From Yoonia maricola (lineage in GTDB: Bacteria; Pseudomonadota; Alphaproteobacteria; Rhodobacterales; Rhodobacteraceae): 64,000 bases of DNA. Shown one piece after another: positions 1-64,000 of this stretch. The notes under the pieces were generated by a model, which saw only the letters and a program-made list of their open reading frames with translations, searched no databases and was not told the DNA's origin. Every line of letters starts with the position of its first letter. The stretch's first letter is position 1. Both the position numbers and the translations under genes were made by a program. The DNA is taken from contig NZ_PGTY01000002.1 of NCBI RefSeq assembly GCF_002797915.1, positions 1 through 64,000 of the forward strand. Direction: 5' to 3'.

Positions 1-200
1 ACCTCATTCCCCATCCGGGTCTTCACCTCGATGGCGACCCAACGCGGCGCGGGTGGGCGCGGCGCGGTGATCTTCGTCACCAGGTCAAGACCATGACCAG
101 ACCGGTTCTGAAGCTGTAATGTGCTGCCAAGGGTCATATCCTTCAGGTTAAACCGATTGGCCCCGACAGTGAAGGCATGATCAATCTGTCCCCCGCGCAG
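1..200 (-). pseudogene. Fragment of a nuclease-like (EVK-motif) protein, cut by window edge
   Basis: The minus strand carries an open frame whose translation includes GGQIDHAFTVGANRF, LQNRSGHGLDLV and PRWVAIEVKT. An Asp in GLDLV followed about 15 residues later by ExK fits the PD-(D/E)xK restriction-endonuclease fold often found at the C-terminus of polymorphic or contact-dependent toxins. No start codon belongs to it: upstream, its frame runs into the HTH gene that is read in a different frame. The downstream end lies outside the window. I read it as the C-terminal remnant of a toxin-type nuclease brought next to the HTH gene by deletion. The family assignment is inference from motifs. Confidence 0.4.
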
Positions 201-490
201 TGCTCGTAGGTGCGGCGGATCAAACCCGCGTCAACAAGCTCGGCCTTGATCCGCCCAACCTGCCGTTTCGATAGCCCAAAGATCTGAGCAAGCCGTTCCA
301 GCGAATGCCACATTGCGCAAATTCTACCTTGAAAGAAGTCTGACTTCTGGCAGTTGTCGATAGCGAACACGAGATATTCTACGGCACCTTTAGAAAGACG
401 GAGAGAACCTCTGGCTCGTTTGAGAAAGCGATTCAGTTGATAAGGAGTGATGTCTGTGGGCAATCCGCCGTGCGTCAGCCGTGCACTCAT
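143..490 (-). pseudogene. Truncated plasmid replication (RepC-like) winged-helix protein
   Basis: The frame encodes 115 residues. The first ~90 form a helix-turn-helix protein of the type seen in RepC-like plasmid replication initiators of Rhodobacteraceae. The recognition region is around LSKRQVGRIKAELVDAGLIRRTY (residues 72-95). After RRTY the sequence stops looking like the family and ends in a short tail that is the nuclease fragment's DNA read in the wrong frame. Known relatives are much longer, so I treat this as a 3'-truncated gene. The start ATG looks native. It suggests a past plasmid or replicon insertion near this chromosomal site. Confidence 0.5.
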
Positions 491-856
491 AACGCACCGC
501 CTGACAGCCGATGGCCGCCTTGAATGCCGGTTGATTTAACGGCGGTTCTTGGGGTGCTATAGCTGGGAAAACTGGACGCTTTTGTTTTAGATTGGATTCC
601 GGTTTCGGCTGCCGCGGTTGCCAAAACTGCCGATAAATTCAGTTTAATGTGGCATATGCCGCACTAAAGCTTCGCGATGTCTTGCAGAATACGTGGATAA
701 TCACCGTCCCTCATGAAAGCAGCCTGCCATGTCTGGCAGGCTGCTGCGTGAGTGGTACCCAGTGATAATTCTGTTAACTGTGGGACGACCTGCCAGTCTT
801 TGTTCGTTTTGGCATAGCCAACATTATGTGAGTGTTACGCGCACAAAGTACATGTC
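491..856. other. Intergenic region, no gene recognised
   Basis: This stretch of about 365 bases separates the broken HTH gene from the dienelactone-hydrolase-like gene. I see no convincing coding frame. Its one clear element is the long hairpin at 718-745. Upstream regulatory sequence for the HTH gene would also lie here, but no promoter stood out. Confidence 0.5.
718..745 (-). terminator. Perfect 12-bp hairpin downstream of the DLH-family gene
   Basis: AGCAGCCTGCCA (718-729) and TGGCAGGCTGCT (734-745) pair perfectly around a four-base loop. It lies about 110 bases past the stop codon of the minus-strand hydrolase gene. On the minus strand only a short T run (TTT) follows, so it is either a weak intrinsic terminator or a transcript 3'-end stabiliser. 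Confidence 0.5.
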
Positions 857-1744
857 CTATGAAAGATAGGTATTGAACCAACCGACGGTCCGTTCCCAAG
901 CAAGCTCGGCCATCGCCTCGTCATAGCGCGGGGTGCTGTCGTTATGGAAACCGTGATTGGCGCCTTCGTAGATATAGGCTTCATATACTTTATCGTTGGC
1001 CTGCAACGCAGCTTCGAAATCGGGCCAACCTGCGTTAATCCGCTCATCCAATTCACCCATCTGTACCAACAGGGGCGCTTGGATCTTTGGGACATCCGCG
1101 CTTGCCGGTTGGCGCCCATAGAATGGCACGCCCGCTGCCAGTTCAGGGTAAGCCACTGCAATCGCACCAACCACACCGCCACCATAGCAAAAGCCCACGG
1201 CGCCGACGCTACCGGTGCTGTCATCACGCGCCAACAAATGTTCAAAGCCTGCGAAGAAATCATTCATCAATTCAACGCCATCAACGGTTTGCTGTAATTC
1301 ACGGCCGTCTGCATCATTGCCGGGATACCCACCAACAGATGTCAGCCCATCAGGCGCCAGCGCCATGAAACCTGCCTTTGCCAAACGCCGTGCGACATCT
1401 TCGATATAGGGGTTCAGGCCGCGATTTTCGTGAATGACCAATACCGCGGGCAAAGGCCCTTCGACCTCTGCGGGGCGCACAAGATAGCCGCGCACATCGC
1501 CAGTGCCGTTGGGCGAGGGATACATGATATAGTCGGCCGTAATCTCTGGATCGTTGAACGACACTTGCTGGGCCATCGCGTAGTCGGGGCTAAGCATATT
1601 GAGCAGGGCCACGGCTGTAACGCCACCAACGGCGAATTTACCTGCACGGTCCAGAAACTCGCGTTTGGTGATCTTTCCGTGGGCGTAGAAATCGTACAGG
1701 TCAAGGAGTTCCTGATCAAAGTCTTTTGCAGTCATACGGTTCAT
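857..1744 (-). CDS. Dienelactone hydrolase family protein, exported
   Basis: An alpha/beta-hydrolase of the dienelactone hydrolase family, 295 residues. The catalytic triad can be placed: Cys186 in GFCYGGG, Asp233 in ELDER, His264 in ANHGFH. The first 60 residues form an extension with KITKREFLDRAG followed by a hydrophobic stretch ending AMAQ. This is like the Tat-type leaders of YghX-like hydrolases, but with KR instead of RR. An AGGAGA ribosome site precedes the ATG by about 8 bases. The natural substrate is unknown; the family hydrolyses lactones and esters. It is a single gene with no visible operon partner, followed by the hairpin at 718-745. Confidence 0.85.
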   Translation of the reverse strand: MNRMTAKDFDQELLDLYDFYAHGKITKREFLDRAGKFAVGGVTAVALLNMLSPDYAMAQQVSFNDPEITADYIMYPSPNGTGDVRGYLVRPAEVEGPLPAVLVIHENRGLNPYIEDVARRLAKAGFMALAPDGLTSVGGYPGNDADGRELQQTVDGVELMNDFFAGFEHLLARDDSTGSVGAVGFCYGGGVVGAIAVAYPELAAGVPFYGRQPASADVPKIQAPLLVQMGELDERINAGWPDFEAALQANDKVYEAYIYEGANHGFHNDSTPRYDEAMAELAWERTVGWFNTYLS

Positions 1745-1823
1745 TGTGATTCTCCTGTCGGTTGATCTTTAACTTTAAAGTACCATAAATATTGCCCACC
1801 ATAGCTCTTTCCTCACGTTGCTG

Positions 1824-2996
1824 TCATTGACGCGGCGGCGGTGGCGGCAAAATCGCCTGCAACTCCTCCATCGTTACGCCGAGCCGTTCGGCGGCGATTG
1901 CCAGATCAGGTCGACCGCCGGCGGGGTTTTGCAAGGCCTCCATCAAGGTCTCGGTCGTGACGCCAAGTTCTGCGGCCGCCTCATCAAAGCCCGGTGGCAC
2001 CCTGACCTGCCCAATCTCGCCCGGACGCGGCGGTTCGTGACGCCCGCCGTCAGCAGCGTTCTGGGCACCGATACCCGCAGATGCCGTTGTCACGAAATTA
2101 TCCTGCGCCTGCACCCCCACAAGACAGGGCGGCAGGTTCGGAAATGCGGTTGAGGCATGATAGTGGTAGACTTCACCATCGCTGGTTTCACCGACGTGGC
2201 CGTTACAGGCATCAAGATCGGTCGGAATAGTGCCATCCAGTTCGGTGCTGCCATACATCGCGAACCCATCAAAAGCATAGCCAAAATGTCCGGCACTATC
2301 CTGCGTCAAAGCGCAATCGGCGGACACACCTTCGGTTTCAAACACTGTTTCAATATCGGTTGCCGTGGCATGCCAGTGGAACCAACCGCCCGGATCAATA
2401 TGCCCACCACAGGTATCAAGCGCTGGCATATGGCCGGTTTGCAAAACGCTTGGCGCGTCCGAGAAAATCGGCGCGCCATCCAAGGCGACACCCACTTTGC
2501 CCACCGTGCCCAGAACTGTTGGCGCCTCTGCCATCGCCGGTGTGATCGGAAGCTGCATGGTGATGGTGACGGTCTCTTCTTGTGATACATTGATACAGGC
2601 GTGATCGACAGCGGGCTGTTCGGTGGCGATATCAACCACATGCACCGTCCCATCAGCATCAAAAAACGTATAGCCCTGATCGTCCAGCATCCGCAGGAAA
2701 GTCTCATCAATGCGGTAGAGGCCTGGATCGTCGCCATCCCAATCCCAAATCCCGCCAGCATCATCCAGCGTCGCGGGGCAGAATGGTCCTGTTTCAAGAC
2801 CTTCGGGCAGGTAACCAACCGTGAATTCGTAACATGATGTGGCCGTTCCATCCTCTAACACGCAGTCCACCGTTTGGGGTTCGGCGGCAAAAGCTGTTTG
2901 CGCAAAGCTGTCCAGATCCGGATGTGCCACGGATTGGGTTGGAAGCGCTGTTGCGCAGGCAACCAATAGAAAGGCCGATACTTTCAGCTGTATCAT
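1824..2996 (-). CDS. Secreted YHYH-domain protein with C-terminal LGVT repeats
   Basis: I chose the ATG at 2996 (390 residues) because GAGGA lies about 10 bases upstream and a signal peptide follows at once (IQLKVSAFLLVACATALP). The YHYH domain shows GGWFHWHA near residues 201-208 and the signature Tyr-His-Tyr-His near 276-279, with His-rich loops that could bind metal. The biochemical role of the YHYH family is not known to me. The C-terminus has two short helical repeats (AAAELGVTTETLMEAL and AAERLGVTMEELQAIL) and ends in a proline run. A shorter YHYH paralogue lies at 23605-24588. The next gene on the same strand is an RND efflux outer-membrane protein, but an operon is not shown. Confidence 0.8.
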   Translation of the reverse strand: MIQLKVSAFLLVACATALPTQSVAHPDLDSFAQTAFAAEPQTVDCVLEDGTATSCYEFTVGYLPEGLETGPFCPATLDDAGGIWDWDGDDPGLYRIDETFLRMLDDQGYTFFDADGTVHVVDIATEQPAVDHACINVSQEETVTITMQLPITPAMAEAPTVLGTVGKVGVALDGAPIFSDAPSVLQTGHMPALDTCGGHIDPGGWFHWHATATDIETVFETEGVSADCALTQDSAGHFGYAFDGFAMYGSTELDGTIPTDLDACNGHVGETSDGEVYHYHASTAFPNLPPCLVGVQAQDNFVTTASAGIGAQNAADGGRHEPPRPGEIGQVRVPPGFDEAAAELGVTTETLMEALQNPAGGRPDLAIAAERLGVTMEELQAILPPPPPRQ

Positions 2997-3091
2997 TGTG
3001 AGCAGATCCTCATAAACAGCGTATGCGTTACGTATGAAACGCACGAAACTGCATATCCCGTCGAAAAAGTTGCAGTCAGGCTGTTATCAAC

Positions 3092-4450
3092 TCATCCAGA
3101 TGCGCCGATTTGCCAGCCGCGTCCGGCGGCAATCTGCAAGCTGATCCAGGCATTCGTCAGATCCTGCAGCGATGACGCGAGCGACAATTGCGCGGTTGCC
3201 CTCGACCGCTCTGCATCAAGAAGGTCAAGCAGGGAAATAGTACCAGCTTGATATGTTTGCGTGGATAATTCCAAGGCGCGTTCGTAAGATTCAGCCGCAG
3301 CCTGCCGCGCGACAACCTCGCGTTGTAAGCGCTGATAGTTGACCTGCGCTGTCTGCACATCTTCGACTGCGGTCAATACAGTGTTTCGCCATGTCAGTTC
3401 GGCCTGCCGCGCCTGCGATATTTCCTGATCGCGGGCCGCACGCAAAGCCGTTTGGTTCAACAGCGGCAATGATAAGGTTGGACCAAAGGTCCAGCTGGAT
3501 GGATCAGACGCCGTGACTGTGCCGTCCAGATCAAGCGATGGGTATATATCCGCGGTCGCAACACCAATCGCCGCCGTGGCGGCAGCAATATCGCGTTCGG
3601 CTGAAATCACGTCGGGCCGGTTGCGTAAAAGGTCCGCTGGCACGCCTACCCCTGCATCACCTGCAACGCGGGGCTGCGGTGCGCCTTGCTCCAGCGCGGC
3701 TGTAATCGGGCCTGCCGGTTCACCCAACAGTGTCGCGATACCATAAACAGAGGTATAAAAACCTGCCTCAAGTGCCGGTAGATTGGCCAAAGCCTCGTTC
3801 AACAGGGCTTCGGCATTGACATAATCAAGCTCTGAAACCACACCCAGCTGTTGCTGCTCTCCGGTCAGTGCCACTGTTTGGCGGCGTGTCGCAATGCTTT
3901 CGCGTGTCAGCGCAATGGCTTCCTGATAATAGCGCGCATCAACATAGTTTCCGACCAGCGATGCCAAAAGCGCAAGCCGCGCTGTACCAACATCATAGAC
4001 AGCGCCTTCAAGCGCTGCTGCGGCCTGTTCCTGGCCACGTCGCGCGCCACCGAAGATATCAAAAACATAGCTCGCCGCCAAAGTGCCACTATCCGAGGTG
4101 GTCCTGTTGGTTTCAGACGTGTCACTGACGGTTGATGATACCGACCCGCTACCGGTGATCTGCGCGGCCTGACCTGTGGCGCGGAGCGCGGCGTTGGCCT
4201 CATTGATCCGCTCTGTGGCGGTGCGCACATCAAGGTTCTGTGCCATCCCGCGCGCCACCAGACTGTTCAATGTGGCATCGTCAAGGCGCAGCCACCATTG
4301 CTGCGCGCTGGACTGACCGCTGGTAGTTGCGTCACCATCGACAAAACGGGACGGCAGATCGATGGATGGCGTTTGATAGTCCGGGCCAACGGGTGTGCAG
4401 GCGGTAACGCCAAGCGTCAAGATTACGGCCGACAAAGTGGTATGTTGCAA
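3092..4450 (-). CDS. RND efflux outer-membrane lipoprotein, NodT/OprM family
   Basis: The outer-membrane channel of the three-gene efflux system encoded here. The 452-residue product starts with a lipoprotein signal (lipobox LGVTAC, acylated Cys18), then GPDYQTP, a hallmark of the NodT/OprM class. Two TolC-type repeats of long alpha-helices follow; AERDIAAATAAIG in the middle and the C-terminal QTYQAGTISLLDLLDAER motif are typical. Length matches the family (about 450-480). It is the last gene of the minus-strand operon, about 50 bases after the permease. Substrates of the pump cannot be predicted. Confidence 0.9.
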   Translation of the reverse strand: MQHTTLSAVILTLGVTACTPVGPDYQTPSIDLPSRFVDGDATTSGQSSAQQWWLRLDDATLNSLVARGMAQNLDVRTATERINEANAALRATGQAAQITGSGSVSSTVSDTSETNRTTSDSGTLAASYVFDIFGGARRGQEQAAAALEGAVYDVGTARLALLASLVGNYVDARYYQEAIALTRESIATRRQTVALTGEQQQLGVVSELDYVNAEALLNEALANLPALEAGFYTSVYGIATLLGEPAGPITAALEQGAPQPRVAGDAGVGVPADLLRNRPDVISAERDIAAATAAIGVATADIYPSLDLDGTVTASDPSSWTFGPTLSLPLLNQTALRAARDQEISQARQAELTWRNTVLTAVEDVQTAQVNYQRLQREVVARQAAAESYERALELSTQTYQAGTISLLDLLDAERSRATAQLSLASSLQDLTNAWISLQIAAGRGWQIGASG

Positions 4451-4500
4451 ACGATCACCTCATGTTTGGATTGGGAAAAACGGCACGCTGATCGCGGGGA

Positions 4501-7500
4501 TCATGCAGCAAGTTCGGCGTCCAGCCGCCGCATCTCTTCGGCTTGCGGTTTGGAAAAACCTGCAAGAAGCTTGTAGACAACAGGGGTGACAAAAAGCGTG
4601 GCCAGCGTGGCCAAACCCAGTCCGCCAACGATAACCCACCCCAATGAAACGCGCGCCTCGGCACCGGCACCTGTGGACAGGACCAGCGGCACACCCCCCA
4701 ACACGGTTGATATCATCGTCATCAAGACAGGCCGCAAACGTTGCAGTGCAGCCTGTTCGGCAGCCTCGATGACGGACAGACCTTCGTTGCGCAACTGATT
4801 GGCAAATTCGACGATCAGGATACCGTTCTTGGCCATAATGCCCACCAAGAGGACCAAGCCGATCTGGCTGTAGACATTTAAACTAATCCCGGTGAAGGCC
4901 AAGGCGTAAATCGCGCAGGCCAACCCAAGAGGGACGGTCCCCACGATGATCAGACTGCTGACAAAGCTTTCGAACTGGGCTGCCAGAACGAGGATCACAA
5001 TGACAATGGCAAAGCCGAATACCATACCCAAACCGCTGGAAGTTTCATCAAGGGTCGCGGCCTCTGACAATGGGATCAGCCCGGTGCCGGGTGGCAGGAT
5101 CGGTGCGGCAGCCGCCTCGAGGCGTTCGATCCCGTCACGCAGGGCAAGACCGTCGGACAGTTCTGCCGTGATGACGATGGCGCGCAGTTGCTCTTCACGG
5201 TCAAGCGATGGGGCAACGGCCAACTCTTCCATAGATACGATAGAGGACATCGGGACCATACGTTCATCCGAGGCCTGTAGAAATATGTTCTCAAGGTCCG
5301 TCGGGTCGTCAATCGGATTGGCGGTCGAGATCAATTTGACCGGCACCGCGTTGCCGTCGATAAAGACCTCACTCACCTCATCGCCATCCAAAAACGCCTG
5401 CATGGCGCCTGACAGCCCGGTGATGTCGATGCCCAGATCATCGGCGCGCTCACGATCAATGTTGATACGTATCTGAGGCTGGGTTGTTTCATAAGATATC
5501 TGGACACGCCCCATATCGGGGTCTTGTTCCAGCGCATCCCGCAGCGCATTCGCGGCCTCTGACAAGACGTCATAGTCCTTGCCTGTGATCGCCATCCGCA
5601 ATCCTTCACCCCCGCCCCGAATACCAAGCGAATTGGGCTGAATGACAAAGGCCCGGACGCCATTCACACTGCCGATCAGCTGGTTCATCTCGGCGACAAT
5701 CTCGTCCTGTCCGCGCGCGCGATCTTCCCATGGGGCCAACGTCATCACCATGAACCCTTCGTTGCTGCCGCCACGACCTGCGATAGAAAAGATGTATTCC
5801 ACCTCACCGCTGTCCCGGAAGGGCTGCAAGAGCGCTTCGATCTGGCGTTGCTGGCTATCGGTATATGCAAGGCTGACACCTTCAGGCGCGCTGACCCGCA
5901 GCAAGGCGACGGCACGATCCTCTGGCGGCGTCAGTTCTTCGTCAAGCGTGCCGTAGGTGACGAAAGCCGTACCGGCAAACAGGATTGCGACAGCCAAGAC
6001 GACCATTGGTGCAGCCAGACAGGCGCGCAGGATTGCTGCATAAGAATTTCGACATGCAGCACCAAAGCGCGCGACCGGACCATTGTTTATAGGGCCTTCG
6101 GACCTTGGTTTTCCCGACAACAAACGCGACGCCAGCATCGGACACAATGACAACGCCACAAAGGATGACAACGTGACGGCGATGGCCAGCACATAGCCAA
6201 ATTCGCGAAACAGCCCGCCCGACGTGCCGGGCAAGAACGACAGCGGCACAAAGACCGCGGCTAGGGTTGCCGTCGTGGTGATCACGGCAAAGAACACCTC
6301 ACGCGTGCCACGCACGGCGGCAGCACGGGCGGGCATGCCCGCGTCGCGTTTTTTGACGATGTTTTCCAAAACGACAATGGCATCATCCACGACCATCCCG
6401 GTTGCCAGAACAAGGGCCAGCAGCGTGATGATGTTGATAGAAAACCCGGCTAGCCAAATCCCCCCCACAGTCCCAACCAGTGCCACGGGCAGCGTGAGCG
6501 CCGGGATCAGCGTGGCACGCGCATTGAGCAAGAAGACATAGATCACACCCACCACAATTGCGATTGCAAGGCCAAGGGATTTCAGCACCTCGGTGATGGC
6601 CCCGCTAATGAAAACGGCATCGTCGCTGGTCACATCGACCTGCACATCATCAGGAAGCGTATCGTTCAAACCCTCCACCACATCATCGACAGCATTGGAA
6701 ATAGAAAGCGTATTTGACCCAGCCTGACGAATGATACCCATCCCGATCCCGGTATTACCATTGGCGCGCAAAGCCGAGGATTCCTCATCGGGCCCAAGGC
6801 TGACGACAGCGATGTCAGCCAAACGGATATCATCGGCAATGATCAGCTGTTCGAACTCTTCCGGCGTTTGCAGCCCCGCAGTGGCGCGCACTGTGAAATC
6901 CTGTCGGCTGCTTTCCAATGAACCGGCCGGCACATCCAGCGCCACGTCATCCAGGGCATCGGTCAAATCCGCGATGGTCAATCCGCGTGTCGCCATCTGC
7001 GCCTGATCAATATCAATCAAAAAGGTCTGTTCACGTTCGCCATAAACCTCAACATCGGCGACGCCTTCAACAGCCGACAGCTGATCGACGATCTCATCAT
7101 CAACCAGATCAGTCAGCGCATCGATTTCCATCGTCGCGGATGTCACGGCAAGACGTATGATTGGCTGCGAATCTGCATCTGCTTTGACGATGCTTGGGTC
7201 GTCATCAATTTCATCCGGCAAGCTGTTGGTGATCCGGCTCACTTCGTCGCGCAAATCTGATGCGGCGACGTTCAGATCGGTGCTTGTGGTGAATTCAACG
7301 GTTACGCGGCTGTCTTCGTAAGACGATGACGATGACATGGATTTCACGCCTGATACCTGCGCCGCCGCCGATTCAATGATGCTGGTGACTTCCTGATCCA
7401 TCGTTTCAGCAGACGCACCGGAATAAGAGGTCGATATGCTGATCGTCGGGCTATCCACCTCGGGCAACTCACGGACAGCGACGCCGGAGAGGGCGGCCAG

Positions 7501-7614
7501 ACCGCCGACAAAGATCAACATGTTGACAACAATGGCCAGAACCGGACGACGCACGAACAGCGCCGTCATATCAGATGTATTGGATGCAGACGCCGCAGGA
7601 TTTTGATGTGCCAC
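4501..7614 (-). CDS. RND multidrug efflux permease, AcrB/HAE1-like
   Basis: Inner-membrane proton-driven pump subunit, about 1037 residues, the normal size for the family. Proton-relay residues are visible: the Asp-Asp pair in GMVVDDAIVVLEN (residues 410-411) and Lys929 in GIMAKNGILIVEFAN. I place the start at a GTG (7614) because GGAGG sits eight bases before it and it lies four bases from the adaptor's stop. The ATG at 7569 (MTALFVRRPVL), where similarity to family members begins, is the alternative; the longer ORF to 7734 has no support. It is middle gene of adaptor-permease-channel. N-terminal RRPVLAIVVNMLI is the first membrane helix. Confidence 0.9.
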   Translation of the reverse strand: MAHQNPAASASNTSDMTALFVRRPVLAIVVNMLIFVGGLAALSGVAVRELPEVDSPTISISTSYSGASAETMDQEVTSIIESAAAQVSGVKSMSSSSSYEDSRVTVEFTTSTDLNVAASDLRDEVSRITNSLPDEIDDDPSIVKADADSQPIIRLAVTSATMEIDALTDLVDDEIVDQLSAVEGVADVEVYGEREQTFLIDIDQAQMATRGLTIADLTDALDDVALDVPAGSLESSRQDFTVRATAGLQTPEEFEQLIIADDIRLADIAVVSLGPDEESSALRANGNTGIGMGIIRQAGSNTLSISNAVDDVVEGLNDTLPDDVQVDVTSDDAVFISGAITEVLKSLGLAIAIVVGVIYVFLLNARATLIPALTLPVALVGTVGGIWLAGFSINIITLLALVLATGMVVDDAIVVLENIVKKRDAGMPARAAAVRGTREVFFAVITTTATLAAVFVPLSFLPGTSGGLFREFGYVLAIAVTLSSFVALSLCPMLASRLLSGKPRSEGPINNGPVARFGAACRNSYAAILRACLAAPMVVLAVAILFAGTAFVTYGTLDEELTPPEDRAVALLRVSAPEGVSLAYTDSQQRQIEALLQPFRDSGEVEYIFSIAGRGGSNEGFMVMTLAPWEDRARGQDEIVAEMNQLIGSVNGVRAFVIQPNSLGIRGGGEGLRMAITGKDYDVLSEAANALRDALEQDPDMGRVQISYETTQPQIRINIDRERADDLGIDITGLSGAMQAFLDGDEVSEVFIDGNAVPVKLISTANPIDDPTDLENIFLQASDERMVPMSSIVSMEELAVAPSLDREEQLRAIVITAELSDGLALRDGIERLEAAAAPILPPGTGLIPLSEAATLDETSSGLGMVFGFAIVIVILVLAAQFESFVSSLIIVGTVPLGLACAIYALAFTGISLNVYSQIGLVLLVGIMAKNGILIVEFANQLRNEGLSVIEAAEQAALQRLRPVLMTMISTVLGGVPLVLSTGAGAEARVSLGWVIVGGLGLATLATLFVTPVVYKLLAGFSKPQAEEMRRLDAELAA

Positions 7615-7618
7615 TCTG

Positions 7619-8851
7619 CTAGCCTCCGGTCGCTGTTGGCGTCTGAACGACGAGATCGGGGCGATCTTCGTCGACACCTGCAACATCATCGCTTGGCCCG
7701 GATGCGCCTTGCACCACCACGGGCGCACCTTCACGCACGTTCAGCATGCCTTCGGTAATGGTCTGTGTGCCTGTGGCGATCTCTGCATCGATCAAAACGG
7801 TATCGGCGTTGCGTTGCACGATACGGACAGGGGTGCGCGTGGCCATATCATCCGCCACCACCCAAACATAAGACCCCTCAGCATCCCATTGCACCGCCAA
7901 CGGATCAACGGACGGGTAGGTATCACCTTCAAAGGCCATCGCGATTGAAAATGACATGCCCGGCCGCAGGACATCACCAGTGTTTTCGATGATAGCACGC
8001 ACCTGCAACGTCCGGCTGTCTGTTTCCACCCGGCTGCCGATTGCAGAAATAGTCCCGGAAAATGGCGTGCCCGACAGCGCAAGCGAGGTGGCGGTAACAG
8101 GCTGGCCCAGGGCGACCATACCTGCAAAGCGTTCTGGCACCCAAAAATCCACGACAACCTGTTGCCGGTCATCAATCAAGGCAATCTCGGTATCGGTGCT
8201 CACGTAATCGCCGACCTCAACCGGCACGATCCCCACACTCCCGCCGATTGGCGCAAGGACGGTCCGCTGTGCCAGGGCGACCTCTGCTTCGCGCAGGGCA
8301 AGGACCGCGTCATCGCGTTCTGACAACAATGTGTCCAATTCGGTCAGCGTCGCCGCGTTTGATTGGCTGAGGCTTTCGTAGCGCGTATAGGTATTTTCCG
8401 CTGTACGCAGTGCAACGATGGCCCGGTCGCGGGTGATTTCTTCGCTTTCGGAATCCAACCGGGCCAGTACATCCCCTGCGGCGACAACGTCACCAGAAGA
8501 CACGGTCACCTCTGTCAGCACACCAGTGTCGAGCGGCACAACGGATACTGAGCGCAGCGCCTCACTTGTACCGACGGCCTGCAGTTTTGCGCTGACAACA
8601 CCGGTCGCGACAGGGGCCGTTGTAACGATAGTCGCGCGTGCGCCACCACCACCGGGTGGTCCGCCACCGTCCCTTTCGGTTACGTCCGCGGACACATTTT
8701 GCGGCTCAGCGACCATCGCGAGAACGTTGTCGGAAACGCCCAAACGCCCAAGGACTGCGTGTGATGTCGGATAATAGCGGGCCATGGCAACCGTCGCGCA
8801 AACGACAATAACACCGGTCAGTCCGACTTGTTTGAAAAGGTTCATGGTCAC
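7619..8851 (-). CDS. RND efflux periplasmic adaptor (membrane fusion protein)
   Basis: HlyD/AcrA-type adaptor of 410 residues that links the permease to the outer-membrane channel. There is one N-terminal hydrophobic helix (VGLTGVIVVCATVA), a Gly/Pro-rich linker, and then the lipoyl/barrel halves: VSSGDVVAAGDVLARLDSES, and after a short coiled-coil hairpin, VLAPIGGSVGIVPVEVGDYV. The start is a GTG at 8851 or, more likely, the ATG two codons later (8845, MNLFKQVG); only a weak GGAA precedes them. It is first in the operon. A 420-base gap with no gene lies upstream and must hold the operon promoter. Confidence 0.9.
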   Translation of the reverse strand: MTMNLFKQVGLTGVIVVCATVAMARYYPTSHAVLGRLGVSDNVLAMVAEPQNVSADVTERDGGGPPGGGGARATIVTTAPVATGVVSAKLQAVGTSEALRSVSVVPLDTGVLTEVTVSSGDVVAAGDVLARLDSESEEITRDRAIVALRTAENTYTRYESLSQSNAATLTELDTLLSERDDAVLALREAEVALAQRTVLAPIGGSVGIVPVEVGDYVSTDTEIALIDDRQQVVVDFWVPERFAGMVALGQPVTATSLALSGTPFSGTISAIGSRVETDSRTLQVRAIIENTGDVLRPGMSFSIAMAFEGDTYPSVDPLAVQWDAEGSYVWVVADDMATRTPVRIVQRNADTVLIDAEIATGTQTITEGMLNVREGAPVVVQGASGPSDDVAGVDEDRPDLVVQTPTATGG

Positions 8852-9266
8852 GTTCCGTCGTTAGAGTTCCAAGCCAACCAAGATCAAGGCAACTGATTTC
8901 ACGTAACAGCAACTGAAGACGGCAATATCTTGAGCTGCGACACCAGACAATCATTGGGTTCCATACCGATACAGACATTCTACGCTGCATCGCCGCATTT
9001 CCGTCGTCACATAAACTTGCTCAGCATATTATCGCTTGGATCGCGGCGACAATCGCCGACAAACACCGTGGTCCAGTGATGGCTCTTGTCTCCGTCGAGC
9101 ATCACAAAAAGGTGAACCAAGCAGGTCCGAAAGAGTGCCGTAAGGTCAACGCCAATGCGTTCAACAAGCACGAAAACAAGACAGATCAGCCCATCACGAT
9201 GGACTGATCGAACGTTATCGCGCTTGCGTGGTGCAGCGCGTTCCCAACAGAATGGAGCTTACAAAC
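8852..9266. other. Intergenic region between divergent genes
   Basis: About 415 bases between the efflux operon (minus) and the small outer-membrane-type protein (plus). No coding frame is credible. It contains a 6-bp GC hairpin at 9044-9058 and the larger inverted repeat at 9184-9209. No regulator gene for the pump is adjacent, which is unusual for RND operons. Confidence 0.5.
9184..9209. promoter_or_regulatory. Inverted repeat upstream of the small outer-membrane protein
   Basis: GATCAGCCCATC (9184-9195) and GATGGACTGATC (9198-9209) form 12-base arms with one mismatch and a two-base centre, about 58 bases before the start of the plus-strand gene. The short centre suits a dimeric repressor site better than a terminator. 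No cognate regulator is identified. Confidence 0.3.
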
Positions 9267-9902
9267 ATGCAATATAAAGCAGTCTTACAAGTATTTGCCG
9301 TCACGAGCACATTCATCGTGCCGCAAATCGGCACCGCCGATACGTTGACATTCGGTACTGATCTTGAATTGGAAGTAGACAACGACAACAGCACCATTAC
9401 CGCCACACCCTATCTGGAATATGCGACAAACTTCGGCGTTTACGTCGGTGCTGACGTATCGAATGAGGACAGCGATACCGATGACTACTCTGTCAGTGCC
9501 TACATCGGGTATGGTGGGGAAGTCGGGCTTTTCACCTACGATCTCTATTACGGTCACTACTACCTGAACGAAACCGGTGATGATGGCGAAGAGGTCATCG
9601 CGACACTTGGCTACCCGGTCTTTGGTGGTCTGACCATGGAAACCGCGCTGATTTCTGACCTTGATGACACAGAAAGCCTGGAGCAAAGTTTTTACTATGC
9701 GCTGCCTGCGGCCTATGAAATCTCGGGTGCTTATGAATTCGTGGATGGCGAGCATACAGATGATTGGGATTTGGGTGTTTCAAAAACCCTCACCGAGGAA
9801 ATAGCGCTCGACCTGCGCTATTACGATTCTGAGGATGACAGCCCATCTGTCGCCATGACGGTTTCTTATGCAACCGATGTCGCCGGGCTATTCGGCGGGT
9901 AA
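9267..9902 (+). CDS. Small acidic outer-membrane beta-barrel-like protein
   Basis: The start at 9267 follows GGAG by nine bases and gives a clean signal peptide (QYKAVLQVFAVTSTFIVP, cleavage near GTA-DT). The mature part (~187 residues) is rich in Asp, Glu and Tyr and alternates short polar/aromatic strands such as YLEYATNFGVYVGADVS and VGLFTYDLYYGHYYL, as expected for an 8-10 strand beta-barrel. It resembles the family annotated as bacterial protein of unknown function with a Gcw_chp/TorF-type barrel. Function is unknown. It stands alone, converging on the dioxygenase gene with a 30-base gap. Confidence 0.6.
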   Translation: MQYKAVLQVFAVTSTFIVPQIGTADTLTFGTDLELEVDNDNSTITATPYLEYATNFGVYVGADVSNEDSDTDDYSVSAYIGYGGEVGLFTYDLYYGHYYLNETGDDGEEVIATLGYPVFGGLTMETALISDLDDTESLEQSFYYALPAAYEISGAYEFVDGEHTDDWDLGVSKTLTEEIALDLRYYDSEDDSPSVAMTVSYATDVAGLFGG

Positions 9903-9915
9903 GATCAGCCCATGA

Positions 9916-9950
9916 GGTGCTTGCTGCGGCGCTACTCCTTGGCAAGCACC
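9916..9950. terminator. Possible shared terminator between convergent genes
   Basis: GGTGCTTGC (9916-9924) and GCAAGCACC (9942-9950) pair around a 17-base loop and span the stop codon of the minus-strand dioxygenase. Neither side has a real T run, so this is only a weak candidate for a bidirectional terminator. Confidence 0.25.
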
Positions 9951-10798
9951 ACATTAAACGCAACCGCTAGAAACGGTGCATCAACCTTCCCTGATAGGGC
10001 CATACCGTCGGGGAAGTCACCCGCATCTTTTTCCCGGTATGTCATGACCAGATCGTCACGCACACCAAAGACCGTATCCTGATCAAGGTAAGGGTCATCA
10101 CTGGGAAAGACTTCGGTGACCAAAGTGCGATAGCCTGGCGCTTTCACGATGAAATGCAGATGCGACGGCCGCCATGGGTGGCGCCCACAGGCCCGCAAAA
10201 TATCACCGACAGGCCCGTCGGTTGGCACGGTATATTCGACTGGCTTGACCGTGGTGAACGCGTACCGCCCATCATCCCCGACGGTCATCAAACCGTGGAA
10301 CGAAAACGTATCCTGTGCCTCGTCCTGACTGGCGTAAAGCCCATTTGGCGCCGTTTGCCAAATGTCGAGTTCGGCCCCCGCGATGGGATTGCCGTCCGTA
10401 TCCTGGATGATGCCTTCGGCCAACAAAACAGGCCCGCCAAAATCGCGCTTCATATCGCCGCCCACAGCCAAGGGTGGGGCGCCCGATACGTGGAACGGAC
10501 CCAAAACCGAAGATGATGTCGCCTCTGGGCGCGAGTGCAGCATGTCGACCAGCGATGACAGGCCCAGCACATCAGATGCCAAGACAAATTCGTGCCGGTC
10601 TTCCGTCTCAATTGCGGCGCAGCCTTCAAGAAAGGCGATACCTTGCCGCCATTCATCGTGGGTCAGGTTCGTCTCGCGCGCGAAATCATGCATGTGCTGC
10701 ACAAGTGCACCAAGAATTTCACGGGTCCGCGGGGGCATGTCATCAGCCATGTAGCCTCTGAATACATCCGTGATGTTGTCTTTGGTCACGTTACGCAT
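9932..10798 (-). CDS. Intradiol ring-cleavage dioxygenase, hydroxyquinol 1,2-dioxygenase type
   Basis: Fe(III) enzyme that inserts O2 between two adjacent ring hydroxyls of a catechol-like substrate. The 288-residue protein has the helical N-terminal dimerisation domain and then the catalytic barrel. Iron ligands are Tyr155 (NGLYASQ), Tyr189 (VEYTVP), His213 and His215 (RPSHLHF). The stretch TDGPVGDILRACGRHPWRPSHLHF is typical of the hydroxyquinol (1,2,4-trihydroxybenzene) branch. It is last gene of a long minus-strand operon, 12 bases after the TRAP large permease. No iron-type maleylacetate reductase, the usual partner, is present, so the true substrate may differ from hydroxyquinol. Confidence 0.85.
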   Translation of the reverse strand: MRNVTKDNITDVFRGYMADDMPPRTREILGALVQHMHDFARETNLTHDEWRQGIAFLEGCAAIETEDRHEFVLASDVLGLSSLVDMLHSRPEATSSSVLGPFHVSGAPPLAVGGDMKRDFGGPVLLAEGIIQDTDGNPIAGAELDIWQTAPNGLYASQDEAQDTFSFHGLMTVGDDGRYAFTTVKPVEYTVPTDGPVGDILRACGRHPWRPSHLHFIVKAPGYRTLVTEVFPSDDPYLDQDTVFGVRDDLVMTYREKDAGDFPDGMALSGKVDAPFLAVAFNVVLAKE

Positions 10799-10810
10799 GA
10801 GCAGGTTTCC

Positions 10811-12115
10811 TTAAAGCAAAGCAAGACTGAGGATCGGGAATTCGATCAGGATGAAGAGGACGATCAACATCACAAAGGCGAAGGGCAGCGCGCCCATGAA
10901 CACATCCTTTAGCGATATGCGATCGTCATCGAGCGTCGATTTGATAACAAAACACGATATGCCCAAGGGCGGGGTCAAAAGGCCGATTTCAGCCCCGACC
11001 ACAGTGATGATCCCAAACCAGATCAGCGACATATCAAGCGCTTCGACAAGCGGCAGGAACAGCGGCACAACGATCAGGATGATTGATGCTGTGTCAAGGA
11101 TGGTGCCCAGAAAGATCATCAAGAGCACGTAAAGCAACATGATCGTCCAGAAAGTTGCAGAATTGCCCGCAAGCATATCCTGTAACTGGTTGGGCAAGCC
11201 TGCAAGGCCAAGCATCCGACTGTAGATCGAGGCTGCTGTAATCAGGAAAAGGATCGCGGCGGTGATGTGCCCGGTCTCAAGAAGCGCATCCCAAAAGCCT
11301 TTCAGCGTCATCGACCGGCGGGCCAACGCGATGATCAGCGCCACAAGAGATCCTGTTGCCCCGGCCTCTACCGCCGTCATCCAGCCGGTATAGATACCAC
11401 CCAAGACGATGGTAATCAGGCCAATCGTGGGAAGCGTCTTTGACGCGATCTCACGCCCGGTCATCCATTCGGTGTCTTCCACCACACGACCACCAACGAA
11501 GTCGGGGGTAAAGCGCCCCATGAACCAGATGGCCCCGACGTAGGCGATGGCCAGCATGATACCGGGGATCACCCCGGCCAGAAACATATCACCGACCGAT
11601 TGTTCTGCCACAAAACTATAGATAATCAACATCGCAGATGGCGGGATGATCATTCCCAGCACCGACGACCCGGCGACCACGCCCACGGCAAAGCGTGGAT
11701 TATAGTCCTGATTGATCATTTGCGGCACAGAGACTTTGGTAAAGACCGATGCAGATGCAATAGACGATCCCGTCACAGCGGCGAAAACCGCATTGGCCCC
11801 AACGGTCGCCATGCCGATGCCGCCTTTGACCTTGCGAAAGCGCATGGTCATAACTTCGTATATATCGCGGCCCAGTCCCGCTTTGGACACGATTAATCCC
11901 ATGAAGGTAAATAACGGGATCGTCGCAAAGCTATAGACCATAGCGCTATCTTGCACAGCGATCTTCAACAGGTTCAGCGATAGTGTGAAGTTGTCGCGCA
12001 TCAACCAAATGGACACCAGCGACACCATACCTAAGGCGATAGGGATATAGACGCCGGAGTAAATCAAAAAGACGATCGCGATGACCGAGATGATGCCGAT
12101 CTCAATGGGGGTCAT
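10811..12115 (-). CDS. TRAP transporter large permease, DctM family
   Basis: The 434-residue membrane subunit that carries out Na+-coupled uptake of an organic acid together with the small permease and binding protein just upstream. About 12 hydrophobic segments are visible, with family signatures GSSIASASVFTKV and PPSAMLIIYSF in the first half and LLTPPLGISCFVIK in the second. ATGA overlap with dctQ shows translational coupling. Because it lies inside an operon with ring-cleavage enzymes, an aromatic acid or a short diacid is the likely cargo (inference). Confidence 0.9.
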   Translation of the reverse strand: MTPIEIGIISVIAIVFLIYSGVYIPIALGMVSLVSIWLMRDNFTLSLNLLKIAVQDSAMVYSFATIPLFTFMGLIVSKAGLGRDIYEVMTMRFRKVKGGIGMATVGANAVFAAVTGSSIASASVFTKVSVPQMINQDYNPRFAVGVVAGSSVLGMIIPPSAMLIIYSFVAEQSVGDMFLAGVIPGIMLAIAYVGAIWFMGRFTPDFVGGRVVEDTEWMTGREIASKTLPTIGLITIVLGGIYTGWMTAVEAGATGSLVALIIALARRSMTLKGFWDALLETGHITAAILFLITAASIYSRMLGLAGLPNQLQDMLAGNSATFWTIMLLYVLLMIFLGTILDTASIILIVVPLFLPLVEALDMSLIWFGIITVVGAEIGLLTPPLGISCFVIKSTLDDDRISLKDVFMGALPFAFVMLIVLFILIEFPILSLALL

Positions 12116-12678
12116 GGTTTGGTCCCGCCTGCGTCTATGTCGTCATGTTCTGGCACGCGGATCAGCTGAGGCCGGTCTTGTGCGGTGATCACTTTGAGAA
12201 CAAAAATCAAACAGGCCAACGCGCTACCACTGGCGATCACCAGCTTGATGGGCCACCACGGAACGGTGAAAAGGCCGGGAATGCCGAAGAAATCCTGCGT
12301 GTCCCACATCTTCAGGAATTCGGGGAACATAATATAGGCAATGAGCCCCATGAATATCGCCGATATCGCGTTGATGATGCGGCGCAAGTTGGCCGTCAGA
12401 CCCGGCTTGCGGCTGTGCAGCAAGTTCAGGAAACCATCCGAACGTGTCAGCCGGTCAACGCGCACTACATCAGCAAGCTGTAGAAAAACAATGAACACGA
12501 CCGACAGCTGGACGATTTCATAGGTGCCTCTCAGCGGCGCGTTGAACACGCTGCGCGCGACCACATCCACGTTAAGAATGACCACCAACATCAGCACAGT
12601 CAGTGTGCCCGCGACGTTGGCGGCAATGGCAAGGGAGTGGGCGACCCGCGTCAGGCCAACCAGTGCAGAATTTAGCAT
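12112..12678 (-). CDS. TRAP transporter small permease, DctQ family
   Basis: 188 residues with four hydrophobic segments, the normal DctQ architecture. The second carries FIVFLQLADVVRVDRLTRSDG, typical of the family's conserved loop. It partners with DctM. It overlaps dctM by four bases and follows the binding-protein gene by about 30. Confidence 0.85.
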   Translation of the reverse strand: MLNSALVGLTRVAHSLAIAANVAGTLTVLMLVVILNVDVVARSVFNAPLRGTYEIVQLSVVFIVFLQLADVVRVDRLTRSDGFLNLLHSRKPGLTANLRRIINAISAIFMGLIAYIMFPEFLKMWDTQDFFGIPGLFTVPWWPIKLVIASGSALACLIFVLKVITAQDRPQLIRVPEHDDIDAGGTKP

Positions 12679-12707
12679 AATGATGGCCTTCTGTCGGGTC
12701 GTCCGCG

Positions 12708-13781
12708 TTACTCTTGCGTCCAGTTACGGACGCCGGTGAAACCGGCAGCTTCCAATTTAGCCAGATAGGCTTCCAGCATTTCGGTGCCGGGTTCCCCATT
12801 GTCATTCAGTGTGGTGGCCCATTCCTGCGCAATATTTGGCATAGCACCTGCCCAAGCTGCACGCTCTTCTTCGGACAGATCAACGATTGTCCCGCCTGCG
12901 GCCACGTAGGCAGCTTCTGCTTCGGCTGCGCGATCCATCGCAATCCCTGCAAGATGGTCACGATAGTCAATCGATACGGCCTGCAGCACTTCTTTGACTT
13001 CATCAGGCAGATTATCCCAATAATCCTGATTGACGGTCACGGTCTTGGAATTCACAGCCCCCAGATCAGCGCGCAGCATATAGGGTGCCACTTCGGAGAT
13101 TTTAAAGGTTGCCGCTGCTTCAGGCCACAACATGCCCGCATCGGCCAGACCGGTCTGCATCATATTGTAAAAATCAGTCAGACCACCGCGCACACCAGCC
13201 GCGTCCTGAATACCTTCGAGGTAACGCAGGTTCATACCGGCACCAGCGACCTTCAGACCTTCCAGATCAGCAATGCCACTCACTTCGTTGGTCAAGAACA
13301 CCTGATAGCTGTTCAGCACAACGCCAGTTGCAAGATAGACTTGGTTCTGGGCTGCGAATTCGTTTTGCATCGCAGGGAATTCACGTGCGATTTCGTCAAC
13401 CGCCTGTGCCACAGCGCGCGCGTCTGAAGATACGAATGGCGTGACAGCGGCAAGCCCCTGACTTGGTAGTTTGGATGAGTGGAAGATCGTCGTAACAATG
13501 CCGATGTCACCCAATCCCAACTCGATCCCTTCCAGAACGCCACGGGGTTTCACGATGGAACCGCCGTAGTTTTCCTGCCAATCCATCACGTAATTGCCGG
13601 TTTCAGCCAGGCGACGGTCAACTTCGGGAATAAAGAAGTCGGTGAACTCTTTCACCCATAGTGCACGGTCAGGATAGCCGTCGATGACAACCGCCGAAAT
13701 CGTCTCTTGCGCCGCGACAGGGATCGCCGTCACCGTTGCAACGGCGGCACCCATCAGTGTGCGTTTTGTCCAGTTCATCAT
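12708..13781 (-). CDS. TRAP transporter solute-binding protein, DctP family
   Basis: Periplasmic receptor of the DctPQM system. I use the ATG at 13781 (357 residues) because GGGAGG precedes it by eight bases and a signal peptide follows (MMNWTKRTLMGAAVATVTAIPVAAQ split across the cleavage site). The longer frame to 13844 overlaps the OsmC stop and has no ribosome site. The DctP fold is supported by WQENYGGSIVKPRGVLEG, LKVAGAGMNLRYLEGIQDAAG and the C-terminal helices. The central Arg that contacts a carboxylate in most DctP proteins probably lies in the NLRYLEG region. Ligand unknown. Confidence 0.88.
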   Translation of the reverse strand: MMNWTKRTLMGAAVATVTAIPVAAQETISAVVIDGYPDRALWVKEFTDFFIPEVDRRLAETGNYVMDWQENYGGSIVKPRGVLEGIELGLGDIGIVTTIFHSSKLPSQGLAAVTPFVSSDARAVAQAVDEIAREFPAMQNEFAAQNQVYLATGVVLNSYQVFLTNEVSGIADLEGLKVAGAGMNLRYLEGIQDAAGVRGGLTDFYNMMQTGLADAGMLWPEAAATFKISEVAPYMLRADLGAVNSKTVTVNQDYWDNLPDEVKEVLQAVSIDYRDHLAGIAMDRAAEAEAAYVAAGGTIVDLSEEERAAWAGAMPNIAQEWATTLNDNGEPGTEMLEAYLAKLEAAGFTGVRNWTQE

Positions 13782-13822
13782 GTGTTTTTCCTCCCAGAAA
13801 AGTGGGCGCTTTGCCCATTTGA

Positions 13823-14284
13823 TTACGCGTTTGTCTTCACCCACTTCACGGTCAGGTCGGTTCCTGCCGCTTCAAAAAGTTTGGCAATCGCGCAGTATTT
13901 TGCAGTTTCCACCCCGACCAGATCCAACTCCTCTTGGTTGGCCGGGGTGATGCAGTTCACGGTGAGTGTGACTTGTGGGAATGGTACGTCGATCTCTTCC
14001 TCCATGAGAACGCCGCGCCGGTCGAACTTGCAACTTGCATCAATTGAAATTTCACCGAGATCGATACCAAGACGGGCCGCATTTTTATGCCCGATGACAT
14101 TGGTACAGGCGATCAGCGCCGTCATTGCCGTCTCGGTAGGTGTGGGGCCAAGGTTTGTGCCGCCCCGCTCGGTGGGTTCATCGATCACAACATGCAAGTC
14201 ACGGATAGGGATTTCCGTGCGCGCATGTGTCGGGCATTGCGCAGTTGCGCGATAAGTGACGACGGTTTTTGGTTTCACAGCCAT
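13823..14284 (-). CDS. OsmC/Ohr family peroxide-reducing protein
   Basis: 153-residue OsmC-like protein. The two reactive cysteines are Cys60 (TALIACTNVIG) and Cys131 (AKYCAIAKLF), which reduce organic peroxides in characterised members. Its place between a nitroreductase and a TRAP binding protein in a catabolic operon suggests it deals with peroxides or reactive intermediates of ring cleavage; this is inference. It starts 10 bases after the nitroreductase stop. Confidence 0.85.
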   Translation of the reverse strand: MAVKPKTVVTYRATAQCPTHARTEIPIRDLHVVIDEPTERGGTNLGPTPTETAMTALIACTNVIGHKNAARLGIDLGEISIDASCKFDRRGVLMEEEIDVPFPQVTLTVNCITPANQEELDLVGVETAKYCAIAKLFEAAGTDLTVKWVKTNA

Positions 14285-14294
14285 CGATCTATCC

Positions 14295-14960
14295 CTAAAT
14301 CACGCTGCACACTTGGTCGAAATCAAACCGTGGCAGCTTTTGAAACAGGGCCGTTTCATCCGCATAGCCGATATTGCAAAGGAAGTTCGATTTCAGGCTG
14401 GTGCCCGCAAAAAACTCTTCATCCACAATCGCGTTCGAAAACCCCGACATTGCGCCGACATCCAGTCCAACGGCGCGGGCGGCGATCATGAAATAGGCAC
14501 CCTGCAGCGTCGCATTGCGATAGGCTGTATCTTCGCAATAGGCCGCATTGCCATCAAACAAATGGCGGCGGTCCTCATGCGGGAAAAGAAACGGCAGTTC
14601 GTGCCAGAAATTCATGTCCTGTGCGATGATCGCCGTAACAGGCGCGCCCATCATCTTGGGCACGTTCTGCGGTTTGAGCGACTTTGCCAGACGTTCCTTG
14701 CCCTCAGGCGATTTGACGAAGACAAATCGCGCAGGCAGCGTATTCATTGATGTCGGACCGTTGATGGTAATCTCGTAGATTTCCTCTAACAGGCCATCGG
14801 GTATCGGCTTGTCTGTCCATGCGTAATGCGACCGTGCATCGCGTAGGATCAGATCAATTGCATCATCGGAAAGACGCGTGATGCGCTGACGCAGATCCCG
14901 GTGATCCGCCTGCGCTTTGGCCCGCAATGCATCCAGTTCTGATCCGGTAGGCGCATTCAT
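14295..14960 (-). CDS. Nitroreductase family protein, RutE/HadB-like reductase
   Basis: 221-residue FMN-dependent reductase of the nitroreductase fold. The N-terminal RSHYAWTDKPIPDGLLEEIYEITINGPTSMN contains the arginine and Ser/Asn flavin contacts, and GLDVGAMSGF is the conserved loop. The closest named subgroup I recognise is the RutE/HadB type (malonic semialdehyde reductase in pyrimidine degradation). That is notable because malonate genes lie nearby, but none of the other rut genes is here. It overlaps the upstream hydrolase gene by four bases (ATGA). Confidence 0.8.
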   Translation of the reverse strand: MNAPTGSELDALRAKAQADHRDLRQRITRLSDDAIDLILRDARSHYAWTDKPIPDGLLEEIYEITINGPTSMNTLPARFVFVKSPEGKERLAKSLKPQNVPKMMGAPVTAIIAQDMNFWHELPFLFPHEDRRHLFDGNAAYCEDTAYRNATLQGAYFMIAARAVGLDVGAMSGFSNAIVDEEFFAGTSLKSNFLCNIGYADETALFQKLPRFDFDQVCSVI

Positions 14961-15841
14961 TCCGCGGCCGCCACGGTAGCTTGGTCTTTTTCATCGACAA
15001 TCGGGTTCGAACAAATGCCGATCCCTTCAATTTCGATATCCACAACCTCGCCGGGAACCAGCCAACGTGGGTTGGGTTTCTTGGCGTGACCCACACCCGG
15101 CGGCGTGCCCATTGCAATCAGATCGCCCGGTTCGAGTGTGGTATATTCAGAGATCGTGGCAATCGTCTGCGCCACTGACCAGATCATGTTGCCAGTGTTG
15201 GAGGACTGCAAAATCTCTGTTCCGACGCGGCTTTCAATCTTTAAGCCCGCAGCACCTTCTGGAACCTCATCAGGTGTGACGACATAGGGGCCGATGGCAC
15301 CTGTGTTGTCAAAGTTCTTACCCGGCGTCCACTGATGCGTCTTGCGTTGGTAGTCGCGGACAGATCCGTCGTTGAACACGGTATAGCCAAAGACGTGGTT
15401 CAAGGCGTCAGCTTCGGAAATATGCCGCCCGCCCTTGCCGATGATGAACATTAACTCGGCCTCATAGTCCAGCTTGTCTGAACAGGATGGGCGCACCAAC
15501 GGGGCGCCAGCCGCCATGATCGAATTCTTGCCGCGCATGAAAAGCGCGGGATAGTCAGGGATATCATACCCGCCTTCTTTGATGTGGTCGGTATAGTTCA
15601 GACCAAGACATATGATCGTCCCCGGCTCAGCCACGGGCAGCGCTGGTGTAATCGAAGAGACGGCGACGCGTGGCGCGCCCTGCATCTTGGCCGCCAGTGA
15701 TTCTGCGAGCATCGGATCAGCAATCAGAGCCATCAAATCTGGACCAACTGCAGCGTCAAGGGCCGTAAGATTAACGGCTTCAGCACCTTCGACAGCAAAA
15801 ACTGCGGTCCCGTTTGATGTATCACCGACGAGATATTTCAT
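14957..15841 (-). CDS. Fumarylacetoacetate hydrolase family protein (acylpyruvase-like)
   Basis: 294 residues. Metal ligands of the FAH fold are visible: Glu127 and Glu129 (DYEAELMFIIG) and Asp158 (VFNDGSVRDYQ); His86 lies in GLNYTDHIKEGG. Family members split C-C bonds in 3-acylpyruvates or decarboxylate oxaloacetate-like acids. The sequence after the core (FDNTGAIGPYVVTPDEVP) matches the hydrolase/isomerase group used in aromatic degradation. It is first gene of the operon that ends with the dioxygenase; AAGGA precedes the ATG. The divergent promoter region with operator site 1 lies directly upstream. Confidence 0.87.
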   Translation of the reverse strand: MKYLVGDTSNGTAVFAVEGAEAVNLTALDAAVGPDLMALIADPMLAESLAAKMQGAPRVAVSSITPALPVAEPGTIICLGLNYTDHIKEGGYDIPDYPALFMRGKNSIMAAGAPLVRPSCSDKLDYEAELMFIIGKGGRHISEADALNHVFGYTVFNDGSVRDYQRKTHQWTPGKNFDNTGAIGPYVVTPDEVPEGAAGLKIESRVGTEILQSSNTGNMIWSVAQTIATISEYTTLEPGDLIAMGTPPGVGHAKKPNPRWLVPGEVVDIEIEGIGICSNPIVDEKDQATVAAAE

Positions 15842-15852
15842 GCTTTCAATCC

Positions 15853-15882
15853 TTGTAAGTTTGAGTCTTTTCTGCCTACAAT
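15853..15882 (+). promoter_or_regulatory. Candidate sigma-70 promoter for YciI-gntR
   Basis: TTGTAA (15853-15858), an 18-base spacer and TACAAT (15877-15882) would start transcription near 15889, just before operator site 1. A regulator bound there could block initiation or escape. The match is by eye and only moderate. Confidence 0.3.
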
Positions 15883-15899
15883 ATCATCATAAGTCAATA

Positions 15900-15911
15900 A
15901 ATATCGATTTT
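15900..15911. promoter_or_regulatory. Operator site 1 (AATATCGATTTT) in the divergent promoter region
   Basis: It shares 11 of 12 bases with the perfect palindrome at 17023-17034 and is centred on ATCGAT in an AT-rich block. It lies about 60 bases upstream of the minus-strand hydrolase operon and 20 bases upstream of the YciI start, so one site could control both directions. Likely bound by the GntR protein of 16330-16992 (inference). Confidence 0.55.
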
Positions 15912-15931
15912 TTAGTCGAAGGAGAAACGCG

Positions 15932-16318
15932 ATGGTCGCTTGGGCTGACTACAAGGCAGAGGCGCAATCGCGCGGCGCGCTGGCACTGGAACTTTATGTT
16001 GCCGTGTCCACTCCGGTCAAAGAACCGCAAGACGTCAAAGCGGCCCTGCCTGATCATTTGGCCTATCAGGCGGAACTTGAGCGGGCAGGTTCCTTGGCAT
16101 TTGCTGGGCCCATGTCAGATGACAGCGGTGATCATATGCAGGGAACCGGGATGATCATCTATCGCGCGGAAAGCCTTGCAGACGCGCGGGCGCTTGCGGA
16201 TGCCGATCCGATGCATGTAGCTGGTGCACGAAGCTATGTCATGAAACGTTGGTTAATCAACGAAGGATCTTTTAACGTGGCGGTTGGTCTATCTACGAAA
16301 CACGTCACCCTGACCTAG
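15932..16318 (+). CDS. YciI-like (YCII domain) protein
   Basis: 128-residue protein with a YCII ferredoxin-like fold. It shows the LPDHLAYQAELERAGSLAFAGPM segment, in which the His is the conserved, possibly catalytic residue, and GTGMIIYRAESLADARALADADPM. Relatives include small hydrolases and dehydrochlorinase-like enzymes in aromatic degradation. GGAGA sits six bases before the ATG. It is co-transcribed with the GntR regulator 11 bases downstream and diverges from the ring-cleavage operon. Specific role unknown; muconolactone-type chemistry is possible but unproven. A different YCII protein is at 47284-47556. Confidence 0.8.
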   Translation: MVAWADYKAEAQSRGALALELYVAVSTPVKEPQDVKAALPDHLAYQAELERAGSLAFAGPMSDDSGDHMQGTGMIIYRAESLADARALADADPMHVAGARSYVMKRWLINEGSFNVAVGLSTKHVTLT

Positions 16319-16329
16319 GAGATCACTGC

Positions 16330-16992
16330 ATGAATATGCTGGATGGCACGAGCAGCACGGAAACATCTGCAACGCGGGCAGCCTATCTGTCATTGCGAGA
16401 CATGATCCTTGTGGGAAAGCTTCCGGCAGGCGAGAAACTGAAGATCGAACAGTTGCGCAAATTGCTGGATACCGGTGCCTCTCCCGTCCGAGAGGCGCTG
16501 AGCCTGCTGACGTCGGACATGCTGGTTGAACGTATTGACCAACGGGGTTTTCGTGCCGCCCCTGCGAGCCTAGCCAATTTTGAGGAAATCCTGACCCTGC
16601 GCTGCACGCTAGAGGATATGGCCCTGCGTCGGTCGATCGCGCATGCCACGGCCGCATGGGAAGAGCGCCTTGTCTTGGCGCACCACCGCATGAAACGGGT
16701 TGCAGGAACGGACGCCTTTGAAGAGGCACACAAGTTGTTCCACATGACACTGCTCAGCAACGCGCAATCGCCTATGCTGGAAAGGTATTGCAGCCAGCTT
16801 TATGACCTGAATATCCGCTATCGCTATCTGGCGGCAGGCGGGGCGCGCTACCAAAGTCGGGATATTGCGGCCGAACATGTCAGCATTTTGGATGCCGCCG
16901 TGCAGCGTGACGCTGATACGGCGTCTATCGCTCTTCTGCATCACTACCGCCTAACTGGTGAGTATCTGTCTACCCAGCTCGCTGATCTTTAG
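16330..16992 (+). CDS. GntR-family regulator, FCD (FadR) subfamily
   Basis: 220 residues: winged helix (residues ~15-80, recognition part LDTGASPVREALSLLTSDMLV, wing QRGFRAAP) followed by an all-helical FCD ligand domain with likely metal ligands in HKLFHMTLL, AAEHVSILDAA and LLHHYRLTGEYL. The gene sits between the ring-cleavage operon and malonyl-CoA decarboxylase/synthetase. In rhizobia, MatR, also a GntR protein, controls matABC, so the same type of control is expected here. Three copies of an ATCGAT-centred palindrome in this block are its likely targets. The ligand could be malonate or a pathway intermediate. Confidence 0.88.
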   Translation: MNMLDGTSSTETSATRAAYLSLRDMILVGKLPAGEKLKIEQLRKLLDTGASPVREALSLLTSDMLVERIDQRGFRAAPASLANFEEILTLRCTLEDMALRRSIAHATAAWEERLVLAHHRMKRVAGTDAFEEAHKLFHMTLLSNAQSPMLERYCSQLYDLNIRYRYLAAGGARYQSRDIAAEHVSILDAAVQRDADTASIALLHHYRLTGEYLSTQLADL

Positions 16993-17022
16993 TTTTGCCG
17001 ATATAAAATAATCATTTGTAAA

Positions 17023-17034
17023 AATATCGATATT
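17023..17034. promoter_or_regulatory. Operator site 2 (AATATCGATATT), perfect palindrome before matA
   Basis: A perfect 12-bp palindrome in the 77-base gap between the GntR stop and the decarboxylase start. The gap is AT-rich, unlike the surrounding coding DNA. A partial copy (CCGATATAAA) occurs 26 bases upstream. This should give the two malonate genes their own regulated promoter. Confidence 0.6.
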
Positions 17035-17069
17035 ATGAAAGGATTTTCGCAAGTAGCGGAGTAAGCCCT

Positions 17070-18368
17070 GTGCAGCGCAATCGATTCCTTGGCGATATCC
17101 TATCGACCCTGCTTGATCGCAGTGGCGTGCTGCGCAGTACCAACGATACCCGTGATATATTCGCGCTGTGTCACGCGCTCCTGTCCGCAGAAGGCACAGT
17201 GTCTGGGCATACGCTCGCCGCGACCGTTCTGGATCGCTATCAATCACTGACGCTTGATGAAAAACGCGCGTTTTTTAAGTTTCTGAACGAAGAATTGGAT
17301 ATCAACCCAACTGCGCTGATGGACCTCGCACAGATTTATGCGGACACGCCGACGCCAGAGGCGTTCAAGTCCCTGTCTCAGGCAGCCGAGCCGCGACGCC
17401 AGGAACTCCTGCGGCGCCTCAATCAGCCAATCGGTGCCACAGCCGCCATCGTTGCGATGCGTGTTGATTTGCTAAACATCATGAAGACGGCACCTGAACT
17501 GGCGCGCACAGATTATGATTTCGTGCACCTGCTGCGCAGTTGGTTCAACCGCGGCTTTCTGGTGCTCAAAGCGATCGATTGGGACACACCAGCGCGCATT
17601 CTTGACAAGATCGTCGCCTATGAGGCCGTGCATCAGATTGATGACTGGGATGACCTGCGCAGGCGTTTGTATCCGCAAGACCGACATTGCTTTGCGTTCT
17701 TTCACCCAGCCATGCCGGATGAACCGCTGATTTTTGTTGAAGTCGCGCTGACGAAAACCATCCCGACCAAAATCACGGATGTCTTATCAGAACAAAGGCC
17801 CCCATTAGCAGTTGAAGATGCAAAGGTTGGCGTCTTTTATTCGATTTCCAACTGCCAAAAAGGGCTTGCCGGGATCAGCTTTGGCAATTTGCTGATCAAA
17901 CAGGTAGTGGCTGAACTATCACAAATGTTTCCGCACCTTGACGAATTTGTCACCCTGTCCCCGATACCCGGTCTGAACCGCTGGTTGGCGACACAAACAG
18001 ACGATCCTGATCACGGTCATATCGCCACCGCGATCCTGGATCAAAGCGCTGCACCCAAAGATATCCGCGCTATGGCCGCCCGGTATTTGCTGACGGCCAA
18101 ACGCGATGATGGGATGCCCGTTGATCCGGTCGCGCGGTTTCACCTTGGCAATGGCGCGGCGGTCTTCGACGTTCACGCTGACGCCGACCCATCTGAGAAC
18201 GGTCTCAAGCAATCAAGCGGTGCGATGGTGAACTATCATTACGATCTCTCTCAAACCCAGCGGCACCACGAGGATTTCGCCTTGAAGTCCATCGTAACCG
18301 CTGCAAAATCCGCGCAAAGCCTATCCACGGCTGCACTCTCGCGAAAACCCAAGGAAACGTCATCGTGA
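17070..18368 (+). CDS. matA: Malonyl-CoA decarboxylase
   Basis: Converts malonyl-CoA to acetyl-CoA and CO2. The 432-residue protein has the helical N-terminal domain and a GNAT-like catalytic domain. The active residues known from the family are Ser297 (TLSPIPGLNRW) and His358 (ARFHLGNGA). GTG start with GGAG eight bases upstream. The next gene, malonyl-CoA synthetase, overlaps by four bases, so the pair makes acetyl-CoA from free malonate. The nearby candidate operator suggests induction together with the ring-cleavage operon. Confidence 0.92.
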   Translation: MQRNRFLGDILSTLLDRSGVLRSTNDTRDIFALCHALLSAEGTVSGHTLAATVLDRYQSLTLDEKRAFFKFLNEELDINPTALMDLAQIYADTPTPEAFKSLSQAAEPRRQELLRRLNQPIGATAAIVAMRVDLLNIMKTAPELARTDYDFVHLLRSWFNRGFLVLKAIDWDTPARILDKIVAYEAVHQIDDWDDLRRRLYPQDRHCFAFFHPAMPDEPLIFVEVALTKTIPTKITDVLSEQRPPLAVEDAKVGVFYSISNCQKGLAGISFGNLLIKQVVAELSQMFPHLDEFVTLSPIPGLNRWLATQTDDPDHGHIATAILDQSAAPKDIRAMAARYLLTAKRDDGMPVDPVARFHLGNGAAVFDVHADADPSENGLKQSSGAMVNYHYDLSQTQRHHEDFALKSIVTAAKSAQSLSTAALSRKPKETSS

Positions 18369-19858
18369 CGAATACACTTTATGACGCGCTCTTCGCGCGG
18401 CATGCCCAGAACAGCGCAATCTTTATCACTCAGGACGACGGCACCAACGTGACCTATGCCGCCTTTGTAGCGCGCATTGCACAACTGGCACATGTTTTGA
18501 CAGGCGCAGGTGTCAGGCCGGGGGACCGGGTCGTGGTGCAGGCACCCAAGCTCACCGATACCATTGCCCTTTACGGTGCAACCCTTCAGGTGGGGGCTGT
18601 CTATCTGCCCTTGAACACGGCCTATACACAAAGTGAGTTGGATTATTTCATCACTGACGCCGCACCGGCCCTTGTCGTGTGCGATGCGCGCGTTGAAGCC
18701 GAGATTGCCGGTATTGCTGGCCAAACCCCCGTTTTAACGCTCGCCACGGATGGGACCGGATCATTATCGGTGCAGGCACATGACCGGCCCACGACCTTTC
18801 GAACTGTGGTACGCGGCCCTGATGATCTGGCCGCCTTGCTTTATACATCGGGCACGACCGGGCGATCAAAGGGGGCAATGCTGAGCCACAAGAACCTGCT
18901 TTCAAATGCGCAAACGCTGACGGATCTGTGGCAAATCACCGATGCTGACCGTCTGATCCATGCCCTGCCAATTTTTCATACCCATGGATTGTTCGTCGCG
19001 CTGAACACCGCGTTTTTGGCCGGTGCGCAGGTGCGGTTGATGGCCGCGTTTGATGTCGACAGTATCCTGCAAGAGCTGCCATCATCCACGCTGCTGATGG
19101 GCGTGCCCACATTTTACACCCGTCTGCTGAATGATACGCGCTTCACCGGTGATCTGGTCAAGAATATGCGGTTGTTTGTGTCAGGCTCTGCCCCGCTTTT
19201 GGCTGAGACGCATACAGCATTTGAGGCGCGGACCGGCCACCGTATCCTTGAACGCTATGGGATGACCGAAACCAATATGATCACGTCCAACCCGTATGAT
19301 GGCGAACGTGTGGCTGGCACTGTTGGATATCCACTCCCCGGCACGCAAGTACGGATCACCGATAACGGTGCTCCTGTTGCCGCAGGAGAAGTGGGCATGA
19401 TCGAAGTGCGCGGCGACAATGTGTTCCAAGGCTATTGGAACATGCCCGAAAAGACGGCGGAAGAACTGCGCGCGGACGGTTTCTTCATTACAGGCGATCT
19501 GGGTATACAAACCGAAGATGGACGCATTTCCATCGTTGGACGTCAGAAGGACCTTATTATTTCGGGTGGCTACAATATCTATCCAAAAGAAATCGAAGAT
19601 GTGATCAACGATATCGACGGCGTGCTGGAAAGTGCTGTCTTTGGTATCCCCCATCCTGACTTCGGGGAATCTGTCCTGGCTTCAGTGGTGCTAGATAATG
19701 ATGACGTCACCGCAGATAGCATTGCGTCGCAGGTTGCACCGCTGCTTGCGCGGTTCAAACACCCGCGTCGCTATATTTTAACAGATGCGCTGCCGCGCAA
19801 TGCGATGGGTAAGGTGCAGAAAAACGTCCTGCGCGCCGCGCATAGCGCAAAGGCTTGA
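18365..19858 (+). CDS. matB: Malonyl-CoA synthetase (malonate-CoA ligase)
   Basis: Adenylate-forming enzyme that makes malonyl-CoA from malonate, ATP and CoA. 497 residues, with the AMP-binding core motif LLYTSGTTGRSKGAM (near residue 160), the YGMTETNM motif, GDLG hinge region and the catalytic lysine in NAMGKVQK near the C-terminus. The compact size and RYGMTE context fit MatB. GTG start inside the decarboxylase stop region. It converges with the cupin gene, one base apart, with no room for a terminator. Confidence 0.9.
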   Translation: MTNTLYDALFARHAQNSAIFITQDDGTNVTYAAFVARIAQLAHVLTGAGVRPGDRVVVQAPKLTDTIALYGATLQVGAVYLPLNTAYTQSELDYFITDAAPALVVCDARVEAEIAGIAGQTPVLTLATDGTGSLSVQAHDRPTTFRTVVRGPDDLAALLYTSGTTGRSKGAMLSHKNLLSNAQTLTDLWQITDADRLIHALPIFHTHGLFVALNTAFLAGAQVRLMAAFDVDSILQELPSSTLLMGVPTFYTRLLNDTRFTGDLVKNMRLFVSGSAPLLAETHTAFEARTGHRILERYGMTETNMITSNPYDGERVAGTVGYPLPGTQVRITDNGAPVAAGEVGMIEVRGDNVFQGYWNMPEKTAEELRADGFFITGDLGIQTEDGRISIVGRQKDLIISGGYNIYPKEIEDVINDIDGVLESAVFGIPHPDFGESVLASVVLDNDDVTADSIASQVAPLLARFKHPRRYILTDALPRNAMGKVQKNVLRAAHSAKA

Positions 19859-19859
19859 C

Positions 19860-20441
19860 CTAGCGGTCGGGAATACCCTTGCCACCACCTGACTGTGTGA
19901 CGCCATCGATCAAGACGAACATCATCGTGCAAGGCTCTGTGCCGCGGTTTGCCCAAGCGTGGTTGGTGCCGCGTTGCACAACGACATCCCCAGCTTTTAA
20001 CAGCACATCGTCTTCTTCGTTATCCATCAGCATCCATATTTCGCCATTCATAACGATGCCATAGTCAACGCTGTCCGTGCGGTGCATCCACGGGTGCCGC
20101 CCGCCTTGCACAACATTTGCGCCCGCGCCCATTTCGGCAAAGGCGGCGGCCCCGTCTTCGCTGGACAACCGGGCCATCACCTCTGGGTCTTCGGGCATGA
20201 ATTCCACACAGCGAAAGACAGACCCATTGGTCGGAGGATGCAGGATAAAATCCCCGGTGCAGGTCTCAGTCGGGCCATCATATTCGGCGGGTGTTTGGTC
20301 GGTGAGCCAAAAGTTGGTCAGACGCACACCGGGACGGTTGGGCCGTTCAAGGATTTGACTGGCGATTTGGTCACTTTCGATGATGGCTACGCCTTTGTCG
20401 TCATGTCCGGTAACAACGCGGCGGTATTGCTTGTGGGTCAT
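19860..20441 (-). CDS. Cupin-domain protein
   Basis: 193 residues with one RmlC-type cupin barrel. Conserved parts are GGRHPWMHRTDSVDYGIVMNGE (first motif with His residues) and LKAGDVVVQRGTNHAWANRG (second motif). The metal set looks like His, His/Asp, Glu and His, so it could be a metal enzyme or a sensor. Relatives are common beside aromatic and polyketide-like catabolic genes, but no reaction is established to my knowledge. Four-base overlap with the TRAP permease upstream places it in the TAXI operon. Confidence 0.75.
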   Translation of the reverse strand: MTHKQYRRVVTGHDDKGVAIIESDQIASQILERPNRPGVRLTNFWLTDQTPAEYDGPTETCTGDFILHPPTNGSVFRCVEFMPEDPEVMARLSSEDGAAAFAEMGAGANVVQGGRHPWMHRTDSVDYGIVMNGEIWMLMDNEEDDVLLKAGDVVVQRGTNHAWANRGTEPCTMMFVLIDGVTQSGGGKGIPDR

Positions 20442-22330
20442 GGTGTTGCCTCATCTTGGGTTGTTGGTTGGGTGCGGCTGACAAAGATGACGCCTGCAAA
20501 AAGGATCAGACCGATCACAGCACTGATCAAGCCTTGGAATAACAGGCAGAGGCCTGCGATCGCCATGATCATCCGTAAAAGTGGTGACAGGGATGCGTTC
20601 AAACATCCAATGATTGCCACAGCAATCGCAAAGGTGCCGATGGCTGCTGTGAGGACTGCGGCCGCATTCTCAAGCAGTGTGCCGGCCATTAACAGGCCAG
20701 GACCATAAACAAACGCAAAGGGTAAAACGAATGAGGTCGCGGCATAGGCCGCAGCCGTCCAGCCGACCTTGTTCACATTCGCCCCCGCGATACCACCCGC
20801 GACGTAAGACGCCAGCGCCACTGGTGGGGTGATGGTCGAAATGCAACCGTAATAGAACACAAAGAAATGCGCCGTCAGAACCGGGACACCCAATTTCACC
20901 AGCGCAGGTGCCACGACCGTCGCCAAGATCAGATAGGCCGCCGTCGTGGGTAGCCCCATACCCAGAATAATCGATGTCACCATCGTAAAGAACAGTGCCA
21001 GAAACAAATACCCGCCCGACGCCACATCAATCAGCGTGGCAATCTTGGACCCCAGACCGGTGACCCCAAGGACGCCCGCGATAATACCTGCCGCAGCACA
21101 AGCCGCCGAGATCGTGACAACAGAACGCGCACCCTCGGACACGCTGGTCGCAAGTTTGGCGAAAAAGGCCGCGTCCACTTTGCGGTTCCAGACGATATCC
21201 CCGGCAATCAGCACTCCCATCGCCCAAAGCGACGCCATGAAAGGTGAGTATCCCAACAGCATCATGGCGATCAGGGTGCCAAACGCCGCGATGAACGGGC
21301 CGCCGTCCAACAGTACTTTCCAGAGTGGCGCGTCACTGCCCGACAGATCAGCCGTATTTGGCATGATGCCCGACTTGACCGCTTGCAAATGCACAACCAT
21401 GAAAGCCGAGCTGAAGAACAACAGCGCCGGAACAATCGCCGCCAGCATTATGGCTGTGTAGGGAACTCCCACAATCTCGGCCATGATAAAGGCTGCAGCC
21501 CCCATGACAGGCGGCATAATCTGCCCACCCGTAGAGGCCACAGCCTCAATCGCGGCGGCCTGATGTGGCTGATACCCTTCGCGTTTCATGATCGGGATCG
21601 TCACGGTGCCCGTGACCGCCACATTGCCCGCGGCAGAGCCGCTGACCATACCAATCAATGTGGAAAACAGGACCGCCGACTTTGCAGACGCCGCCCGCAA
21701 GCCGCGCGTGCAGCGGTTGGATAGTTCAAAAAAGAAATCGCCCGCACCAAAGTTGGACAGAAGCGCGCCAAAAATCGTGAAAACGATAATATAGGTTGCC
21801 GCCACGCCAACAGGGATCCCATAGATGCCTTGGGTATCAGTTGTCAGCACCAAGACGATCCGCTGCAACGTGGCCCCGCGCCCTTCCAAGACACCGGGCA
21901 GGTAGGGGGCGATGAAAGGGTAAAGGAAGAAGACAAAGGTGATGCCGGCGAGGATCCAACCGATGCCGCGCCGTGCCGCTTCAAACACCACGGCTAGCAA
22001 GACAATACCGGCAAGGTAATCCATATCGGTGGTGATGCCGCCGCTAAAGGCAATCGCCTTCCAGCGTGTCAAAAGATGTGCACTTGCCGCGACAGTTGCC
22101 ACAACCAGCAGGCCTGACAGCACCGCATTCAACCGCGTGCCCGCCAGTTTTTCACTGGTCGGTTTGATGACAAACAGCAAGGATAAGGCAAGCATCAAAT
22201 GCGTCACACGCATCGGCATGGTCGAAATTGCGATAACGCCTGATACGACCATCAGATGATAAGCGCCAAGGGCGAGACCCGCCAAAAAGACCGCATTTTT
22301 TAGGGTAAGTTTACCCATCAGTCCCGACAT
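20438..22330 (-). CDS. TRAP transporter fused permease (4TM/12TM, TAXI type)
   Basis: About 630 residues with some 16-18 hydrophobic segments: a DctQ-like first part joined to a DctM-like second part, the form that works with TAXI binding proteins. Motifs include GMVSGSAAGNVAVTGTVTIPIMKREGY, GGQIMPPVMGAAAFIMAE and ILGMGLPTTAAYLI. I start at 22330 (MSGLMGKLTL); 22318 is also possible. The frame open to 22366 runs into a terminator and is unlikely to be the start. It follows the binding-protein gene and is separated from it by that terminator. Confidence 0.9.
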   Translation of the reverse strand: MSGLMGKLTLKNAVFLAGLALGAYHLMVVSGVIAISTMPMRVTHLMLALSLLFVIKPTSEKLAGTRLNAVLSGLLVVATVAASAHLLTRWKAIAFSGGITTDMDYLAGIVLLAVVFEAARRGIGWILAGITFVFFLYPFIAPYLPGVLEGRGATLQRIVLVLTTDTQGIYGIPVGVAATYIIVFTIFGALLSNFGAGDFFFELSNRCTRGLRAASAKSAVLFSTLIGMVSGSAAGNVAVTGTVTIPIMKREGYQPHQAAAIEAVASTGGQIMPPVMGAAAFIMAEIVGVPYTAIMLAAIVPALLFFSSAFMVVHLQAVKSGIMPNTADLSGSDAPLWKVLLDGGPFIAAFGTLIAMMLLGYSPFMASLWAMGVLIAGDIVWNRKVDAAFFAKLATSVSEGARSVVTISAACAAAGIIAGVLGVTGLGSKIATLIDVASGGYLFLALFFTMVTSIILGMGLPTTAAYLILATVVAPALVKLGVPVLTAHFFVFYYGCISTITPPVALASYVAGGIAGANVNKVGWTAAAYAATSFVLPFAFVYGPGLLMAGTLLENAAAVLTAAIGTFAIAVAIIGCLNASLSPLLRMIMAIAGLCLLFQGLISAVIGLILFAGVIFVSRTQPTTQDEATP

Positions 22331-22350
22331 CCCGGCCCACCCTTCAGACG

Positions 22351-22374
22351 AAAAAGGGGCCCGCAATGGGCCCC
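22351..22374 (-). terminator. Strong hairpin-T5 terminator between TAXI gene and permease
   Basis: On the minus strand GGGGCCC, a five-base loop and GGGCCCC are followed directly by TTTTT. It lies 10 bases after the TAXI stop codon and before the permease start. Such an internal terminator would make more binding protein than permease from one promoter. Confidence 0.75.
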
Positions 22375-22383
22375 AAATCTTGT

Positions 22384-23316
22384 TTAGTTCGCGTCGAAAT
22401 AAGCCTGCGCACCGGCGTGCAGCGGAATAGCCAATTGCGTAGACATCGCAGGATCAATCTGGCGCGCATTTGCGTTTTCGGCCTGAAGCTCTGGCAGATT
22501 GTCAAAGATCGCACGGGTCACAGCCTCGACCGTGGCGGCATCCAGTGAATTTGGGGCAACAAGCATGTTGTTCACACCAATCACAGTCCCACCCTCGGCT
22601 GTGCCATAGACATCTGCTGCAATTTCAACCGGGACATAGGCCCCATTCGCGTCCAACGCCGCATCAAGCATGCCTTCGGAGAATGAGATGAACCGCAAAT
22701 CAGCACCGGCAGTCGCCTGCATCACCGCACCTGCCGGGTAACCGGACAAGGCCAGCGCAGCATCGACGGTGCCGTCAGTCAACTGACTGAAACCATCTGA
22801 ATAGGACACAAAGCTTGGTGTGATGTCTTCAATGTCCATATCATGCAGCGGCATCAGAAAGTTGATAAAACCCAAGGTCCCGCCACCCGCCGGACCGACG
22901 GCCACGCGTTTGCCTGCAAGGTCTTCGAATGTCTGAATGTCGCTGTCTGCCAGCACCATCATGTGCAACACGGACGGGTGCAGTGCCGCGACAGCGCCAA
23001 TATCAATCGGACCAGCAGCCGTGTAAGGCCCCTTACCGGCCACGGCCAGAACGGCAAGGTTGTTGTTTGTAATCGCAATCTCAACCTCGCCAGTGGCGAT
23101 CAGGTTGGGGTTCTGAACGGATCCACCTGTCACAATCGGCACCATTGAGATGTCGTTGCCCGCATGCGCATTCACAACGTTAGAAATGCTCTGTCCCATT
23201 GGGTAAAAGGCGCCGCCAAGCGATGCGGTTCCGATCCGAAGTTCCTCTGCTCCGGCGGTTGCCGCACAAGAGACAAGCGCCATAACGCCGAGCGCGCGTT
23301 TGATTGGGTTTAACAT
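22384..23316 (-). CDS. TAXI-family TRAP solute-binding protein
   Basis: Periplasmic receptor for the fused TRAP permease. The ATG at 23316 (310 residues) has GGGAGGA five to eight bases upstream and starts a signal peptide (LNPIKRALGVMALVSCAATAGA). The family mark ELRIGTASLGGAFYPMGQSIS follows at once, then GGSVQNPNLIATGEVEIAITNN and KRVAVGPAGGGTLG. The raw frame to 23400 would cover the operator and is rejected. Ligands of TAXI proteins include glutamate and other acids; here unknown. Operator site 3 lies about 60 bases upstream. Confidence 0.9.
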   Translation of the reverse strand: MLNPIKRALGVMALVSCAATAGAEELRIGTASLGGAFYPMGQSISNVVNAHAGNDISMVPIVTGGSVQNPNLIATGEVEIAITNNNLAVLAVAGKGPYTAAGPIDIGAVAALHPSVLHMMVLADSDIQTFEDLAGKRVAVGPAGGGTLGFINFLMPLHDMDIEDITPSFVSYSDGFSQLTDGTVDAALALSGYPAGAVMQATAGADLRFISFSEGMLDAALDANGAYVPVEIAADVYGTAEGGTVIGVNNMLVAPNSLDAATVEAVTRAIFDNLPELQAENANARQIDPAMSTQLAIPLHAGAQAYFDAN

Positions 23317-23373
23317 CGATTCCTCCCTCATTTCAGTGGCAAGGATAACGAAGTCAGCCAATAAAGCTATATA

Positions 23374-23385
23374 AAAATCGATATT
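23374..23385. promoter_or_regulatory. Operator site 3 (AAAATCGATATT) upstream of the TAXI operon
   Basis: It matches site 2 at 11 of 12 positions with the same ATCGAT centre. It lies 58 bases upstream of the TAXI start, beside TATATAGC on the minus strand, which may be part of the promoter. It links the second TRAP system and the cupin to the same regulator. Confidence 0.55.
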
Positions 23386-23604
23386 AAATAGAAAAGGCAA
23401 ATAATATCACTAAAACCACGACGCTGAGCAGAGCGGTGGAACAGGATCGCCCAAAAGAGCTTCCAGCCTCGTTTAACTTGATAACAGTGTCAGACGGTGG
23501 GACGATGCCGTTGTTGCTGCAATGATTGGCCTTGATAGAACATTGTTGCGCCCAGCGCGGTGCCTGACGCTCAGGATAGACGCAGTTTACAAACGGAGAG
23601 TTAA

Positions 23605-24588
23605 ATGAACCGTAGTTTCATAACCGCAATTGTGATCACCGGATGCGCAAGTATCGCACATGCTCAGACCGACGACAGATTGTCTGAAATCAGCGGGTTC
23701 TTCGCATCGGCGGATGTGATTTCCGGGCCAGAGATTGTTGACTGCACCCTGTCCGGCGGGACCGAAACATCTTGTTTTTCGATCACGCTTGGCGGGGACC
23801 CATTGGATTATACGCCGGGGCCATGGTGCCCGACCAACATTTCGGATGGCGCAGATGCCGGCGGCATCTGGCTGGAAAACGGTGAAGTTTACGACGTAGA
23901 TGGTGACTTCATCGCCAACCTTGCCGAATTCTATGGCGACAGCAATTGGCAGCTTTTTGATGAAGAAACCGGGGAGGTGCGCTTCACCGGCTCGCTGGAA
24001 GCTTGCGAAGCTGCAGCACGGCCTGACGTGGCCGAAGAATACCAAAATTACTGTGTTCAATGCTTGCCAGAATATATCTCCGAGGACTCAACATTGACAT
24101 ATGTGATCCCTCTGGAACCCGTCGCCTCTGATCGCCCAACAGAGACGCGGATGTCAGGTTCTGGCGTTGCATATAATGGGGTCCGGTTTGACGCCCCGGC
24201 ACCGGTTGATGCAATCCTCAGCGCCTATACGATTGCGGCGTTTGATGATTGTGGTGGGCATGTGAACCCGTTTGTGGGCTATCATTATCACGCCGTAACT
24301 GATTGTCTGGAAAACAGCCCGGCACCGGTTGAGAACGACAGCCTGGGCGCGCCCATTGGTATCGCTATGGACGGCCACCTGATCTATCCGCATTTGCTGG
24401 CTGATGGGTCACATCCTACGGACCTCGACGCCTGCAATGGTCATTTGAATGCGGATGGCAGCTATTATTATCATGCAGGGGCGGCAGGCTCTAACGCCAT
24501 CCTTGGCTGCCTTGCAGCAGAGGCCGGGTGCATGCTGGAAGACGAGGACGGTGTTTGCGATGCATCGGCGCGTATACCACGCCCATAA
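23605..24588 (+). CDS. Secreted YHYH-domain protein
   Basis: 327 residues with a signal peptide (NRSFITAIVITGCASIAHAQ). Parts shared with the protein at 1824-2996: VDCTLSGGTETSCFSITLGG near the start (against VDCVLEDGTATSCYEFTVGY), DDCGGHVNPFVGYHYHA, and DACNGHLNADGSYYYHAG in the place of the YHYH signature (YYYH here). Even Cys content suggests disulfides. There is no LGVT repeat tail. GGAGAG lies seven bases before the ATG. It is a single gene, divergent from the TAXI operon. Function of the family is not established. Confidence 0.78.
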   Translation: MNRSFITAIVITGCASIAHAQTDDRLSEISGFFASADVISGPEIVDCTLSGGTETSCFSITLGGDPLDYTPGPWCPTNISDGADAGGIWLENGEVYDVDGDFIANLAEFYGDSNWQLFDEETGEVRFTGSLEACEAAARPDVAEEYQNYCVQCLPEYISEDSTLTYVIPLEPVASDRPTETRMSGSGVAYNGVRFDAPAPVDAILSAYTIAAFDDCGGHVNPFVGYHYHAVTDCLENSPAPVENDSLGAPIGIAMDGHLIYPHLLADGSHPTDLDACNGHLNADGSYYYHAGAAGSNAILGCLAAEAGCMLEDEDGVCDASARIPRP

Positions 24589-25016
24589 GTCCCGCGATCG
24601 CCACAACCCTCGTTCTGTCAATCAGGGATGATCCGCCGATAGCCCGTCTTGACTACTTATTTCCTTTGCAGGAATGTACGAACCTCTTCGCGCCGGCCTC
24701 GTGTCTGTCATATCGACCCACGCCACCCTTTTAGGGTGGGGGATGTCAACATGCTCTGGCGAGGACGTCGGAAGGTTTGGCACCGGTGTCGCGATAGAGC
24801 GGATCGGAGAAACAACGCAGTCATCTTTGCAGCTGAAATTCGAACGCCAGTTCTATAAACACGAAATGCGCCAATGGCCGAGGACAGCAGTCACTGCCAT
24901 CGTGTCTCTTTTGCCTCACGCACTGAATTGCAAGACCTTTGCCCTTTTCTTTGGACATGTTAGCGGTTTGAATACTGCATACCGAACAGAGCAAAGAAGG
25001 CAAGCGCGGATCTATT
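24589..25016 (+). other. Intergenic region, no gene recognised
   Basis: About 430 bases upstream of the glycolipid module. No frame looks coding on either strand. A short hairpin (CCACCC, four-base loop, GGGTGG, near 24723-24740) without a T run could end the YHYH transcript. The promoter of the downstream operon must lie in the AT-richer last 150 bases. Confidence 0.45.
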
Positions 25017-26006
25017 ATGAAGCTGATTGTACAGATCCCCTGCCTTAACGAGGAGGCAAACCTCGCGCAGGTGATTGCCGATATTCCTGATACCATCCCA
25101 GGGATCACGACAATCGAGACGCAAATCATTGATGATGGTTCAACCGACCAGACTGTAGCTATCGCCGAGCAATTGGGCGTGACCTATATTTTGCGGAACA
25201 GATCCACCCGTGGGCTCGCCTATAGTTTTCAGATCGGCATTGAAAACGCGCTTCTGCAAGGGGCTGATATTATCGTGAATACGGATGGGGATCACCAGTA
25301 TGACAGCGCCAATATCGCCGACCTTGTAAAACCAATTGTCGCGAATAAAGCCGATATCGTTTTGGGCGACAGGCAGCCGTCGAAAAACCTTACGTTTTCG
25401 CCTATCAAACGCGGGCTGCAACGCCTTGGCAGCTATGTCGTCAGCAATCTGGCAAAGGTGGATATTTCTGACGCGGTTTCCGGCTTTCGTGCCTACTCGC
25501 GCGAGGCAGCCCTCGGTATCAATGTCATGACCCGCTTTAGTTATACCACTGAAACGCTGATCCATGCCGGACAGCAAGGGTTCACCATTACATCTGTTGT
25601 CGTCAACACCAATCCGACAGAACGCCCATCCCGTCTGTTTTCGTCAATGCGTTCTTTCATATCCAAGCAGGCGGCCACAATTCTGCGCAGCTATGTCATG
25701 TACCGTCCGCTCAACGCATTTCTGTCTTTGGGGGCAGTGATGATCGGCATCGGGTTGATCCCTATTTTGCGGTTTCTCTATCTCTTTTTGGCTGGTGAAG
25801 GTGAGGGAAATATTCAATCGCTCGTCTTGGGCGGTGTTTTTCTGCTGGCGGGATATATCACCGTCATTCTAGCCTTGCTCAGCGATACGATCGCTACAAA
25901 CCGGCAACTTCTGGAGCGCGTTCTGCGGAGGGTTCGTGCCATTGAAATGGCGCAAGACACATCCGAACAACCCGTCACAAAGAAACGGAAGGCCAAACAG
26001 GCATGA
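25017..26006 (+). CDS. Family 2 glycosyltransferase, polyprenyl-phosphate type
   Basis: 329 residues. An N-terminal GT-A domain (IPCLNEEANLAQVIADIP, the DDGSTDQT nucleotide-sugar motif, NTDGDHQYD metal motif) is followed by two or three membrane helices (FLSLGAVMIGIGLIPILRFL and LGGVFLLAGYITVILALL). This is the layout of DPM1/ArnC-like enzymes that put a sugar on undecaprenyl phosphate. The next gene overlaps by four bases and encodes a membrane GT-C-like protein. The pair plus the flippase-like gene looks like a lipid-linked sugar donor pathway. The sugar is unknown. Confidence 0.85.
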   Translation: MKLIVQIPCLNEEANLAQVIADIPDTIPGITTIETQIIDDGSTDQTVAIAEQLGVTYILRNRSTRGLAYSFQIGIENALLQGADIIVNTDGDHQYDSANIADLVKPIVANKADIVLGDRQPSKNLTFSPIKRGLQRLGSYVVSNLAKVDISDAVSGFRAYSREAALGINVMTRFSYTTETLIHAGQQGFTITSVVVNTNPTERPSRLFSSMRSFISKQAATILRSYVMYRPLNAFLSLGAVMIGIGLIPILRFLYLFLAGEGEGNIQSLVLGGVFLLAGYITVILALLSDTIATNRQLLERVLRRVRAIEMAQDTSEQPVTKKRKAKQA

Positions 26007-27541
26007 TCAAGAACCGTTCCCTGTTATGCGCATATCTTTGTGCGTTCTTTGGTGCTGTCATCTATGCACTCTTGGCCTTTGGCATCATCTTGCCGCAGCC
26101 CTATGGGGTGTTCGGCACCGATATATATGACGCCTATTTTTACCGGCTTCTTGAGGGACGTTTCGATCTGCCGTTGCGGATGTTGACTTTTGAAGGGCAT
26201 TACGCCTCTGACGGCACAGGCATGCTTTATCATGGTGTTGCGCCGCTCCTGACGCGCGCTGTGCTGTATCCGTTTGTAACCCTGCATACATTTCCAACGG
26301 CGGCACTTTCGATTTGGTTGTGGTCGGCGACCGGTGCTGCAATTTATCACGCAATCACTTATAAAGTCATAAGCAAATACGCTGGCCCGATATCGCTTGG
26401 GTGGTCAATTTTTATCGCTATCGCCGTTTGGATCGCGGCACCCGGACTTTTCCTTAGCAGTACGATAGTGCTTTATCACGAACCGTTCAGTATCGCCTTC
26501 GCCGCGACGGCAGGAACTGTGTACATTCTGATCTGCGTTGCTTTGTTTGATATGCCAATGCGGCGCGCTTTGATCCCACTTGCTCTTCTAGCGGCATTGC
26601 TACTGCATACCCGCCCGCATGTGGCGGTGGGTGCATATGCGGGTATCGTTGTCCTGATTGGTCTTGCCCTGCGATACGATGCGAGGCGTGCTGTTCTTCC
26701 TGTGGCGGCCAGCCTTGTTCTCTTGGGGGCAATTGGGCTGTCATTTCTGGAATTGAATAAGGCCCGTTTTGGATCAGCGACGCAATTCCATGGTCAAATT
26801 GATGAAGAAAATCCAGAAGACGTTATTGAATATGGGCCTGTCTTTTTCGGTACAGATTACATTGTCACTGGACGCGGTGTTGTGTTCAAGGAACATGGCC
26901 GTTTCCATCCATGGCGGATTATCCCAAATGGGCTGCTTTATGCCCTTGATACACCATTTTTCTATGATGAAATCGACACGTTACATACCAAAGCAACTAT
27001 AGCAGTCTCAGGTCAGGGTCATATCGAATTCCCGCGTTTTGGGATGATTCATGTCTGGCCAGTCTGGCTTTTTGCGGCGCTCATAGGCATGGGCCTTTCT
27101 CGGCCAAGGATCACCGGTGGTATGAGGGCTTTGCCAGTTCTGGCCGTCACAACCATCGCCGCTCTTTTTATTCTAAGCTATCCAACGGTTACCCTTCGTT
27201 ACAGGTTCGAAGTCTGGCCACTCTTGGTGACGCTTGCCCTGTTAAGTTTTCCAGGATGCGTCAATCGATTTGGAACAGGCTTTTTGAAGTCGCAGCGTGT
27301 CATCGGCCTTAGCTATGTCGTACTTGTGACATCACTCATATTTGCAATGGCAGTATCGTACATTCTGGTGAGAAGCTATCGGGCCATTCCCGGAGCGGTT
27401 TACGAGCCATGGAGCATGGAGTTCTGCGCCGAAAGAATAGCACATAAGGCGTTTTCACCCGATGATATCGACCGCCTTTGCACCAGCCCCGACAGCGTCT
27501 TCCAGGAATGGGAAGACAGGCGTGACACCCCGGATGCCTAA
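26003..27541 (+). CDS. Polytopic membrane protein, probable GT-C glycosyltransferase
   Basis: 512 residues with about 10-12 hydrophobic segments. The first periplasmic loop carries acidic residues (GTDIYDAYFYRLLEGRFDLP), as GT-C enzymes do for lipid-phosphate donors, and the C-terminal ~60 residues are soluble. I recognise no named family. The four-base overlap with the GT2 gene suggests it transfers the polyprenyl-linked sugar made by that enzyme (inference). The end of the gene overlaps the next start. Confidence 0.6.
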   Translation: MIKNRSLLCAYLCAFFGAVIYALLAFGIILPQPYGVFGTDIYDAYFYRLLEGRFDLPLRMLTFEGHYASDGTGMLYHGVAPLLTRAVLYPFVTLHTFPTAALSIWLWSATGAAIYHAITYKVISKYAGPISLGWSIFIAIAVWIAAPGLFLSSTIVLYHEPFSIAFAATAGTVYILICVALFDMPMRRALIPLALLAALLLHTRPHVAVGAYAGIVVLIGLALRYDARRAVLPVAASLVLLGAIGLSFLELNKARFGSATQFHGQIDEENPEDVIEYGPVFFGTDYIVTGRGVVFKEHGRFHPWRIIPNGLLYALDTPFFYDEIDTLHTKATIAVSGQGHIEFPRFGMIHVWPVWLFAALIGMGLSRPRITGGMRALPVLAVTTIAALFILSYPTVTLRYRFEVWPLLVTLALLSFPGCVNRFGTGFLKSQRVIGLSYVVLVTSLIFAMAVSYILVRSYRAIPGAVYEPWSMEFCAERIAHKAFSPDDIDRLCTSPDSVFQEWEDRRDTPDA

Positions 27542-28442
27542 GGCTGGCACTCGCGATGGCTTAAAGCGTCTTGGGTTTTGGGTCGGGCGGGCAATGACTG
27601 TTTTGGGTCTTGGGTTTGTCGCGTGGATGCTTTGGTCACAATGGGGCCAGATCAACGCACGCGAGCCGGTAACGTTTCATTTGGCTTTGGGTACTGTGTG
27701 CCTTGCGATAGCCTATGCTGCGATGATGGTGCTGCAGGCATTAAACTGGACGACAATCCTGTTCACGCTCCTTCCTGATCCAGCGCCGCGGGCGCATTTG
27801 TTCTTGTCCTATACGAAATCTCAAGTCGCCAAATACCTGCCCGGCAACGTCATGCATCTGGCCAGCCGCCATCTTTATCTGCGCGAATTGGGCCTGCCAC
27901 ATCTGCCATTAGCCAAGGCTTCTTTGTGTGAAATGGTCCTGCAACCGGTCCATGCTGCCATAACAATCTGCCTGATTGCCGTGTTCATGTCAGGTTTGAC
28001 GGTCGCCGGATGGGATGTCAGCGGTCTGGCCCCCTATGCTCTTGCCGGGCTGGTCGTGATCAGCTTTGGTCTCATCTATTGGCTATGCAAACCCTTGATC
28101 TGGGCCGCATCGCTGGTCATCGTGCGTGGTATTGTTTTCATGCTAAGCTTGGGAACGATCTTTGCCTTGACCCTCCAATTGGTCAGCGCGGATTTTGTCG
28201 GCTTTGCTGTGCCGGTTTCAATCATCGCTTGGCTGATCGGTTTTCTGACACCGGGTGTGCCTGGGGGGATTGGCGTACGTGAAGCTGCAATGATCGCCTT
28301 GCTAACCGGCCCTTTGCCTGCCGACGACGTATTGATTGCAGTGATTGTATTCCGTTTTGTGACAACCATCGGGGATCTGCTGATATATCTGGCCGGAAAT
28401 CTATTTGCGGCCTATATGATGCCGCCAAAATCTGCGGAGTAG
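27534..28442 (+). CDS. Flippase-like membrane protein (LPG synthase TM / UPF0104 family)
   Basis: About 302 residues from the ATG at 27534, which overlaps the previous stop by eight bases; a longer frame begins at 27462. About eight hydrophobic segments. Family features are SQVAKYLPGNVMHLASRHLYLRELG near residue 90 and the C-terminal GFLTPGVPGGIGVREAAMIALL. Relatives (lysylphosphatidylglycerol synthase membrane domain) move lipids or lipid-linked sugars across membranes. Here it completes the GT2/GT-C set. Confidence 0.75.
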   Translation: MPKAGTRDGLKRLGFWVGRAMTVLGLGFVAWMLWSQWGQINAREPVTFHLALGTVCLAIAYAAMMVLQALNWTTILFTLLPDPAPRAHLFLSYTKSQVAKYLPGNVMHLASRHLYLRELGLPHLPLAKASLCEMVLQPVHAAITICLIAVFMSGLTVAGWDVSGLAPYALAGLVVISFGLIYWLCKPLIWAASLVIVRGIVFMLSLGTIFALTLQLVSADFVGFAVPVSIIAWLIGFLTPGVPGGIGVREAAMIALLTGPLPADDVLIAVIVFRFVTTIGDLLIYLAGNLFAAYMMPPKSAE

Positions 28443-28529
28443 GCGAAGCTGGCGTATTCTTGTCACAACGTCACTTTTCCGTTGCAGAGACGGTCACAAC
28501 CTGTTTGCAGCCCTGTTTTTAACACGCGT

Positions 28530-29264
28530 ATGAATAGCATTATGCGTCTGCTCTTTCTGCCCTTCTTTCTCGCCTCATCCTTGCTTTGCGCCCCTTATGC
28601 TTTGGCACAGGATGCAGTGTTGACGACGCCAGAGCTTACTGAAGCAGGTGAAGCCTATCTTGATGCGGTGTCGCGTCAGCGCATTGACAGCGATGTAGTC
28701 TACTTTGATCCAACCGCAGAGGCACCCGCCCTAACAACACAAGAACAGCTGGCCGCGCTCGAAGAGCCGGATCGCGGTTCCCCAAACTTGAATGCCCCAC
28801 GACAGGCCTGGCCCTATGGCTTGGTTGCGGCGATCATTCTGATCGCAATCATTCTTGTCTTCGCCCGGTTTGGCGGGAATATGGGGATCATGCTGCAACC
28901 CTCATCCGACAACCCGCATGCCGCGCGCAGAGGGCCAAGACACGCGCGGACCTCTGCGGCAGACATCCAACCCCGCAACCTGTCTGAAATCACGGGCATG
29001 GCGGATCGGCGCACAGCCCTGGTGGCACTGGCGCAGAACGCGTTGCGCAAGGCGGTCACGGCCAATGGTCTGCTGCTACGCCAAAGCTGGACCGACCGCG
29101 AGGCGCTGCGCCGCCTTCCCGCGGATCAGCGCCACCTGACTGCCCTGCGCGAATTGATCCGCGCCAGTGAACGTGTCCAATTCGGCGGTCGCGATGTGAC
29201 AGAGCCTGAGTTTGCCCATCACGTCACACAGATCACACCCCTCTTTCGCGAGTTGGCATCATGA
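28530..29264 (+). CDS. DUF4129-like membrane protein of the MoxR cluster
   Basis: 244 residues from the ATG at 28530, which gives a signal peptide (LLFLPFFLASSLLCAPYALAQ). There is one central membrane helix (YGLVAAIILIAIILVFA). The cytoplasmic tail has a DUF4129-like region (LRKAVTANGLLLRQSWTDREALRRLP). The order is the same as in other MoxR clusters: DUF4129, DUF4350, MoxR, DUF58. No clear ribosome site; 28542 is another possible start. ATGA overlap with the next gene. Confidence 0.6.
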   Translation: MNSIMRLLFLPFFLASSLLCAPYALAQDAVLTTPELTEAGEAYLDAVSRQRIDSDVVYFDPTAEAPALTTQEQLAALEEPDRGSPNLNAPRQAWPYGLVAAIILIAIILVFARFGGNMGIMLQPSSDNPHAARRGPRHARTSAADIQPRNLSEITGMADRRTALVALAQNALRKAVTANGLLLRQSWTDREALRRLPADQRHLTALRELIRASERVQFGGRDVTEPEFAHHVTQITPLFRELAS

Positions 29265-30571
29265 GCGAAACAGCACCCACCCCAGAAACGGCAAAGCAAC
29301 GCCCGGAACTGATCCTGATCGCCATCTTTGTCGTGATCGGCCTCGCCGTGCTGTTCTATTTTTCCAGCCAGCAACAACAGCAATTGCGCAGTTCAGCGTC
29401 CGGGATGGATGGTCTACAGGTTTGGCTGAAATCCGAAGGGCATGACGCACAAAGCTTTGCCGGTGGTTGGACAATTAACGCTGAAACGCTGGGTCTGCTG
29501 ATCACCCCACTTTATGACACCGATATCGATGATGACCGCACACCGCCCAGCACCAAGGAAGAGCTGCTGTTCCAACAGGACGAGTTTGACCTTTGGACCT
29601 GGCAAATTCAGGACCGCGCGGCGTTGGTACAAACCATGGTCGTGCTGCCCAAATGGCGCAGTGGTGTGCGGCTTACCGGCCTCAGCCATCCGGCTTTGCT
29701 GGTGGATCGCAACCGGACACAAGCGACGCTTGAGCGCATTGCTGGAAACGACATCGGTGCTGTTGGCCATATTCCGCAACCGTTCAGTGATTTCACCTAT
29801 CAAACGCCGGAAGGCGACCGCCTGACGGCGCGGTTCTATGTGGCGCAGGTATTTGAAGGGCGTGGATGCGATCCGATTATTGGTGATGTCGGTGAGATGA
29901 TCTTAGGTTTCTGCACTGTAGACGGTACGGGCGATGATATTCTGGTTCTCTCTGACCCTGATCTTTTGAACAACCACGGTCTACGTTTGGGCCAAAACGC
30001 CCGGATTGCCGAAAGCCTGCTGCCACAACTGGCGCAGGATGGCCGCATCCTGATCGATTACAGCCAAGATATCTGGATCACCCAAGAACGAGAGGTCGTG
30101 CAGCATGAGCGCAGCTGGTCTGACTTCCTGCGCTATTTTGACTATCCTTTCTCGGTTCTGTGGGGTGGTGGTCTGATCCTGATCCTGATCACCTTTTGGC
30201 GCGCAGGTCTGCGGTATGGCCCGATTGTTGATGCGGTCTCAAAACTCAGCGCGCGTAAAGGGCAGGCGATCAGCGCACGCGCCAAGCTGATGCGCATGAC
30301 CGGGCAGGATGGTGCTTTGCTTGATGACTATGTCACGGCACGGATGAGCGCAGTAAGCAGTGCGCTTTTCGGCCCTGTGATCTCCGGCGCGGCAACTAAG
30401 GAACAAGCCTACCTCAAGCATATGAAACGCCTGAACCCGAGTTTGACAGATAAACTCACCGAGCTGTTGGACGAAATGCGCGACCTGCCGCCCCATCTGC
30501 CGGCCTCTGCCGCCATTTCCTATGTCGAAGCCTTTGAACTTACTTTGGAGCAACTTGCCCATGACACTTGA
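29261..30571 (+). CDS. DUF4350-domain membrane protein
   Basis: 436 residues: N-terminal helix ([18 protein letters not shown]), a periplasmic Rossmann-like domain typical of DUF4350 ([30 protein letters not shown]), a second helix near residue 305 ([15 protein letters not shown]) and a helical cytoplasmic tail. Members sit beside MoxR ATPases. Role unknown; a substrate-like or scaffolding role for the ATPase is often proposed. Overlaps both neighbours. Confidence 0.75.
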
Positions 30572-31517
30572 AACACTCAGCGCCCGCGCAGACGCCTTGC
30601 GCGCCGAGATCGGCAAAACCGTGAAAGGGCAGGAAGAGATCATTGATCTTTTGCTGGTCGCCCTTTTTGCGCGCGGTCATGTCTTGCTAGAGGGACCACC
30701 GGGAACCGCCAAGACCCTGCTGGCGCGCAGTTTTGCGGCAGCCTTTGATCTGGAGTTTGGACGCATCCAGTTTACACCAGACCTGATGCCGGGTGATGTG
30801 TTGGGCACCTCGATCTTCAACTTCCAGACCAATGATTTCACGCTGACCAAAGGGCCGGTGTTCAGTCAGGTCTTGCTGGCAGATGAAATCAACCGCGCAC
30901 CCCCGAAATCGCAAGCAGCCCTGTTGCAAGCGATGAATGAACGTATGGTCAGCATTGATGGCACCGATCACTCATTGGGTGACGAATTCCTTGTGGTTGC
31001 GACCCAGAACCCCATCGAACAGCAAGGCACCTACCCGCTGCCCGAAGCGCAGTTGGACCGTTTCCTGTTCAAACTGGTGGTGGATTTCCCGCCGCAGGAT
31101 ATCGAAATGGCGATCCTGCAAGCCCACGCGGCAGAACCGATTGAAACGCGCGCCACGATGGATGCCCAAGACAAAGTCATGGATGCGACGATCCTTGCAG
31201 AATGCCGCACGATCATCGATGGCATCATTCTGCAGGATGACATCCTTGCCTATATTCTGCGACTGGTGCGTGCGACACGAGAGAACAACGAGATTTCTTA
31301 TGGCGCATCTACCCGTGCCGCTGATGCAATTGCCAGCGCAGCGCGGGCGACCGCCGCATTGGCAGGCCGTGACTTCGCGATCCCTGACGATGTGAAGGGC
31401 CTGTTTGTCCCCGCCTTGCGTCACCGCATCGTGCTTGGCCCCACGGCAGAGATTGAAGGACGCGGGCCTGTCCAGATCCTTGAAAACATCCTTGATCAAG
31501 TAGAGGCCCCCCACTGA
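30561..31517 (+). CDS. MoxR-family AAA+ ATPase
   Basis: 318 residues from the ATG at 30561 (GGAG upstream, 11-base overlap with the preceding gene). Walker [13 protein letters not shown], Walker [13 protein letters not shown], sensor [22 protein letters not shown]: all intact. MoxR proteins act as chaperones that mature enzyme complexes or act in stress responses, usually with a DUF58/VWA partner, which is the next gene. Confidence 0.93.
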
Positions 31518-31534
31518 TACGCCCATCGCGCAGA

Positions 31535-32812
31535 TTGCTGACAGTCGGCGGGGCCGCCCTGCTGATCTCGATGTTGATCGCCTTTGTTGGCGATGCACCT
31601 GCCGCTGCTGCGGCAGCACTGTGGCTGGTATTGGGCATCGCTGTAATCGCTGATCTGGTGATGTCGCGCTCTGGGCGCAAAGAAATCACGGTCGATTACC
31701 CGTCAGAGGTGTTTGTGGGCGAAACGGTCGATCTGAAACTGACTGTCGGCAATGCCCCTGCAACACTTGTAGGTCAGATCGACTGGCCGGACGGCATCAG
31801 CGGGCAAAGCGACATCGCGTTCCAGACAGATGATCAGGGGACGGCGCGCGCCATCATACCCTGCCGCGCGGTGCGCCGGGGCGCTTGGACTTGTGAGCAT
31901 CTGTGGCTGATGTGGACCTCGCATTGGGGTTTTTTTGAATATGTACCAAAGCTGACATTGGGCGCGGAATTGCGGATTGTGCCCAACATCAGGTTGGTCG
32001 AATCCGGGCAGATTACGACCTCGGTGAACTCAGCCCTCTTTGGCGTCAAAGAAAATCGCGCTGTTGGGGAGGGGTCGGAGTTCCACCAGTTGCAGGACTT
32101 TGTGCAAGGTATGGATGTGAAGAGCATCGACTGGAAACGGTCAGCCCGCAAACGATCTTTGGTCGCCAAAGAACTGCGTGCAGAGCGCAACCACCATGTC
32201 ATCATCGCCCTGGATAACGGGTATCTGATGCGCGAGGAAATCGGCGGCATGCCCCGGATCGATCACGCTATCACAGCCGCCTTGGCGACCGCTTGGGCCG
32301 CGGCCATCGGTGGTGATCTGGTCGGCTTCTACTCTTACGACGTCCGCCCCCGTATTTTCTCGGCCCCCACGGCGGGCCGCAAAGCCTTTGCCCGCCTGCG
32401 CAGCCGTACCGCTGATCTTGACTATGTCAGCCGCGAGACGAACCACACGCTTGCGATGACAGAACTGAACGCACGCACACCGAAACGTAGCCTAATCATC
32501 ATTTTCACCGATTTCGTCGATACCACATCGGCGGAACTTCTGATCGAAAACATCGGCATTCTCGCCCGCCGTCATCTGGTAATTTTTGTCACCATGCGCG
32601 ACCCCGAACTGGAACAGATGGTGGCCAAAGCCCCAGAAAGTATGGACGGTGTTGCCGAACTGGTCGCTGCAAACCAATCCATCGATGAACGCCGTATCGT
32701 AATGGAACGTCTGACCCGCATGGGTGTTACTGTGGTTGATACAGAGCCGGGCAAAGTAACCGCAAAACTGATCTCGCATTACCTTGAAATCAAAGCAAAA
32801 GAGCTGATCTGA
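31535..32812 (+). CDS. DUF58-domain protein, MoxR partner
   Basis: About 425 residues. Two N-terminal membrane helices are followed by the DUF58 signature GEGSEFHQLQDFVQGMDVKSIDWKRSARK, with a VWA-like fold after it (VIIALDNGYLM in place of the usual metal-site DxSxS). The start is uncertain: the frame has only rare codons near the 5' end (TTG at 31535; CTG at 31514 would overlap the moxR stop). Confidence 0.88.
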   Translation: MLTVGGAALLISMLIAFVGDAPAAAAAALWLVLGIAVIADLVMSRSGRKEITVDYPSEVFVGETVDLKLTVGNAPATLVGQIDWPDGISGQSDIAFQTDDQGTARAIIPCRAVRRGAWTCEHLWLMWTSHWGFFEYVPKLTLGAELRIVPNIRLVESGQITTSVNSALFGVKENRAVGEGSEFHQLQDFVQGMDVKSIDWKRSARKRSLVAKELRAERNHHVIIALDNGYLMREEIGGMPRIDHAITAALATAWAAAIGGDLVGFYSYDVRPRIFSAPTAGRKAFARLRSRTADLDYVSRETNHTLAMTELNARTPKRSLIIIFTDFVDTTSAELLIENIGILARRHLVIFVTMRDPELEQMVAKAPESMDGVAELVAANQSIDERRIVMERLTRMGVTVVDTEPGKVTAKLISHYLEIKAKELI

Positions 32813-33813
32813 TGGAAGAACCGACCGATCTTATTCGCTCTGCCCGGTTTCGCAAAGAACGCGAGGCGGATTGGTTGCGGCTTGAAGAACTGGCGACGAA
32901 AGCGGAAACGCAAGGCCTGCGCCGAATGAGCTTTGGCGAGGCGCGCGATCTGGCCGCCCTTTACCGCGAGGCGACGACATCGCTGGCGATTGCGCGGGAA
33001 ATCTCGCTCGATAAGGGGCTGCTGTCGTATCTGGAGGCACTGACGGCCCGCGCCTATCTGTCGGTTTACGCACCGCAAGAAAGCGCGCGCGGTGTGATTG
33101 GCCGGTTCATGCGCAAAAGTGGGCCCATCGCTATGCGCAAATCATGGTTTTTTGTACTGCTGGGGTTTCTCAGCATGGGGCTGGGCGGTTTGGCGGGATA
33201 CCTGCTCTACTTTGATGATCCGTCTTGGTTTTATGTGCTTATGCCCGGAGAACTTGCCGGTGGGCGTAGCCCGGACGCCACGACAGGTTATCTGCGGTCA
33301 GTGATCTATGACGACGACCCGGATGCATCGGGGTTAGGCGCTTTTGCGACTTATCTTTTTTCGCACAACACGCGGATTGCGATTTTTGTCTTTGGGCTGG
33401 GTGTGTTCCTTTGCGCCCCGGCGATCCTGCTGACCTTCTATAATGGTCTGATCATTGGCGTCTTTTTTGCGCTGCATGTGGACCGCGGCCTTGGGTGGGA
33501 CCTGTTCGGCTGGCTCTCGATCCATGGCGTAACCGAGCTTTCGGCGATCTGCATCGCCTGCGGTGGTGGTATCCAATTGGGTGCAGCGGTGCTCTTCCCC
33601 GGACAAAGCACGCGAGCAGAAGCCTTGCGGATTGCAGGGCGGGATGCGGCAAAGTTGGCGATTGTTGCCGCACTTATGCTGGTGGCAGCGGCCTTTATCG
33701 AAGGGTACGGGCGCCAGCTCATCCAGGACCGCAATGCGCGGTTGATCATAGGCTGGACCATCGGTGGCCTTTGGCTGATGTGGTTCGTCCGTGGCGGAAG
33801 GGCGCAGGCATGA
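32812..33813 (+). CDS. SpoIIM-like (stage II sporulation protein M) membrane protein
   Basis: 333 residues: a soluble N-terminal helical part and then five or six membrane helices, with FGLGVFLCAPAILLTFYNGLIIGVFF and WLSIHGVTELSAICIACGGGI as family marks. The organism is not a spore former in any related species I know; such proteins are widespread beside MoxR-DUF58-RDD genes and probably act in envelope remodelling. One-base overlap with the DUF58 gene and four-base overlap with the RDD gene. Confidence 0.85.
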   Translation: MEEPTDLIRSARFRKEREADWLRLEELATKAETQGLRRMSFGEARDLAALYREATTSLAIAREISLDKGLLSYLEALTARAYLSVYAPQESARGVIGRFMRKSGPIAMRKSWFFVLLGFLSMGLGGLAGYLLYFDDPSWFYVLMPGELAGGRSPDATTGYLRSVIYDDDPDASGLGAFATYLFSHNTRIAIFVFGLGVFLCAPAILLTFYNGLIIGVFFALHVDRGLGWDLFGWLSIHGVTELSAICIACGGGIQLGAAVLFPGQSTRAEALRIAGRDAAKLAIVAALMLVAAAFIEGYGRQLIQDRNARLIIGWTIGGLWLMWFVRGGRAQA

Positions 33814-34727
33814 AACGGCAACGAAAGGCGAAAGCGCCAGCGCCAGCGCCTGACCCCAACGTGTTGTTGCCGCCCGAAGGCGTGCCTTTGCACTTGGCTG
33901 TCTCTGGTATGGGCGCGCGGTTTGGGGCGCAGATTACAGATATCTTGATCACAATGATCGGTGCCATTGCGTTGGTCGTCCTGCTTGCGGTGATGAACCT
34001 GACCTCGCCGCAAACGCTTTGGGCGATCTCTGCGCTGCTCTTTTTCATCATACGCATCCCTTATTACGTGCTGACGGAACTGGCATGGAACGGGCAGACC
34101 ATCGGCAAACGCATGATGAAGATCAAAGTCGTTTCGCGCGATGGTCTGTCGCTCAGCGCGCATGCGCTGGTCGTGCGTAACCTGATGAAAGAGGCCGAGA
34201 TATTCCTGCCTGGCACGCTCTTGCTGACATTGGACGCGGCATCGCCCGTCGCATCACTGATTTCGCTCGGGTGGATTGTAGGCACCATCATGGTGCCGCT
34301 ACTAAACAAGCGGCGGCAACGTTTGGGTGACATGATTGCGGGCACCTATGTGATCGACCTGCCCACGCCGATCTTGTTGAAGGACCTTGCCCAGTCGGTA
34401 CCAAAGCCTGTGAAAGACAAATTTGTGTTCCTGTCACACCAGTTGGACCACTATGGCGCTTTGGAACTACAAACGCTGGAGGATTTGCTGCGCGCGCAGG
34501 AAAACAGGCCAAGCATGCAAACCAATGCGCGTAACAAGGCCACACTCGATTCTGTGATCGCGAAAATCCGCAATAAGATCGGCTATGCTGATAAAGTGGC
34601 ACCTGCAGATAGCGTCGCCTTTTTGCGCGCCTTCTATAACGCCCAGCGCGCGCATCTTGAGCAAAAGCAGCTTTTTGGGGAACGGCGGCAAGATAAGTTT
34701 CATGCCGATAAGGCCGAAAAAGACTGA
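33810..34727 (+). CDS. RDD family membrane protein
   Basis: 305 residues starting at the ATG that overlaps the SpoIIM stop (ATGA). RDD features: FGAQITDILITMI (first helix with Asp), ELAWNGQTIGKRMMKIKVVSRDG, and RQRLGDMIAGTYVIDL. There are four membrane helices in the first 180 residues, then a soluble, charged, helical tail of over 100 residues (EDLLRAQENRPS, AEKD end), longer than in minimal RDD proteins. RDD proteins have been linked to ion transport; here the function is unknown. Confidence 0.85.
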   Translation: MKRQRKAKAPAPAPDPNVLLPPEGVPLHLAVSGMGARFGAQITDILITMIGAIALVVLLAVMNLTSPQTLWAISALLFFIIRIPYYVLTELAWNGQTIGKRMMKIKVVSRDGLSLSAHALVVRNLMKEAEIFLPGTLLLTLDAASPVASLISLGWIVGTIMVPLLNKRRQRLGDMIAGTYVIDLPTPILLKDLAQSVPKPVKDKFVFLSHQLDHYGALELQTLEDLLRAQENRPSMQTNARNKATLDSVIAKIRNKIGYADKVAPADSVAFLRAFYNAQRAHLEQKQLFGERRQDKFHADKAEKD

Positions 34728-34839
34728 TGCATATTTGCTGCAATAGCGGACAGAGCCCAAGGCATTTCCGTCATGCAGTCTGGAACCCACACGCCAAAAG
34801 CTGCACATTCCAATATGAACTGCCAATAGGACCTTTTTC

Positions 34840-35631
34840 ATGACAAGCACACCTTCCACTGGCCAAAAAACGCCCCTTGGCGTTGGCGGCATCGTCTCCA
34901 ACAGCTTTTCGATCCTGTTCCGCAATCTGATTGCGGTCATGATCGTGGCATTTATTCCTTCACTGATTGGACTGTTGGTGTCTGTCGCCATGAACGGCGT
35001 CGGCCTGACACTTGGCGTTGATACCGGGGAACCACTGGCAGTTGGATCACCTGCAATGATTATTGCTGGCGTTGTTGTGCAATTTGCCATTCAAGGTCTG
35101 ACAATCGCGCTATTGGTGCAGCTTGCATATGATGCCAAGCTTGGTAATGCGATTACCCCGATCGCCTATATCTCGCCGGCGATCAAAGCCATTGTACCGA
35201 TCATGGTGTTGTCGATAGTGATTGCTATTCTAGCTGGTATCGGTTTCGCGCTGCTGATTATCCCGGGCCTATACATCTATGCCGTTTTCTGTGTCACGAC
35301 GCCTGCGATCATGATTGAGCGGGCAGGCTTTGGCGGCATGGGCCGCTCTGCCGCGCTGACAAAGGAATATCGTTGGCCCGTAGTTGGTGCATTGATCCTG
35401 CTGGGCATCTGTACCATTGGTTTGGGTATCATCACCACTTTCCTTGTTTCGGCCATTGTACCAATCATTGGTCTGAACACGGCAGGCTTTGGCATTGGTA
35501 TCCTGTTGTTCGCACTGGTGAACGGGCTGACTTATGGTTTGTCAGGCATCGGTGCGGCGTTGATCTATGCGCGCCTACGCGACATCAAAGAGGGCGTCAG
35601 CGTTGATAAACTGGCCGCAGTCTTTGACTAA
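34840..35631 (+). CDS. Polytopic membrane protein of unknown function
   Basis: 263 residues with six hydrophobic segments. The N-terminal TPLGVGGIVSNSFSILFRNL and the central LLIIPGLYIYAVFCVTTPAIMIERAGFGGMGRSAALTKEYRW resemble the glycerophosphodiester-phosphodiesterase membrane-domain/DUF975-type proteins. There is no enzymatic motif. It is 112 bases after the RDD gene and followed by a strong terminator, so it closes the MoxR cluster or is a separate unit. Confidence 0.65.
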   Translation: MTSTPSTGQKTPLGVGGIVSNSFSILFRNLIAVMIVAFIPSLIGLLVSVAMNGVGLTLGVDTGEPLAVGSPAMIIAGVVVQFAIQGLTIALLVQLAYDAKLGNAITPIAYISPAIKAIVPIMVLSIVIAILAGIGFALLIIPGLYIYAVFCVTTPAIMIERAGFGGMGRSAALTKEYRWPVVGALILLGICTIGLGIITTFLVSAIVPIIGLNTAGFGIGILLFALVNGLTYGLSGIGAALIYARLRDIKEGVSVDKLAAVFD

Positions 35632-35657
35632 GACACGTTCAGCGTAAATCCAAAGAG

Positions 35658-35691
35658 CCCCATTGCCGACGTTGGCAATGGGGTTTTTTTT
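35658..35691 (+). terminator. Intrinsic terminator
   Basis: CCCCATTGCC (35658-35667) and GGCAATGGGG (35674-35683) form a perfect 10-bp stem with a six-base loop, followed by eight T. It ends the plus-strand transcript; the minus-strand GntR gene ends nine bases further on. Confidence 0.93.
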
Positions 35692-35699
35692 AGGATCTG

Positions 35700-36353
35700 T
35701 CAGATGAAACGCAGTCTGTGCTTTTCAAGCACATCGACAATAATCTCTTTGGCATGGCGGCGATGGGCGCGGTGGGTTTGACCCGCTACATCGCCATGAC
35801 CATCCCTGATCGCTTGAAACACCTTGCGATGATCTTCGTTTGATTTCGTTGGCAGTGGTCTGAGTGCCAGTGTGATCGCGCGGGCACGGCGGACCTGATC
35901 ACTCATCATATCGACAATGGCTTGGACCCTGCCATTTCCGCCCAATCGGACCAGTTCCTTGTGAAACCGATCATCGGCCTCGGACCAGGCATCAAGATCG
36001 CCAGCGGCGATGGCCTTATCCATATCGTCGATGGCTGCCTCCAGAGGGGCAAGCGCGCTTGGGGGATGTCCTGCGGTGGCCGCGCGCTCTGCCGATAGGC
36101 TCTCAAGCTCAGTCAGCACATCATAGATGTCGGCCATATCGCTAGGCGAAATGGGCAGGATGCGGACGCCCTTGCGCGGTTGTAGTTTCAGCAACCCTTG
36201 CCCTTCCAGCATCAACAGTGCCTCGCGCACGGGCGTGCGGGACATGTTCAACTGCATCGCAAGTTCAGTCTCAAGATGATTGGACCCTGCCGGCAGATCG
36301 CCTGCAAAGATCATCTCGCGTAATTTGCCAAGGGCACGCAGGGTGTTTGACAT
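35700..36353 (-). CDS. GntR-family regulator, FCD subfamily, of the acid-sugar operons
   Basis: 217 residues from the ATG at 36353 (GGAAAA upstream). Winged helix LNMSRTPVREALLMLEGQGLLKLQPRKGVRI, then an FCD domain with likely metal ligands in EADDRFHKELVRLGG, SNEDHRKVFQAI and HRAHRRHAKEI. The much longer raw frame to 36935 is only an open frame antisense-shifted across the oxidoreductase gene. It is last in a three-gene operon with the two dehydrogenases. The palindrome at 38568-38579 is a possible target. Confidence 0.88.
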   Translation of the reverse strand: MSNTLRALGKLREMIFAGDLPAGSNHLETELAMQLNMSRTPVREALLMLEGQGLLKLQPRKGVRILPISPSDMADIYDVLTELESLSAERAATAGHPPSALAPLEAAIDDMDKAIAAGDLDAWSEADDRFHKELVRLGGNGRVQAIVDMMSDQVRRARAITLALRPLPTKSNEDHRKVFQAIRDGHGDVAGQTHRAHRRHAKEIIVDVLEKHRLRFI

Positions 36354-36372
36354 CGGCTTTTCCGTCACGGTT

Positions 36373-37401
36373 TCACCCTTCGATCCTTTGTTTTTGGCCG
36401 GTGCGGGCGGAGGTGTAGATTTGCTCCTCGATCCGTATGACTTGCAGGTAGTCCTCGGCCCGGTTTTCCAACGGCAACCCATCCAGCACGCCGCTGACAA
36501 CATGGGCTTGTAAGGCGTGCACGCAGTCACCGCCAAAGCCGTCCCATGTGTCGGCTGCCAATAGCGTCGTTTCCTGCGCCGCCGCAAAGGCACGCAAGGT
36601 GACTGATCCATCGCCATGCAGCTGGATCGTTCCTTGCGTGCCTTCAACCAAAGCTTCACCCATGGTACGGCGCAAATTGTCAGCGCTATGATCAAGATGG
36701 CGGTTGCCATCAAGCAACGCGCGTACCCCGTTGGGATGGTCAAACAGGATATAGCCTGCGTCCTCCCCCGCAATGGCAGGGTTGATCTGGCGTAGATCGG
36801 CATAAACCGCTTTGGGGTTGCCCAACAGATACCGAAACGTATCGACCCAATGCACCCCGGTTTCATGAACCAGAAAGCGTGGCATTTTTTGAAAATAGGG
36901 TTGTCGGTCAAGATAGGCGTCCGGACCCTGCCCATCGCCGGGGCGCAAGCGGAATGTCACCTGATGCACATCACCAACGGCCCCCACCTCAAGGGCAGCC
37001 TTGATCGCGCGATACCATGGCTGGAAGCGGAAGTTTTCATGCACGATGATTGTGGCACCTGCGGCATGCGCCGCTGCGACGACGGCTTGCCCTTCCGCCA
37101 AATCACTGCAAAAGGGTTTTTGGCAGATGATCCATTTCACACCGGCACCAAGCGCGTGATGGATGGCATCAGCCTGCGCGTGGGGGGGCAGGATGATGTC
37201 TAATAGATCAGGAGACTGTTCATCCAGCATCTCAACCAGATTGGTATAGGCGGGCAGACCGGTTGCGGCCGCCTTTGCCATGTCGTGATCGCAGGCGCCC
37301 ACCAAAGTGGCCCGTGCCATACGTGCCCAACTATCATAGTGGAACTGGGCAAAATACCCCGCACCAACACAGGCCACCCGTAAGGTGCCACCATGTGTCA
37401 T
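36373..37401 (-). CDS. Gfo/Idh/MocA-family oxidoreductase
   Basis: 342 residues. NAD(P)-binding VACVGAGYFAQFHYDSW at the N-terminus, the EKP-like motif as CQKPFCSDLAEG (Lys kept, Glu replaced by Gln), and HETGVHWVDTFRYLLG with the catalytic His region. Such enzymes oxidise sugars or polyols at a ring or chain hydroxyl. In this operon it probably acts on a sugar acid or lactone. Four-base overlap with the upstream dehydrogenase gene. Confidence 0.87.
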   Translation of the reverse strand: MTHGGTLRVACVGAGYFAQFHYDSWARMARATLVGACDHDMAKAAATGLPAYTNLVEMLDEQSPDLLDIILPPHAQADAIHHALGAGVKWIICQKPFCSDLAEGQAVVAAAHAAGATIIVHENFRFQPWYRAIKAALEVGAVGDVHQVTFRLRPGDGQGPDAYLDRQPYFQKMPRFLVHETGVHWVDTFRYLLGNPKAVYADLRQINPAIAGEDAGYILFDHPNGVRALLDGNRHLDHSADNLRRTMGEALVEGTQGTIQLHGDGSVTLRAFAAAQETTLLAADTWDGFGGDCVHALQAHVVSGVLDGLPLENRAEDYLQVIRIEEQIYTSARTGQKQRIEG

Positions 37402-38489
37402 GCGATCGACAGCGCGTCCAGAACCGCGCCTGCTGCATCATCGGTGCCATAGATTCCACCCAAATCGCGGGTCAGTATGTCACCGGATGCGACGACCGCC
37501 TCAACCGCTTCGCGCAACCGCGTGCCATCCGTGCGCATCGCAGCATTGGCATGTTTAATCCCCAGCCAATCCAGCATCATGGCCGCCGAAAGGATCATGG
37601 CGAAAGGGTTCGCAAGGCCTTGGCCCGCAATATCCGGGGCCGATCCGTGACAGGGCTGAAACACTGCATGGTCCAGCCCGATGTCAGCAGAGGGGGCCAG
37701 CCCAAGGCCCCCCATAAGCCCGGCCCCAAGGTCTGACAGGATGTCACCGAACATATTCTCCGTGACCATCACATCAAAATCCCAGGGTTTCTGAACCATC
37801 CAAAGTGCGGTCGCATCTACGTAAGCGTGGTCTGCATTGATGTCAGGGTGGTTTGCAGCCTCCGCATCAAACATCTCGCGGAAGAAAGCGAATGCGCGAA
37901 AGACGTTCGCTTTGTCGACGCAAGTCACCCGGCCCTTGCCGCGGCCAGCGTCTTTGCGCGTCTTTGCCAGATCAAACGCAAAGCGAAACAGCTTTTCCGA
38001 AATATCACGGGTAATCAGCAGCGTTTCACGCGCCTCGTCCTTTGTGACTTCTCCACGTCCTTGGGTATGAAATAAGCCTTCGGTGCTTTCGCGGATCAGC
38101 ACAAAGTCAATCTGATGCCCTGGGGGCATGCGCAGCGGCGTGTGCTGCCCCGCACGGACAGTCACAGGGCGCACCCCAGCGAAAAGTGTCAGCGCCTTGC
38201 GCAGGTCGATCTGTGGCGAAATCTCTGTTCCATCATCGTAGCGCACATCGGGCAGGCCCATCGCAGACAGCAGGATCGCATCGGATGATCGGGCTATCTG
38301 CATTGAGGTCTCAGGCAAAGCATCACCTGTTTTTGCATAATGCGCTGCCCCAGCAGGTGTATCTGTAAAGGTGAGCGCATAGTCGTCAGACGCATCCGCC
38401 ATCTGCCGCAGTATCTTCACCGTCGGGACCATGATTTCAGGGCCGATCCCGTCGCCATGGAAGGTTGCGATATTGAACATCGTCGTCAT
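37398..38489 (-). CDS. Isocitrate/isopropylmalate dehydrogenase family (tartrate/malate-type)
   Basis: 363 residues from the ATG at 38489 (AGGG five bases upstream; a longer frame starts at 38504). Beta-decarboxylating dehydrogenase fold: FHGDGIGPEIM at the N-terminus, LIRESTEGLF for substrate binding, and VTENMFGDILSDLGAGLMGGLGL, the family signature. Relatives oxidise D-malate, tartrate or 3-isopropylmalate. The surrounding acid-sugar genes suggest a four-carbon hydroxy acid substrate. First gene of the minus-strand operon. Confidence 0.85.
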   Translation of the reverse strand: MTTMFNIATFHGDGIGPEIMVPTVKILRQMADASDDYALTFTDTPAGAAHYAKTGDALPETSMQIARSSDAILLSAMGLPDVRYDDGTEISPQIDLRKALTLFAGVRPVTVRAGQHTPLRMPPGHQIDFVLIRESTEGLFHTQGRGEVTKDEARETLLITRDISEKLFRFAFDLAKTRKDAGRGKGRVTCVDKANVFRAFAFFREMFDAEAANHPDINADHAYVDATALWMVQKPWDFDVMVTENMFGDILSDLGAGLMGGLGLAPSADIGLDHAVFQPCHGSAPDIAGQGLANPFAMILSAAMMLDWLGIKHANAAMRTDGTRLREAVEAVVASGDILTRDLGGIYGTDDAAGAVLDALSIA

Positions 38490-38567
38490 AAACGCCCTTT
38501 GCATGCTGCAATTTCATCGATGGCATATGTGGTGTGAACTAATCGAATCGTTGACAATCCATACATT

Positions 38568-38579
38568 AATGCATGCATT
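38568..38579. promoter_or_regulatory. Palindrome AATGCATGCATT between divergent acid-sugar operons
   Basis: A perfect 12-bp palindrome near the middle of the 123-base gap, preceded by TTGACA at 38551-38556, which fits a -35 box for the plus-strand operon. Position and symmetry suit a GntR dimer controlling both operons. The regulator is encoded at the end of the minus operon. Confidence 0.45.
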
Positions 38580-38612
38580 GTAAAATACAATAAAGGTAGA
38601 ACAGAGATCAGC

Positions 38613-38903
38613 ATGTATGCCGTTGTCGTGACATTTCAGATTGTGCCCGGCAAAATGGGTGCATTCCTGCCGCTTATGCGGGAAAACGCTGCCACATCGC
38701 AGAGGCAGGAAGACGGATGTCACCGGTTCGATATCTGTACCGATCCCGCGCACCCGAACGAGGTTTTCCTTTACGAATTATATAGCAACCGGGCCGCTTT
38801 TGATCTCCACCTGACCAGTGACCATTTTAAAGAATTCGATACGCAAACAACGCAAATGATTGCCGCAAAGTCGGTGCGTACATTTCAGGACGTCACGACA
38901 TGA
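38613..38903 (+). CDS. Antibiotic biosynthesis monooxygenase (ABM) domain protein
   Basis: 96 residues, a single ABM ferredoxin-like barrel (VVTFQIVPGKMGAFLPLMRENA, CHRFDICTDPAHPNEVFLYELYSNRAAFDLHLTSDHF). LsrG, a relative, isomerises phospho-AI-2, an open-chain sugar derivative, so an isomerase role on a keto sugar acid is as likely as oxygenation. First gene of the plus-strand operon, ATGA-coupled to the next. Confidence 0.82.
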   Translation: MYAVVVTFQIVPGKMGAFLPLMRENAATSQRQEDGCHRFDICTDPAHPNEVFLYELYSNRAAFDLHLTSDHFKEFDTQTTQMIAAKSVRTFQDVTT

Positions 38904-39697
38904 GCGATTGGGAAATCTACGCCATCAAATATGCAGAACGGAACGCACGCACCCGTGCCGACAGTTTCATTTTTGATGATAACCATGATGCACCCCACCC
39001 GATGGATTATTTCATGTGGGTCTTGCGGCGGGGACCCGAAGTTGTCTTGGTTGATACCGGTTATGATACTAAAGAGGCAGAGGCGCGTGGCCGTCCCATT
39101 CGGCTTGATCCGGTTGCGGCACTTCAACCGCTTGGTTTGCAACCCGACGACATCACCCAAGTCATCGTCACCCATCTACATTATGATCACGCGGGCGGCT
39201 TGCATCTGTTTCCCAATGCAACCCTGCATCTGCAAAGCGCCGAGATGGCCTATGCCACTGGCCCTTGCATGTGCCATGACACGCTCAAGATGCCCTTCAC
39301 AGCAGGACATATCTGCGAAACGATCAAGCGGCTCTATGCCGGGAAGGTCGTGTTCTACGATGGCGATGCGCAGGTCACTGACGGCGTGGTGGTCCATTGC
39401 ATTGGCGGACATAGCCGTGGCTTGCAATGCGTGCGCGTACGGACGCAAGCGGGTTGGATGGTGCTCGCATCCGACGCCAGCCACTATTACGAAAACGTCT
39501 TTGCCCGAAAACCTTTCCCAATCGTGGTTGATCTGCAAAACATGCTTGATGGGTTCGAGACGTTACATCGCCTCGCCTCTGACCCTGGCCTGATCATACC
39601 GGGACATGACCCCTTGGTGCGCAGCTATTTCCCGCAAGCCATGGCACCGCATATCCACAGGCTTGACACAGGGCCAATCAAAGCGGTGCGCTCATGA
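38900..39697 (+). CDS. Metallo-beta-lactamase fold lactonase-like protein
   Basis: 265 residues, with the dinuclear zinc motif THLHYDHAGG (His92, His94, Asp96, His97), later His in GGHSRGLQ and the metal-bridging Asp in LASDAS. It has the general form of N-acyl homoserine lactonases (AiiA type). Inside an acid-sugar operon a sugar lactone is the more likely substrate than a quorum signal; this is inference. Overlaps both neighbours by four bases. Confidence 0.83.
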   Translation: MSDWEIYAIKYAERNARTRADSFIFDDNHDAPHPMDYFMWVLRRGPEVVLVDTGYDTKEAEARGRPIRLDPVAALQPLGLQPDDITQVIVTHLHYDHAGGLHLFPNATLHLQSAEMAYATGPCMCHDTLKMPFTAGHICETIKRLYAGKVVFYDGDAQVTDGVVVHCIGGHSRGLQCVRVRTQAGWMVLASDASHYYENVFARKPFPIVVDLQNMLDGFETLHRLASDPGLIIPGHDPLVRSYFPQAMAPHIHRLDTGPIKAVRS

Positions 39698-40914
39698 AGC
39701 TGGGGATCATCGCAGACGATTTTACCGGCGCGTCAGACATCGGGCTGACACTGGCAGAAGCGGGCATGGCGGTCGCGCAATTCATCGGCGTGCCCGCTAT
39801 CAAGGCTGACCCCAGCTTGGACGCAGGTGTGATCGCCCTAAAGTCGCGCACAGCACCCGTCGAAGAAGCTGTCACGGAGTCCATTGCGGCATGCGATTGG
39901 TTGTCCGCCCAAGGGGCTGAACAGATTGTCCTGAAAGTCTGCTCTACCTTCGATAGCACCGCAGAAGGCAACATCGGACCCGTCCTTGATGCGCTCGCCA
40001 AAAGGCTTAACGCGGGCTCCGTGATCGTTTGTCCGGCCTTTCCTGAAAACGGGCGCAGCGTGTATCAGGGCCACCTCTTTGTTGCTGACAAGCTGTTGAA
40101 CGAAAGCGGCATGCAGGACCACCCGCTGACACCAATGAAAGACGCAGACCTGCGGCGAGTTCTGGGCGCGCAGTCAAGCCGAGAGGTTGGGCATATCCCT
40201 ACATTGACCGTTCTGCAGGGGGCGGGGGCGATCAAGGCGGCCCTCACCAACGATGCGCATATGATCACTGATGCGATTACGGACGCGGATTTGATAGCGG
40301 TTGGTCAGGCCGCCAAAGACTTGCCTCTGCTTTGCGGCGGTTCTGGAATTGCCATGGGGTTGCCCGCAAATTTCGGACTAGCGGCTGCGGCACCAACTTG
40401 GCAGGCCATCACTGGGTCAGGGGCTGTCCTTTCCGGCTCTTGCAGTATTGCCACCCGAAATCAGGTGGATAGTTTTATGGCCGACGCCCCAAGCTTTCAG
40501 ATCAGTGCGGACCGTGCGGTTGCTGGTGAGTATAACGTCGACGAAATCGCAGAGTGGGTGTTGGCGCAAGAACAACCACCCCTTGTCCATTCCTCTGCCG
40601 ATCCCGTGGTCGTGCAGGAAGCGCAAGATGCACATGGGACGGGTGTTGCAGCGGCGGCTATTGAAAAGCTCTTTGCCCAACTCGCACCCGCTATCGTCGC
40701 GGGCGGCGTGCGCAGGTTGGTTGTTGCAGGTGGTGAAACATCAGGCGCAGTTGTGACCGGCCTTGGCGCAAACACACTCACCATCGGGCCGCGCGTGGCG
40801 GCAGGCGTGCCCTTGGTGCGCTTTGGTGACATAGCCCTCGCACTCAAATCTGGCAACTTTGGTGACCCCAATTTCTTTGCCGAAGCGTTGACCATGATGG
40901 AGAGATCCGCATGA
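39694..40914 (+). CDS. otnK: Four-carbon acid sugar kinase (DUF1537), 3-oxo-tetronate kinase
   Basis: 406 residues. N-terminal IIADDFTGASD (residues 5-15) is the substrate-binding mark of this kinase family, and the C-terminal VVAGGETSGAVV and GVPLVRFGD are the nucleotide-binding part. Family members phosphorylate 3-oxo-tetronate, D-threonate or D-erythronate at C4. Pairing with a class II aldolase in the next gene points to the OtnK branch, giving 3-oxo-tetronate 4-phosphate. Confidence 0.87.
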   Translation: MKLGIIADDFTGASDIGLTLAEAGMAVAQFIGVPAIKADPSLDAGVIALKSRTAPVEEAVTESIAACDWLSAQGAEQIVLKVCSTFDSTAEGNIGPVLDALAKRLNAGSVIVCPAFPENGRSVYQGHLFVADKLLNESGMQDHPLTPMKDADLRRVLGAQSSREVGHIPTLTVLQGAGAIKAALTNDAHMITDAITDADLIAVGQAAKDLPLLCGGSGIAMGLPANFGLAAAAPTWQAITGSGAVLSGSCSIATRNQVDSFMADAPSFQISADRAVAGEYNVDEIAEWVLAQEQPPLVHSSADPVVVQEAQDAHGTGVAAAAIEKLFAQLAPAIVAGGVRRLVVAGGETSGAVVTGLGANTLTIGPRVAAGVPLVRFGDIALALKSGNFGDPNFFAEALTMMERSA

Positions 40915-41555
40915 CCGAAATCACCAAGCTCCGTGAAGATATCTGTGTGCTGGCCAAGTCGATGTTTGACCGCGGCCTCACCTGTGGGTCATCTGGCAAC
41001 ATCTCGGCCCGGCTGTCGGACGGAACCGTTCTGGTGACGCCCACAGGGCGCGCGATGGGCTTTCTTGACCCCGCTCAGATCAGTCATCTTGATCAGGATT
41101 TTAACCTGCTGTCCGGTGATCCACCAACGAAAGAAACACCGCTGCACGCTGCTTTTTATGAAACACGCAGCAGAACAGGTGCTGTCGTGCATCTGCATTC
41201 AACGCACGCGGTCGCACTTTCGATGTTGCCTGAAACAGACCCCGATAACGTGCTGCCACCACTGACACCCTATACGATCATGCGGCTTGGTAAGGTTCAG
41301 CTTTTGCCGTTCTTTTTGCCCGGTGATCCGGGCATGCGGGACGCGGTGCGTGGATTGGCGGGCAAAAGGTCTGCCGTGCTATTGGCCAACCATGGCCCTG
41401 TCGTTGCAGGCAAAGACATCTGGGCGGCCGCTTTCGCAATGGAAGAGCTTGAGGAAGCAGCTAAGCTGGCCATTTTAACACGCGGTATGGATCCGGCGAG
41501 GCTGACGGCGGCGCATATTCAGGCGATCGTCAAAAAGTTCGATGTGGATTGGTAA
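40911..41555 (+). CDS. otnC: Class II aldolase, 3-oxo-tetronate 4-phosphate decarboxylase
   Basis: 214 residues. Zinc ligands and catalytic acid: Glu75 (TKETPLHAAFYE), His94 and His96 (VVHLHSTHA), and a His in LLANHGPVV. It shares the fucA/araD fold. With OtnK it would release CO2 and dihydroxyacetone phosphate. Last gene of the plus operon; a tRNA gene on the opposite strand follows. Confidence 0.86.
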   Translation: MTEITKLREDICVLAKSMFDRGLTCGSSGNISARLSDGTVLVTPTGRAMGFLDPAQISHLDQDFNLLSGDPPTKETPLHAAFYETRSRTGAVVHLHSTHAVALSMLPETDPDNVLPPLTPYTIMRLGKVQLLPFFLPGDPGMRDAVRGLAGKRSAVLLANHGPVVAGKDIWAAAFAMEELEEAAKLAILTRGMDPARLTAAHIQAIVKKFDVDW

Positions 41556-41601
41556 GTGGCGCAAACAGAACCGTCTAACGTCTGCTTTTTCAACCGGGAT
41601 T

Positions 41602-41677
41602 TGGTGCCGCTGATAGGACTTGAACCTACGACCCCATCATTACGAATGACGTGCTCTACCAGCTGAGCTACAGCGGC
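41602..41677 (-). tRNA. tRNA-Thr (anticodon CGU)
   Basis: The minus strand folds as a full cloverleaf: acceptor GCCGCTG/CAGCGGC, D-arm GTAGCTCAGCTGGTAGAGCAC, anticodon loop TTCGTAA with CGT at the centre (reads ACG), T-arm with GGTTCAAGTCC, and an encoded CCA end. Length is 76 with CCA. Confidence 0.96.
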
Positions 41678-41722
41678 GTACCGGGTGGTCTCATAGCATT
41701 GGGCGATACCCTCGAAAAGAGT

Positions 41723-43195
41723 CTATTTCGCCTCTTGTTCGTCCACAATAACGGCGTCTTCACCTTCCAAGACAACAGCTTCTTCCACCACTTCGGTAGA
41801 TGGCAAGGCCGCCTCCTTGGCTTGACCGACGATCAACGGCAGCATTTCAGTACCGGCAGGCATGGCCACCTCACTGGCAGGTGGCGTTTTCCAGGCCATC
41901 GTGTCGAAGGATCCGCAGTTGTCGCAGGTTGCCGCCCATGTTGCATGGATATGTTGGCAGTTTTCGCAAATCCATTGTGGGCCGCGTGGGGCGGTCAGGG
42001 CTTTGGTCAACCAGCCACGTACTACAGAGTCATCAGCACCCTCGCCCCGCTCGATCGCAGCCATCAAGGTCAGGTTACGGGCGGTTGGCTCTGTCTCAAC
42101 CAGGTCGCCCAGCGCGCGTTTGGCTTCCGGGAAATTCTCGGCCGAGATATATAGTTCAGCCATCAACATCTTTGTTTCTGGATGACCAGCGCTGGTTTTG
42201 GTGAGGGTCTTGAAGCGTTTCAGACGCGCTTCGGTGCCTTCGTCGGGCGCAATCTCGGCAAAAGCGGCGGCGATGTCAGGATGCGGTTGTGCGTTCCAGA
42301 CCTTTGTCAAAACACGGGTCGCATAGCGGGCGTTGCCCTCGCCGATGTAACCGCGTGCCGCCATGATCGCCGCTGGGATCAGATCGGGGGACAAACGGTT
42401 CGCTTCAATCGCAGCCTCACGCGCCTCAATCGTTTTGCCCTCGCCCAGAATGTCGCGCGCTTCTGACAGGGCAAGCACCGCATCGCGCCGTTTGTGGACA
42501 TCACGTGGCAAACCACCAGATTTCAACTTGGCCCCAAGCGTTTTGCGCGCACCGGCCCAATCGGATTTTTCGGCCTGCAATCGCAGCAGAATATCTTGCG
42601 TTTCCTCATGCTTTGGTTTCAGCGCGAATGCCTTTTGCGCCAACGCCATCGCAGTATCGGTGTCACCCTCGGTCAGCTTTTGCTTCATGATCCCGCGAAC
42701 ACCAACAAAACGGGTTTTGTTATCGGCCAGCAACTTTTTGTAGGTCTCTTCTGCCGTTTTACGATCACCGGTCATTTCGGCAGCCTGCGCCGTGAGCAGA
42801 TTGGTCAGTTGCGGCTGTTGCAGGTATTTGTCGGCCCGCGCCGCCTTGGTCATCGCAAGATGCCCTTCACCAGAGGCAAGCGCCATCATCCCTTCGCTCA
42901 GCGCCTCATAACCTTTGCGCTCGCGGTTACGGTCAAAATAGCGCGAAATCGCGGTTTCATCACCGTTGAGAAATTTGAATGTTGCGACACAAAGCGTCAA
43001 CAGTTTCAGCCCCAACCAAACGGCGACAATAAGCGCAACACCTGCAAAGACCATCTCAAGCGGGCTAAGTGTGAATTCCTGACCAGCGACATCAACTGTC
43101 GCCCCGCCATCCACTTCCATCAACTGCGTGCCACCGTATGTTAGCGCGGTCACGGCAAGGACAAATGCCAGTATTTTAATGAGAGACCAAAGCAT
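41723..43195 (-). CDS. hemY: HemY-like TPR membrane protein with C-terminal zinc ribbon
   Basis: 490 residues. Two N-terminal membrane helices (IKILAFVLAVTALTYGG and PLEMVFAGVALIVAVWLGLKLL) form the HemY_N domain, followed by tetratricopeptide helices. The end holds CENCQHIHATWAATCDNC, a four-Cys rubredoxin-like zinc ribbon also seen in LapB. In this phylum HemY is a porphyrin-binding helper, not protoporphyrinogen oxidase. It follows the mitofilin-like gene by 11 bases, downstream of hemD. Confidence 0.85.
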   Translation of the reverse strand: MLWSLIKILAFVLAVTALTYGGTQLMEVDGGATVDVAGQEFTLSPLEMVFAGVALIVAVWLGLKLLTLCVATFKFLNGDETAISRYFDRNRERKGYEALSEGMMALASGEGHLAMTKAARADKYLQQPQLTNLLTAQAAEMTGDRKTAEETYKKLLADNKTRFVGVRGIMKQKLTEGDTDTAMALAQKAFALKPKHEETQDILLRLQAEKSDWAGARKTLGAKLKSGGLPRDVHKRRDAVLALSEARDILGEGKTIEAREAAIEANRLSPDLIPAAIMAARGYIGEGNARYATRVLTKVWNAQPHPDIAAAFAEIAPDEGTEARLKRFKTLTKTSAGHPETKMLMAELYISAENFPEAKRALGDLVETEPTARNLTLMAAIERGEGADDSVVRGWLTKALTAPRGPQWICENCQHIHATWAATCDNCGSFDTMAWKTPPASEVAMPAGTEMLPLIVGQAKEAALPSTEVVEEAVVLEGEDAVIVDEQEAK

Positions 43196-43206
43196 CAGGT
43201 TCGCCT

Positions 43207-44367
43207 TTAGTTATCTGAAAGGGATGTAGAAAGAATATCGACAGCGGCAATCGCATTCGCGCGTGTTTCGGCCAGGCCCAGCCACTCTGACATCTCGGCG
43301 CGGGCGACTTCGGGTAGCGCACTGATCTCGGCCAATGCATCCGACAAACGCCCAGTGCGCACCGCAGCTTCGGCGCGAGACAAGACCGCATCGGCGCTAT
43401 CGCCTTCCTGCGGCGTGGTAGAGCGGACATCGAATTGATTACGCATAAACGCGCCAAGGCCCGTTGTTTCTTCACCAGAGACGCCTTCACTGCGCGCGGT
43501 TGCAAGGGCAGCGCGCGCCACTTCGGGGAACTGGTCCTGCAGGCTGGCCAGTGTCGGAACGCCATCTTGCACCGCGATCAGCGCATCAGGGGCGCTTTCG
43601 CCCAGCGCCTCTTCCAGATCGCCTAACGCGGCCCCGATCGGTGCGCCGCTTTCAAGCCCGGTCTGCACGCGGGCAAGCGCAGCACGGGCCGCCGCATTGC
43701 GTGCGGCTGCGGCGGCGTTTTCCTCGATTGACGCGGCTTGCGCGCGCGCTTCGGCCAATTCGGTTCGCGCGGCATCTGTCATTTCAGCGATCTGGGCGCG
43801 CAGGGCGTCGATCTCATCCGCGACGCCTTCACCGGCGGCTTGTGATACGCCGCTGCCAACAGGGCGTTCCTCTAGGGCAACGACACGTTCTGTGATCTCT
43901 GCAAGCTGCGTGGTAAATTCAGCCTGTGCAGCTTCGATACCGCTCAAATCAACTTGGGGTACGGCTGTCAGCCGCTGCTCTAGCGCTGTAATGCGCGACG
44001 ACTGCGCGGCCAACTGCTCAGAGAGCGTTGTATCCGATTGCGGTCCGGCAAACGTGGCAACGACAAAACCGATGACACCAGCCAAAAGCCCACCAAGCAG
44101 AAGCGGAAAGACCCCCCCTTTTTGGGCAGGCGGTGCGGCTTTCACCGGTTCAGGCTGCGGTGCAGGTGTCAGTTTTTCAACAGGCGGGACAGTTGGTGTG
44201 GCTCCTGTCTTGTTCATTTCAGGTGCCGCTTTTGCATGCACCTCAGCGGGAATCACATCGATCATGGGCTTTGATGCCAAAACCGATTCGGGCTTGGCTG
44301 CATCCGCTTTTGCTGCATTTTGTGGTTTTGCTGGTGTCTTGCGACCCTTGGCTGGCTGTTTTGCCAC
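43207..44367 (-). CDS. Mitofilin/COG4223-like inner-membrane protein
   Basis: 386 residues: a Lys/Ala/Pro-rich cytoplasmic head (KPAKGRKTPAKPQNAAKAD), one membrane helix (GVFPLLLGGLLAGVIGFVVATF), long coiled coil (residues ~140-240, heavy in Ala/Glu) and a helical C-terminal domain. The arrangement is that of alphaproteobacterial homologues of mitochondrial Mic60, which are usually found in the hemD-hemY locus, as here. In related bacteria it shapes inner-membrane invaginations and contacts the outer membrane. Confidence 0.8.
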   Translation of the reverse strand: MAKQPAKGRKTPAKPQNAAKADAAKPESVLASKPMIDVIPAEVHAKAAPEMNKTGATPTVPPVEKLTPAPQPEPVKAAPPAQKGGVFPLLLGGLLAGVIGFVVATFAGPQSDTTLSEQLAAQSSRITALEQRLTAVPQVDLSGIEAAQAEFTTQLAEITERVVALEERPVGSGVSQAAGEGVADEIDALRAQIAEMTDAARTELAEARAQAASIEENAAAAARNAAARAALARVQTGLESGAPIGAALGDLEEALGESAPDALIAVQDGVPTLASLQDQFPEVARAALATARSEGVSGEETTGLGAFMRNQFDVRSTTPQEGDSADAVLSRAEAAVRTGRLSDALAEISALPEVARAEMSEWLGLAETRANAIAAVDILSTSLSDN

Positions 44368-44461
44368 GTTTTTACCCTTTCAGCACCGCCACCGGCCAGA
44401 CCGGCAGATGATCACTTAGACTATCGCGCATCTGCCAGACCCTCAAGCGATCCACCCTGAC

Positions 44462-45172
44462 CTAGCTGCGACCAATTTGCGCCCTTAACATCTCTAGCAC
44501 CGCTGCAAGCATTGCGCTTCCGTCAGGGCGATCTGCGACTGTGATCTGCCTTGATATATTTGGCGAGACCGCTGATTTCACCGCTTCACTCAGGGCGATT
44601 ACAAGAGTCGGTGCCACAAATGGCCCTTTGTCGTTCAATATGGTCGCGCTTCGTGGCGAGAACAGGGGGAAAATCACCGTATTCTGCGCAGCGATCGTCG
44701 ATTTAGCCTCTGGCGTCAGCGCCAGCGCCTTTTGGTCGTAGGCAACAACATCAGCGCAGGTAATCCCGGCAGCGTTAAGCCGGATGCTGATATCACCACG
44801 GGCATGCATCCCGCGAATATGCGCCAGCTTGCCTTTGGGCCGCGCCGCGATGACATCCGCGACCAGCCCATCCGCATCGCCGGGACCGACAATCGGATCA
44901 AAGCCCGCATCATGCGCCAATTTAGCCGTCTTCGGCCCCACGCACCATGCGTTAAGCCCTTGCGGCAGTCCAAACTGCCCAGACGCAGAGACTCCGTTGG
45001 CTGAAGTAAAGATAACCGCATCCGGTGCAGGGCATGTGACCTTGACCGACACAATTTCAATCAACGGGGAAACGATAATGTCCACAGGGGGGCCATCCCA
45101 GCCTGCCCGTAGTTCCGCAGCAAAGCTTTCGCTTTGGGCCTTTGGACGGGTCAGGATTACAGTCGGCATCAT
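44462..45172 (-). CDS. hemD: Uroporphyrinogen-III synthase
   Basis: About 236 residues from the ATG at 45172 (45169 also possible); the frame open to 45346 overlaps the divergent tsaD gene and is rejected. HemD fold marks: VILTRPKAQSESFAAEL, DAVIFTSANGVSA, AWCVGPKTAKLAHDAGF, FPLFSPRSATIL. It closes the tetrapyrrole ring with inversion of ring D. The 3' end lies 94 bases upstream of the mitofilin-like gene, consistent with one haem operon. Confidence 0.87.
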   Translation of the reverse strand: MMPTVILTRPKAQSESFAAELRAGWDGPPVDIIVSPLIEIVSVKVTCPAPDAVIFTSANGVSASGQFGLPQGLNAWCVGPKTAKLAHDAGFDPIVGPGDADGLVADVIAARPKGKLAHIRGMHARGDISIRLNAAGITCADVVAYDQKALALTPEAKSTIAAQNTVIFPLFSPRSATILNDKGPFVAPTLVIALSEAVKSAVSPNISRQITVADRPDGSAMLAAVLEMLRAQIGRS

Positions 45173-45241
45173 TGAGGCACCATTGTTTGCGCGCTGCGGC
45201 AATGTTACCTCGCATTGATCGACACGCAACCGGAACGCATG

Positions 45242-46324
45242 ATGACTCAGCCCCTGACACTTCTTGGCATCGAAAGCAGCTGTGATGATACCGCCGCCGC
45301 TGTTGTGCGCGGGCATGACGTGTTGGCGTCGGTTGTTTATGGGCAAACATCACTACATGCCGATTATGGCGGTGTCGTGCCAGAAATTGCGGCGCGGGCG
45401 CATGCCGAAAAGCTGGATCATTGCGTGGAAGAGGCACTGGTAAAGGCGGGTCTAGGGCTGGCTGACCTTGACGGGATCGCTGTCACCGCTGGCCCTGGCC
45501 TGATCGGTGGCGTGCTGTCCGGTGTTATGTGCGCCAAAGGGCTGGCTGCGGCGACAGGGTTGCCCTTGATCGGGGTGAACCATCTCGCCGGGCACGCGCT
45601 GACGCCGCGATTGACCGATCAGTTGGTCTATCCTTATCTCATGCTGTTGGTTTCAGGCGGCCACTGCCAGTTTTTGATCGTTAAGGCGCATGACAGCTTT
45701 CAGCGGATCGGCGGCACAATCGACGATGCGCCCGGCGAAGCTTTCGACAAAACCGCCCGTTTGCTGGGCTTGCCGCAACCGGGCGGCCCTTCGGTCGAGA
45801 AGGCTGCAAAGTCGGGTGATCCAAAACGCTTCCCCCTCCCGCGTCCGCTGCTGAACCAGCAGGGCTGCGATATGTCATTCTCTGGTCTCAAGACTGCGAT
45901 CCTTCGGGCACGCGATGGCGTTGTCGCACAAGAGGGTGGGTTGAGCGTGCAGGATCAATCGGATCTGAGCGCAAGCTTTCAGGCGGCTATCACCGATGTG
46001 CTGATTGAAAAGACACGGCGCGCGCTGGGCGAATACCTCAAGCTCAACCCAGAAATACCGGCATTTGCCATCGCCGGTGGCGTCGCTGCGAATGGTTCTG
46101 TCAGGGACGGTCTTAAGGCACTTTGTGCTGGATTAGACACTGATTTTGTGGCCCCCCCTTTGCATCTTTGCACAGACAACGCCGCCATAATCGCCTATGT
46201 GGGAATCGCGCGTATGACCGCTGGCGAAACCGATGATCTGACCCTCTCGGCCCGCCCCCGTTGGCCCTTGGACCAGCAAGCAGCACCCATGCTAGGGTCA
46301 GGTAAAAAAGGTGCGAAAGCATGA
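45242..46324 (+). CDS. tsaD: tRNA threonylcarbamoyladenosine transferase subunit
   Basis: About 360 residues; two adjacent ATG codons (45239, 45242), the second better placed after GGAA. Kae1/Qri7/YgjD family: [15 protein letters not shown] at the N-terminus, metal-binding His pair in [25 protein letters not shown], and [13 protein letters not shown]. Makes t6A37 on tRNAs that read ANN codons. Divergent from hemD, four-base overlap with gpsA. Confidence 0.95.
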
Positions 46325-47283
46325 AAATCGGGATTGCAGGCGGCGGGGCGTTCGGAACGGCATTGGCTGCTGCCTTGGCGCTGGATGGTCATGATATTCA
46401 GCTTTGGGCACGTCATGCCGAAGCGGCTTCAGATATGCAAAACACGCGCAGCAATCCGAAGTTACCGGGCGTCGATTTACCTCAAAATATTTCTATTTCC
46501 GGTGAATTAGAGCCGCTTTTCATATGCGATACGATCCTTCTCGCGATCCCAGCGCAAACATTGCCTGCTTTCCTGACCGAGCATCTTGCGCACCTTGACG
46601 GCAAGAACCTCGTCGCCTGCTGCAAAGGCATTGATCTCAAACGCATGACCGGCCCTGCCAGTACGATCCGCGATATTGTACCGGGGGCTGTACCTGCGAT
46701 GCTGACTGGCCCCAGCTTTGCCGCCGACATCGCGCGCGGCTTGCCGACGGCACTGACATTAGGCTGCGCAGATGACGAGATGGGCGCGATGCTGCAGACC
46801 GCCCTCTCGACGACAAGCTTGCGGATTTACCGCACAACAGACACTGTTGGGGCGGAATTGGGTGGCGCGCTTAAGAACGTGATGGCGATTGCGTCTGGTA
46901 TCGCCATCGGTGCGAAGCTGGGTGAAAGCGCGCGGGCGGCGCTGATCACACGAGGTTTTCCTGAAATGCAGCGTCTGGCGCTGGCACTGGGCGCGCAGCC
47001 GGAAACGCTTTCGGGCTTGTCAGGATTTGGGGATTTGGTGCTGACCTGTACATCGGACCAGTCGCGGAATTATCGCTACGGTCTTGCGATTGGCACTGGA
47101 TCAGACTTCGATCAGAACACCACCGTCGAAGGGGCGGCTACCGCTCGCGCCGTGCGTCAGTTGGCCAGCGAGCTGGACATTGATATGCCCATTTGTACTG
47201 TGGTGGCCGACCTGACCGAAAACAAAACAGACGTGGCAACCGCGCTGAATACGCTGCTCTCGCGTCCTTTGAAGGAAGAATAA
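46321..47283 (+). CDS. gpsA: Glycerol-3-phosphate dehydrogenase [NAD(P)+]
   Basis: 320 residues. N-terminal Rossmann motif [21 protein letters not shown]; catalytic lysine in [37 protein letters not shown]. Reduces dihydroxyacetone phosphate to sn-glycerol 3-phosphate for phospholipid synthesis. ATGA overlap with tsaD, as in many Rhodobacterales. Confidence 0.95.
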
Positions 47284-47556
47284 ATGCGCTTCGCCCTGAT
47301 GACGAAAGACAAACCCGGCGCGTTGCAAACCCGGATGGACAATCGCGAAGCTCATTTGGCTTACATCGCCGACACCGGCGTGGTCGAGATGGCTGGCCCC
47401 GTTCTGGATGACGAGGGGCAGATGTGCGGATCATTGATCGTGCTGGATGTCGATGATCTGGCGGCGGCGCAAGCCTGGGCCGACAATGACCCTTATGCCA
47501 AAGCGGGTCTGTTCAGCGACGTTACCCTGCGCGCCTGGAAGAAGGTGATCGGCTGA
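47284..47556 (+). CDS. YciI-like (YCII domain) protein
   Basis: 90 residues with the complete YCII fold: an N-terminal strand, the conserved His in NREAHLAYIADTG, AGPVLDDEGQMCGSLIVLDVD, and ADNDPYAKAGLF. It starts directly after the gpsA stop codon and overlaps the EVE gene by one base, so it is part of the tsaD operon. Function unknown. Confidence 0.85.
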   Translation: MRFALMTKDKPGALQTRMDNREAHLAYIADTGVVEMAGPVLDDEGQMCGSLIVLDVDDLAAAQAWADNDPYAKAGLFSDVTLRAWKKVIG

Positions 47557-47975
47557 TGGCCTATTGGTTGTTCAAATCAGAACCGGATGTCTGGGGCTGG
47601 GACGCCCAAGTCGCCAAAGGCGAGGTTGGCGAAGAATGGGACGGCGTGCGCAATTATCAGGCGCGCAACAATATGCGTGCGATGAAGCTGGGCGAGACGG
47701 GTTTCTTCTATCACTCGCGTAGCGGGTTAGAGATTGTCGGCATCGTGGAGGTTTGCGCCGAAGCACACCCCGACAGCACCACCGATGATGACCGCTGGGA
47801 CTGCGTTGATGTCAAAGCTGTGCGCCCCTTTACCAAACCCGTCACACTAGAGACGATCAAAGCCGATCCGCGCCTTGCAGATATGGTTCTGGTGAACAAT
47901 TCCCGCCTGTCGGTGCAACCTGTCACAGATGAAGAGTGGCAGATCATCTGCGCATTGGGTGAAACAACACCCTAG
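47556..47975 (+). CDS. EVE-domain protein
   Basis: 139 residues: WLFKSEPDVWGWD and WDGVRNYQARNNMRAM are the standard EVE start, HSRSGLEIVGIVEV the core. EVE domains share the PUA/YTH fold that binds modified bases in RNA or DNA. Last gene of the tsaD operon. Confidence 0.9.
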   Translation: MAYWLFKSEPDVWGWDAQVAKGEVGEEWDGVRNYQARNNMRAMKLGETGFFYHSRSGLEIVGIVEVCAEAHPDSTTDDDRWDCVDVKAVRPFTKPVTLETIKADPRLADMVLVNNSRLSVQPVTDEEWQIICALGETTP

Positions 47976-48035
47976 CCTGCGACATTTTGGCAGCTATGAT
48001 ATCTTCATCAGAGCAAAGCTCAGGGGGAGGGAAAA

Positions 48036-48431
48036 ATGGGTCTTTTATCTGTTATAGTCGCGACCGTCGCCGCATTTGCATTCGGTGCCGCCTACTACAT
48101 GATCTTGTCAAAGCCTTGGATGGCCGCAGCCGGGATCGAAGTTGGCGCTGATGGTAAGCCAGTCAATGCCGAAAGTCCGGTGCCATACATCGTGTCATTC
48201 ATCTGCATCATCCTGGTTGCGGGCATGATGCGCCATAGCTTTGCCTTGTCCGGCATCGACACCTTTGCCAAGGGTCTGCAATCAGGCCTTGGCGTTGGGT
48301 TGTTCTTCATCACGCCATGGATTTTCATCAACACGGGCTATTCCAATCGACCGTGGAGGCTTGCCGTGATTGATGGTGGTTACGCCACTGCGGCTGCTAC
48401 GATCATCGGCGGCGTCTTGACGTTGTTCTAG
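48036..48431 (+). CDS. DUF1761 membrane protein
   Basis: 131 residues with four hydrophobic segments; AFAFGAAYYMILSKPWMAAAG and the RPWRLAVIDGGYA end match DUF1761. GGGGGAGGG precedes the ATG. Stand-alone gene ended by the hairpin at 48438-48470. Function unknown. Confidence 0.83.
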   Translation: MGLLSVIVATVAAFAFGAAYYMILSKPWMAAAGIEVGADGKPVNAESPVPYIVSFICIILVAGMMRHSFALSGIDTFAKGLQSGLGVGLFFITPWIFINTGYSNRPWRLAVIDGGYATAAATIIGGVLTLF

Positions 48432-48437
48432 GTAAAT

Positions 48438-48470
48438 AGAGAGGGTTCGGACCTGCACCGAACCCTCTCT
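48438..48470 (+). terminator. Hairpin terminator after the DUF1761 gene
   Basis: AGAGAGGGTTCGG (48438-48450) pairs perfectly with CCGAACCCTCTCT (48458-48470) around a seven-base loop, seven bases after the stop codon. There is no T run, but the 13-bp stem is strong. Confidence 0.65.
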
Positions 48471-48627
48471 CACCCCGCGTGCTCCATCTCCACCACACGC
48501 AACTGAAACTCTGGTTCGGACCATTCTGGCCCATACGTTGTCTTAACAGGTGCCGGTTGATTCACGCAAATACTAAGCGCTTCGAAATCCATTCAAATCA
48601 GCGATAACTGCGTCCTTTTAACGCAAA

Positions 48628-48650
48628 ACGCCCACCTGATTGGCGGGCGT
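48628..48650 (-). terminator. Terminator after the DUF2853 gene
   Basis: On the minus strand ACGCCCGCC, five-base loop and GGTGGGCGT form a 9-bp stem with one G-T pair, followed by TTTG. It lies 24 bases after the stop codon of the gene at 48674-49015. Confidence 0.7.
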
Positions 48651-48673
48651 TTCAAAGGAAATCTGGTGTTAGC

Positions 48674-49015
48674 TTAGCCGTAAACGGCCTCTTTGCCAAA
48701 GTGCTTTGTCAGCATGTAATAGACCACGGCGCGGTACTTGTTGCGCTCGGACTGGCCGTATGTGTCAAGGACGGAAGCAATCGCCTTATCAAGGTCGGGG
48801 CTGTCTTTCAGCCCAAGCTTTTTCATCAGGAAGTTGGTCTTCACGGTTTCAAGTTCGGCAGGCTGGCTGCTTGCAACTGTTGAGGCGTCTGCATTGTAAA
48901 TTGCGGGACCGCAACCGATCGTCACCTTCGTGAGAAGATCCATATCTGGTGTCATACCGCATTTGTTCTTCAGGTCGTCCGCGTACTTTGCAATTAAATC
49001 GTCTCTTTTACCCAT
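48674..49015 (-). CDS. DUF2853 family protein
   Basis: 113 residues. Small, all-helical, soluble. YADDLKNKCGMTPDMDLLTKVTIGCGPAIYNADASTVA and the C-terminal RNKYRAVVYYMLTKHF fit DUF2853. Function unknown. It is a monocistronic gene with its own terminator. Confidence 0.8.
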   Translation of the reverse strand: MGKRDDLIAKYADDLKNKCGMTPDMDLLTKVTIGCGPAIYNADASTVASSQPAELETVKTNFLMKKLGLKDSPDLDKAIASVLDTYGQSERNKYRAVVYYMLTKHFGKEAVYG

Positions 49016-49161
49016 GAGAATGTCCCCGATGTTTGTTTTCTTGTTTCAATAGTGGCGCATTGCACCCCAGTAGGCGCACGTTAATGGGACTGACCATACG
49101 ACGTAAAGAAAAAAGCCGATCCAGCGGCAATGTTTCGCTTTTGGCAGAAATGAAGCCGGCA

Positions 49162-49944
49162 TCACCGGCACAGCCCCCACCCACGCGATTGCAGATGAAA
49201 GTGATCAGCATGCAGCCTGTTATAATCCGGCGAAAGTGTGAGGTTGAACCAGTCGCAAGCCCCATCACGGACCGCCCGCAAAAATGCGGCCTCGGCCCCT
49301 TGCCCTTCCCAATCGGCCAGTAGTCTGATCCTTGATCCGTCTGACAAACCGAACCCGGCAATATCGATCGCATCCGCCGTGGCATGCGTACTCATCCGCT
49401 TAGATGGTCCATTGGCGGTCCGCATGACCCGGCAGTTGTAGCTGCCAATATGATCAATACTGCTGACCGATGATCCAAGGAACTTATCGGCCGCAGGCTG
49501 CACGCTGTGCCGCTCCCACATGGCAAGCCGGAGCGCGATAGCGCAGCGTGTTTCGACCGGATTCAGCCGTGCCTGACCAACGGCGCGCAAATCGACACGG
49601 TCCCGAATAAAACACTGTTCCGTGTCTGCAAGCGGTGCCAAAGGTTGCAAGGCCGCAAAGCCATCCAACGTCGCAAGGCACTGATCCTCAGAAGCGACAG
49701 CACGGTTCAGCTTCCAACCTGTCAACAGTGTCACGGGATCACTGATCCGCAAAGGCTGTGTCGGGTTCCATTCGCGCGGTAGCGGCGTGTCTGGATTTAC
49801 CATCCCCTGATATCCAGCAAAGGCTAGCAACACCGCCACAAAAAAAACAGCGAGGCCGTTTATCACGGCACCGCTGCGTTCACCTTTCTTTCGCTGCTTT
49901 TCAGCGGCCTGCTGCGCCATTTGCTGACGTTTGGCATGCCGCAT
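49162..49944 (-). CDS. Extensin-like family protein
   Basis: 260 residues: Lys/Arg-rich cytoplasmic start, one membrane anchor (VINGLAVFFVAVLLAFAGY) and an extensin-like C-terminal domain in the periplasm. Metal-type residues are seen in STHATADAIDIAGF and HADHFHLQSRGWGLCR, a pattern close to D-Ala-D-Ala carboxypeptidases of the VanY/MepA type, so a cell-wall hydrolase role is plausible. Even Cys content suggests disulfides. Follows ahcY by six bases. Confidence 0.85.
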   Translation of the reverse strand: MRHAKRQQMAQQAAEKQRKKGERSGAVINGLAVFFVAVLLAFAGYQGMVNPDTPLPREWNPTQPLRISDPVTLLTGWKLNRAVASEDQCLATLDGFAALQPLAPLADTEQCFIRDRVDLRAVGQARLNPVETRCAIALRLAMWERHSVQPAADKFLGSSVSSIDHIGSYNCRVMRTANGPSKRMSTHATADAIDIAGFGLSDGSRIRLLADWEGQGAEAAFLRAVRDGACDWFNLTLSPDYNRLHADHFHLQSRGWGLCR

Positions 49945-49950
49945 GCGCGC

Positions 49951-51336
49951 TTAGTACCGGTAATGCTCTGGCTTGAAGGGGCCTTCGACGGTGACGCCGA
50001 TGTAATCCGCCTGCTCTTTCTTCAGTTCAGTCAGTTTCACGCCGATCCGGGCCAGATGCAGACGCGCGACCTTTTCATCCAGATGTTTGGGCAGGATATG
50101 CACGCCGATTTCATAAGCGTCGCCATTGTTCCACAGTTCCATCTGCGCCAGCACTTGGTTGGTGAAAGAAGCGGACATCACGAAGGATGGATGCCCGGTT
50201 GCATTGCCAAGGTTCAGCAAACGACCCTCAGAGAGCAGGATCAAGCGGTTGCCAGATGGCATCTCGATCATATCGACCTGCTCTTTAATGTTGGTCCACT
50301 TGTGGTTCTTAAGCGCTGCCACCTGAATTTCATTGTCGAAGTGGCCGATATTGCCGACGATCGCCATATCCTTCATCTCGCGCATATGCTCGATGCGGAT
50401 CACGTCCTTATTGCCGGTTGTGGTGATGAAGACATCGGCTGAATCCAGCACATCTTCCAGCACGACAACTTCAAAACCGTCCATCGCAGCCTGCAACGCA
50501 CAGATTGGGTCAACCTCTGTCACCTTCACACGCGCGCCGGCACCGGCCAATGACGCAGCAGAGCCTTTGCCCACATCGCCATAACCACAAACGACAGCCA
50601 CCTTACCCGCCATCATCGTGTCGGTCGCACGGCGGATGCCATCGACCAGCGATTCTTTGCAGCCATACTTGTTGTCGAACTTCGACTTCGTGACGGAATC
50701 GTTCACGTTGATCGCCGGGAACGGCAGTTGGCCGTTCTTGTGCAGATCATAAAGCCGGTGAACACCAGTTGTTGTTTCCTCGGACACCCCTTTGATCGCA
50801 TCGCGCGTCTTGGTGAACCAACCGGGGCTGGCGGCCATACGTTTGGCGATTTGCTTTTTGATAACTTCTTCTTCCTCGGACTGCGGCACGGGGATGATGT
50901 CTTCGCCCGCTTCCGCACGCGCGCCCAACAGCACATAGAGCGTGGCATCACCACCATCATCAAGGATCATGTTGCAGCCTTCAGGGAACATGAAGGATTT
51001 GTCCAGATAGTCCCAATGCTCTTCCAATGACTGACCCTTGATCGCAAACACAGGTGTACCGCCAGCAGCAATAGCGGCGGCCGCGTGATCTTGCGTGGAA
51101 AAGATGTTGCATGACGCCCAGCGCACATCGGCACCAAGGGCTGTCAGCGTTTCGATCAAAACCGCAGTTTGGATCGTCATGTGCAAGGAGCCGACAATCC
51201 GCGCGCCTTTCAGCGGCTGTTTGTCACCGTATTCCTCGCGCAGCGCCATCAGGCCCGGCATCTCTGTTTCGGCGATATCCAGCTCTTTGCGGCCGAACTC
51301 TGCAAGGGCGATGTCCTTGACGATATAGTCTTTCAT
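49951..51336 (-). CDS. ahcY: Adenosylhomocysteinase
   Basis: 461 residues, the usual size for bacteria. NAD-binding [18 protein letters not shown], the N-terminal [21 protein letters not shown], and C-terminal KPEHYRY with the Lys-Tyr that caps NAD of the next subunit. It splits S-adenosylhomocysteine to adenosine and homocysteine. GGAGG precedes the ATG. The leader has two hairpins (51381-51398, 51418-51430); they do not match the SAH or SAM/SAH riboswitch consensus I know. Confidence 0.97.
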
Positions 51337-51380
51337 TGCTGCCTCCTCGGCGCGCGGTTGATAGGTTTGCGTGGCTGATA

Positions 51381-51430
51381 GCAGGGCTTTCGCCCTGCGA
51401 CAATGGCGTCGATGTCGCGCTCATTGAGCG
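51381..51430 (-). promoter_or_regulatory. Two hairpins in the ahcY leader
   Basis: GCAGGGC/GCCCTGC (51381-51398), with a GAAA loop on the transcript, and CGCTC/GAGCG (51418-51430) flanked by direct repeats of CGATGTC. They lie 45-95 bases before the start codon of ahcY. They may control ahcY or be part of an overlapping divergent promoter. Confidence 0.3.
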
Positions 51431-51494
51431 ATGTCAAAGCCAAATCGTATGCAGGCCTTATGAGAGAATCGTTAACCCAATATGGAGTAAGCCA

Positions 51495-52523
51495 ATGACA
51501 CTGCCCAAAACCATGAAGGCCGCCGTTGTCACAGGATTAGGTGCGCCCCTTGATATTCGCGAAGTCCCGGTCCCCGAGGTTGGCTCTGGTCAGGTTCTTA
51601 TGCGGGTCCGGGCCAGCGGTGTCTGCCACACTGACCTGCATGCTGCCATGGGCGATTGGCCGGTCAAACCCACCGCCCCTTTCATTCCTGGGCATGAAGG
51701 CGTGGGTGAAGTGGCCGCCGTTGGCGATGGTGTGACCCACCTTAAGGAAGGCGACCGGATTGGCGCGCCATGGCTGCATACGGCTTGCGGGCGATGCGAA
51801 CACTGCGTCGGCGGCTGGGAGACCCTGTGCGAGAGCCAGCAAATGACGGGCTATAGCGTTGACGGCGGCTATGCTGAATATGTCCGCGCCGATGCGAACT
51901 ACGTCGGGCGTCTGCCAGATGGTCTGGAGTTTGGTCCCGCTGCACCAATCCTGTGTGCAGGTGTCACAGTCTACAAAGGCCTGAAGGAGACCGACACCAA
52001 GCCGGGCGATTGGGTTGCCATTTCCGGTATCGGCGGGCTCGGCCATATGGCGGTACAATACGCCAAGGCGATGGGCCTGCATGTGGTGGCTGTTGACGTA
52101 TCGGAAGACAAACTCAAGCTCGCCCGTGACCTTGGCGCGGATTTGGCACTGCACGCTGTCGATCAAGATCCTGTCGGCGAAATCCAGACCCAACTGGGTG
52201 GCGTGCACGGCGCGCTTGTGACTGCTGTGTCCAACAGCGCGTTCTCTCAAGCCGTCGGTATGATGCGGCGCGGCGGCACCTTGTCACTTGTTGGCCTGCC
52301 ACCTGGCGATTTCCCCCTGCCGATCTTTGAGGTCGTATTGAAAGGCATCACCGTGCGCGGTTCCATCGTTGGCACACGCAATGATCTGGCTGAAAGCCTT
52401 GCCTTTGCTGGTGATGGCGCTGTCGCATCCCATTTTTCATGGAACAAGCTGGAAAACATCAATGCAATCTTTGACAAGATGAAAGCGGGTGGAATCGACG
52501 GACGGATTGTTCTGGAAATCTAA
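51495..52523 (+). CDS. adhP: Zinc-dependent alcohol dehydrogenase, AdhP type
   Basis: 342 residues from the ATG at 51495 (GGAG eight bases upstream; the longer frame from 51336 overlaps ahcY). Catalytic zinc: Cys in SGVCHTDLH, His-Glu in PGHEGVG, and a second Cys in [12 protein letters not shown]. Structural zinc: [18 protein letters not shown] motif [17 protein letters not shown]. Probably oxidises primary alcohols or reduces aldehydes. Confidence 0.92.
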
Positions 52524-52589
52524 AGCGCCTGCTTTACGCAATGCGCGCACCGCTTTATGTCCACAATCTAGTGTATTGGCGGAGCGGGC

Positions 52590-53186
52590 ATGGCAAAAGC
52601 ACAACCCAGAGCGTGGCAGCGGATGCTTTCAGGGCGCAGACTTGACCTGCTGGACCCTACACCCGTCGATATCGAGATTGAAGATATTGCCCATGGCCTT
52701 GCATTTGTTGCGCGCTGGAATGGGCAGACCAAGGGTGATTTTGCTTACTCGGTGGCAGAGCATTCCATTCTGGTCACACAGATTTTTCAACGACAACAGC
52801 CCAAGGCCCCGGCCAAATGGCAGTTGGCTGCCTTGCTTCACGATGCCCCGGAATACGTCATCGGCGATATGATCAGCCCGGTGAAAGCCGCCGTTGGCCC
52901 GGGCTATGGCGCATTGGATGATCGGTTGACGGCGGCCATTCATTTGCGGTTTGGACTGCCAGCGCAAATTCCGGTTTCGGTCAAAAAGCAGATCAAGAAG
53001 GCGGACAAACTATCAGCTTGGCTGGAAGCGACCCAAATCGCAGGCTTTACCCAAGCGGAAGCCGATAAATTCTTTGGCAAACAAGACCCCGCATTGGCAA
53101 GCAACCTGCAGATTGCGCTCAGGCCACCGGTCACAGTCCGCGATGATTACACTGCACTATATCACAAACTGGCGGCCACCTTATGA
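52590..53186 (+). CDS. HD-domain hydrolase, YfbR-like
   Basis: 198 residues. Metal ligands His58 (AEHSIL) and His84-Asp85 (LLHDAPEYVIGD), with Asp of KADKLSAWLEA later, as in 5'-nucleotidase YfbR and other HD phosphohydrolases. Overlaps the GNAT gene by four bases. Confidence 0.82.
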   Translation: MAKAQPRAWQRMLSGRRLDLLDPTPVDIEIEDIAHGLAFVARWNGQTKGDFAYSVAEHSILVTQIFQRQQPKAPAKWQLAALLHDAPEYVIGDMISPVKAAVGPGYGALDDRLTAAIHLRFGLPAQIPVSVKKQIKKADKLSAWLEATQIAGFTQAEADKFFGKQDPALASNLQIALRPPVTVRDDYTALYHKLAATL

Positions 53187-53677
53187 TTACTCGTCCTGCA
53201 ATACCCGCTGATGCACCTGATATGACCGCCTTGCTGAATGAGATTATCGCTATTGGCGGCACCACAGCTTATACGACGCCGCTGACCGAAGAGCAGGTGC
53301 TGCGCGACTATATCACGCGGGAGAGCCTTATCAGCTCTCACGTTGCTGAAGCAGACGACAGGGTTGTCGGCTTTCAATGGCTGCGTTGGGCCGATCCGGA
53401 ATGTGATGGCATGCCTAAAGGGTGGGCCATCATCGCCAGCTTTGTCGCGACAAGTGCCGCGGGCAAAGGCATCGGAAAGCACCTTTTTGCGGCAACCGCT
53501 ACCTCCGCGACAAAAGCGGGCGTCACGACGATTGATGCCACGATCCGGGGTGATAACACATCAGGCTTGCGTTATTATAGCGGTCTTGGATTTGAGGATT
53601 ACGATCGTCTGACCGATATAGAACTGTCCGATGGAACAGTCGTTGATAAAGTCCGCAAAAGGTTTGAAATCAGCTAG
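53183..53677 (+). CDS. GNAT-family N-acetyltransferase
   Basis: 164 residues; acetyl-CoA loop motif IIASFVATSAAGKGIGKHLFAAT (R/Q-x-x-G-x-G/A variant) and the YYSGLGFEDYDRL end. Substrate unknown. Translationally coupled to the HD gene. Confidence 0.87.
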   Translation: MITRPAIPADAPDMTALLNEIIAIGGTTAYTTPLTEEQVLRDYITRESLISSHVAEADDRVVGFQWLRWADPECDGMPKGWAIIASFVATSAAGKGIGKHLFAATATSATKAGVTTIDATIRGDNTSGLRYYSGLGFEDYDRLTDIELSDGTVVDKVRKRFEIS

Positions 53678-53788
53678 GGCCTGTGGGCGTTCCCCAATAC
53701 GTACTGGCATGAGACAGATTAGCCGTTCTATCGCAACGGTCCCTTAATCAATTCAGGATCATACTCCGGCACTAATGCTGCAGGAATC

Positions 53789-55831
53789 ATGATGCTCGCA
53801 ACCCGAAACCAGGCTGAACAGGCAACGTCGCGCCTTTTCCTGCGCAAGCCAGATCGGCTCTGGCTGCACTACTGCTTTGCGTTGGTGATTGTGTTGTGTC
53901 TCATCATCGCCACCTATGTCTTAAACCGCGGCATGGTCGAACGCGGGTTGGTCGCTGCCAATGGCATTGCGAAAAGCAATGAACATATTCTTCTGGGGCA
54001 AGACATCGTAACGATGTCTGACGATATGGTCGTCACAGATGAAACAGATACAGCCACCTTTAACAAAACTGTCTTGCGGTTCGAAACCGTCTATGCGGAC
54101 ATCGTCGGCACGCAAATCCGCTCTGATACGTTAAATGATCATTTTTTCGGACAGGGTGAAAACCTGAACCAAAACCTGCGCGCCTTTGTTGCCACAGCCA
54201 TGCAATTCTCGGATGCGCCACCTGAAAATCGACAAGACCTCAATATCCGTCTGAACCGCATTTATAACAGTGGCCTACAGACCCAATTGCGATTGACGAC
54301 AAAACTCTTGGCCCAGCAGATTGCGGGTGAAGCGGCCCATTTTATGACGTTGCAGCGTGCAATGCTTGCCGCATCGGCTGTTTTAATTGTCGCCGAGGCG
54401 TTATTTATATTTCTGCCTGCACAACGATCCGTGCAGTCCAGTTTGCGCGCAATGCGGCAAACCACAAACGAATTGCGCGCATCCCAATCGCAACTTGAAA
54501 AAATGAATGCGCAGTTAGAACACACAGTCAGGCATAACCACCTGACCGGCTTGCCCAATCGCAAATCTTTGACAGCGTATTTGATGGATGGGGCATCTTC
54601 AAAGAAGATAGGCCAGTGCAGCCTCCTGCTTGTTGGTCTGGATGATTTCAAATCGGTCAATGATATGATGGGGCATGACTATGGTGATGCGCTTTTGATC
54701 GCGGTTGGTCAGGCATTAAAAAGCTGCATTGACCACGAAGATCTGGCCGCCCATGTCGGCGGCGACGAATTTGCTATTGTCTCAAGAGAGGCGACACCCC
54801 ATCTGATCCAACGCATCATGACATCGTTTGACGACCCTTTTGAAATCAAAGGACGGCGCATCCCGATCCATGCCAGTATCGGCTATATTGAGATCAGCGA
54901 TTGTGCCAAGGCACCGCTTGATATTCTGGCGGATGCGGAAATTGCGCTGCAATTTGCCAAAAATAATGGGGGCGGCCGCGTGCAAGCCTTTACCCAGCAT
55001 CTGCGCGACGACCTCAGCATGATGCAGCAACTGCAACTGGATCTGACAGATGCGATCCGCAACGGCGAAATTGAACCATGGTTCCAACCGCAAGTACGCC
55101 TTGCAGACGGACGTTTGCACGGGGCAGAGGTGCTGGCGCGCTGGCGTCACCCAACACGTGGTTTACTGACACCTGATGTATTTTTGCCCGCGGCAGAGCG
55201 GGCAGGGCTGATGATTGACCTTGATCATGCGATCTGGCGCTCGGCCATGGATCACGCCAAAGACTGGGAGGTATCAGACGTTTGGCGGCCCGTCATTTCG
55301 TTGAACGCAGCCCCCGATACGATCTCTGATCCACATATGCTTGAGCGTTTTCTGCTTACACTGCAACGCTCTGGTCTGGACGCGGATCAGGTCATCGTTG
55401 AGGTGTTGGAAACCACGCTGATCAACGGCAAGGATGATATCGCCGCGATCAACATCGACAGTCTGGCCGATTGCGGCATAGCACTTGAGTTGGACGATTT
55501 CGGCACAGGCTATGCTTCGCTGTCCAAACTGACGCAATTGCCTTTGGCCGGGATCAAGCTGGACCGCTCGCTCGTGGCGCCACTACCAGATCAGGCGGCA
55601 GATAGCGTCGTGCGGGCCATTCTGGCGCTTGCGACGGAATTGGGTTTGCACGTCATTGCCGAAGGCGTTGAAGAGGATGAGCAAGCCGCCCACCTGAGCG
55701 CGCGCGGCTGTGGCGTTGGGCAGGGGTACGGTTTTGGCAAACCGATGCCAGCAGGTGAGTTCACGCGCTGGCTGCAAATACATGCCAAAACACAGCTGCA
55801 GGCCGGACCCGATATGGCACGTTTCGCCTGA
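53789..55831 (+). CDS. Membrane GGDEF-EAL protein (cyclic di-GMP turnover)
   Basis: 680 residues. Two membrane helices (~28-46 and ~188-210) enclose a periplasmic sensor of about 140 residues; a coiled coil follows. The GGDEF motif is intact (residues ~324-328), but the usual RxxD inhibitory site is changed to DHED, so product inhibition is probably lost. The EAL domain reads EVLARWRH at 447 in place of EAL; DDFGTGYASL and GIKLDRSL are intact, so phosphodiesterase activity is likely. Confidence 0.92.
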   Translation: MMLATRNQAEQATSRLFLRKPDRLWLHYCFALVIVLCLIIATYVLNRGMVERGLVAANGIAKSNEHILLGQDIVTMSDDMVVTDETDTATFNKTVLRFETVYADIVGTQIRSDTLNDHFFGQGENLNQNLRAFVATAMQFSDAPPENRQDLNIRLNRIYNSGLQTQLRLTTKLLAQQIAGEAAHFMTLQRAMLAASAVLIVAEALFIFLPAQRSVQSSLRAMRQTTNELRASQSQLEKMNAQLEHTVRHNHLTGLPNRKSLTAYLMDGASSKKIGQCSLLLVGLDDFKSVNDMMGHDYGDALLIAVGQALKSCIDHEDLAAHVGGDEFAIVSREATPHLIQRIMTSFDDPFEIKGRRIPIHASIGYIEISDCAKAPLDILADAEIALQFAKNNGGGRVQAFTQHLRDDLSMMQQLQLDLTDAIRNGEIEPWFQPQVRLADGRLHGAEVLARWRHPTRGLLTPDVFLPAAERAGLMIDLDHAIWRSAMDHAKDWEVSDVWRPVISLNAAPDTISDPHMLERFLLTLQRSGLDADQVIVEVLETTLINGKDDIAAINIDSLADCGIALELDDFGTGYASLSKLTQLPLAGIKLDRSLVAPLPDQAADSVVRAILALATELGLHVIAEGVEEDEQAAHLSARGCGVGQGYGFGKPMPAGEFTRWLQIHAKTQLQAGPDMARFA

Positions 55832-55898
55832 CCCACTTGAGGATTATCCAGACAAGCCGTATCTGAGGCAGGCAAGGCTGACCAGAAAAGGGCGACAC

Positions 55899-56510
55899 AT
55901 GGCCAATCATCTTTACCAAAACGATCTGCCCGATGGGTTGGACCTTGGCCCTATCGTTGCAATTGATTGTGAAACGATGGGCCTGAACCCACATCGCGAC
56001 CGGTTATGCCTGATCCAGATGTCAGGCGGCGATGGCAATTGTCACCTTGTTCAGGTGACACCAGGGCAAACCGCGGCACCGAACCTTTGCGCGATGCTGG
56101 AAAACCCTGACGTGTTGAAACTGTTCCACTTTGGTCGTTTCGATATCGCTGCCTTACTGAACGCTTTCGGCGCGCTGACTGCCCCGGTTTATTGCACCAA
56201 GATCGCGTCGAAACTTGTTCGCACCTATACGGACCGCCATGGGCTGAAAACACTACTGCAAGACATGGCTGGGATCGACATCTCAAAACACCAACAACAA
56301 AGCGACTGGGGCGCGCCGGAACTAACCGATGCGCAGCTTGATTATGCCGCTTCTGACGTTTTGTATCTGCACCAGCTGAAAGAGAAATTCGACGTTCTTC
56401 TGGCCCGTGAAAACCGCACAAAGGTCGCGCAATCCTGCTTTGATTTCCTGCCCACGCGGGCCAAACTTGATCTGGCCGGCTGGCCCGACACAGATATTTT
56501 TGCGCACTGA
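55899..56510 (+). CDS. rnd: Ribonuclease D, catalytic domain only
   Basis: 203 residues from the ATG at 55899; the longer frame from 55710 overlaps the previous gene. DEDDy exonuclease: Asp and Glu in IDCETMG, Asp in HFGRFDIAAL, Tyr and Asp in DYAASDVLYL. E. coli RNase D has two extra HRDC domains that are missing here, the normal short form in alphaproteobacteria. One-base overlap with kdsD. Confidence 0.88.
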   Translation: MANHLYQNDLPDGLDLGPIVAIDCETMGLNPHRDRLCLIQMSGGDGNCHLVQVTPGQTAAPNLCAMLENPDVLKLFHFGRFDIAALLNAFGALTAPVYCTKIASKLVRTYTDRHGLKTLLQDMAGIDISKHQQQSDWGAPELTDAQLDYAASDVLYLHQLKEKFDVLLARENRTKVAQSCFDFLPTRAKLDLAGWPDTDIFAH

Positions 56511-57478
56511 TGACTGATCACACAAAATTCGTATCAGCCGCACGGCGGGTGATCACCGAAGAAGCGCAGGCTTTGTCGGTGTTGTCCGACCAGTTGGGTG
56601 ACAGCTTTGGCGACGCGGTCGAACTGCTGTTGAACGCGCCGGGCCGCGTCATTGTCAGCGGCATGGGCAAATCAGGGCATATCGCCCGCAAGATCGCTGC
56701 GACTTTCGCCAGCACAGGCACGCCAGCACATTTCGTGCACCCCGCCGAGGCCAGCCATGGCGACCTGGGCATGATGACACGCGGGGATGTTGTGTTGGTG
56801 CTATCCAATTCTGGCGAAACGCCCGAACTGGCCGATCTGGTCGCCTATACCCGCCGCTTTGGCATTGCGATGATCGGGGTTGCCAGCAAACCCAAAAGCA
56901 CGCTGTTGCAACGCGCCGACGTCGCGATTGTGTTGCCGAACCTGGGCGAGGCTTGCGGCACCGGCGTTGTCCCTACAACATCGACCACGATGACATTGGC
57001 GCTGGGCGATGCCCTTGCCGTCGCCCTGATGGAGCACCGCGATTTTACGCCAGAAAATTTCCGCGAGTTTCACCCTGGCGGCAAGCTCGGCGCGCAGCTG
57101 TCCAAAGTGTCTGACCTGATGCATGTAGCAGACGCCATACCGCTTGTGCCTGCTGACACGCCGATGAGCGAAACGCTCTTGGTGATCAGCCAAAAGGGTT
57201 TTGGCGTTGTCGGTGTGACTAATGAACAGGACTGCCTGATCGGTATCGTTACCGATGGCGACCTGCGGCGCCATATGACAGGTTTGTTGGACCATACCGC
57301 ACAAGAGGTGATGACCGCAGAGCCGACAACAGTGGCACCCGAAGCGCTTGCTGAAGAGGCTGTCGCCTTGATGAACGCCAAAAAGATCACCTGCCTTTTC
57401 GCCGTTGATCCCAAGGGATCAGGTGCAGCGGCGGGCTTCTTGCATATCCATGACTGTTTGCGCGCAGGGATCGTCTGA
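56510..57478 (+). CDS. kdsD: D-arabinose-5-phosphate isomerase
   Basis: 322 residues: SIS domain (RVIVSGMGKSGHIARKIAATF; SHGDLGMMTRGDVVLVLSNSGET) followed by two CBS domains (PMSETLLVISQKGFGVVGV and VMTAEPTTVAPEALAEEAVALM). Makes arabinose 5-phosphate for Kdo synthesis in LPS. Sits directly before lptC, as is usual. Confidence 0.94.
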   Translation: MTDHTKFVSAARRVITEEAQALSVLSDQLGDSFGDAVELLLNAPGRVIVSGMGKSGHIARKIAATFASTGTPAHFVHPAEASHGDLGMMTRGDVVLVLSNSGETPELADLVAYTRRFGIAMIGVASKPKSTLLQRADVAIVLPNLGEACGTGVVPTTSTTMTLALGDALAVALMEHRDFTPENFREFHPGGKLGAQLSKVSDLMHVADAIPLVPADTPMSETLLVISQKGFGVVGVTNEQDCLIGIVTDGDLRRHMTGLLDHTAQEVMTAEPTTVAPEALAEEAVALMNAKKITCLFAVDPKGSGAAAGFLHIHDCLRAGIV

Positions 57479-57480
57479 AC

Positions 57481-58083
57481 ATGGGCCCCACCGACAACCT
57501 TTATTCACAGATTGTCGGCTGGGCGAAAATTATTCTGCCGCTTTGTGCACTTGGCCTGTTATCCACACTCTTCCTCTTTGCACGCTCGACCACCGAACCC
57601 AGCGACATCGCGCTGGAAGAGGTCGAAGCCATCGCGCGCGAACAGCGCGTGTCCGCGCCGGAGTTTTCGGGTCTGACGGATGACGGTGCAACCATCGTGA
57701 TATCGGCCAATGCAGCCCGCCCCGATGACACAAAACCCGACACGGTCAATATCGACAACATCAGGCTGCGCATGGACAACACCGACGGCAGTAATATCGA
57801 GATCACGGCAACGCAGGGTGAGATTGATGGCCGCGCCGCCTTGGCCAGCTTTCTGGGGCTTGCCCGCCTGACGACATCAACCGGCTATGAGATGGAAACC
57901 AACGGATTGGTCGCAGAACTGGAAACCGGACTGGTCACCAGCAGCGGGCTTTTGGAAATTCACGCGCCTTTCGGGCAATTGGCCGCTGGCAAAGTTACCT
58001 TTCAGGTGTCATCAGAAGATATCGCGCAGCAGATGCTGTTCACTGACGGGGTACGCCTGCTATACGTACCGCAAACCCCATGA
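57481..58083 (+). CDS. lptC: LPS export protein LptC
   Basis: 200 residues. One N-terminal membrane helix (ILPLCALGLLSTLFLFARST), then the beta-jellyroll periplasmic domain (LTDDGATIVISANAARPDD; VSSEDIAQQMLFTDG). Links LptBFG to LptA in LPS transport. Starts three bases after kdsD. Confidence 0.88.
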   Translation: MGPTDNLYSQIVGWAKIILPLCALGLLSTLFLFARSTTEPSDIALEEVEAIAREQRVSAPEFSGLTDDGATIVISANAARPDDTKPDTVNIDNIRLRMDNTDGSNIEITATQGEIDGRAALASFLGLARLTTSTGYEMETNGLVAELETGLVTSSGLLEIHAPFGQLAAGKVTFQVSSEDIAQQMLFTDGVRLLYVPQTP

Positions 58084-58100
58084 CAAAGGATAAGGCAACG

Positions 58101-58586
58101 ATGCTCCGATTGATCGCTTTTTGTGCATCGCTTTTGATTGCGACAGCAGGGTCAGCCATCGCGCAAACCAACGTCAATCTGGGCGGGATCGCAGTTGATA
58201 CGAGCGCCGCAGTCGAGGTAACGGCCGACAGTCTTGCGGTTGATCAAGCCAGCGGAAAGGCCGTTTTCAATGGCAATGTGATTATCGCGCAGGGCGATTT
58301 GCGCCTGACGGCAGGCCAGGTTGAGGTGGTTTATGGCGCTGATACATCGCAGATTGCGCGTTTGATTGCTTCTGAAGGTGTCACCTTTGTCACGGCAGAG
58401 GAGGCAGCCGAAGCACAGCAAGCCGACTATGATGTTGTCAGCGGGCTATTGATTTTGGCGGGCGAGGTTTTGCTGACGCAAGGACCAAGCGCCATTTCCG
58501 CTGACGAAATGACCATCAATGTCACCGACGGCACCGCCGAAATGGAAGGGCGTGTGCGCACCATTTTACAACAAGGCGATAACTGA
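58101..58586 (+). CDS. lptA: LPS transport periplasmic protein LptA
   Basis: 161 residues from the ATG at 58101 (AAGG upstream; an upstream ATG at 58080 overlaps lptC but has no ribosome site). Signal peptide LRLIAFCASLLIATAGSAIAQ, then the OstA-type repeated beta strands (AVEVTADSLAVDQASGKAVF; GDLRLTAGQVEVVYG). Bridges the periplasm for LPS. One-base overlap with lptB. Confidence 0.9.
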   Translation: MLRLIAFCASLLIATAGSAIAQTNVNLGGIAVDTSAAVEVTADSLAVDQASGKAVFNGNVIIAQGDLRLTAGQVEVVYGADTSQIARLIASEGVTFVTAEEAAEAQQADYDVVSGLLILAGEVLLTQGPSAISADEMTINVTDGTAEMEGRVRTILQQGDN

Positions 58587-59350
58587 TGAAGGACGCCAGC
58601 CCTCAACTGACAGTTCAGGAAGGCGATGTCGGACTTCACATCGTCAACCTGCGCAAGAGCTATCGCAAAAGGCCGGTGATCCGCGATGTCAGCATCGATC
58701 TGGCGCGCGGCGAAGTCGTGGCACTGCTTGGGCCCAATGGATCTGGCAAGACGACGTGCTTTTATTCGATCGCGGGGTTGGTCACGCCCGAAGGTGGGCG
58801 CGTTGTGATTGATGGGCGCGATGTCACGACCTGGCCAATGTATCGCCGGGCGCAGTTGGGTATCGGGTATTTACCACAAGAGATGTCGATCTTTCGGGGC
58901 ATGTCTGTCGAAGACAACATCATGTCAATCCTTGAGATTTCAGTCTCCAACAGCCATCGCCGCCGCGAGCGGCTGGAAGAACTGTTGTCAGAGTTTTCCA
59001 TTGAACACTTGCGCCGTGCCTCTGCGATGGCGCTATCGGGCGGTGAACGTCGCAGGGTGGAAATCGCGCGCTGTCTTGCGGCGGGGCCAAACTATGTTTT
59101 GCTGGACGAACCTTTTGCAGGTGTCGACCCGATTGCCGTTGGCGAAATTCGGCATTTGGTGGCCGACCTCAAGAACCGGGGGATCGGTGTGCTGATCACG
59201 GATCACAACGTGCAGGAAACGCTGCAAATCGTCGACCGTGCCTATATTTTGCACGATGGCAAAGTTTTGATGAGTGGAACAACAGCCGAAGTTATTCAGG
59301 ATGAAAATGTCCGCCGCGTCTATCTTGGCAACAACTTCCGTGTGAACTGA
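58586..59350 (+). CDS. lptB: LPS export ABC transporter ATPase LptB
   Basis: 254 residues: Walker A LLGPNGSGKTTCFYSI, Q-loop YLPQEMSIFRGMSV, signature ALSGGERRRVEIARCL, Walker B YVLLDEPFAGVDP, switch His in LITDHNVQETL. All catalytic residues are present. Drives LPS extraction with LptFG (not in this window). Confidence 0.96.
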   Translation: MKDASPQLTVQEGDVGLHIVNLRKSYRKRPVIRDVSIDLARGEVVALLGPNGSGKTTCFYSIAGLVTPEGGRVVIDGRDVTTWPMYRRAQLGIGYLPQEMSIFRGMSVEDNIMSILEISVSNSHRRRERLEELLSEFSIEHLRRASAMALSGGERRRVEIARCLAAGPNYVLLDEPFAGVDPIAVGEIRHLVADLKNRGIGVLITDHNVQETLQIVDRAYILHDGKVLMSGTTAEVIQDENVRRVYLGNNFRVN

Positions 59351-59586
59351 TTCTTTTGTGACGTTAACCACTGCATCATTGACAATCGCTAGGGATTCAT
59401 CGCCAAATAGGATTGATGACTGACCCGTTTAATTCCCCTGCACATGCGCCGGTGTATCGCCGGTTGATGGGGATAACTTTAATAATATCCGGGTGTTATC
59501 GTTATCCACTCATATGACGAAACATGGTGAGTCCCTATTTTCGGGCCCCAAATCCTTGTCCTGTCATGATCACCGAAGGAGAAACG
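59351..59586 (+). promoter_or_regulatory. lptB-hpf intergenic region
   Basis: 236 bases with no gene. In many alphaproteobacteria rpoN lies here; it is absent. The last 130 bases are AT-rich and hold an inverted repeat GGATAAC (59471-59477) / GTTATCC (59501-59507), which could be part of a promoter or operator for hpf-ptsN. Confidence 0.4.
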
Positions 59587-60162
59587 ATGCGTTACCAAAT
59601 CAGCGGAAAACAAATCGATATTGGCGCGGCACTGCAAACCCACGTAAAAACCGAGCTGGACGATATCCTGAGCAAATATGCCGGACGACCAACAGAGGCT
59701 TACGTTGTTTTTTCCAAGTCAGGGCATGAGTTTGTTTGCGAATCTGTAGTGCATCTTTCGACAGGCCTGAATGCCCAGGCGACCGGCAAAGCGACCGAAA
59801 TTTATGCAGCTTTTGATGCAAGTTCTGAGAAAATGGACAAGCAGCTGCGTCGATATAAGCGCCGCCTTAAAGATCACCATAAGGAACGCTCTCAACCAGT
59901 TGAACTTTCGGACGCGGGATCATATATCCTCGAATCAAGAGATGAGTCCGATGAGGTTGAGCAGGACTCTGTGAATGCGATGATCGTCGCTGAGATGGAG
60001 ACGAAAATTCCGTCACTGTCTGTTGGTGAAGCGGTTATGCAAATGGAACTGGCGAGTGCCCCGGTACTGGTATTCAGAAATGAGAAACATAACGGTGTGA
60101 ACGTCGTCTATAGACGTGACGACGGAAACATTGGATGGATCGACCCACGCACATCGGGTTAG
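59587..60162 (+). CDS. hpf: Ribosome hibernation promoting factor, long form
   Basis: 191 residues from the ATG at 59587 (AAGGAG four to nine bases upstream). The N-terminal domain (YQISGKQIDIGAALQTHVKTEL ...RRYKRRLKDHH) binds the small ribosomal subunit; the C-terminal domain (MQMELASAPVLVFRNEKHNGVNVVYRRDDGNIGWIDP) dimerises 70S to 100S. The long form is normal in alphaproteobacteria. Confidence 0.94.
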   Translation: MRYQISGKQIDIGAALQTHVKTELDDILSKYAGRPTEAYVVFSKSGHEFVCESVVHLSTGLNAQATGKATEIYAAFDASSEKMDKQLRRYKRRLKDHHKERSQPVELSDAGSYILESRDESDEVEQDSVNAMIVAEMETKIPSLSVGEAVMQMELASAPVLVFRNEKHNGVNVVYRRDDGNIGWIDPRTSG

Positions 60163-60191
60163 ACCCGCATATCAACTGAGAGACACGATTA

Positions 60192-60656
60192 ATGCAACTT
60201 AGCAGCATTTTGAAAGCCGATGCGGTAAAGTCTATTGCATCTTGCACAAGCAAGAAGCGACTTTTCCATGATCTGGGTGAAGTTGCTGAGTCCTGCTATG
60301 GTTTGAATGCCAGTGATGTTGTCGAAGCATTGATCGACCGCGAAGGTTTGGGTCCAACGGGCGTTGGTCAGGGCATCGCCTTGCCACACGCCCGTCTGGA
60401 AGATGCAAAGAGCGTCTTTGGTCTGTTCTTGCGTCTGGAAAAACCGCTCGATTTTGATGCGGTGGATCGTCAGCCTGTCGATTTGGTGTTTGCGTTGATC
60501 GCACCCAAGGACGCGGGTGTTGACCACCTCAAGGCGCTGGCGCTGGTATCACGCACGCTGCGCGACAAGGCGGTTTGTACAAAGCTGCGGTCAAACAGCG
60601 ACGCCAATACATTGCACACGATCCTGACCGAGGTTGAGGCGTCTCAGGCCGCTTAG
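60192..60656 (+). CDS. ptsN: PTS IIA-like nitrogen-regulatory protein
   Basis: 154 residues. Phosphorylation site His66 in GIALPHARLEDA; the fold continues with LFLRLEKPLDFDAVDRQPVDLVFALIAP. EIIA-Ntr of the regulatory phosphotransferase system. It follows hpf by 29 bases. Its stop codon overlaps that of the opposite-strand sulfotransferase gene. Confidence 0.94.
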   Translation: MQLSSILKADAVKSIASCTSKKRLFHDLGEVAESCYGLNASDVVEALIDREGLGPTGVGQGIALPHARLEDAKSVFGLFLRLEKPLDFDAVDRQPVDLVFALIAPKDAGVDHLKALALVSRTLRDKAVCTKLRSNSDANTLHTILTEVEASQAA

Positions 60657-62086
60657 GCCCAGCTTCCAAACCCGAAAGCGGCGTAGTCGCGCGCATAGGC
60701 GACGCGCGCCGCGTCCTCAAGCGATTGATCATAGATCTCTGCCAACCGTCCTTGCCAGCGATGCGTGGTATCGCCCAAGGCGGGCGGTTTCGCCACGTGC
60801 ATCTGCTGCGCTAGATGGTTTAGGTCATCGTCCAAACCTTCTTCTCGCAGCACCATATCCGGTACTGCAAATTGCGCCATACCTTGCAAAAGCGTCAGCT
60901 GGCTGGCCCACGAGGGATCAACGCGAATGCTTGTCTGGCCTGATAAATTCATCTTCAGAAATGTCAGGAAACCCAAGAATGCACGGCGGTGATCTTCGTC
61001 AGAATAGGCCGCGAGATCATCCAATGCAGGGGCGAAATCAGGCATTTTCAGCTTATGCACTCTGATCAGATTGGCCCGGATTTCAGGTAAACCGCGAGGC
61101 CCATCTAGCAAAATCCGGTCGCAAAATGCCGCATGCGCGCGTGCCAAAGGGTGGCGCAGTACGGCAAAGCTGCGGTGTGGCTGATGGGTTTCCTGCCACA
61201 TACGCAGCGACTTTTGCGTGAACTTTTGGATCAGCGCATCAGTCGGCGCATCATCGACCGCCGCTAACCACTGCCGCACCGCGCGATCAGGGCCCGATCG
61301 AAGCGGCATATACATCAGCCCCGTTTTGGGTGCCGCGATATAGGTCGGGATGGCGGGGCCGCGCCCTTGTTCGAAATGTGGAGTGCAGGTGAGGCCGAAT
61401 GGATCAAGATCGGCCAGGGCCGCTTTCATTTCATCAAAGTTTGTAACCTTGTATTCCAGCGGTTCGGGGTTTTGCTTTTTCAGTTTTTTATGCACGTTTG
61501 ACAGCCGCGATTTGACACCCAGAAACTGCACCAGACCGTTCAACACATCGACATCGCGTAGGTCATCATAGGCGATATGGAATGCCGTTTGCCCGCTGAT
61601 CTGCAAGGCGCGGTGAATGCGGGCCTGAAAGGCTTGCGTGGCCTTCAAATGCGCGTCAAATGCGTCCACGTCAAATGTGATTGCTGTCGATTTGGAATGT
61701 GTAGCATTGGTCAGCTTCCACTGCCCTGTGGCCTGTGCGATTTTCCAACTGATAAAACTGTCCAGCGGGTTGCGCGTTAGGATGATCTTGGCGCAAAGCG
61801 GGTCATCGATACAGATGTCCAGCACCCGTGGGTCATGGTCGTGGAAAAAACGAAAGCCCGCTAAGTCATCGCTTTGCTTGATCTTCTCCAGCAAGGCTAG
61901 CGGATCCTTTTCTCGCGCATCCCGATCAATCCCCAGCACCTCATCTATTTTCGGGTAACCCACGAATGACGGATTAAACGCCTCACCATAGCAACTAATG
62001 TCATCAAGCATGTTCAGGTTTGCTTCCAACAGGTTTGACCCGGTGCGCATTTCGGCCAGCAGAATGAACGATTGAAATCTGCTCAT
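60653..62086 (-). CDS. Sulfotransferase with two domains
   Basis: 477 residues. The N-terminal half is a complete NodH/LPS-type sulfotransferase: PAPS 5'-phosphosulfate loop ILLAEMRTGSNLLEANL and 3'-phosphate motif IILTRNPLDSFISWK. The C-terminal half starts again (YIAAPKTGLMYMPLRSGPDR; FAVLRHPLARAHAAFCDRIL), like a Sulfotransfer_2 domain, but its P-loop is changed. ATGA overlap with the glycosyltransferase gene. Probably sulfates a surface polysaccharide. Confidence 0.8.
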   Translation of the reverse strand: MSRFQSFILLAEMRTGSNLLEANLNMLDDISCYGEAFNPSFVGYPKIDEVLGIDRDAREKDPLALLEKIKQSDDLAGFRFFHDHDPRVLDICIDDPLCAKIILTRNPLDSFISWKIAQATGQWKLTNATHSKSTAITFDVDAFDAHLKATQAFQARIHRALQISGQTAFHIAYDDLRDVDVLNGLVQFLGVKSRLSNVHKKLKKQNPEPLEYKVTNFDEMKAALADLDPFGLTCTPHFEQGRGPAIPTYIAAPKTGLMYMPLRSGPDRAVRQWLAAVDDAPTDALIQKFTQKSLRMWQETHQPHRSFAVLRHPLARAHAAFCDRILLDGPRGLPEIRANLIRVHKLKMPDFAPALDDLAAYSDEDHRRAFLGFLTFLKMNLSGQTSIRVDPSWASQLTLLQGMAQFAVPDMVLREEGLDDDLNHLAQQMHVAKPPALGDTTHRWQGRLAEIYDQSLEDAARVAYARDYAAFGFGSWA

Positions 62087-63786
62087 TGCCCGCTGATCAC
62101 GTAAGGTTTGCGACGGACCGCTGGTATGGTCTGTTGGGTATTGCCGACGGTAATGTCGCCTGTCAGGAACGGATGCATCCCTTGGTTTTTAAGATCTTGC
62201 AGGAAGTCAGGTAAACCCGTCAGATCAGGCATTTTCGGCACTTCCTTCAACGCATTCCCGCGATGCCCGGCGATATCATCAATGATCGTCTGTAACACAT
62301 CCATCGGTGCCTCGATGAACTGCGCCAACGTCATGATCTTGATCCGTGCGCGTGCATCGGGCGACCGCAGCACCCTAAGGAATTTATCCTCAATGCGTTG
62401 CAAGCGCGCGGCCTCGGTCCTGACCTCACTCGCCGACCGGCCAGAGTCATAGAGCGGGATCGACCATGCGCCCGAGACGACCCAGATACTGGCGTTTGTG
62501 TCCTTGGCCAATGTCCAGCGAATATCTTGCGTATCGGCAGGCCCGAACTGAAAACAATGATGTTGGTCACGACCATTCCAGATCAGGTTGGTCAGGAACA
62601 TCTTGCCATTATAATCGCGCAACCGCGCATTATCGGATAGCCCACCGCGATAGACCTCACTTTCGTCGGCAAAATGGGCCCTGTCCTTTGCAAAAAGGTG
62701 GCCGTGCACCTGCGCACCGGTCTGTCGGGTCAACCATGCCGAAAAATCGGGAAACACATCATCAAGCCCCTGCAACACCGCATAGGGGGCGGCAGCAATG
62801 CTGGTTTGTCGGTCGCTGCTGGGATAGCGGCTTTGCATGTAGAGCCCCGGACGGCCAAGTGTACGCCGCTCGACCGCTTGCGAAAACACGCGGTCCACTG
62901 CACCAGAATTGGGTTCTTCATCGGCACGCAGTGGGTCGTCAGGTAAAGGGAAAGTCTGATACAGCAGATGCGCATCATGCCAAATCTTGCGCGCAACAAA
63001 GCTTTTTGAGCGTTGTAGCAGTTCGGCATGGTCATCGAAAAAGATGTGTGGCTTACCCTGATAGTCAAACTTGGCCAACGTTAGCGACCGGCTTTCCACA
63101 ATGCGCGCATGCAGCCGCGTTAGGGTCTGATAATAGCTTTCGTCGGGGATCCAGACTTTGCGAAAGTAGGCATCATAGGTCGGGCGATGGGGATCGCGCA
63201 GTATCGCATCAAGCGTTTGCCGTGTGAGGCACCACCATTGTGACCCCATGTGTGGCACGATCCCGTCTGGAATATTGCGCCGGTACCCCAGTGCCTGTTG
63301 CAGTTTGACGAACAGGTCAAAGAGTCGGCGGTGTTTCTTCCAAGCAAAGGGAAACTGCAATGTGAACCGTTCCCGGTCCAGCCCACCAACCGTCCAGGGC
63401 ACATCTGCCGTTGTAGCACTTTCGATAAAATCCGTGTCTGGATGCGCGTCCAGGTAGCGTTGTAACTCTGCGATTGGCCGCAACGGCAGGCAAGTCCCTG
63501 AAGCAAGGAACGCATGCTGCACTTCGGGAAAATCTTCAAGCAATAGCGTCGCGGCCTCTTGCGAGGCGGCGACAAGCCCCCAGGTACCCCATTCGCATCG
63601 ATGACGGGCTGAGAAGCGAACGTTGACCAAATCTGCGAGCGATTGGGAAAAGGCATCATAGGTCGCAACTGGCACATTGCTGTCCACATGCACCACAACC
63701 GGGCATCCGGCATGGGCCCAGTGGCGCACCATCTGTTCGGCGCGGTCGAACCCCGTGTGGACCAGCATGATGACACCCAGGCTCAT
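62083..63786 (-). CDS. Core-2/I-branching type glycosyltransferase
   Basis: 567 residues from the ATG at 63786, which overlaps the preceding stop (ATGA). The N-terminal 260 residues look like the core-2/I-branching beta-1,6-N-acetylglucosaminyltransferase family (IMLVHTGFDRAEQMVRHWAHAG, FLASGTCLPLRPIAELQRYL, GSQWWCLTRQTLDAIL, PDESYYQTL with the catalytic Glu). The remaining ~300 residues resemble the DUF5927/5928-type domain found fused to it in Rhodobacteraceae. Confidence 0.83.
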   Translation of the reverse strand: MSLGVIMLVHTGFDRAEQMVRHWAHAGCPVVVHVDSNVPVATYDAFSQSLADLVNVRFSARHRCEWGTWGLVAASQEAATLLLEDFPEVQHAFLASGTCLPLRPIAELQRYLDAHPDTDFIESATTADVPWTVGGLDRERFTLQFPFAWKKHRRLFDLFVKLQQALGYRRNIPDGIVPHMGSQWWCLTRQTLDAILRDPHRPTYDAYFRKVWIPDESYYQTLTRLHARIVESRSLTLAKFDYQGKPHIFFDDHAELLQRSKSFVARKIWHDAHLLYQTFPLPDDPLRADEEPNSGAVDRVFSQAVERRTLGRPGLYMQSRYPSSDRQTSIAAAPYAVLQGLDDVFPDFSAWLTRQTGAQVHGHLFAKDRAHFADESEVYRGGLSDNARLRDYNGKMFLTNLIWNGRDQHHCFQFGPADTQDIRWTLAKDTNASIWVVSGAWSIPLYDSGRSASEVRTEAARLQRIEDKFLRVLRSPDARARIKIMTLAQFIEAPMDVLQTIIDDIAGHRGNALKEVPKMPDLTGLPDFLQDLKNQGMHPFLTGDITVGNTQQTIPAVRRKPYVISGQ

Positions 63787-64000
63787 GCCCAATTCCCCTT
63801 GGACATCAGCCCCAGCACTTCAAGTTGGCGCCAGTTAATATATCGCTCGCTCCATTGGCACCAAAGATCGGGGTCAGCGCCGTAGCGTTCCGCATAAGAC
63901 TGATATTCTTGTCCTTTGCGATAATGCTCACCGCGTTTTGCTTCTTCGGTTGCGCGCGCGCCAAAGGTGTTCAGGAACTTGGCATGCAGTAAGACGCCTG
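63783..64000 (-). CDS. Glycosyltransferase family 2 C-terminus, partial
   Basis: The last ~72 residues of a gene that begins beyond the window. LLHAKFLNTFGARATEEAKRGEHYRKGQEY and RYINWRQLEVLGLMSKG resemble the end of Rhodobacterales glycosyltransferases that act with the sulfotransferase set. Coupled by ATGA to the next gene. Confidence 0.6.
   Translation of the reverse strand, partial: GVLLHAKFLNTFGARATEEAKRGEHYRKGQEYQSYAERYGADPDLWCQWSERYINWRQLEVLGLMSKGNWA

Follow-up and report, generated by a model that had tools for sequence, protein, structure and literature searches.

The locus examined here raises the question of why genes for malonate use and two TRAP uptake systems lie together with a ring-cleavage operon and a single GntR regulator gene. 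It belongs to a stretch of 64,000 nucleotides from Yoonia maricola, from now on referred to as the window. The answer we favor, with a probability of roughly 75%, is that AAWATCGATWTT is the operator of the GntR protein and that the genes it controls constitute one route from a ring to pyruvate and malonate.

Gene content of the block and its operator sites

The gene content of the block, as proposed in an earlier note made from the sequence alone, agrees with Pfam and NCBIfam matches. The components, in window coordinates, are:

9932..10798, minus strand: IDO, intradiol ring-cleavage dioxygenase, hydroxyquinol type (PF00775 and PF04444; nearest PDB chains PnpC and hydroxyquinol 1,2-dioxygenase)
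10811..12115, minus strand: DctM, TRAP large permease (PF06808)
12112..12678, minus strand: DctQ, TRAP small permease (PF04290)
12708..13778, minus strand: DctP, TRAP binding protein (PF03480)
13823..14284, minus strand: OsmC-like protein (PF02566)
14295..14960, minus strand: NTR, nitroreductase-family protein (PF00881; NF003768)
14957..15841, minus strand: FAH-family acylpyruvase-like hydrolase (PF01557)
15900..15911: operator 1, AATATCGATTTT, in the divergent gap between FAH and YciI
15932..16318, plus strand: YciI-like protein (PF03795)
16330..16992, plus strand: FCD-type GntR regulator (PF00392 and PF07729)
17023..17034: operator 2, AATATCGATATT, in the gap between gntR and matA, a position that recurs in other loci
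17070..18368, plus strand: MatA, malonyl-CoA decarboxylase (PF05292 and PF17408)
18365..19858, plus strand: MatB, malonyl-CoA synthase (NF005702, 751.2 bits, cutoff 558)
19860..20441, minus strand: cupin protein of the TAXI operon (PF07883)
20438..22366, minus strand: TRAP permease of the TAXI system (PF06808)
22384..23316, minus strand: TAXI-family TRAP binding protein (TIGR02122, 208.5 bits, cutoff 84.35; PF16868)
23374..23385: operator 3, AAAATCGATATT, 5' of the TAXI TRAP gene

The five top PDB matches of IDO are PnpC, two hydroxyquinol dioxygenases, a 6-chlorohydroxyquinol dioxygenase and an unnamed intradiol enzyme; no NCBIfam equivalog cutoff is reached, the best model being chlorocatechol 1,2-dioxygenase. 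For FAH (PF01557, 221.5 bits), the best NCBIfam match is 2,4-didehydro-3-deoxy-L-rhamnonate hydrolase, below cutoff, and its PDB relatives include FAHD1, with HpcE scoring above the acylpyruvases. MatA (PF05292, 309.7 bits) has no matching NCBIfam model. The open reading frame of the TAXI gene is listed to 23400, and an ATG with a ribosome-binding site is found at 23316. A sequence search with DctP returned distant TRAP relatives only, and a search of a plasmid collection gave no near match. NTR passes the malonic semialdehyde reductase model NF003768 (261.2 bits, cutoff 152), a step not needed by the route proposed below.

The three 12-mers singled out in the earlier note were found exactly where it had placed them, and operators 1 and 3 each differ by one base from operator 2, which is a palindrome. 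Operator 1 is separated by 58 bp from the start of FAH and by 20 bp from that of YciI, operator 2 lies 35 bp before the matA start (GTG 17070) and operator 3 is 57 bp upstream of the likely TAXI start (ATG 23316). Allowing up to two mismatches, 8 matches were found in the window versus 1.38 expected, a number reached by 0 of 100 shuffles. In the 3.8-Mb genome, the exact IUPAC form AAWATCGATWTT occurs at three places, all within the block (control 0), in agreement with the earlier note. With up to one mismatch, 14 places exist in the whole genome and 2 in the reversed control. Ten of the remaining 11 one-mismatch places are labelled as inside an ORF and one as in a gap, according to a crude longest-ORF rule which also labels operator 3 as inside, because the TAXI gene has a TTG start further upstream, and whose labels for two of the ten (L002 and L010) are doubtful. 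Promoters in all three gaps are putative: a scan of 15842-17069, covering gaps 1 and 2, yielded two sites versus 0.9 in shuffles and nothing clear. A conserved TTGAC 2 bp past the operator on the FAH side is only suggestive of a -35 element.

Conservation of the operator in relatives

Across the window and its relatives, AAWATCGATWTT is present in 97 of 102 gaps between FAH (or NTR) and YciI, and of the 86 FAH-type gaps bearing the exact site, 54 have it 58 bp from FAH. Among unique gaps, 96 of 101 carry the operator, while shuffles of the same gaps gave a mean of 0.035 and a maximum of 1 of 101. Two of the tests set out in the earlier note, excess over AT-rich spacers and conservation at orthologous loci, thus came out in favor of the motif, and chance AT-rich spacer words, for which the several off-target copies in some genomes (G014 8, G127 7, G271 6) might speak, are ruled out by the shuffles.

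Upstream of TAXI, position-weight sites are present in 7 of 9 loci (none in L076 and L082), which places TRAP uptake in the regulon beside ring-cleavage and mat genes, as had been proposed. They also precede TAXI2 and GST2 in 4/4 cases, the two sharing one gap (the accessory gap between GST-sulfatase and TAXI), as well as matA (22/72) and gntR (31/112). Operon-internal genes have no upstream position-weight site (DctP 0/102, IDO 0/101, MatB 0/63, OsmC 0/86). In five relatives, operator-bearing units include a flavin phenol hydroxylase and a sulfatase, which would be steps expected before ring cleavage. We conclude that a conserved regulon under AAWATCGATWTT is real.

Linking the operator to the GntR regulator

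Both domains of the GntR protein score above cutoff (PF00392, 51.7 bits; PF07729, 69.2 bits). The operator is carried by 38 of the 41 genomes with a GntR ortholog versus 4 of 20 without a GntR match (Fisher p 1.8e-8, kinship not corrected), the latter being those listed among 174 genomes without a match in a search in which no more than 10 candidates were scored for each genome, meaning that some absences may be false. This co-occurrence is in line with the GntR regulon originally suggested, and such sequence comparisons strongly imply binding of the operator by the GntR protein of the block.

It is highly improbable that the palindrome is bound by another regulator and that the link to GntR reflects a shared gene neighborhood. 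GntR binding is itself predicted and the operator does occur in four genomes without a GntR match; however, three of these have a single copy, and of the 8 copies carried by the fourth, G014, 7 are located inside ORFs (longest-ORF rule). Further, operators are also found upstream of many gntR, matA and TAXI-TRAP genes that are detached, and the operator stays with its target genes when gntR sits on another contig (L085, L092, L105 and L245). G014, with eight copies, a LeuA-like protein and no GntR match, was considered as a missed regulon and rejected: the LeuA-like gene is accompanied by an IDO fragment, yet neither GntR nor any operator is found there, with no copy in the surrounding 19.9 kb.

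The recognition helix of the GntR orthologs is near-invariant, with Ala (39/41) or Ser (2/41) at the position of the Arg in the solved member 7xp0, and GASP or GSSP precedes [IV]REA in all 41; the usual guanine-reading Arg is absent from this helix in 41/41. At the putative second guanine-reading arginine position by FadR numbering, 13 of 14 aligned orthologs have Glu or Asp and one has Ser. The DNA contacts of FadR, including the recognition-helix Arg that reads G, are tabulated in Table 1 of PMC4494728. In the accessible part of that paper, the FadR-subfamily operator consensus contains TKGT/ACMA boxes, with BioR and NanR listed as exceptions, and MdcY is listed in the subfamily. Compared with this consensus, AAWATCGATWTT has no TKGT/ACMA (GT/AC) boxes.

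The regulator might instead be mainly a sensor of malonate or malonyl-CoA, like MatR or MdcY, with the ring-cleavage operon added to a malonate regulon. The sites directly upstream of matA fit such a role, which we nevertheless regard as unlikely: the most constant target is the gap between FAH and YciI, and both mat genes are missing from the stretch examined in 29 of 97 non-LeuA-type loci, five others having matB without matA (some contigs end early). In addition, the boxes of the subfamily in which the accessible part of PMC4494728 places MdcY are missing from the operator.

Proposed regulation and catabolic route

We propose that a GntR dimer binds the palindrome, which would overlap or abut the promoters of yciI-gntR, the FAH-to-IDO operon, matAB and the TAXI operon, and that it represses these units until a pathway metabolite is present, both repression and inducer being predictions. 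The TRAP systems would take up substrates and IDO would catalyze intradiol cleavage of a hydroxyquinol-type ring. The FAH acylpyruvase is predicted to hydrolyze the ring-opened 2,4-dioxo acid to pyruvate and malonate, whereupon MatB would convert malonate to malonyl-CoA and MatA malonyl-CoA to acetyl-CoA. Reasoning from chemistry, the candidate substrate is 1,2,3,5-tetrahydroxybenzene (6-hydroxyhydroxyquinol), the ring whose intradiol cleavage would lead precisely to a 2,4-dioxo acid, namely 2,4-dioxoadipate. No ortholog of the phenol hydroxylase is found in the window genome at E<=1e-120, which leaves room for other entry substrates.

Among the 41 GntR genomes, the FAH acylpyruvase is encoded in 25 and a LeuA-like protein in 15 others (one copy broken, one partial), with both found in none; counting the broken and partial copies, 40 of 41 have one or the other. 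Four LeuA-like genomes have no MatB (E<=1e-100) and keep matA, suggesting direct malonyl-CoA formation. The LeuA-like protein matches PF00682 (HMGL-like, 218.9 bits), reaches the cutoff of none of the 25 NCBIfam models shown and keeps the TLRDGEQ, HTHND and NGLGER stretches common to a homocitrate synthase. Very tentatively, it could split 2,4-dioxoadipate in a CoA-dependent manner into pyruvate and malonyl-CoA, replacing both the hydrolase and the ATP-dependent MatB within a new aerobic tetrahydroxybenzene/phloroglucinol-type route to malonyl-CoA. If true, CoA-dependent acylpyruvate cleavage would to our knowledge be unprecedented in the LeuA/HMGL family. The exchange may also be a pure clade effect: in quick trees, well-supported branches force at least 4 changes on the IDO tree and at least 1 on the GntR tree, and a sign test on independent pairs had only 4 pairs (median p 0.125). 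In some relatives, tetrahydroxybenzene/phloroglucinol-type rings would be reached via the sulfatase and the flavin phenol hydroxylase, whose units are under the same operator.

There is some chance, clearly the smaller one, that the GntR regulon is real and that the ring route is nonetheless the classical one from hydroxyquinol to maleylacetate, FAH and the malonate genes serving other substrates that share the regulator. The nearest PDB matches of IDO and the loci without nearby matAB would fit such an arrangement. Further, the accessible part of a Yoonia genome paper reports that hydroxyquinol 1,2-dioxygenase, together with maleylacetate reductase, is enriched among lacustrine strains, where the dioxygenase is not said to be the IDO gene (PMC10673129); Yoonia is a genus with the cluster (L161, L170, L171 and L174). 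However, the 20 proteins scanned in the block and its flank include none with a domain of the maleylacetate reductase (iron alcohol dehydrogenase) type, and the near-universal presence of FAH or the LeuA-like protein in GntR genomes also speaks against the classical route.

Significance and comparison with known systems

Neither the regulon, the route nor the 12-mer as a bacterial GntR site is named among the matches listed in a literature search, whose coverage excluded most subscription papers, and the regulon is apparently undescribed in the Roseobacter group. It offers a sharp, testable operator for this group, would account for the presence of malonate genes beside a ring-cleavage operon and points towards a polyhydroxylated-phenol route, possibly brown-algal, that ends in malonate and not in 3-oxoadipate. 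Searches with the operator have already connected unlinked genes for uptake, sulfatase and hydroxylase functions with the pathway, and the exchange of FAH for the LeuA-like protein opens a direct way of testing for a new enzyme activity.

With FadR-subfamily (FCD) regulators as described in the accessible part of PMC4494728, the system shares the GntR and FCD domains and a palindromic AT-rich site in divergent gaps beside the regulator and a catabolic operon; it differs in the ATCGAT center of the site, the lack of GT...AC boxes and the Ala or Ser in place of the recognition Arg. Rhizobial MatR-matABC likewise has a GntR regulator adjoining matA and matB, whereas the regulon described here targets ring-cleavage genes most constantly. 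The 2,4,6-trichlorophenol clusters tcpRXABCYD and had, as far as the accessible part of PMC3975901 describes them, also combine a hydroxyquinol-type dioxygenase (TcpC) with a nitroreductase-like gene (TcpB), but they end via maleylacetate reductase (TcpD), a place held here by FAH and MatAB or by the LeuA-like protein and MatA. Acylpyruvases and 2,4-diketo-3-deoxyrhamnonate hydrolases resemble the FAH protein of the block in family, provide its closest NCBIfam profile and are among its PDB relatives; in contrast, this protein stays below the equivalog cutoff, ranks HpcE higher in the PDB and has malonate as its predicted product. Finally, unlike the 2-isopropylmalate and homocitrate synthases LeuA and NifV, the LeuA-like protein is found in a ring-cleavage cluster, where it would replace FAH and MatB.

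A predicted operator shared by ring-cleavage, malonate and TRAP genes

Assignment of gene content by Pfam/NCBIfam divided the block under study (window 9932-23316) into three units:

Leftward: operon of FAH (acylpyruvase-like hydrolase), NTR (nitroreductase-family protein), OsmC, the TRAP system DctP-DctQ-DctM and IDO (hydroxyquinol-type intradiol dioxygenase)
Rightward: unit of yciI, gntR (FCD-type regulator), matA (malonyl-CoA decarboxylase) and matB (malonyl-CoA synthase)
Leftward: operon of the second TRAP system, with the binding protein TAXI, and a cupin

A sequence check found the three 12-mers as the earlier note had described them, in the FAH|YciI gap (operator 1), between gntR and matA (operator 2) and upstream of the TAXI gene (operator 3). 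The exact form, AAWATCGATWTT, has 3 copies in the whole genome, each within the block (control 0), and with up to one mismatch it occurs at 14 places genome-wide versus 2 for a reversed control. We put at roughly 0.75 the joint reading that the 12-mer is the operator of the block's own GntR and that the encoded route ends in pyruvate and malonate. A YHYH-domain protein gene (window 23605-24588), starting about 220 bp past operator 3 on its opposite side, is a possible divergent target of that site.

Of 295 genomes of the family, 40, the window's own included, encode a GntR protein at 55-72% identity to the window protein; the next-best match has 48% identity, and 121 have any match at E<=1e-20. 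Forty loci were fetched (L045-L084, L084 being the 48% member), together with the best 80 of 277 relatives from a titled genome collection, 9 of them duplicates. The titles of these 80 name Rhodobacteraceae, Paracoccaceae, Rhodobacterales or genera such as Ruegeria, Yoonia, Shimia and Tateyamaria, the single Sphingomonadales title being that of a MAG (L164). IDO matches of at least 55% identity were confined to the own family (n=4 including its own) in a sample of 398 phylum genomes.

The exact site is present in 97 of 102 divergent FAH(or NTR)|YciI gaps, that is, all loci having such a gap, including three on contigs separate from gntR. The other five carry one mismatch (L060, L083, L222, L228) or a weaker form (L076). 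When the 101 unique gaps were dinucleotide-shuffled, a mean of 0.035 had a site (maximum 1). The 12-mer of the earlier note is thus kept at related loci and far exceeds chance for AT-rich spacers. Among 86 FAH-type gaps that have an exact site, 54 place it 58 bp from FAH. Because the site lies 12-33 bp upstream of the extrapolated yciI start (96/97 gaps) and a conserved TTGAC starts 2 bp past it on the FAH side, bound GntR would obstruct both promoters. The likeliest mode would be a repressor freed by a pathway metabolite; a promoter scan gave no independent support for this mode. Also on the FAH side, at +30 to +44 relative to the site and downstream of TTGAC, lies a second conserved block, approximately ATTRTMGGCARAAA; it could act as an additional half-site or as part of a promoter.

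A position-weight scan of 250 bp upstream of genes in 112 loci (threshold 6 bits under the weakest training site) found sites before TAXI (7/9; none for L076 and L082), a second TAXI type and a GST-sulfatase operon (4/4 each, one common gap per locus), matA (22/72), gntR (31/112), NTR (13/102), cupin (2/8) and a LeuA-like protein of some relatives (7/14), versus a shuffle expectation of 0 to 0.2. Within the same distance, sites were absent before DctP (0/102), IDO (0/101), MatB (0/63), OsmC (0/86), the TAXI permease (0/7), sulfatase (0/6) and phenol hydroxylase (0/4). Such a distribution is what one expects of an operator placed where transcription units begin. Sulfatase and hydroxylase, with no site immediately upstream, lie inside a unit whose first gene has one (L245) or within the gntR unit (L203, L208, L218).

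The exact site was found in 38 of 41 genomes with GntR (the 55-72% group and the 48% member) versus 4 of 20 without a GntR match; G014, one of these four, has 8 copies, 7 inside ORFs. Off-target copies also occur in some GntR genomes (totals of 7 in G127 and 6 in G271), several inside ORFs. All 41 proteins share the recognition-helix pattern G-[AS]-S-P-[IV]-R-E-A (Ala 39, Ser 2), with Ala/Ser opposite an Arg of a family member of solved structure. We take this position to correspond to FadR's G-reading arginine. Table 1 of PMC4494728 has a recognition-helix arginine of FadR reading G, and that paper describes GT/AC boxes in the operators of GntR's subfamily, whereas the candidate operator lacks them. 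The missing arginine fits such an operator. Judged from sequence, the 12-mer is very probably the operator of the block's own GntR.

Proposed ring-cleavage route

IDO groups with hydroxyquinol dioxygenases by PDB relatives and scores below every NCBIfam cutoff. For FAH, the top-ranked PDB relative is HpcE and the nearest NCBIfam profile is 2,4-dioxo-acid hydrolase, with a score under cutoff. Reasoned from chemistry, intradiol cleavage of 1,2,3,5-tetrahydroxybenzene would yield 2,4-dihydroxymuconate, a tautomer of 2,4-dioxoadipate, which acylpyruvase cleavage would convert to pyruvate and malonate. Malonate from this step would tie the ring-cleavage operon to matB and matA. Taken by itself, this ending has about even odds.

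The nearest precedent is the known cleavage of a 6-substituted hydroxyquinol, 6-chlorohydroxyquinol, by TcpC, whose cluster includes nitroreductase-like tcpB (PMC3975901). That cluster ends in maleylacetate reductase, whereas none was found among 20 proteins scanned in and beside the block. The classical route through hydroxyquinol dioxygenase and maleylacetate reductase is favored by the joint report of both enzymes in lacustrine strains of Yoonia, a genus with the cluster (PMC10673129), provided that the dioxygenase is the same gene. NTR could be a quinone reductase, but it scores above the cutoff of an NCBIfam malonic semialdehyde reductase model.

Exchange of FAH for a LeuA-like protein

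The pyruvate-malonate route can be tested against a natural exchange, in which, within the same regulon, a LeuA/homocitrate-synthase-like protein stands in place of both FAH and matB:

L075:10299-11510: LeuA-like protein (12 more full copies in the 41 genomes, one in G014)

This protein is under the cutoff of each NCBIfam model among the matches listed. FAH orthologs (E<=1e-80) occur in 25 of the 41 GntR genomes and full LeuA-like proteins in 13 (12 at 79-89% identity to the query copy), never together; G250 has neither. Further pieces are a contig-edge one in G158 and a broken copy in G013, where the gene (L067, ~8468-9352) adjoins gntR with an operator upstream. Across the 295 genomes, FAH was found in 29 (E<=1e-100; 4 beyond the 41) and the LeuA-like protein in 14 (E<=1e-150; 13 in the GntR set plus G014), with zero overlap. 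The exchange seems to have occurred more than once; kinship among the genomes makes a formal test weak.

Counted without correction for contig ends, matA is present at 10 of the 15 LeuA-type loci and matB at none; of the 97 other loci, 60 carry the pair, 29 neither gene, 5 only matB and 3 only matA. Genes for matB near gntR with matA not detected were seen in L153, L163, L188, L191 and L205, directly after gntR in the two inspected, L153 and L188. Four LeuA-type genomes (G158, G184, G057, G049) have matA in the cluster and no MatB at E<=1e-100, and may possess a more distant malonate-activating enzyme; most of the other LeuA-type genomes encode MatB elsewhere. On the simplest interpretation, the LeuA-like enzyme would convert the ring product straight to malonyl-CoA.

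Possible substrate source

Some relatives carry an additional gene group:

L203:10667-14581: flavin phenol hydroxylase, sulfatase, GST and second TAXI-TRAP system

These genes co-occur in L203, L208, L218, L227 and G271/L245, and the L203 hydroxylase scores above the cutoff of an MhpA-type subfamily. In this group the operator occupies the GST|TAXI gap, as a weak form in L203 and with one mismatch in L208. In L245 (G271:C17) this gap is on a contig other than that of gntR, and the unit is likely a regulon member distant from its regulator. At E<=1e-120, the hydroxylase was found in G271 alone among the 41 GntR genomes, with no match in the window genome. Starting from phloroglucinol, for instance, such an enzyme could supply the ring-cleavage step. 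PMC13412289 reports phloroglucinol, hydroxyquinol and a tetrahydroxybenzene from brown algae, which makes these algae a plausible candidate source.

Comparison with known systems

The literature searched yielded no description of the operator type, the regulon or the route. The kinds of parts are already known: by its sequence features, the system would be a catabolic regulon under an FCD-GntR whose predicted operator is non-canonical, and its lower pathway is probably new.
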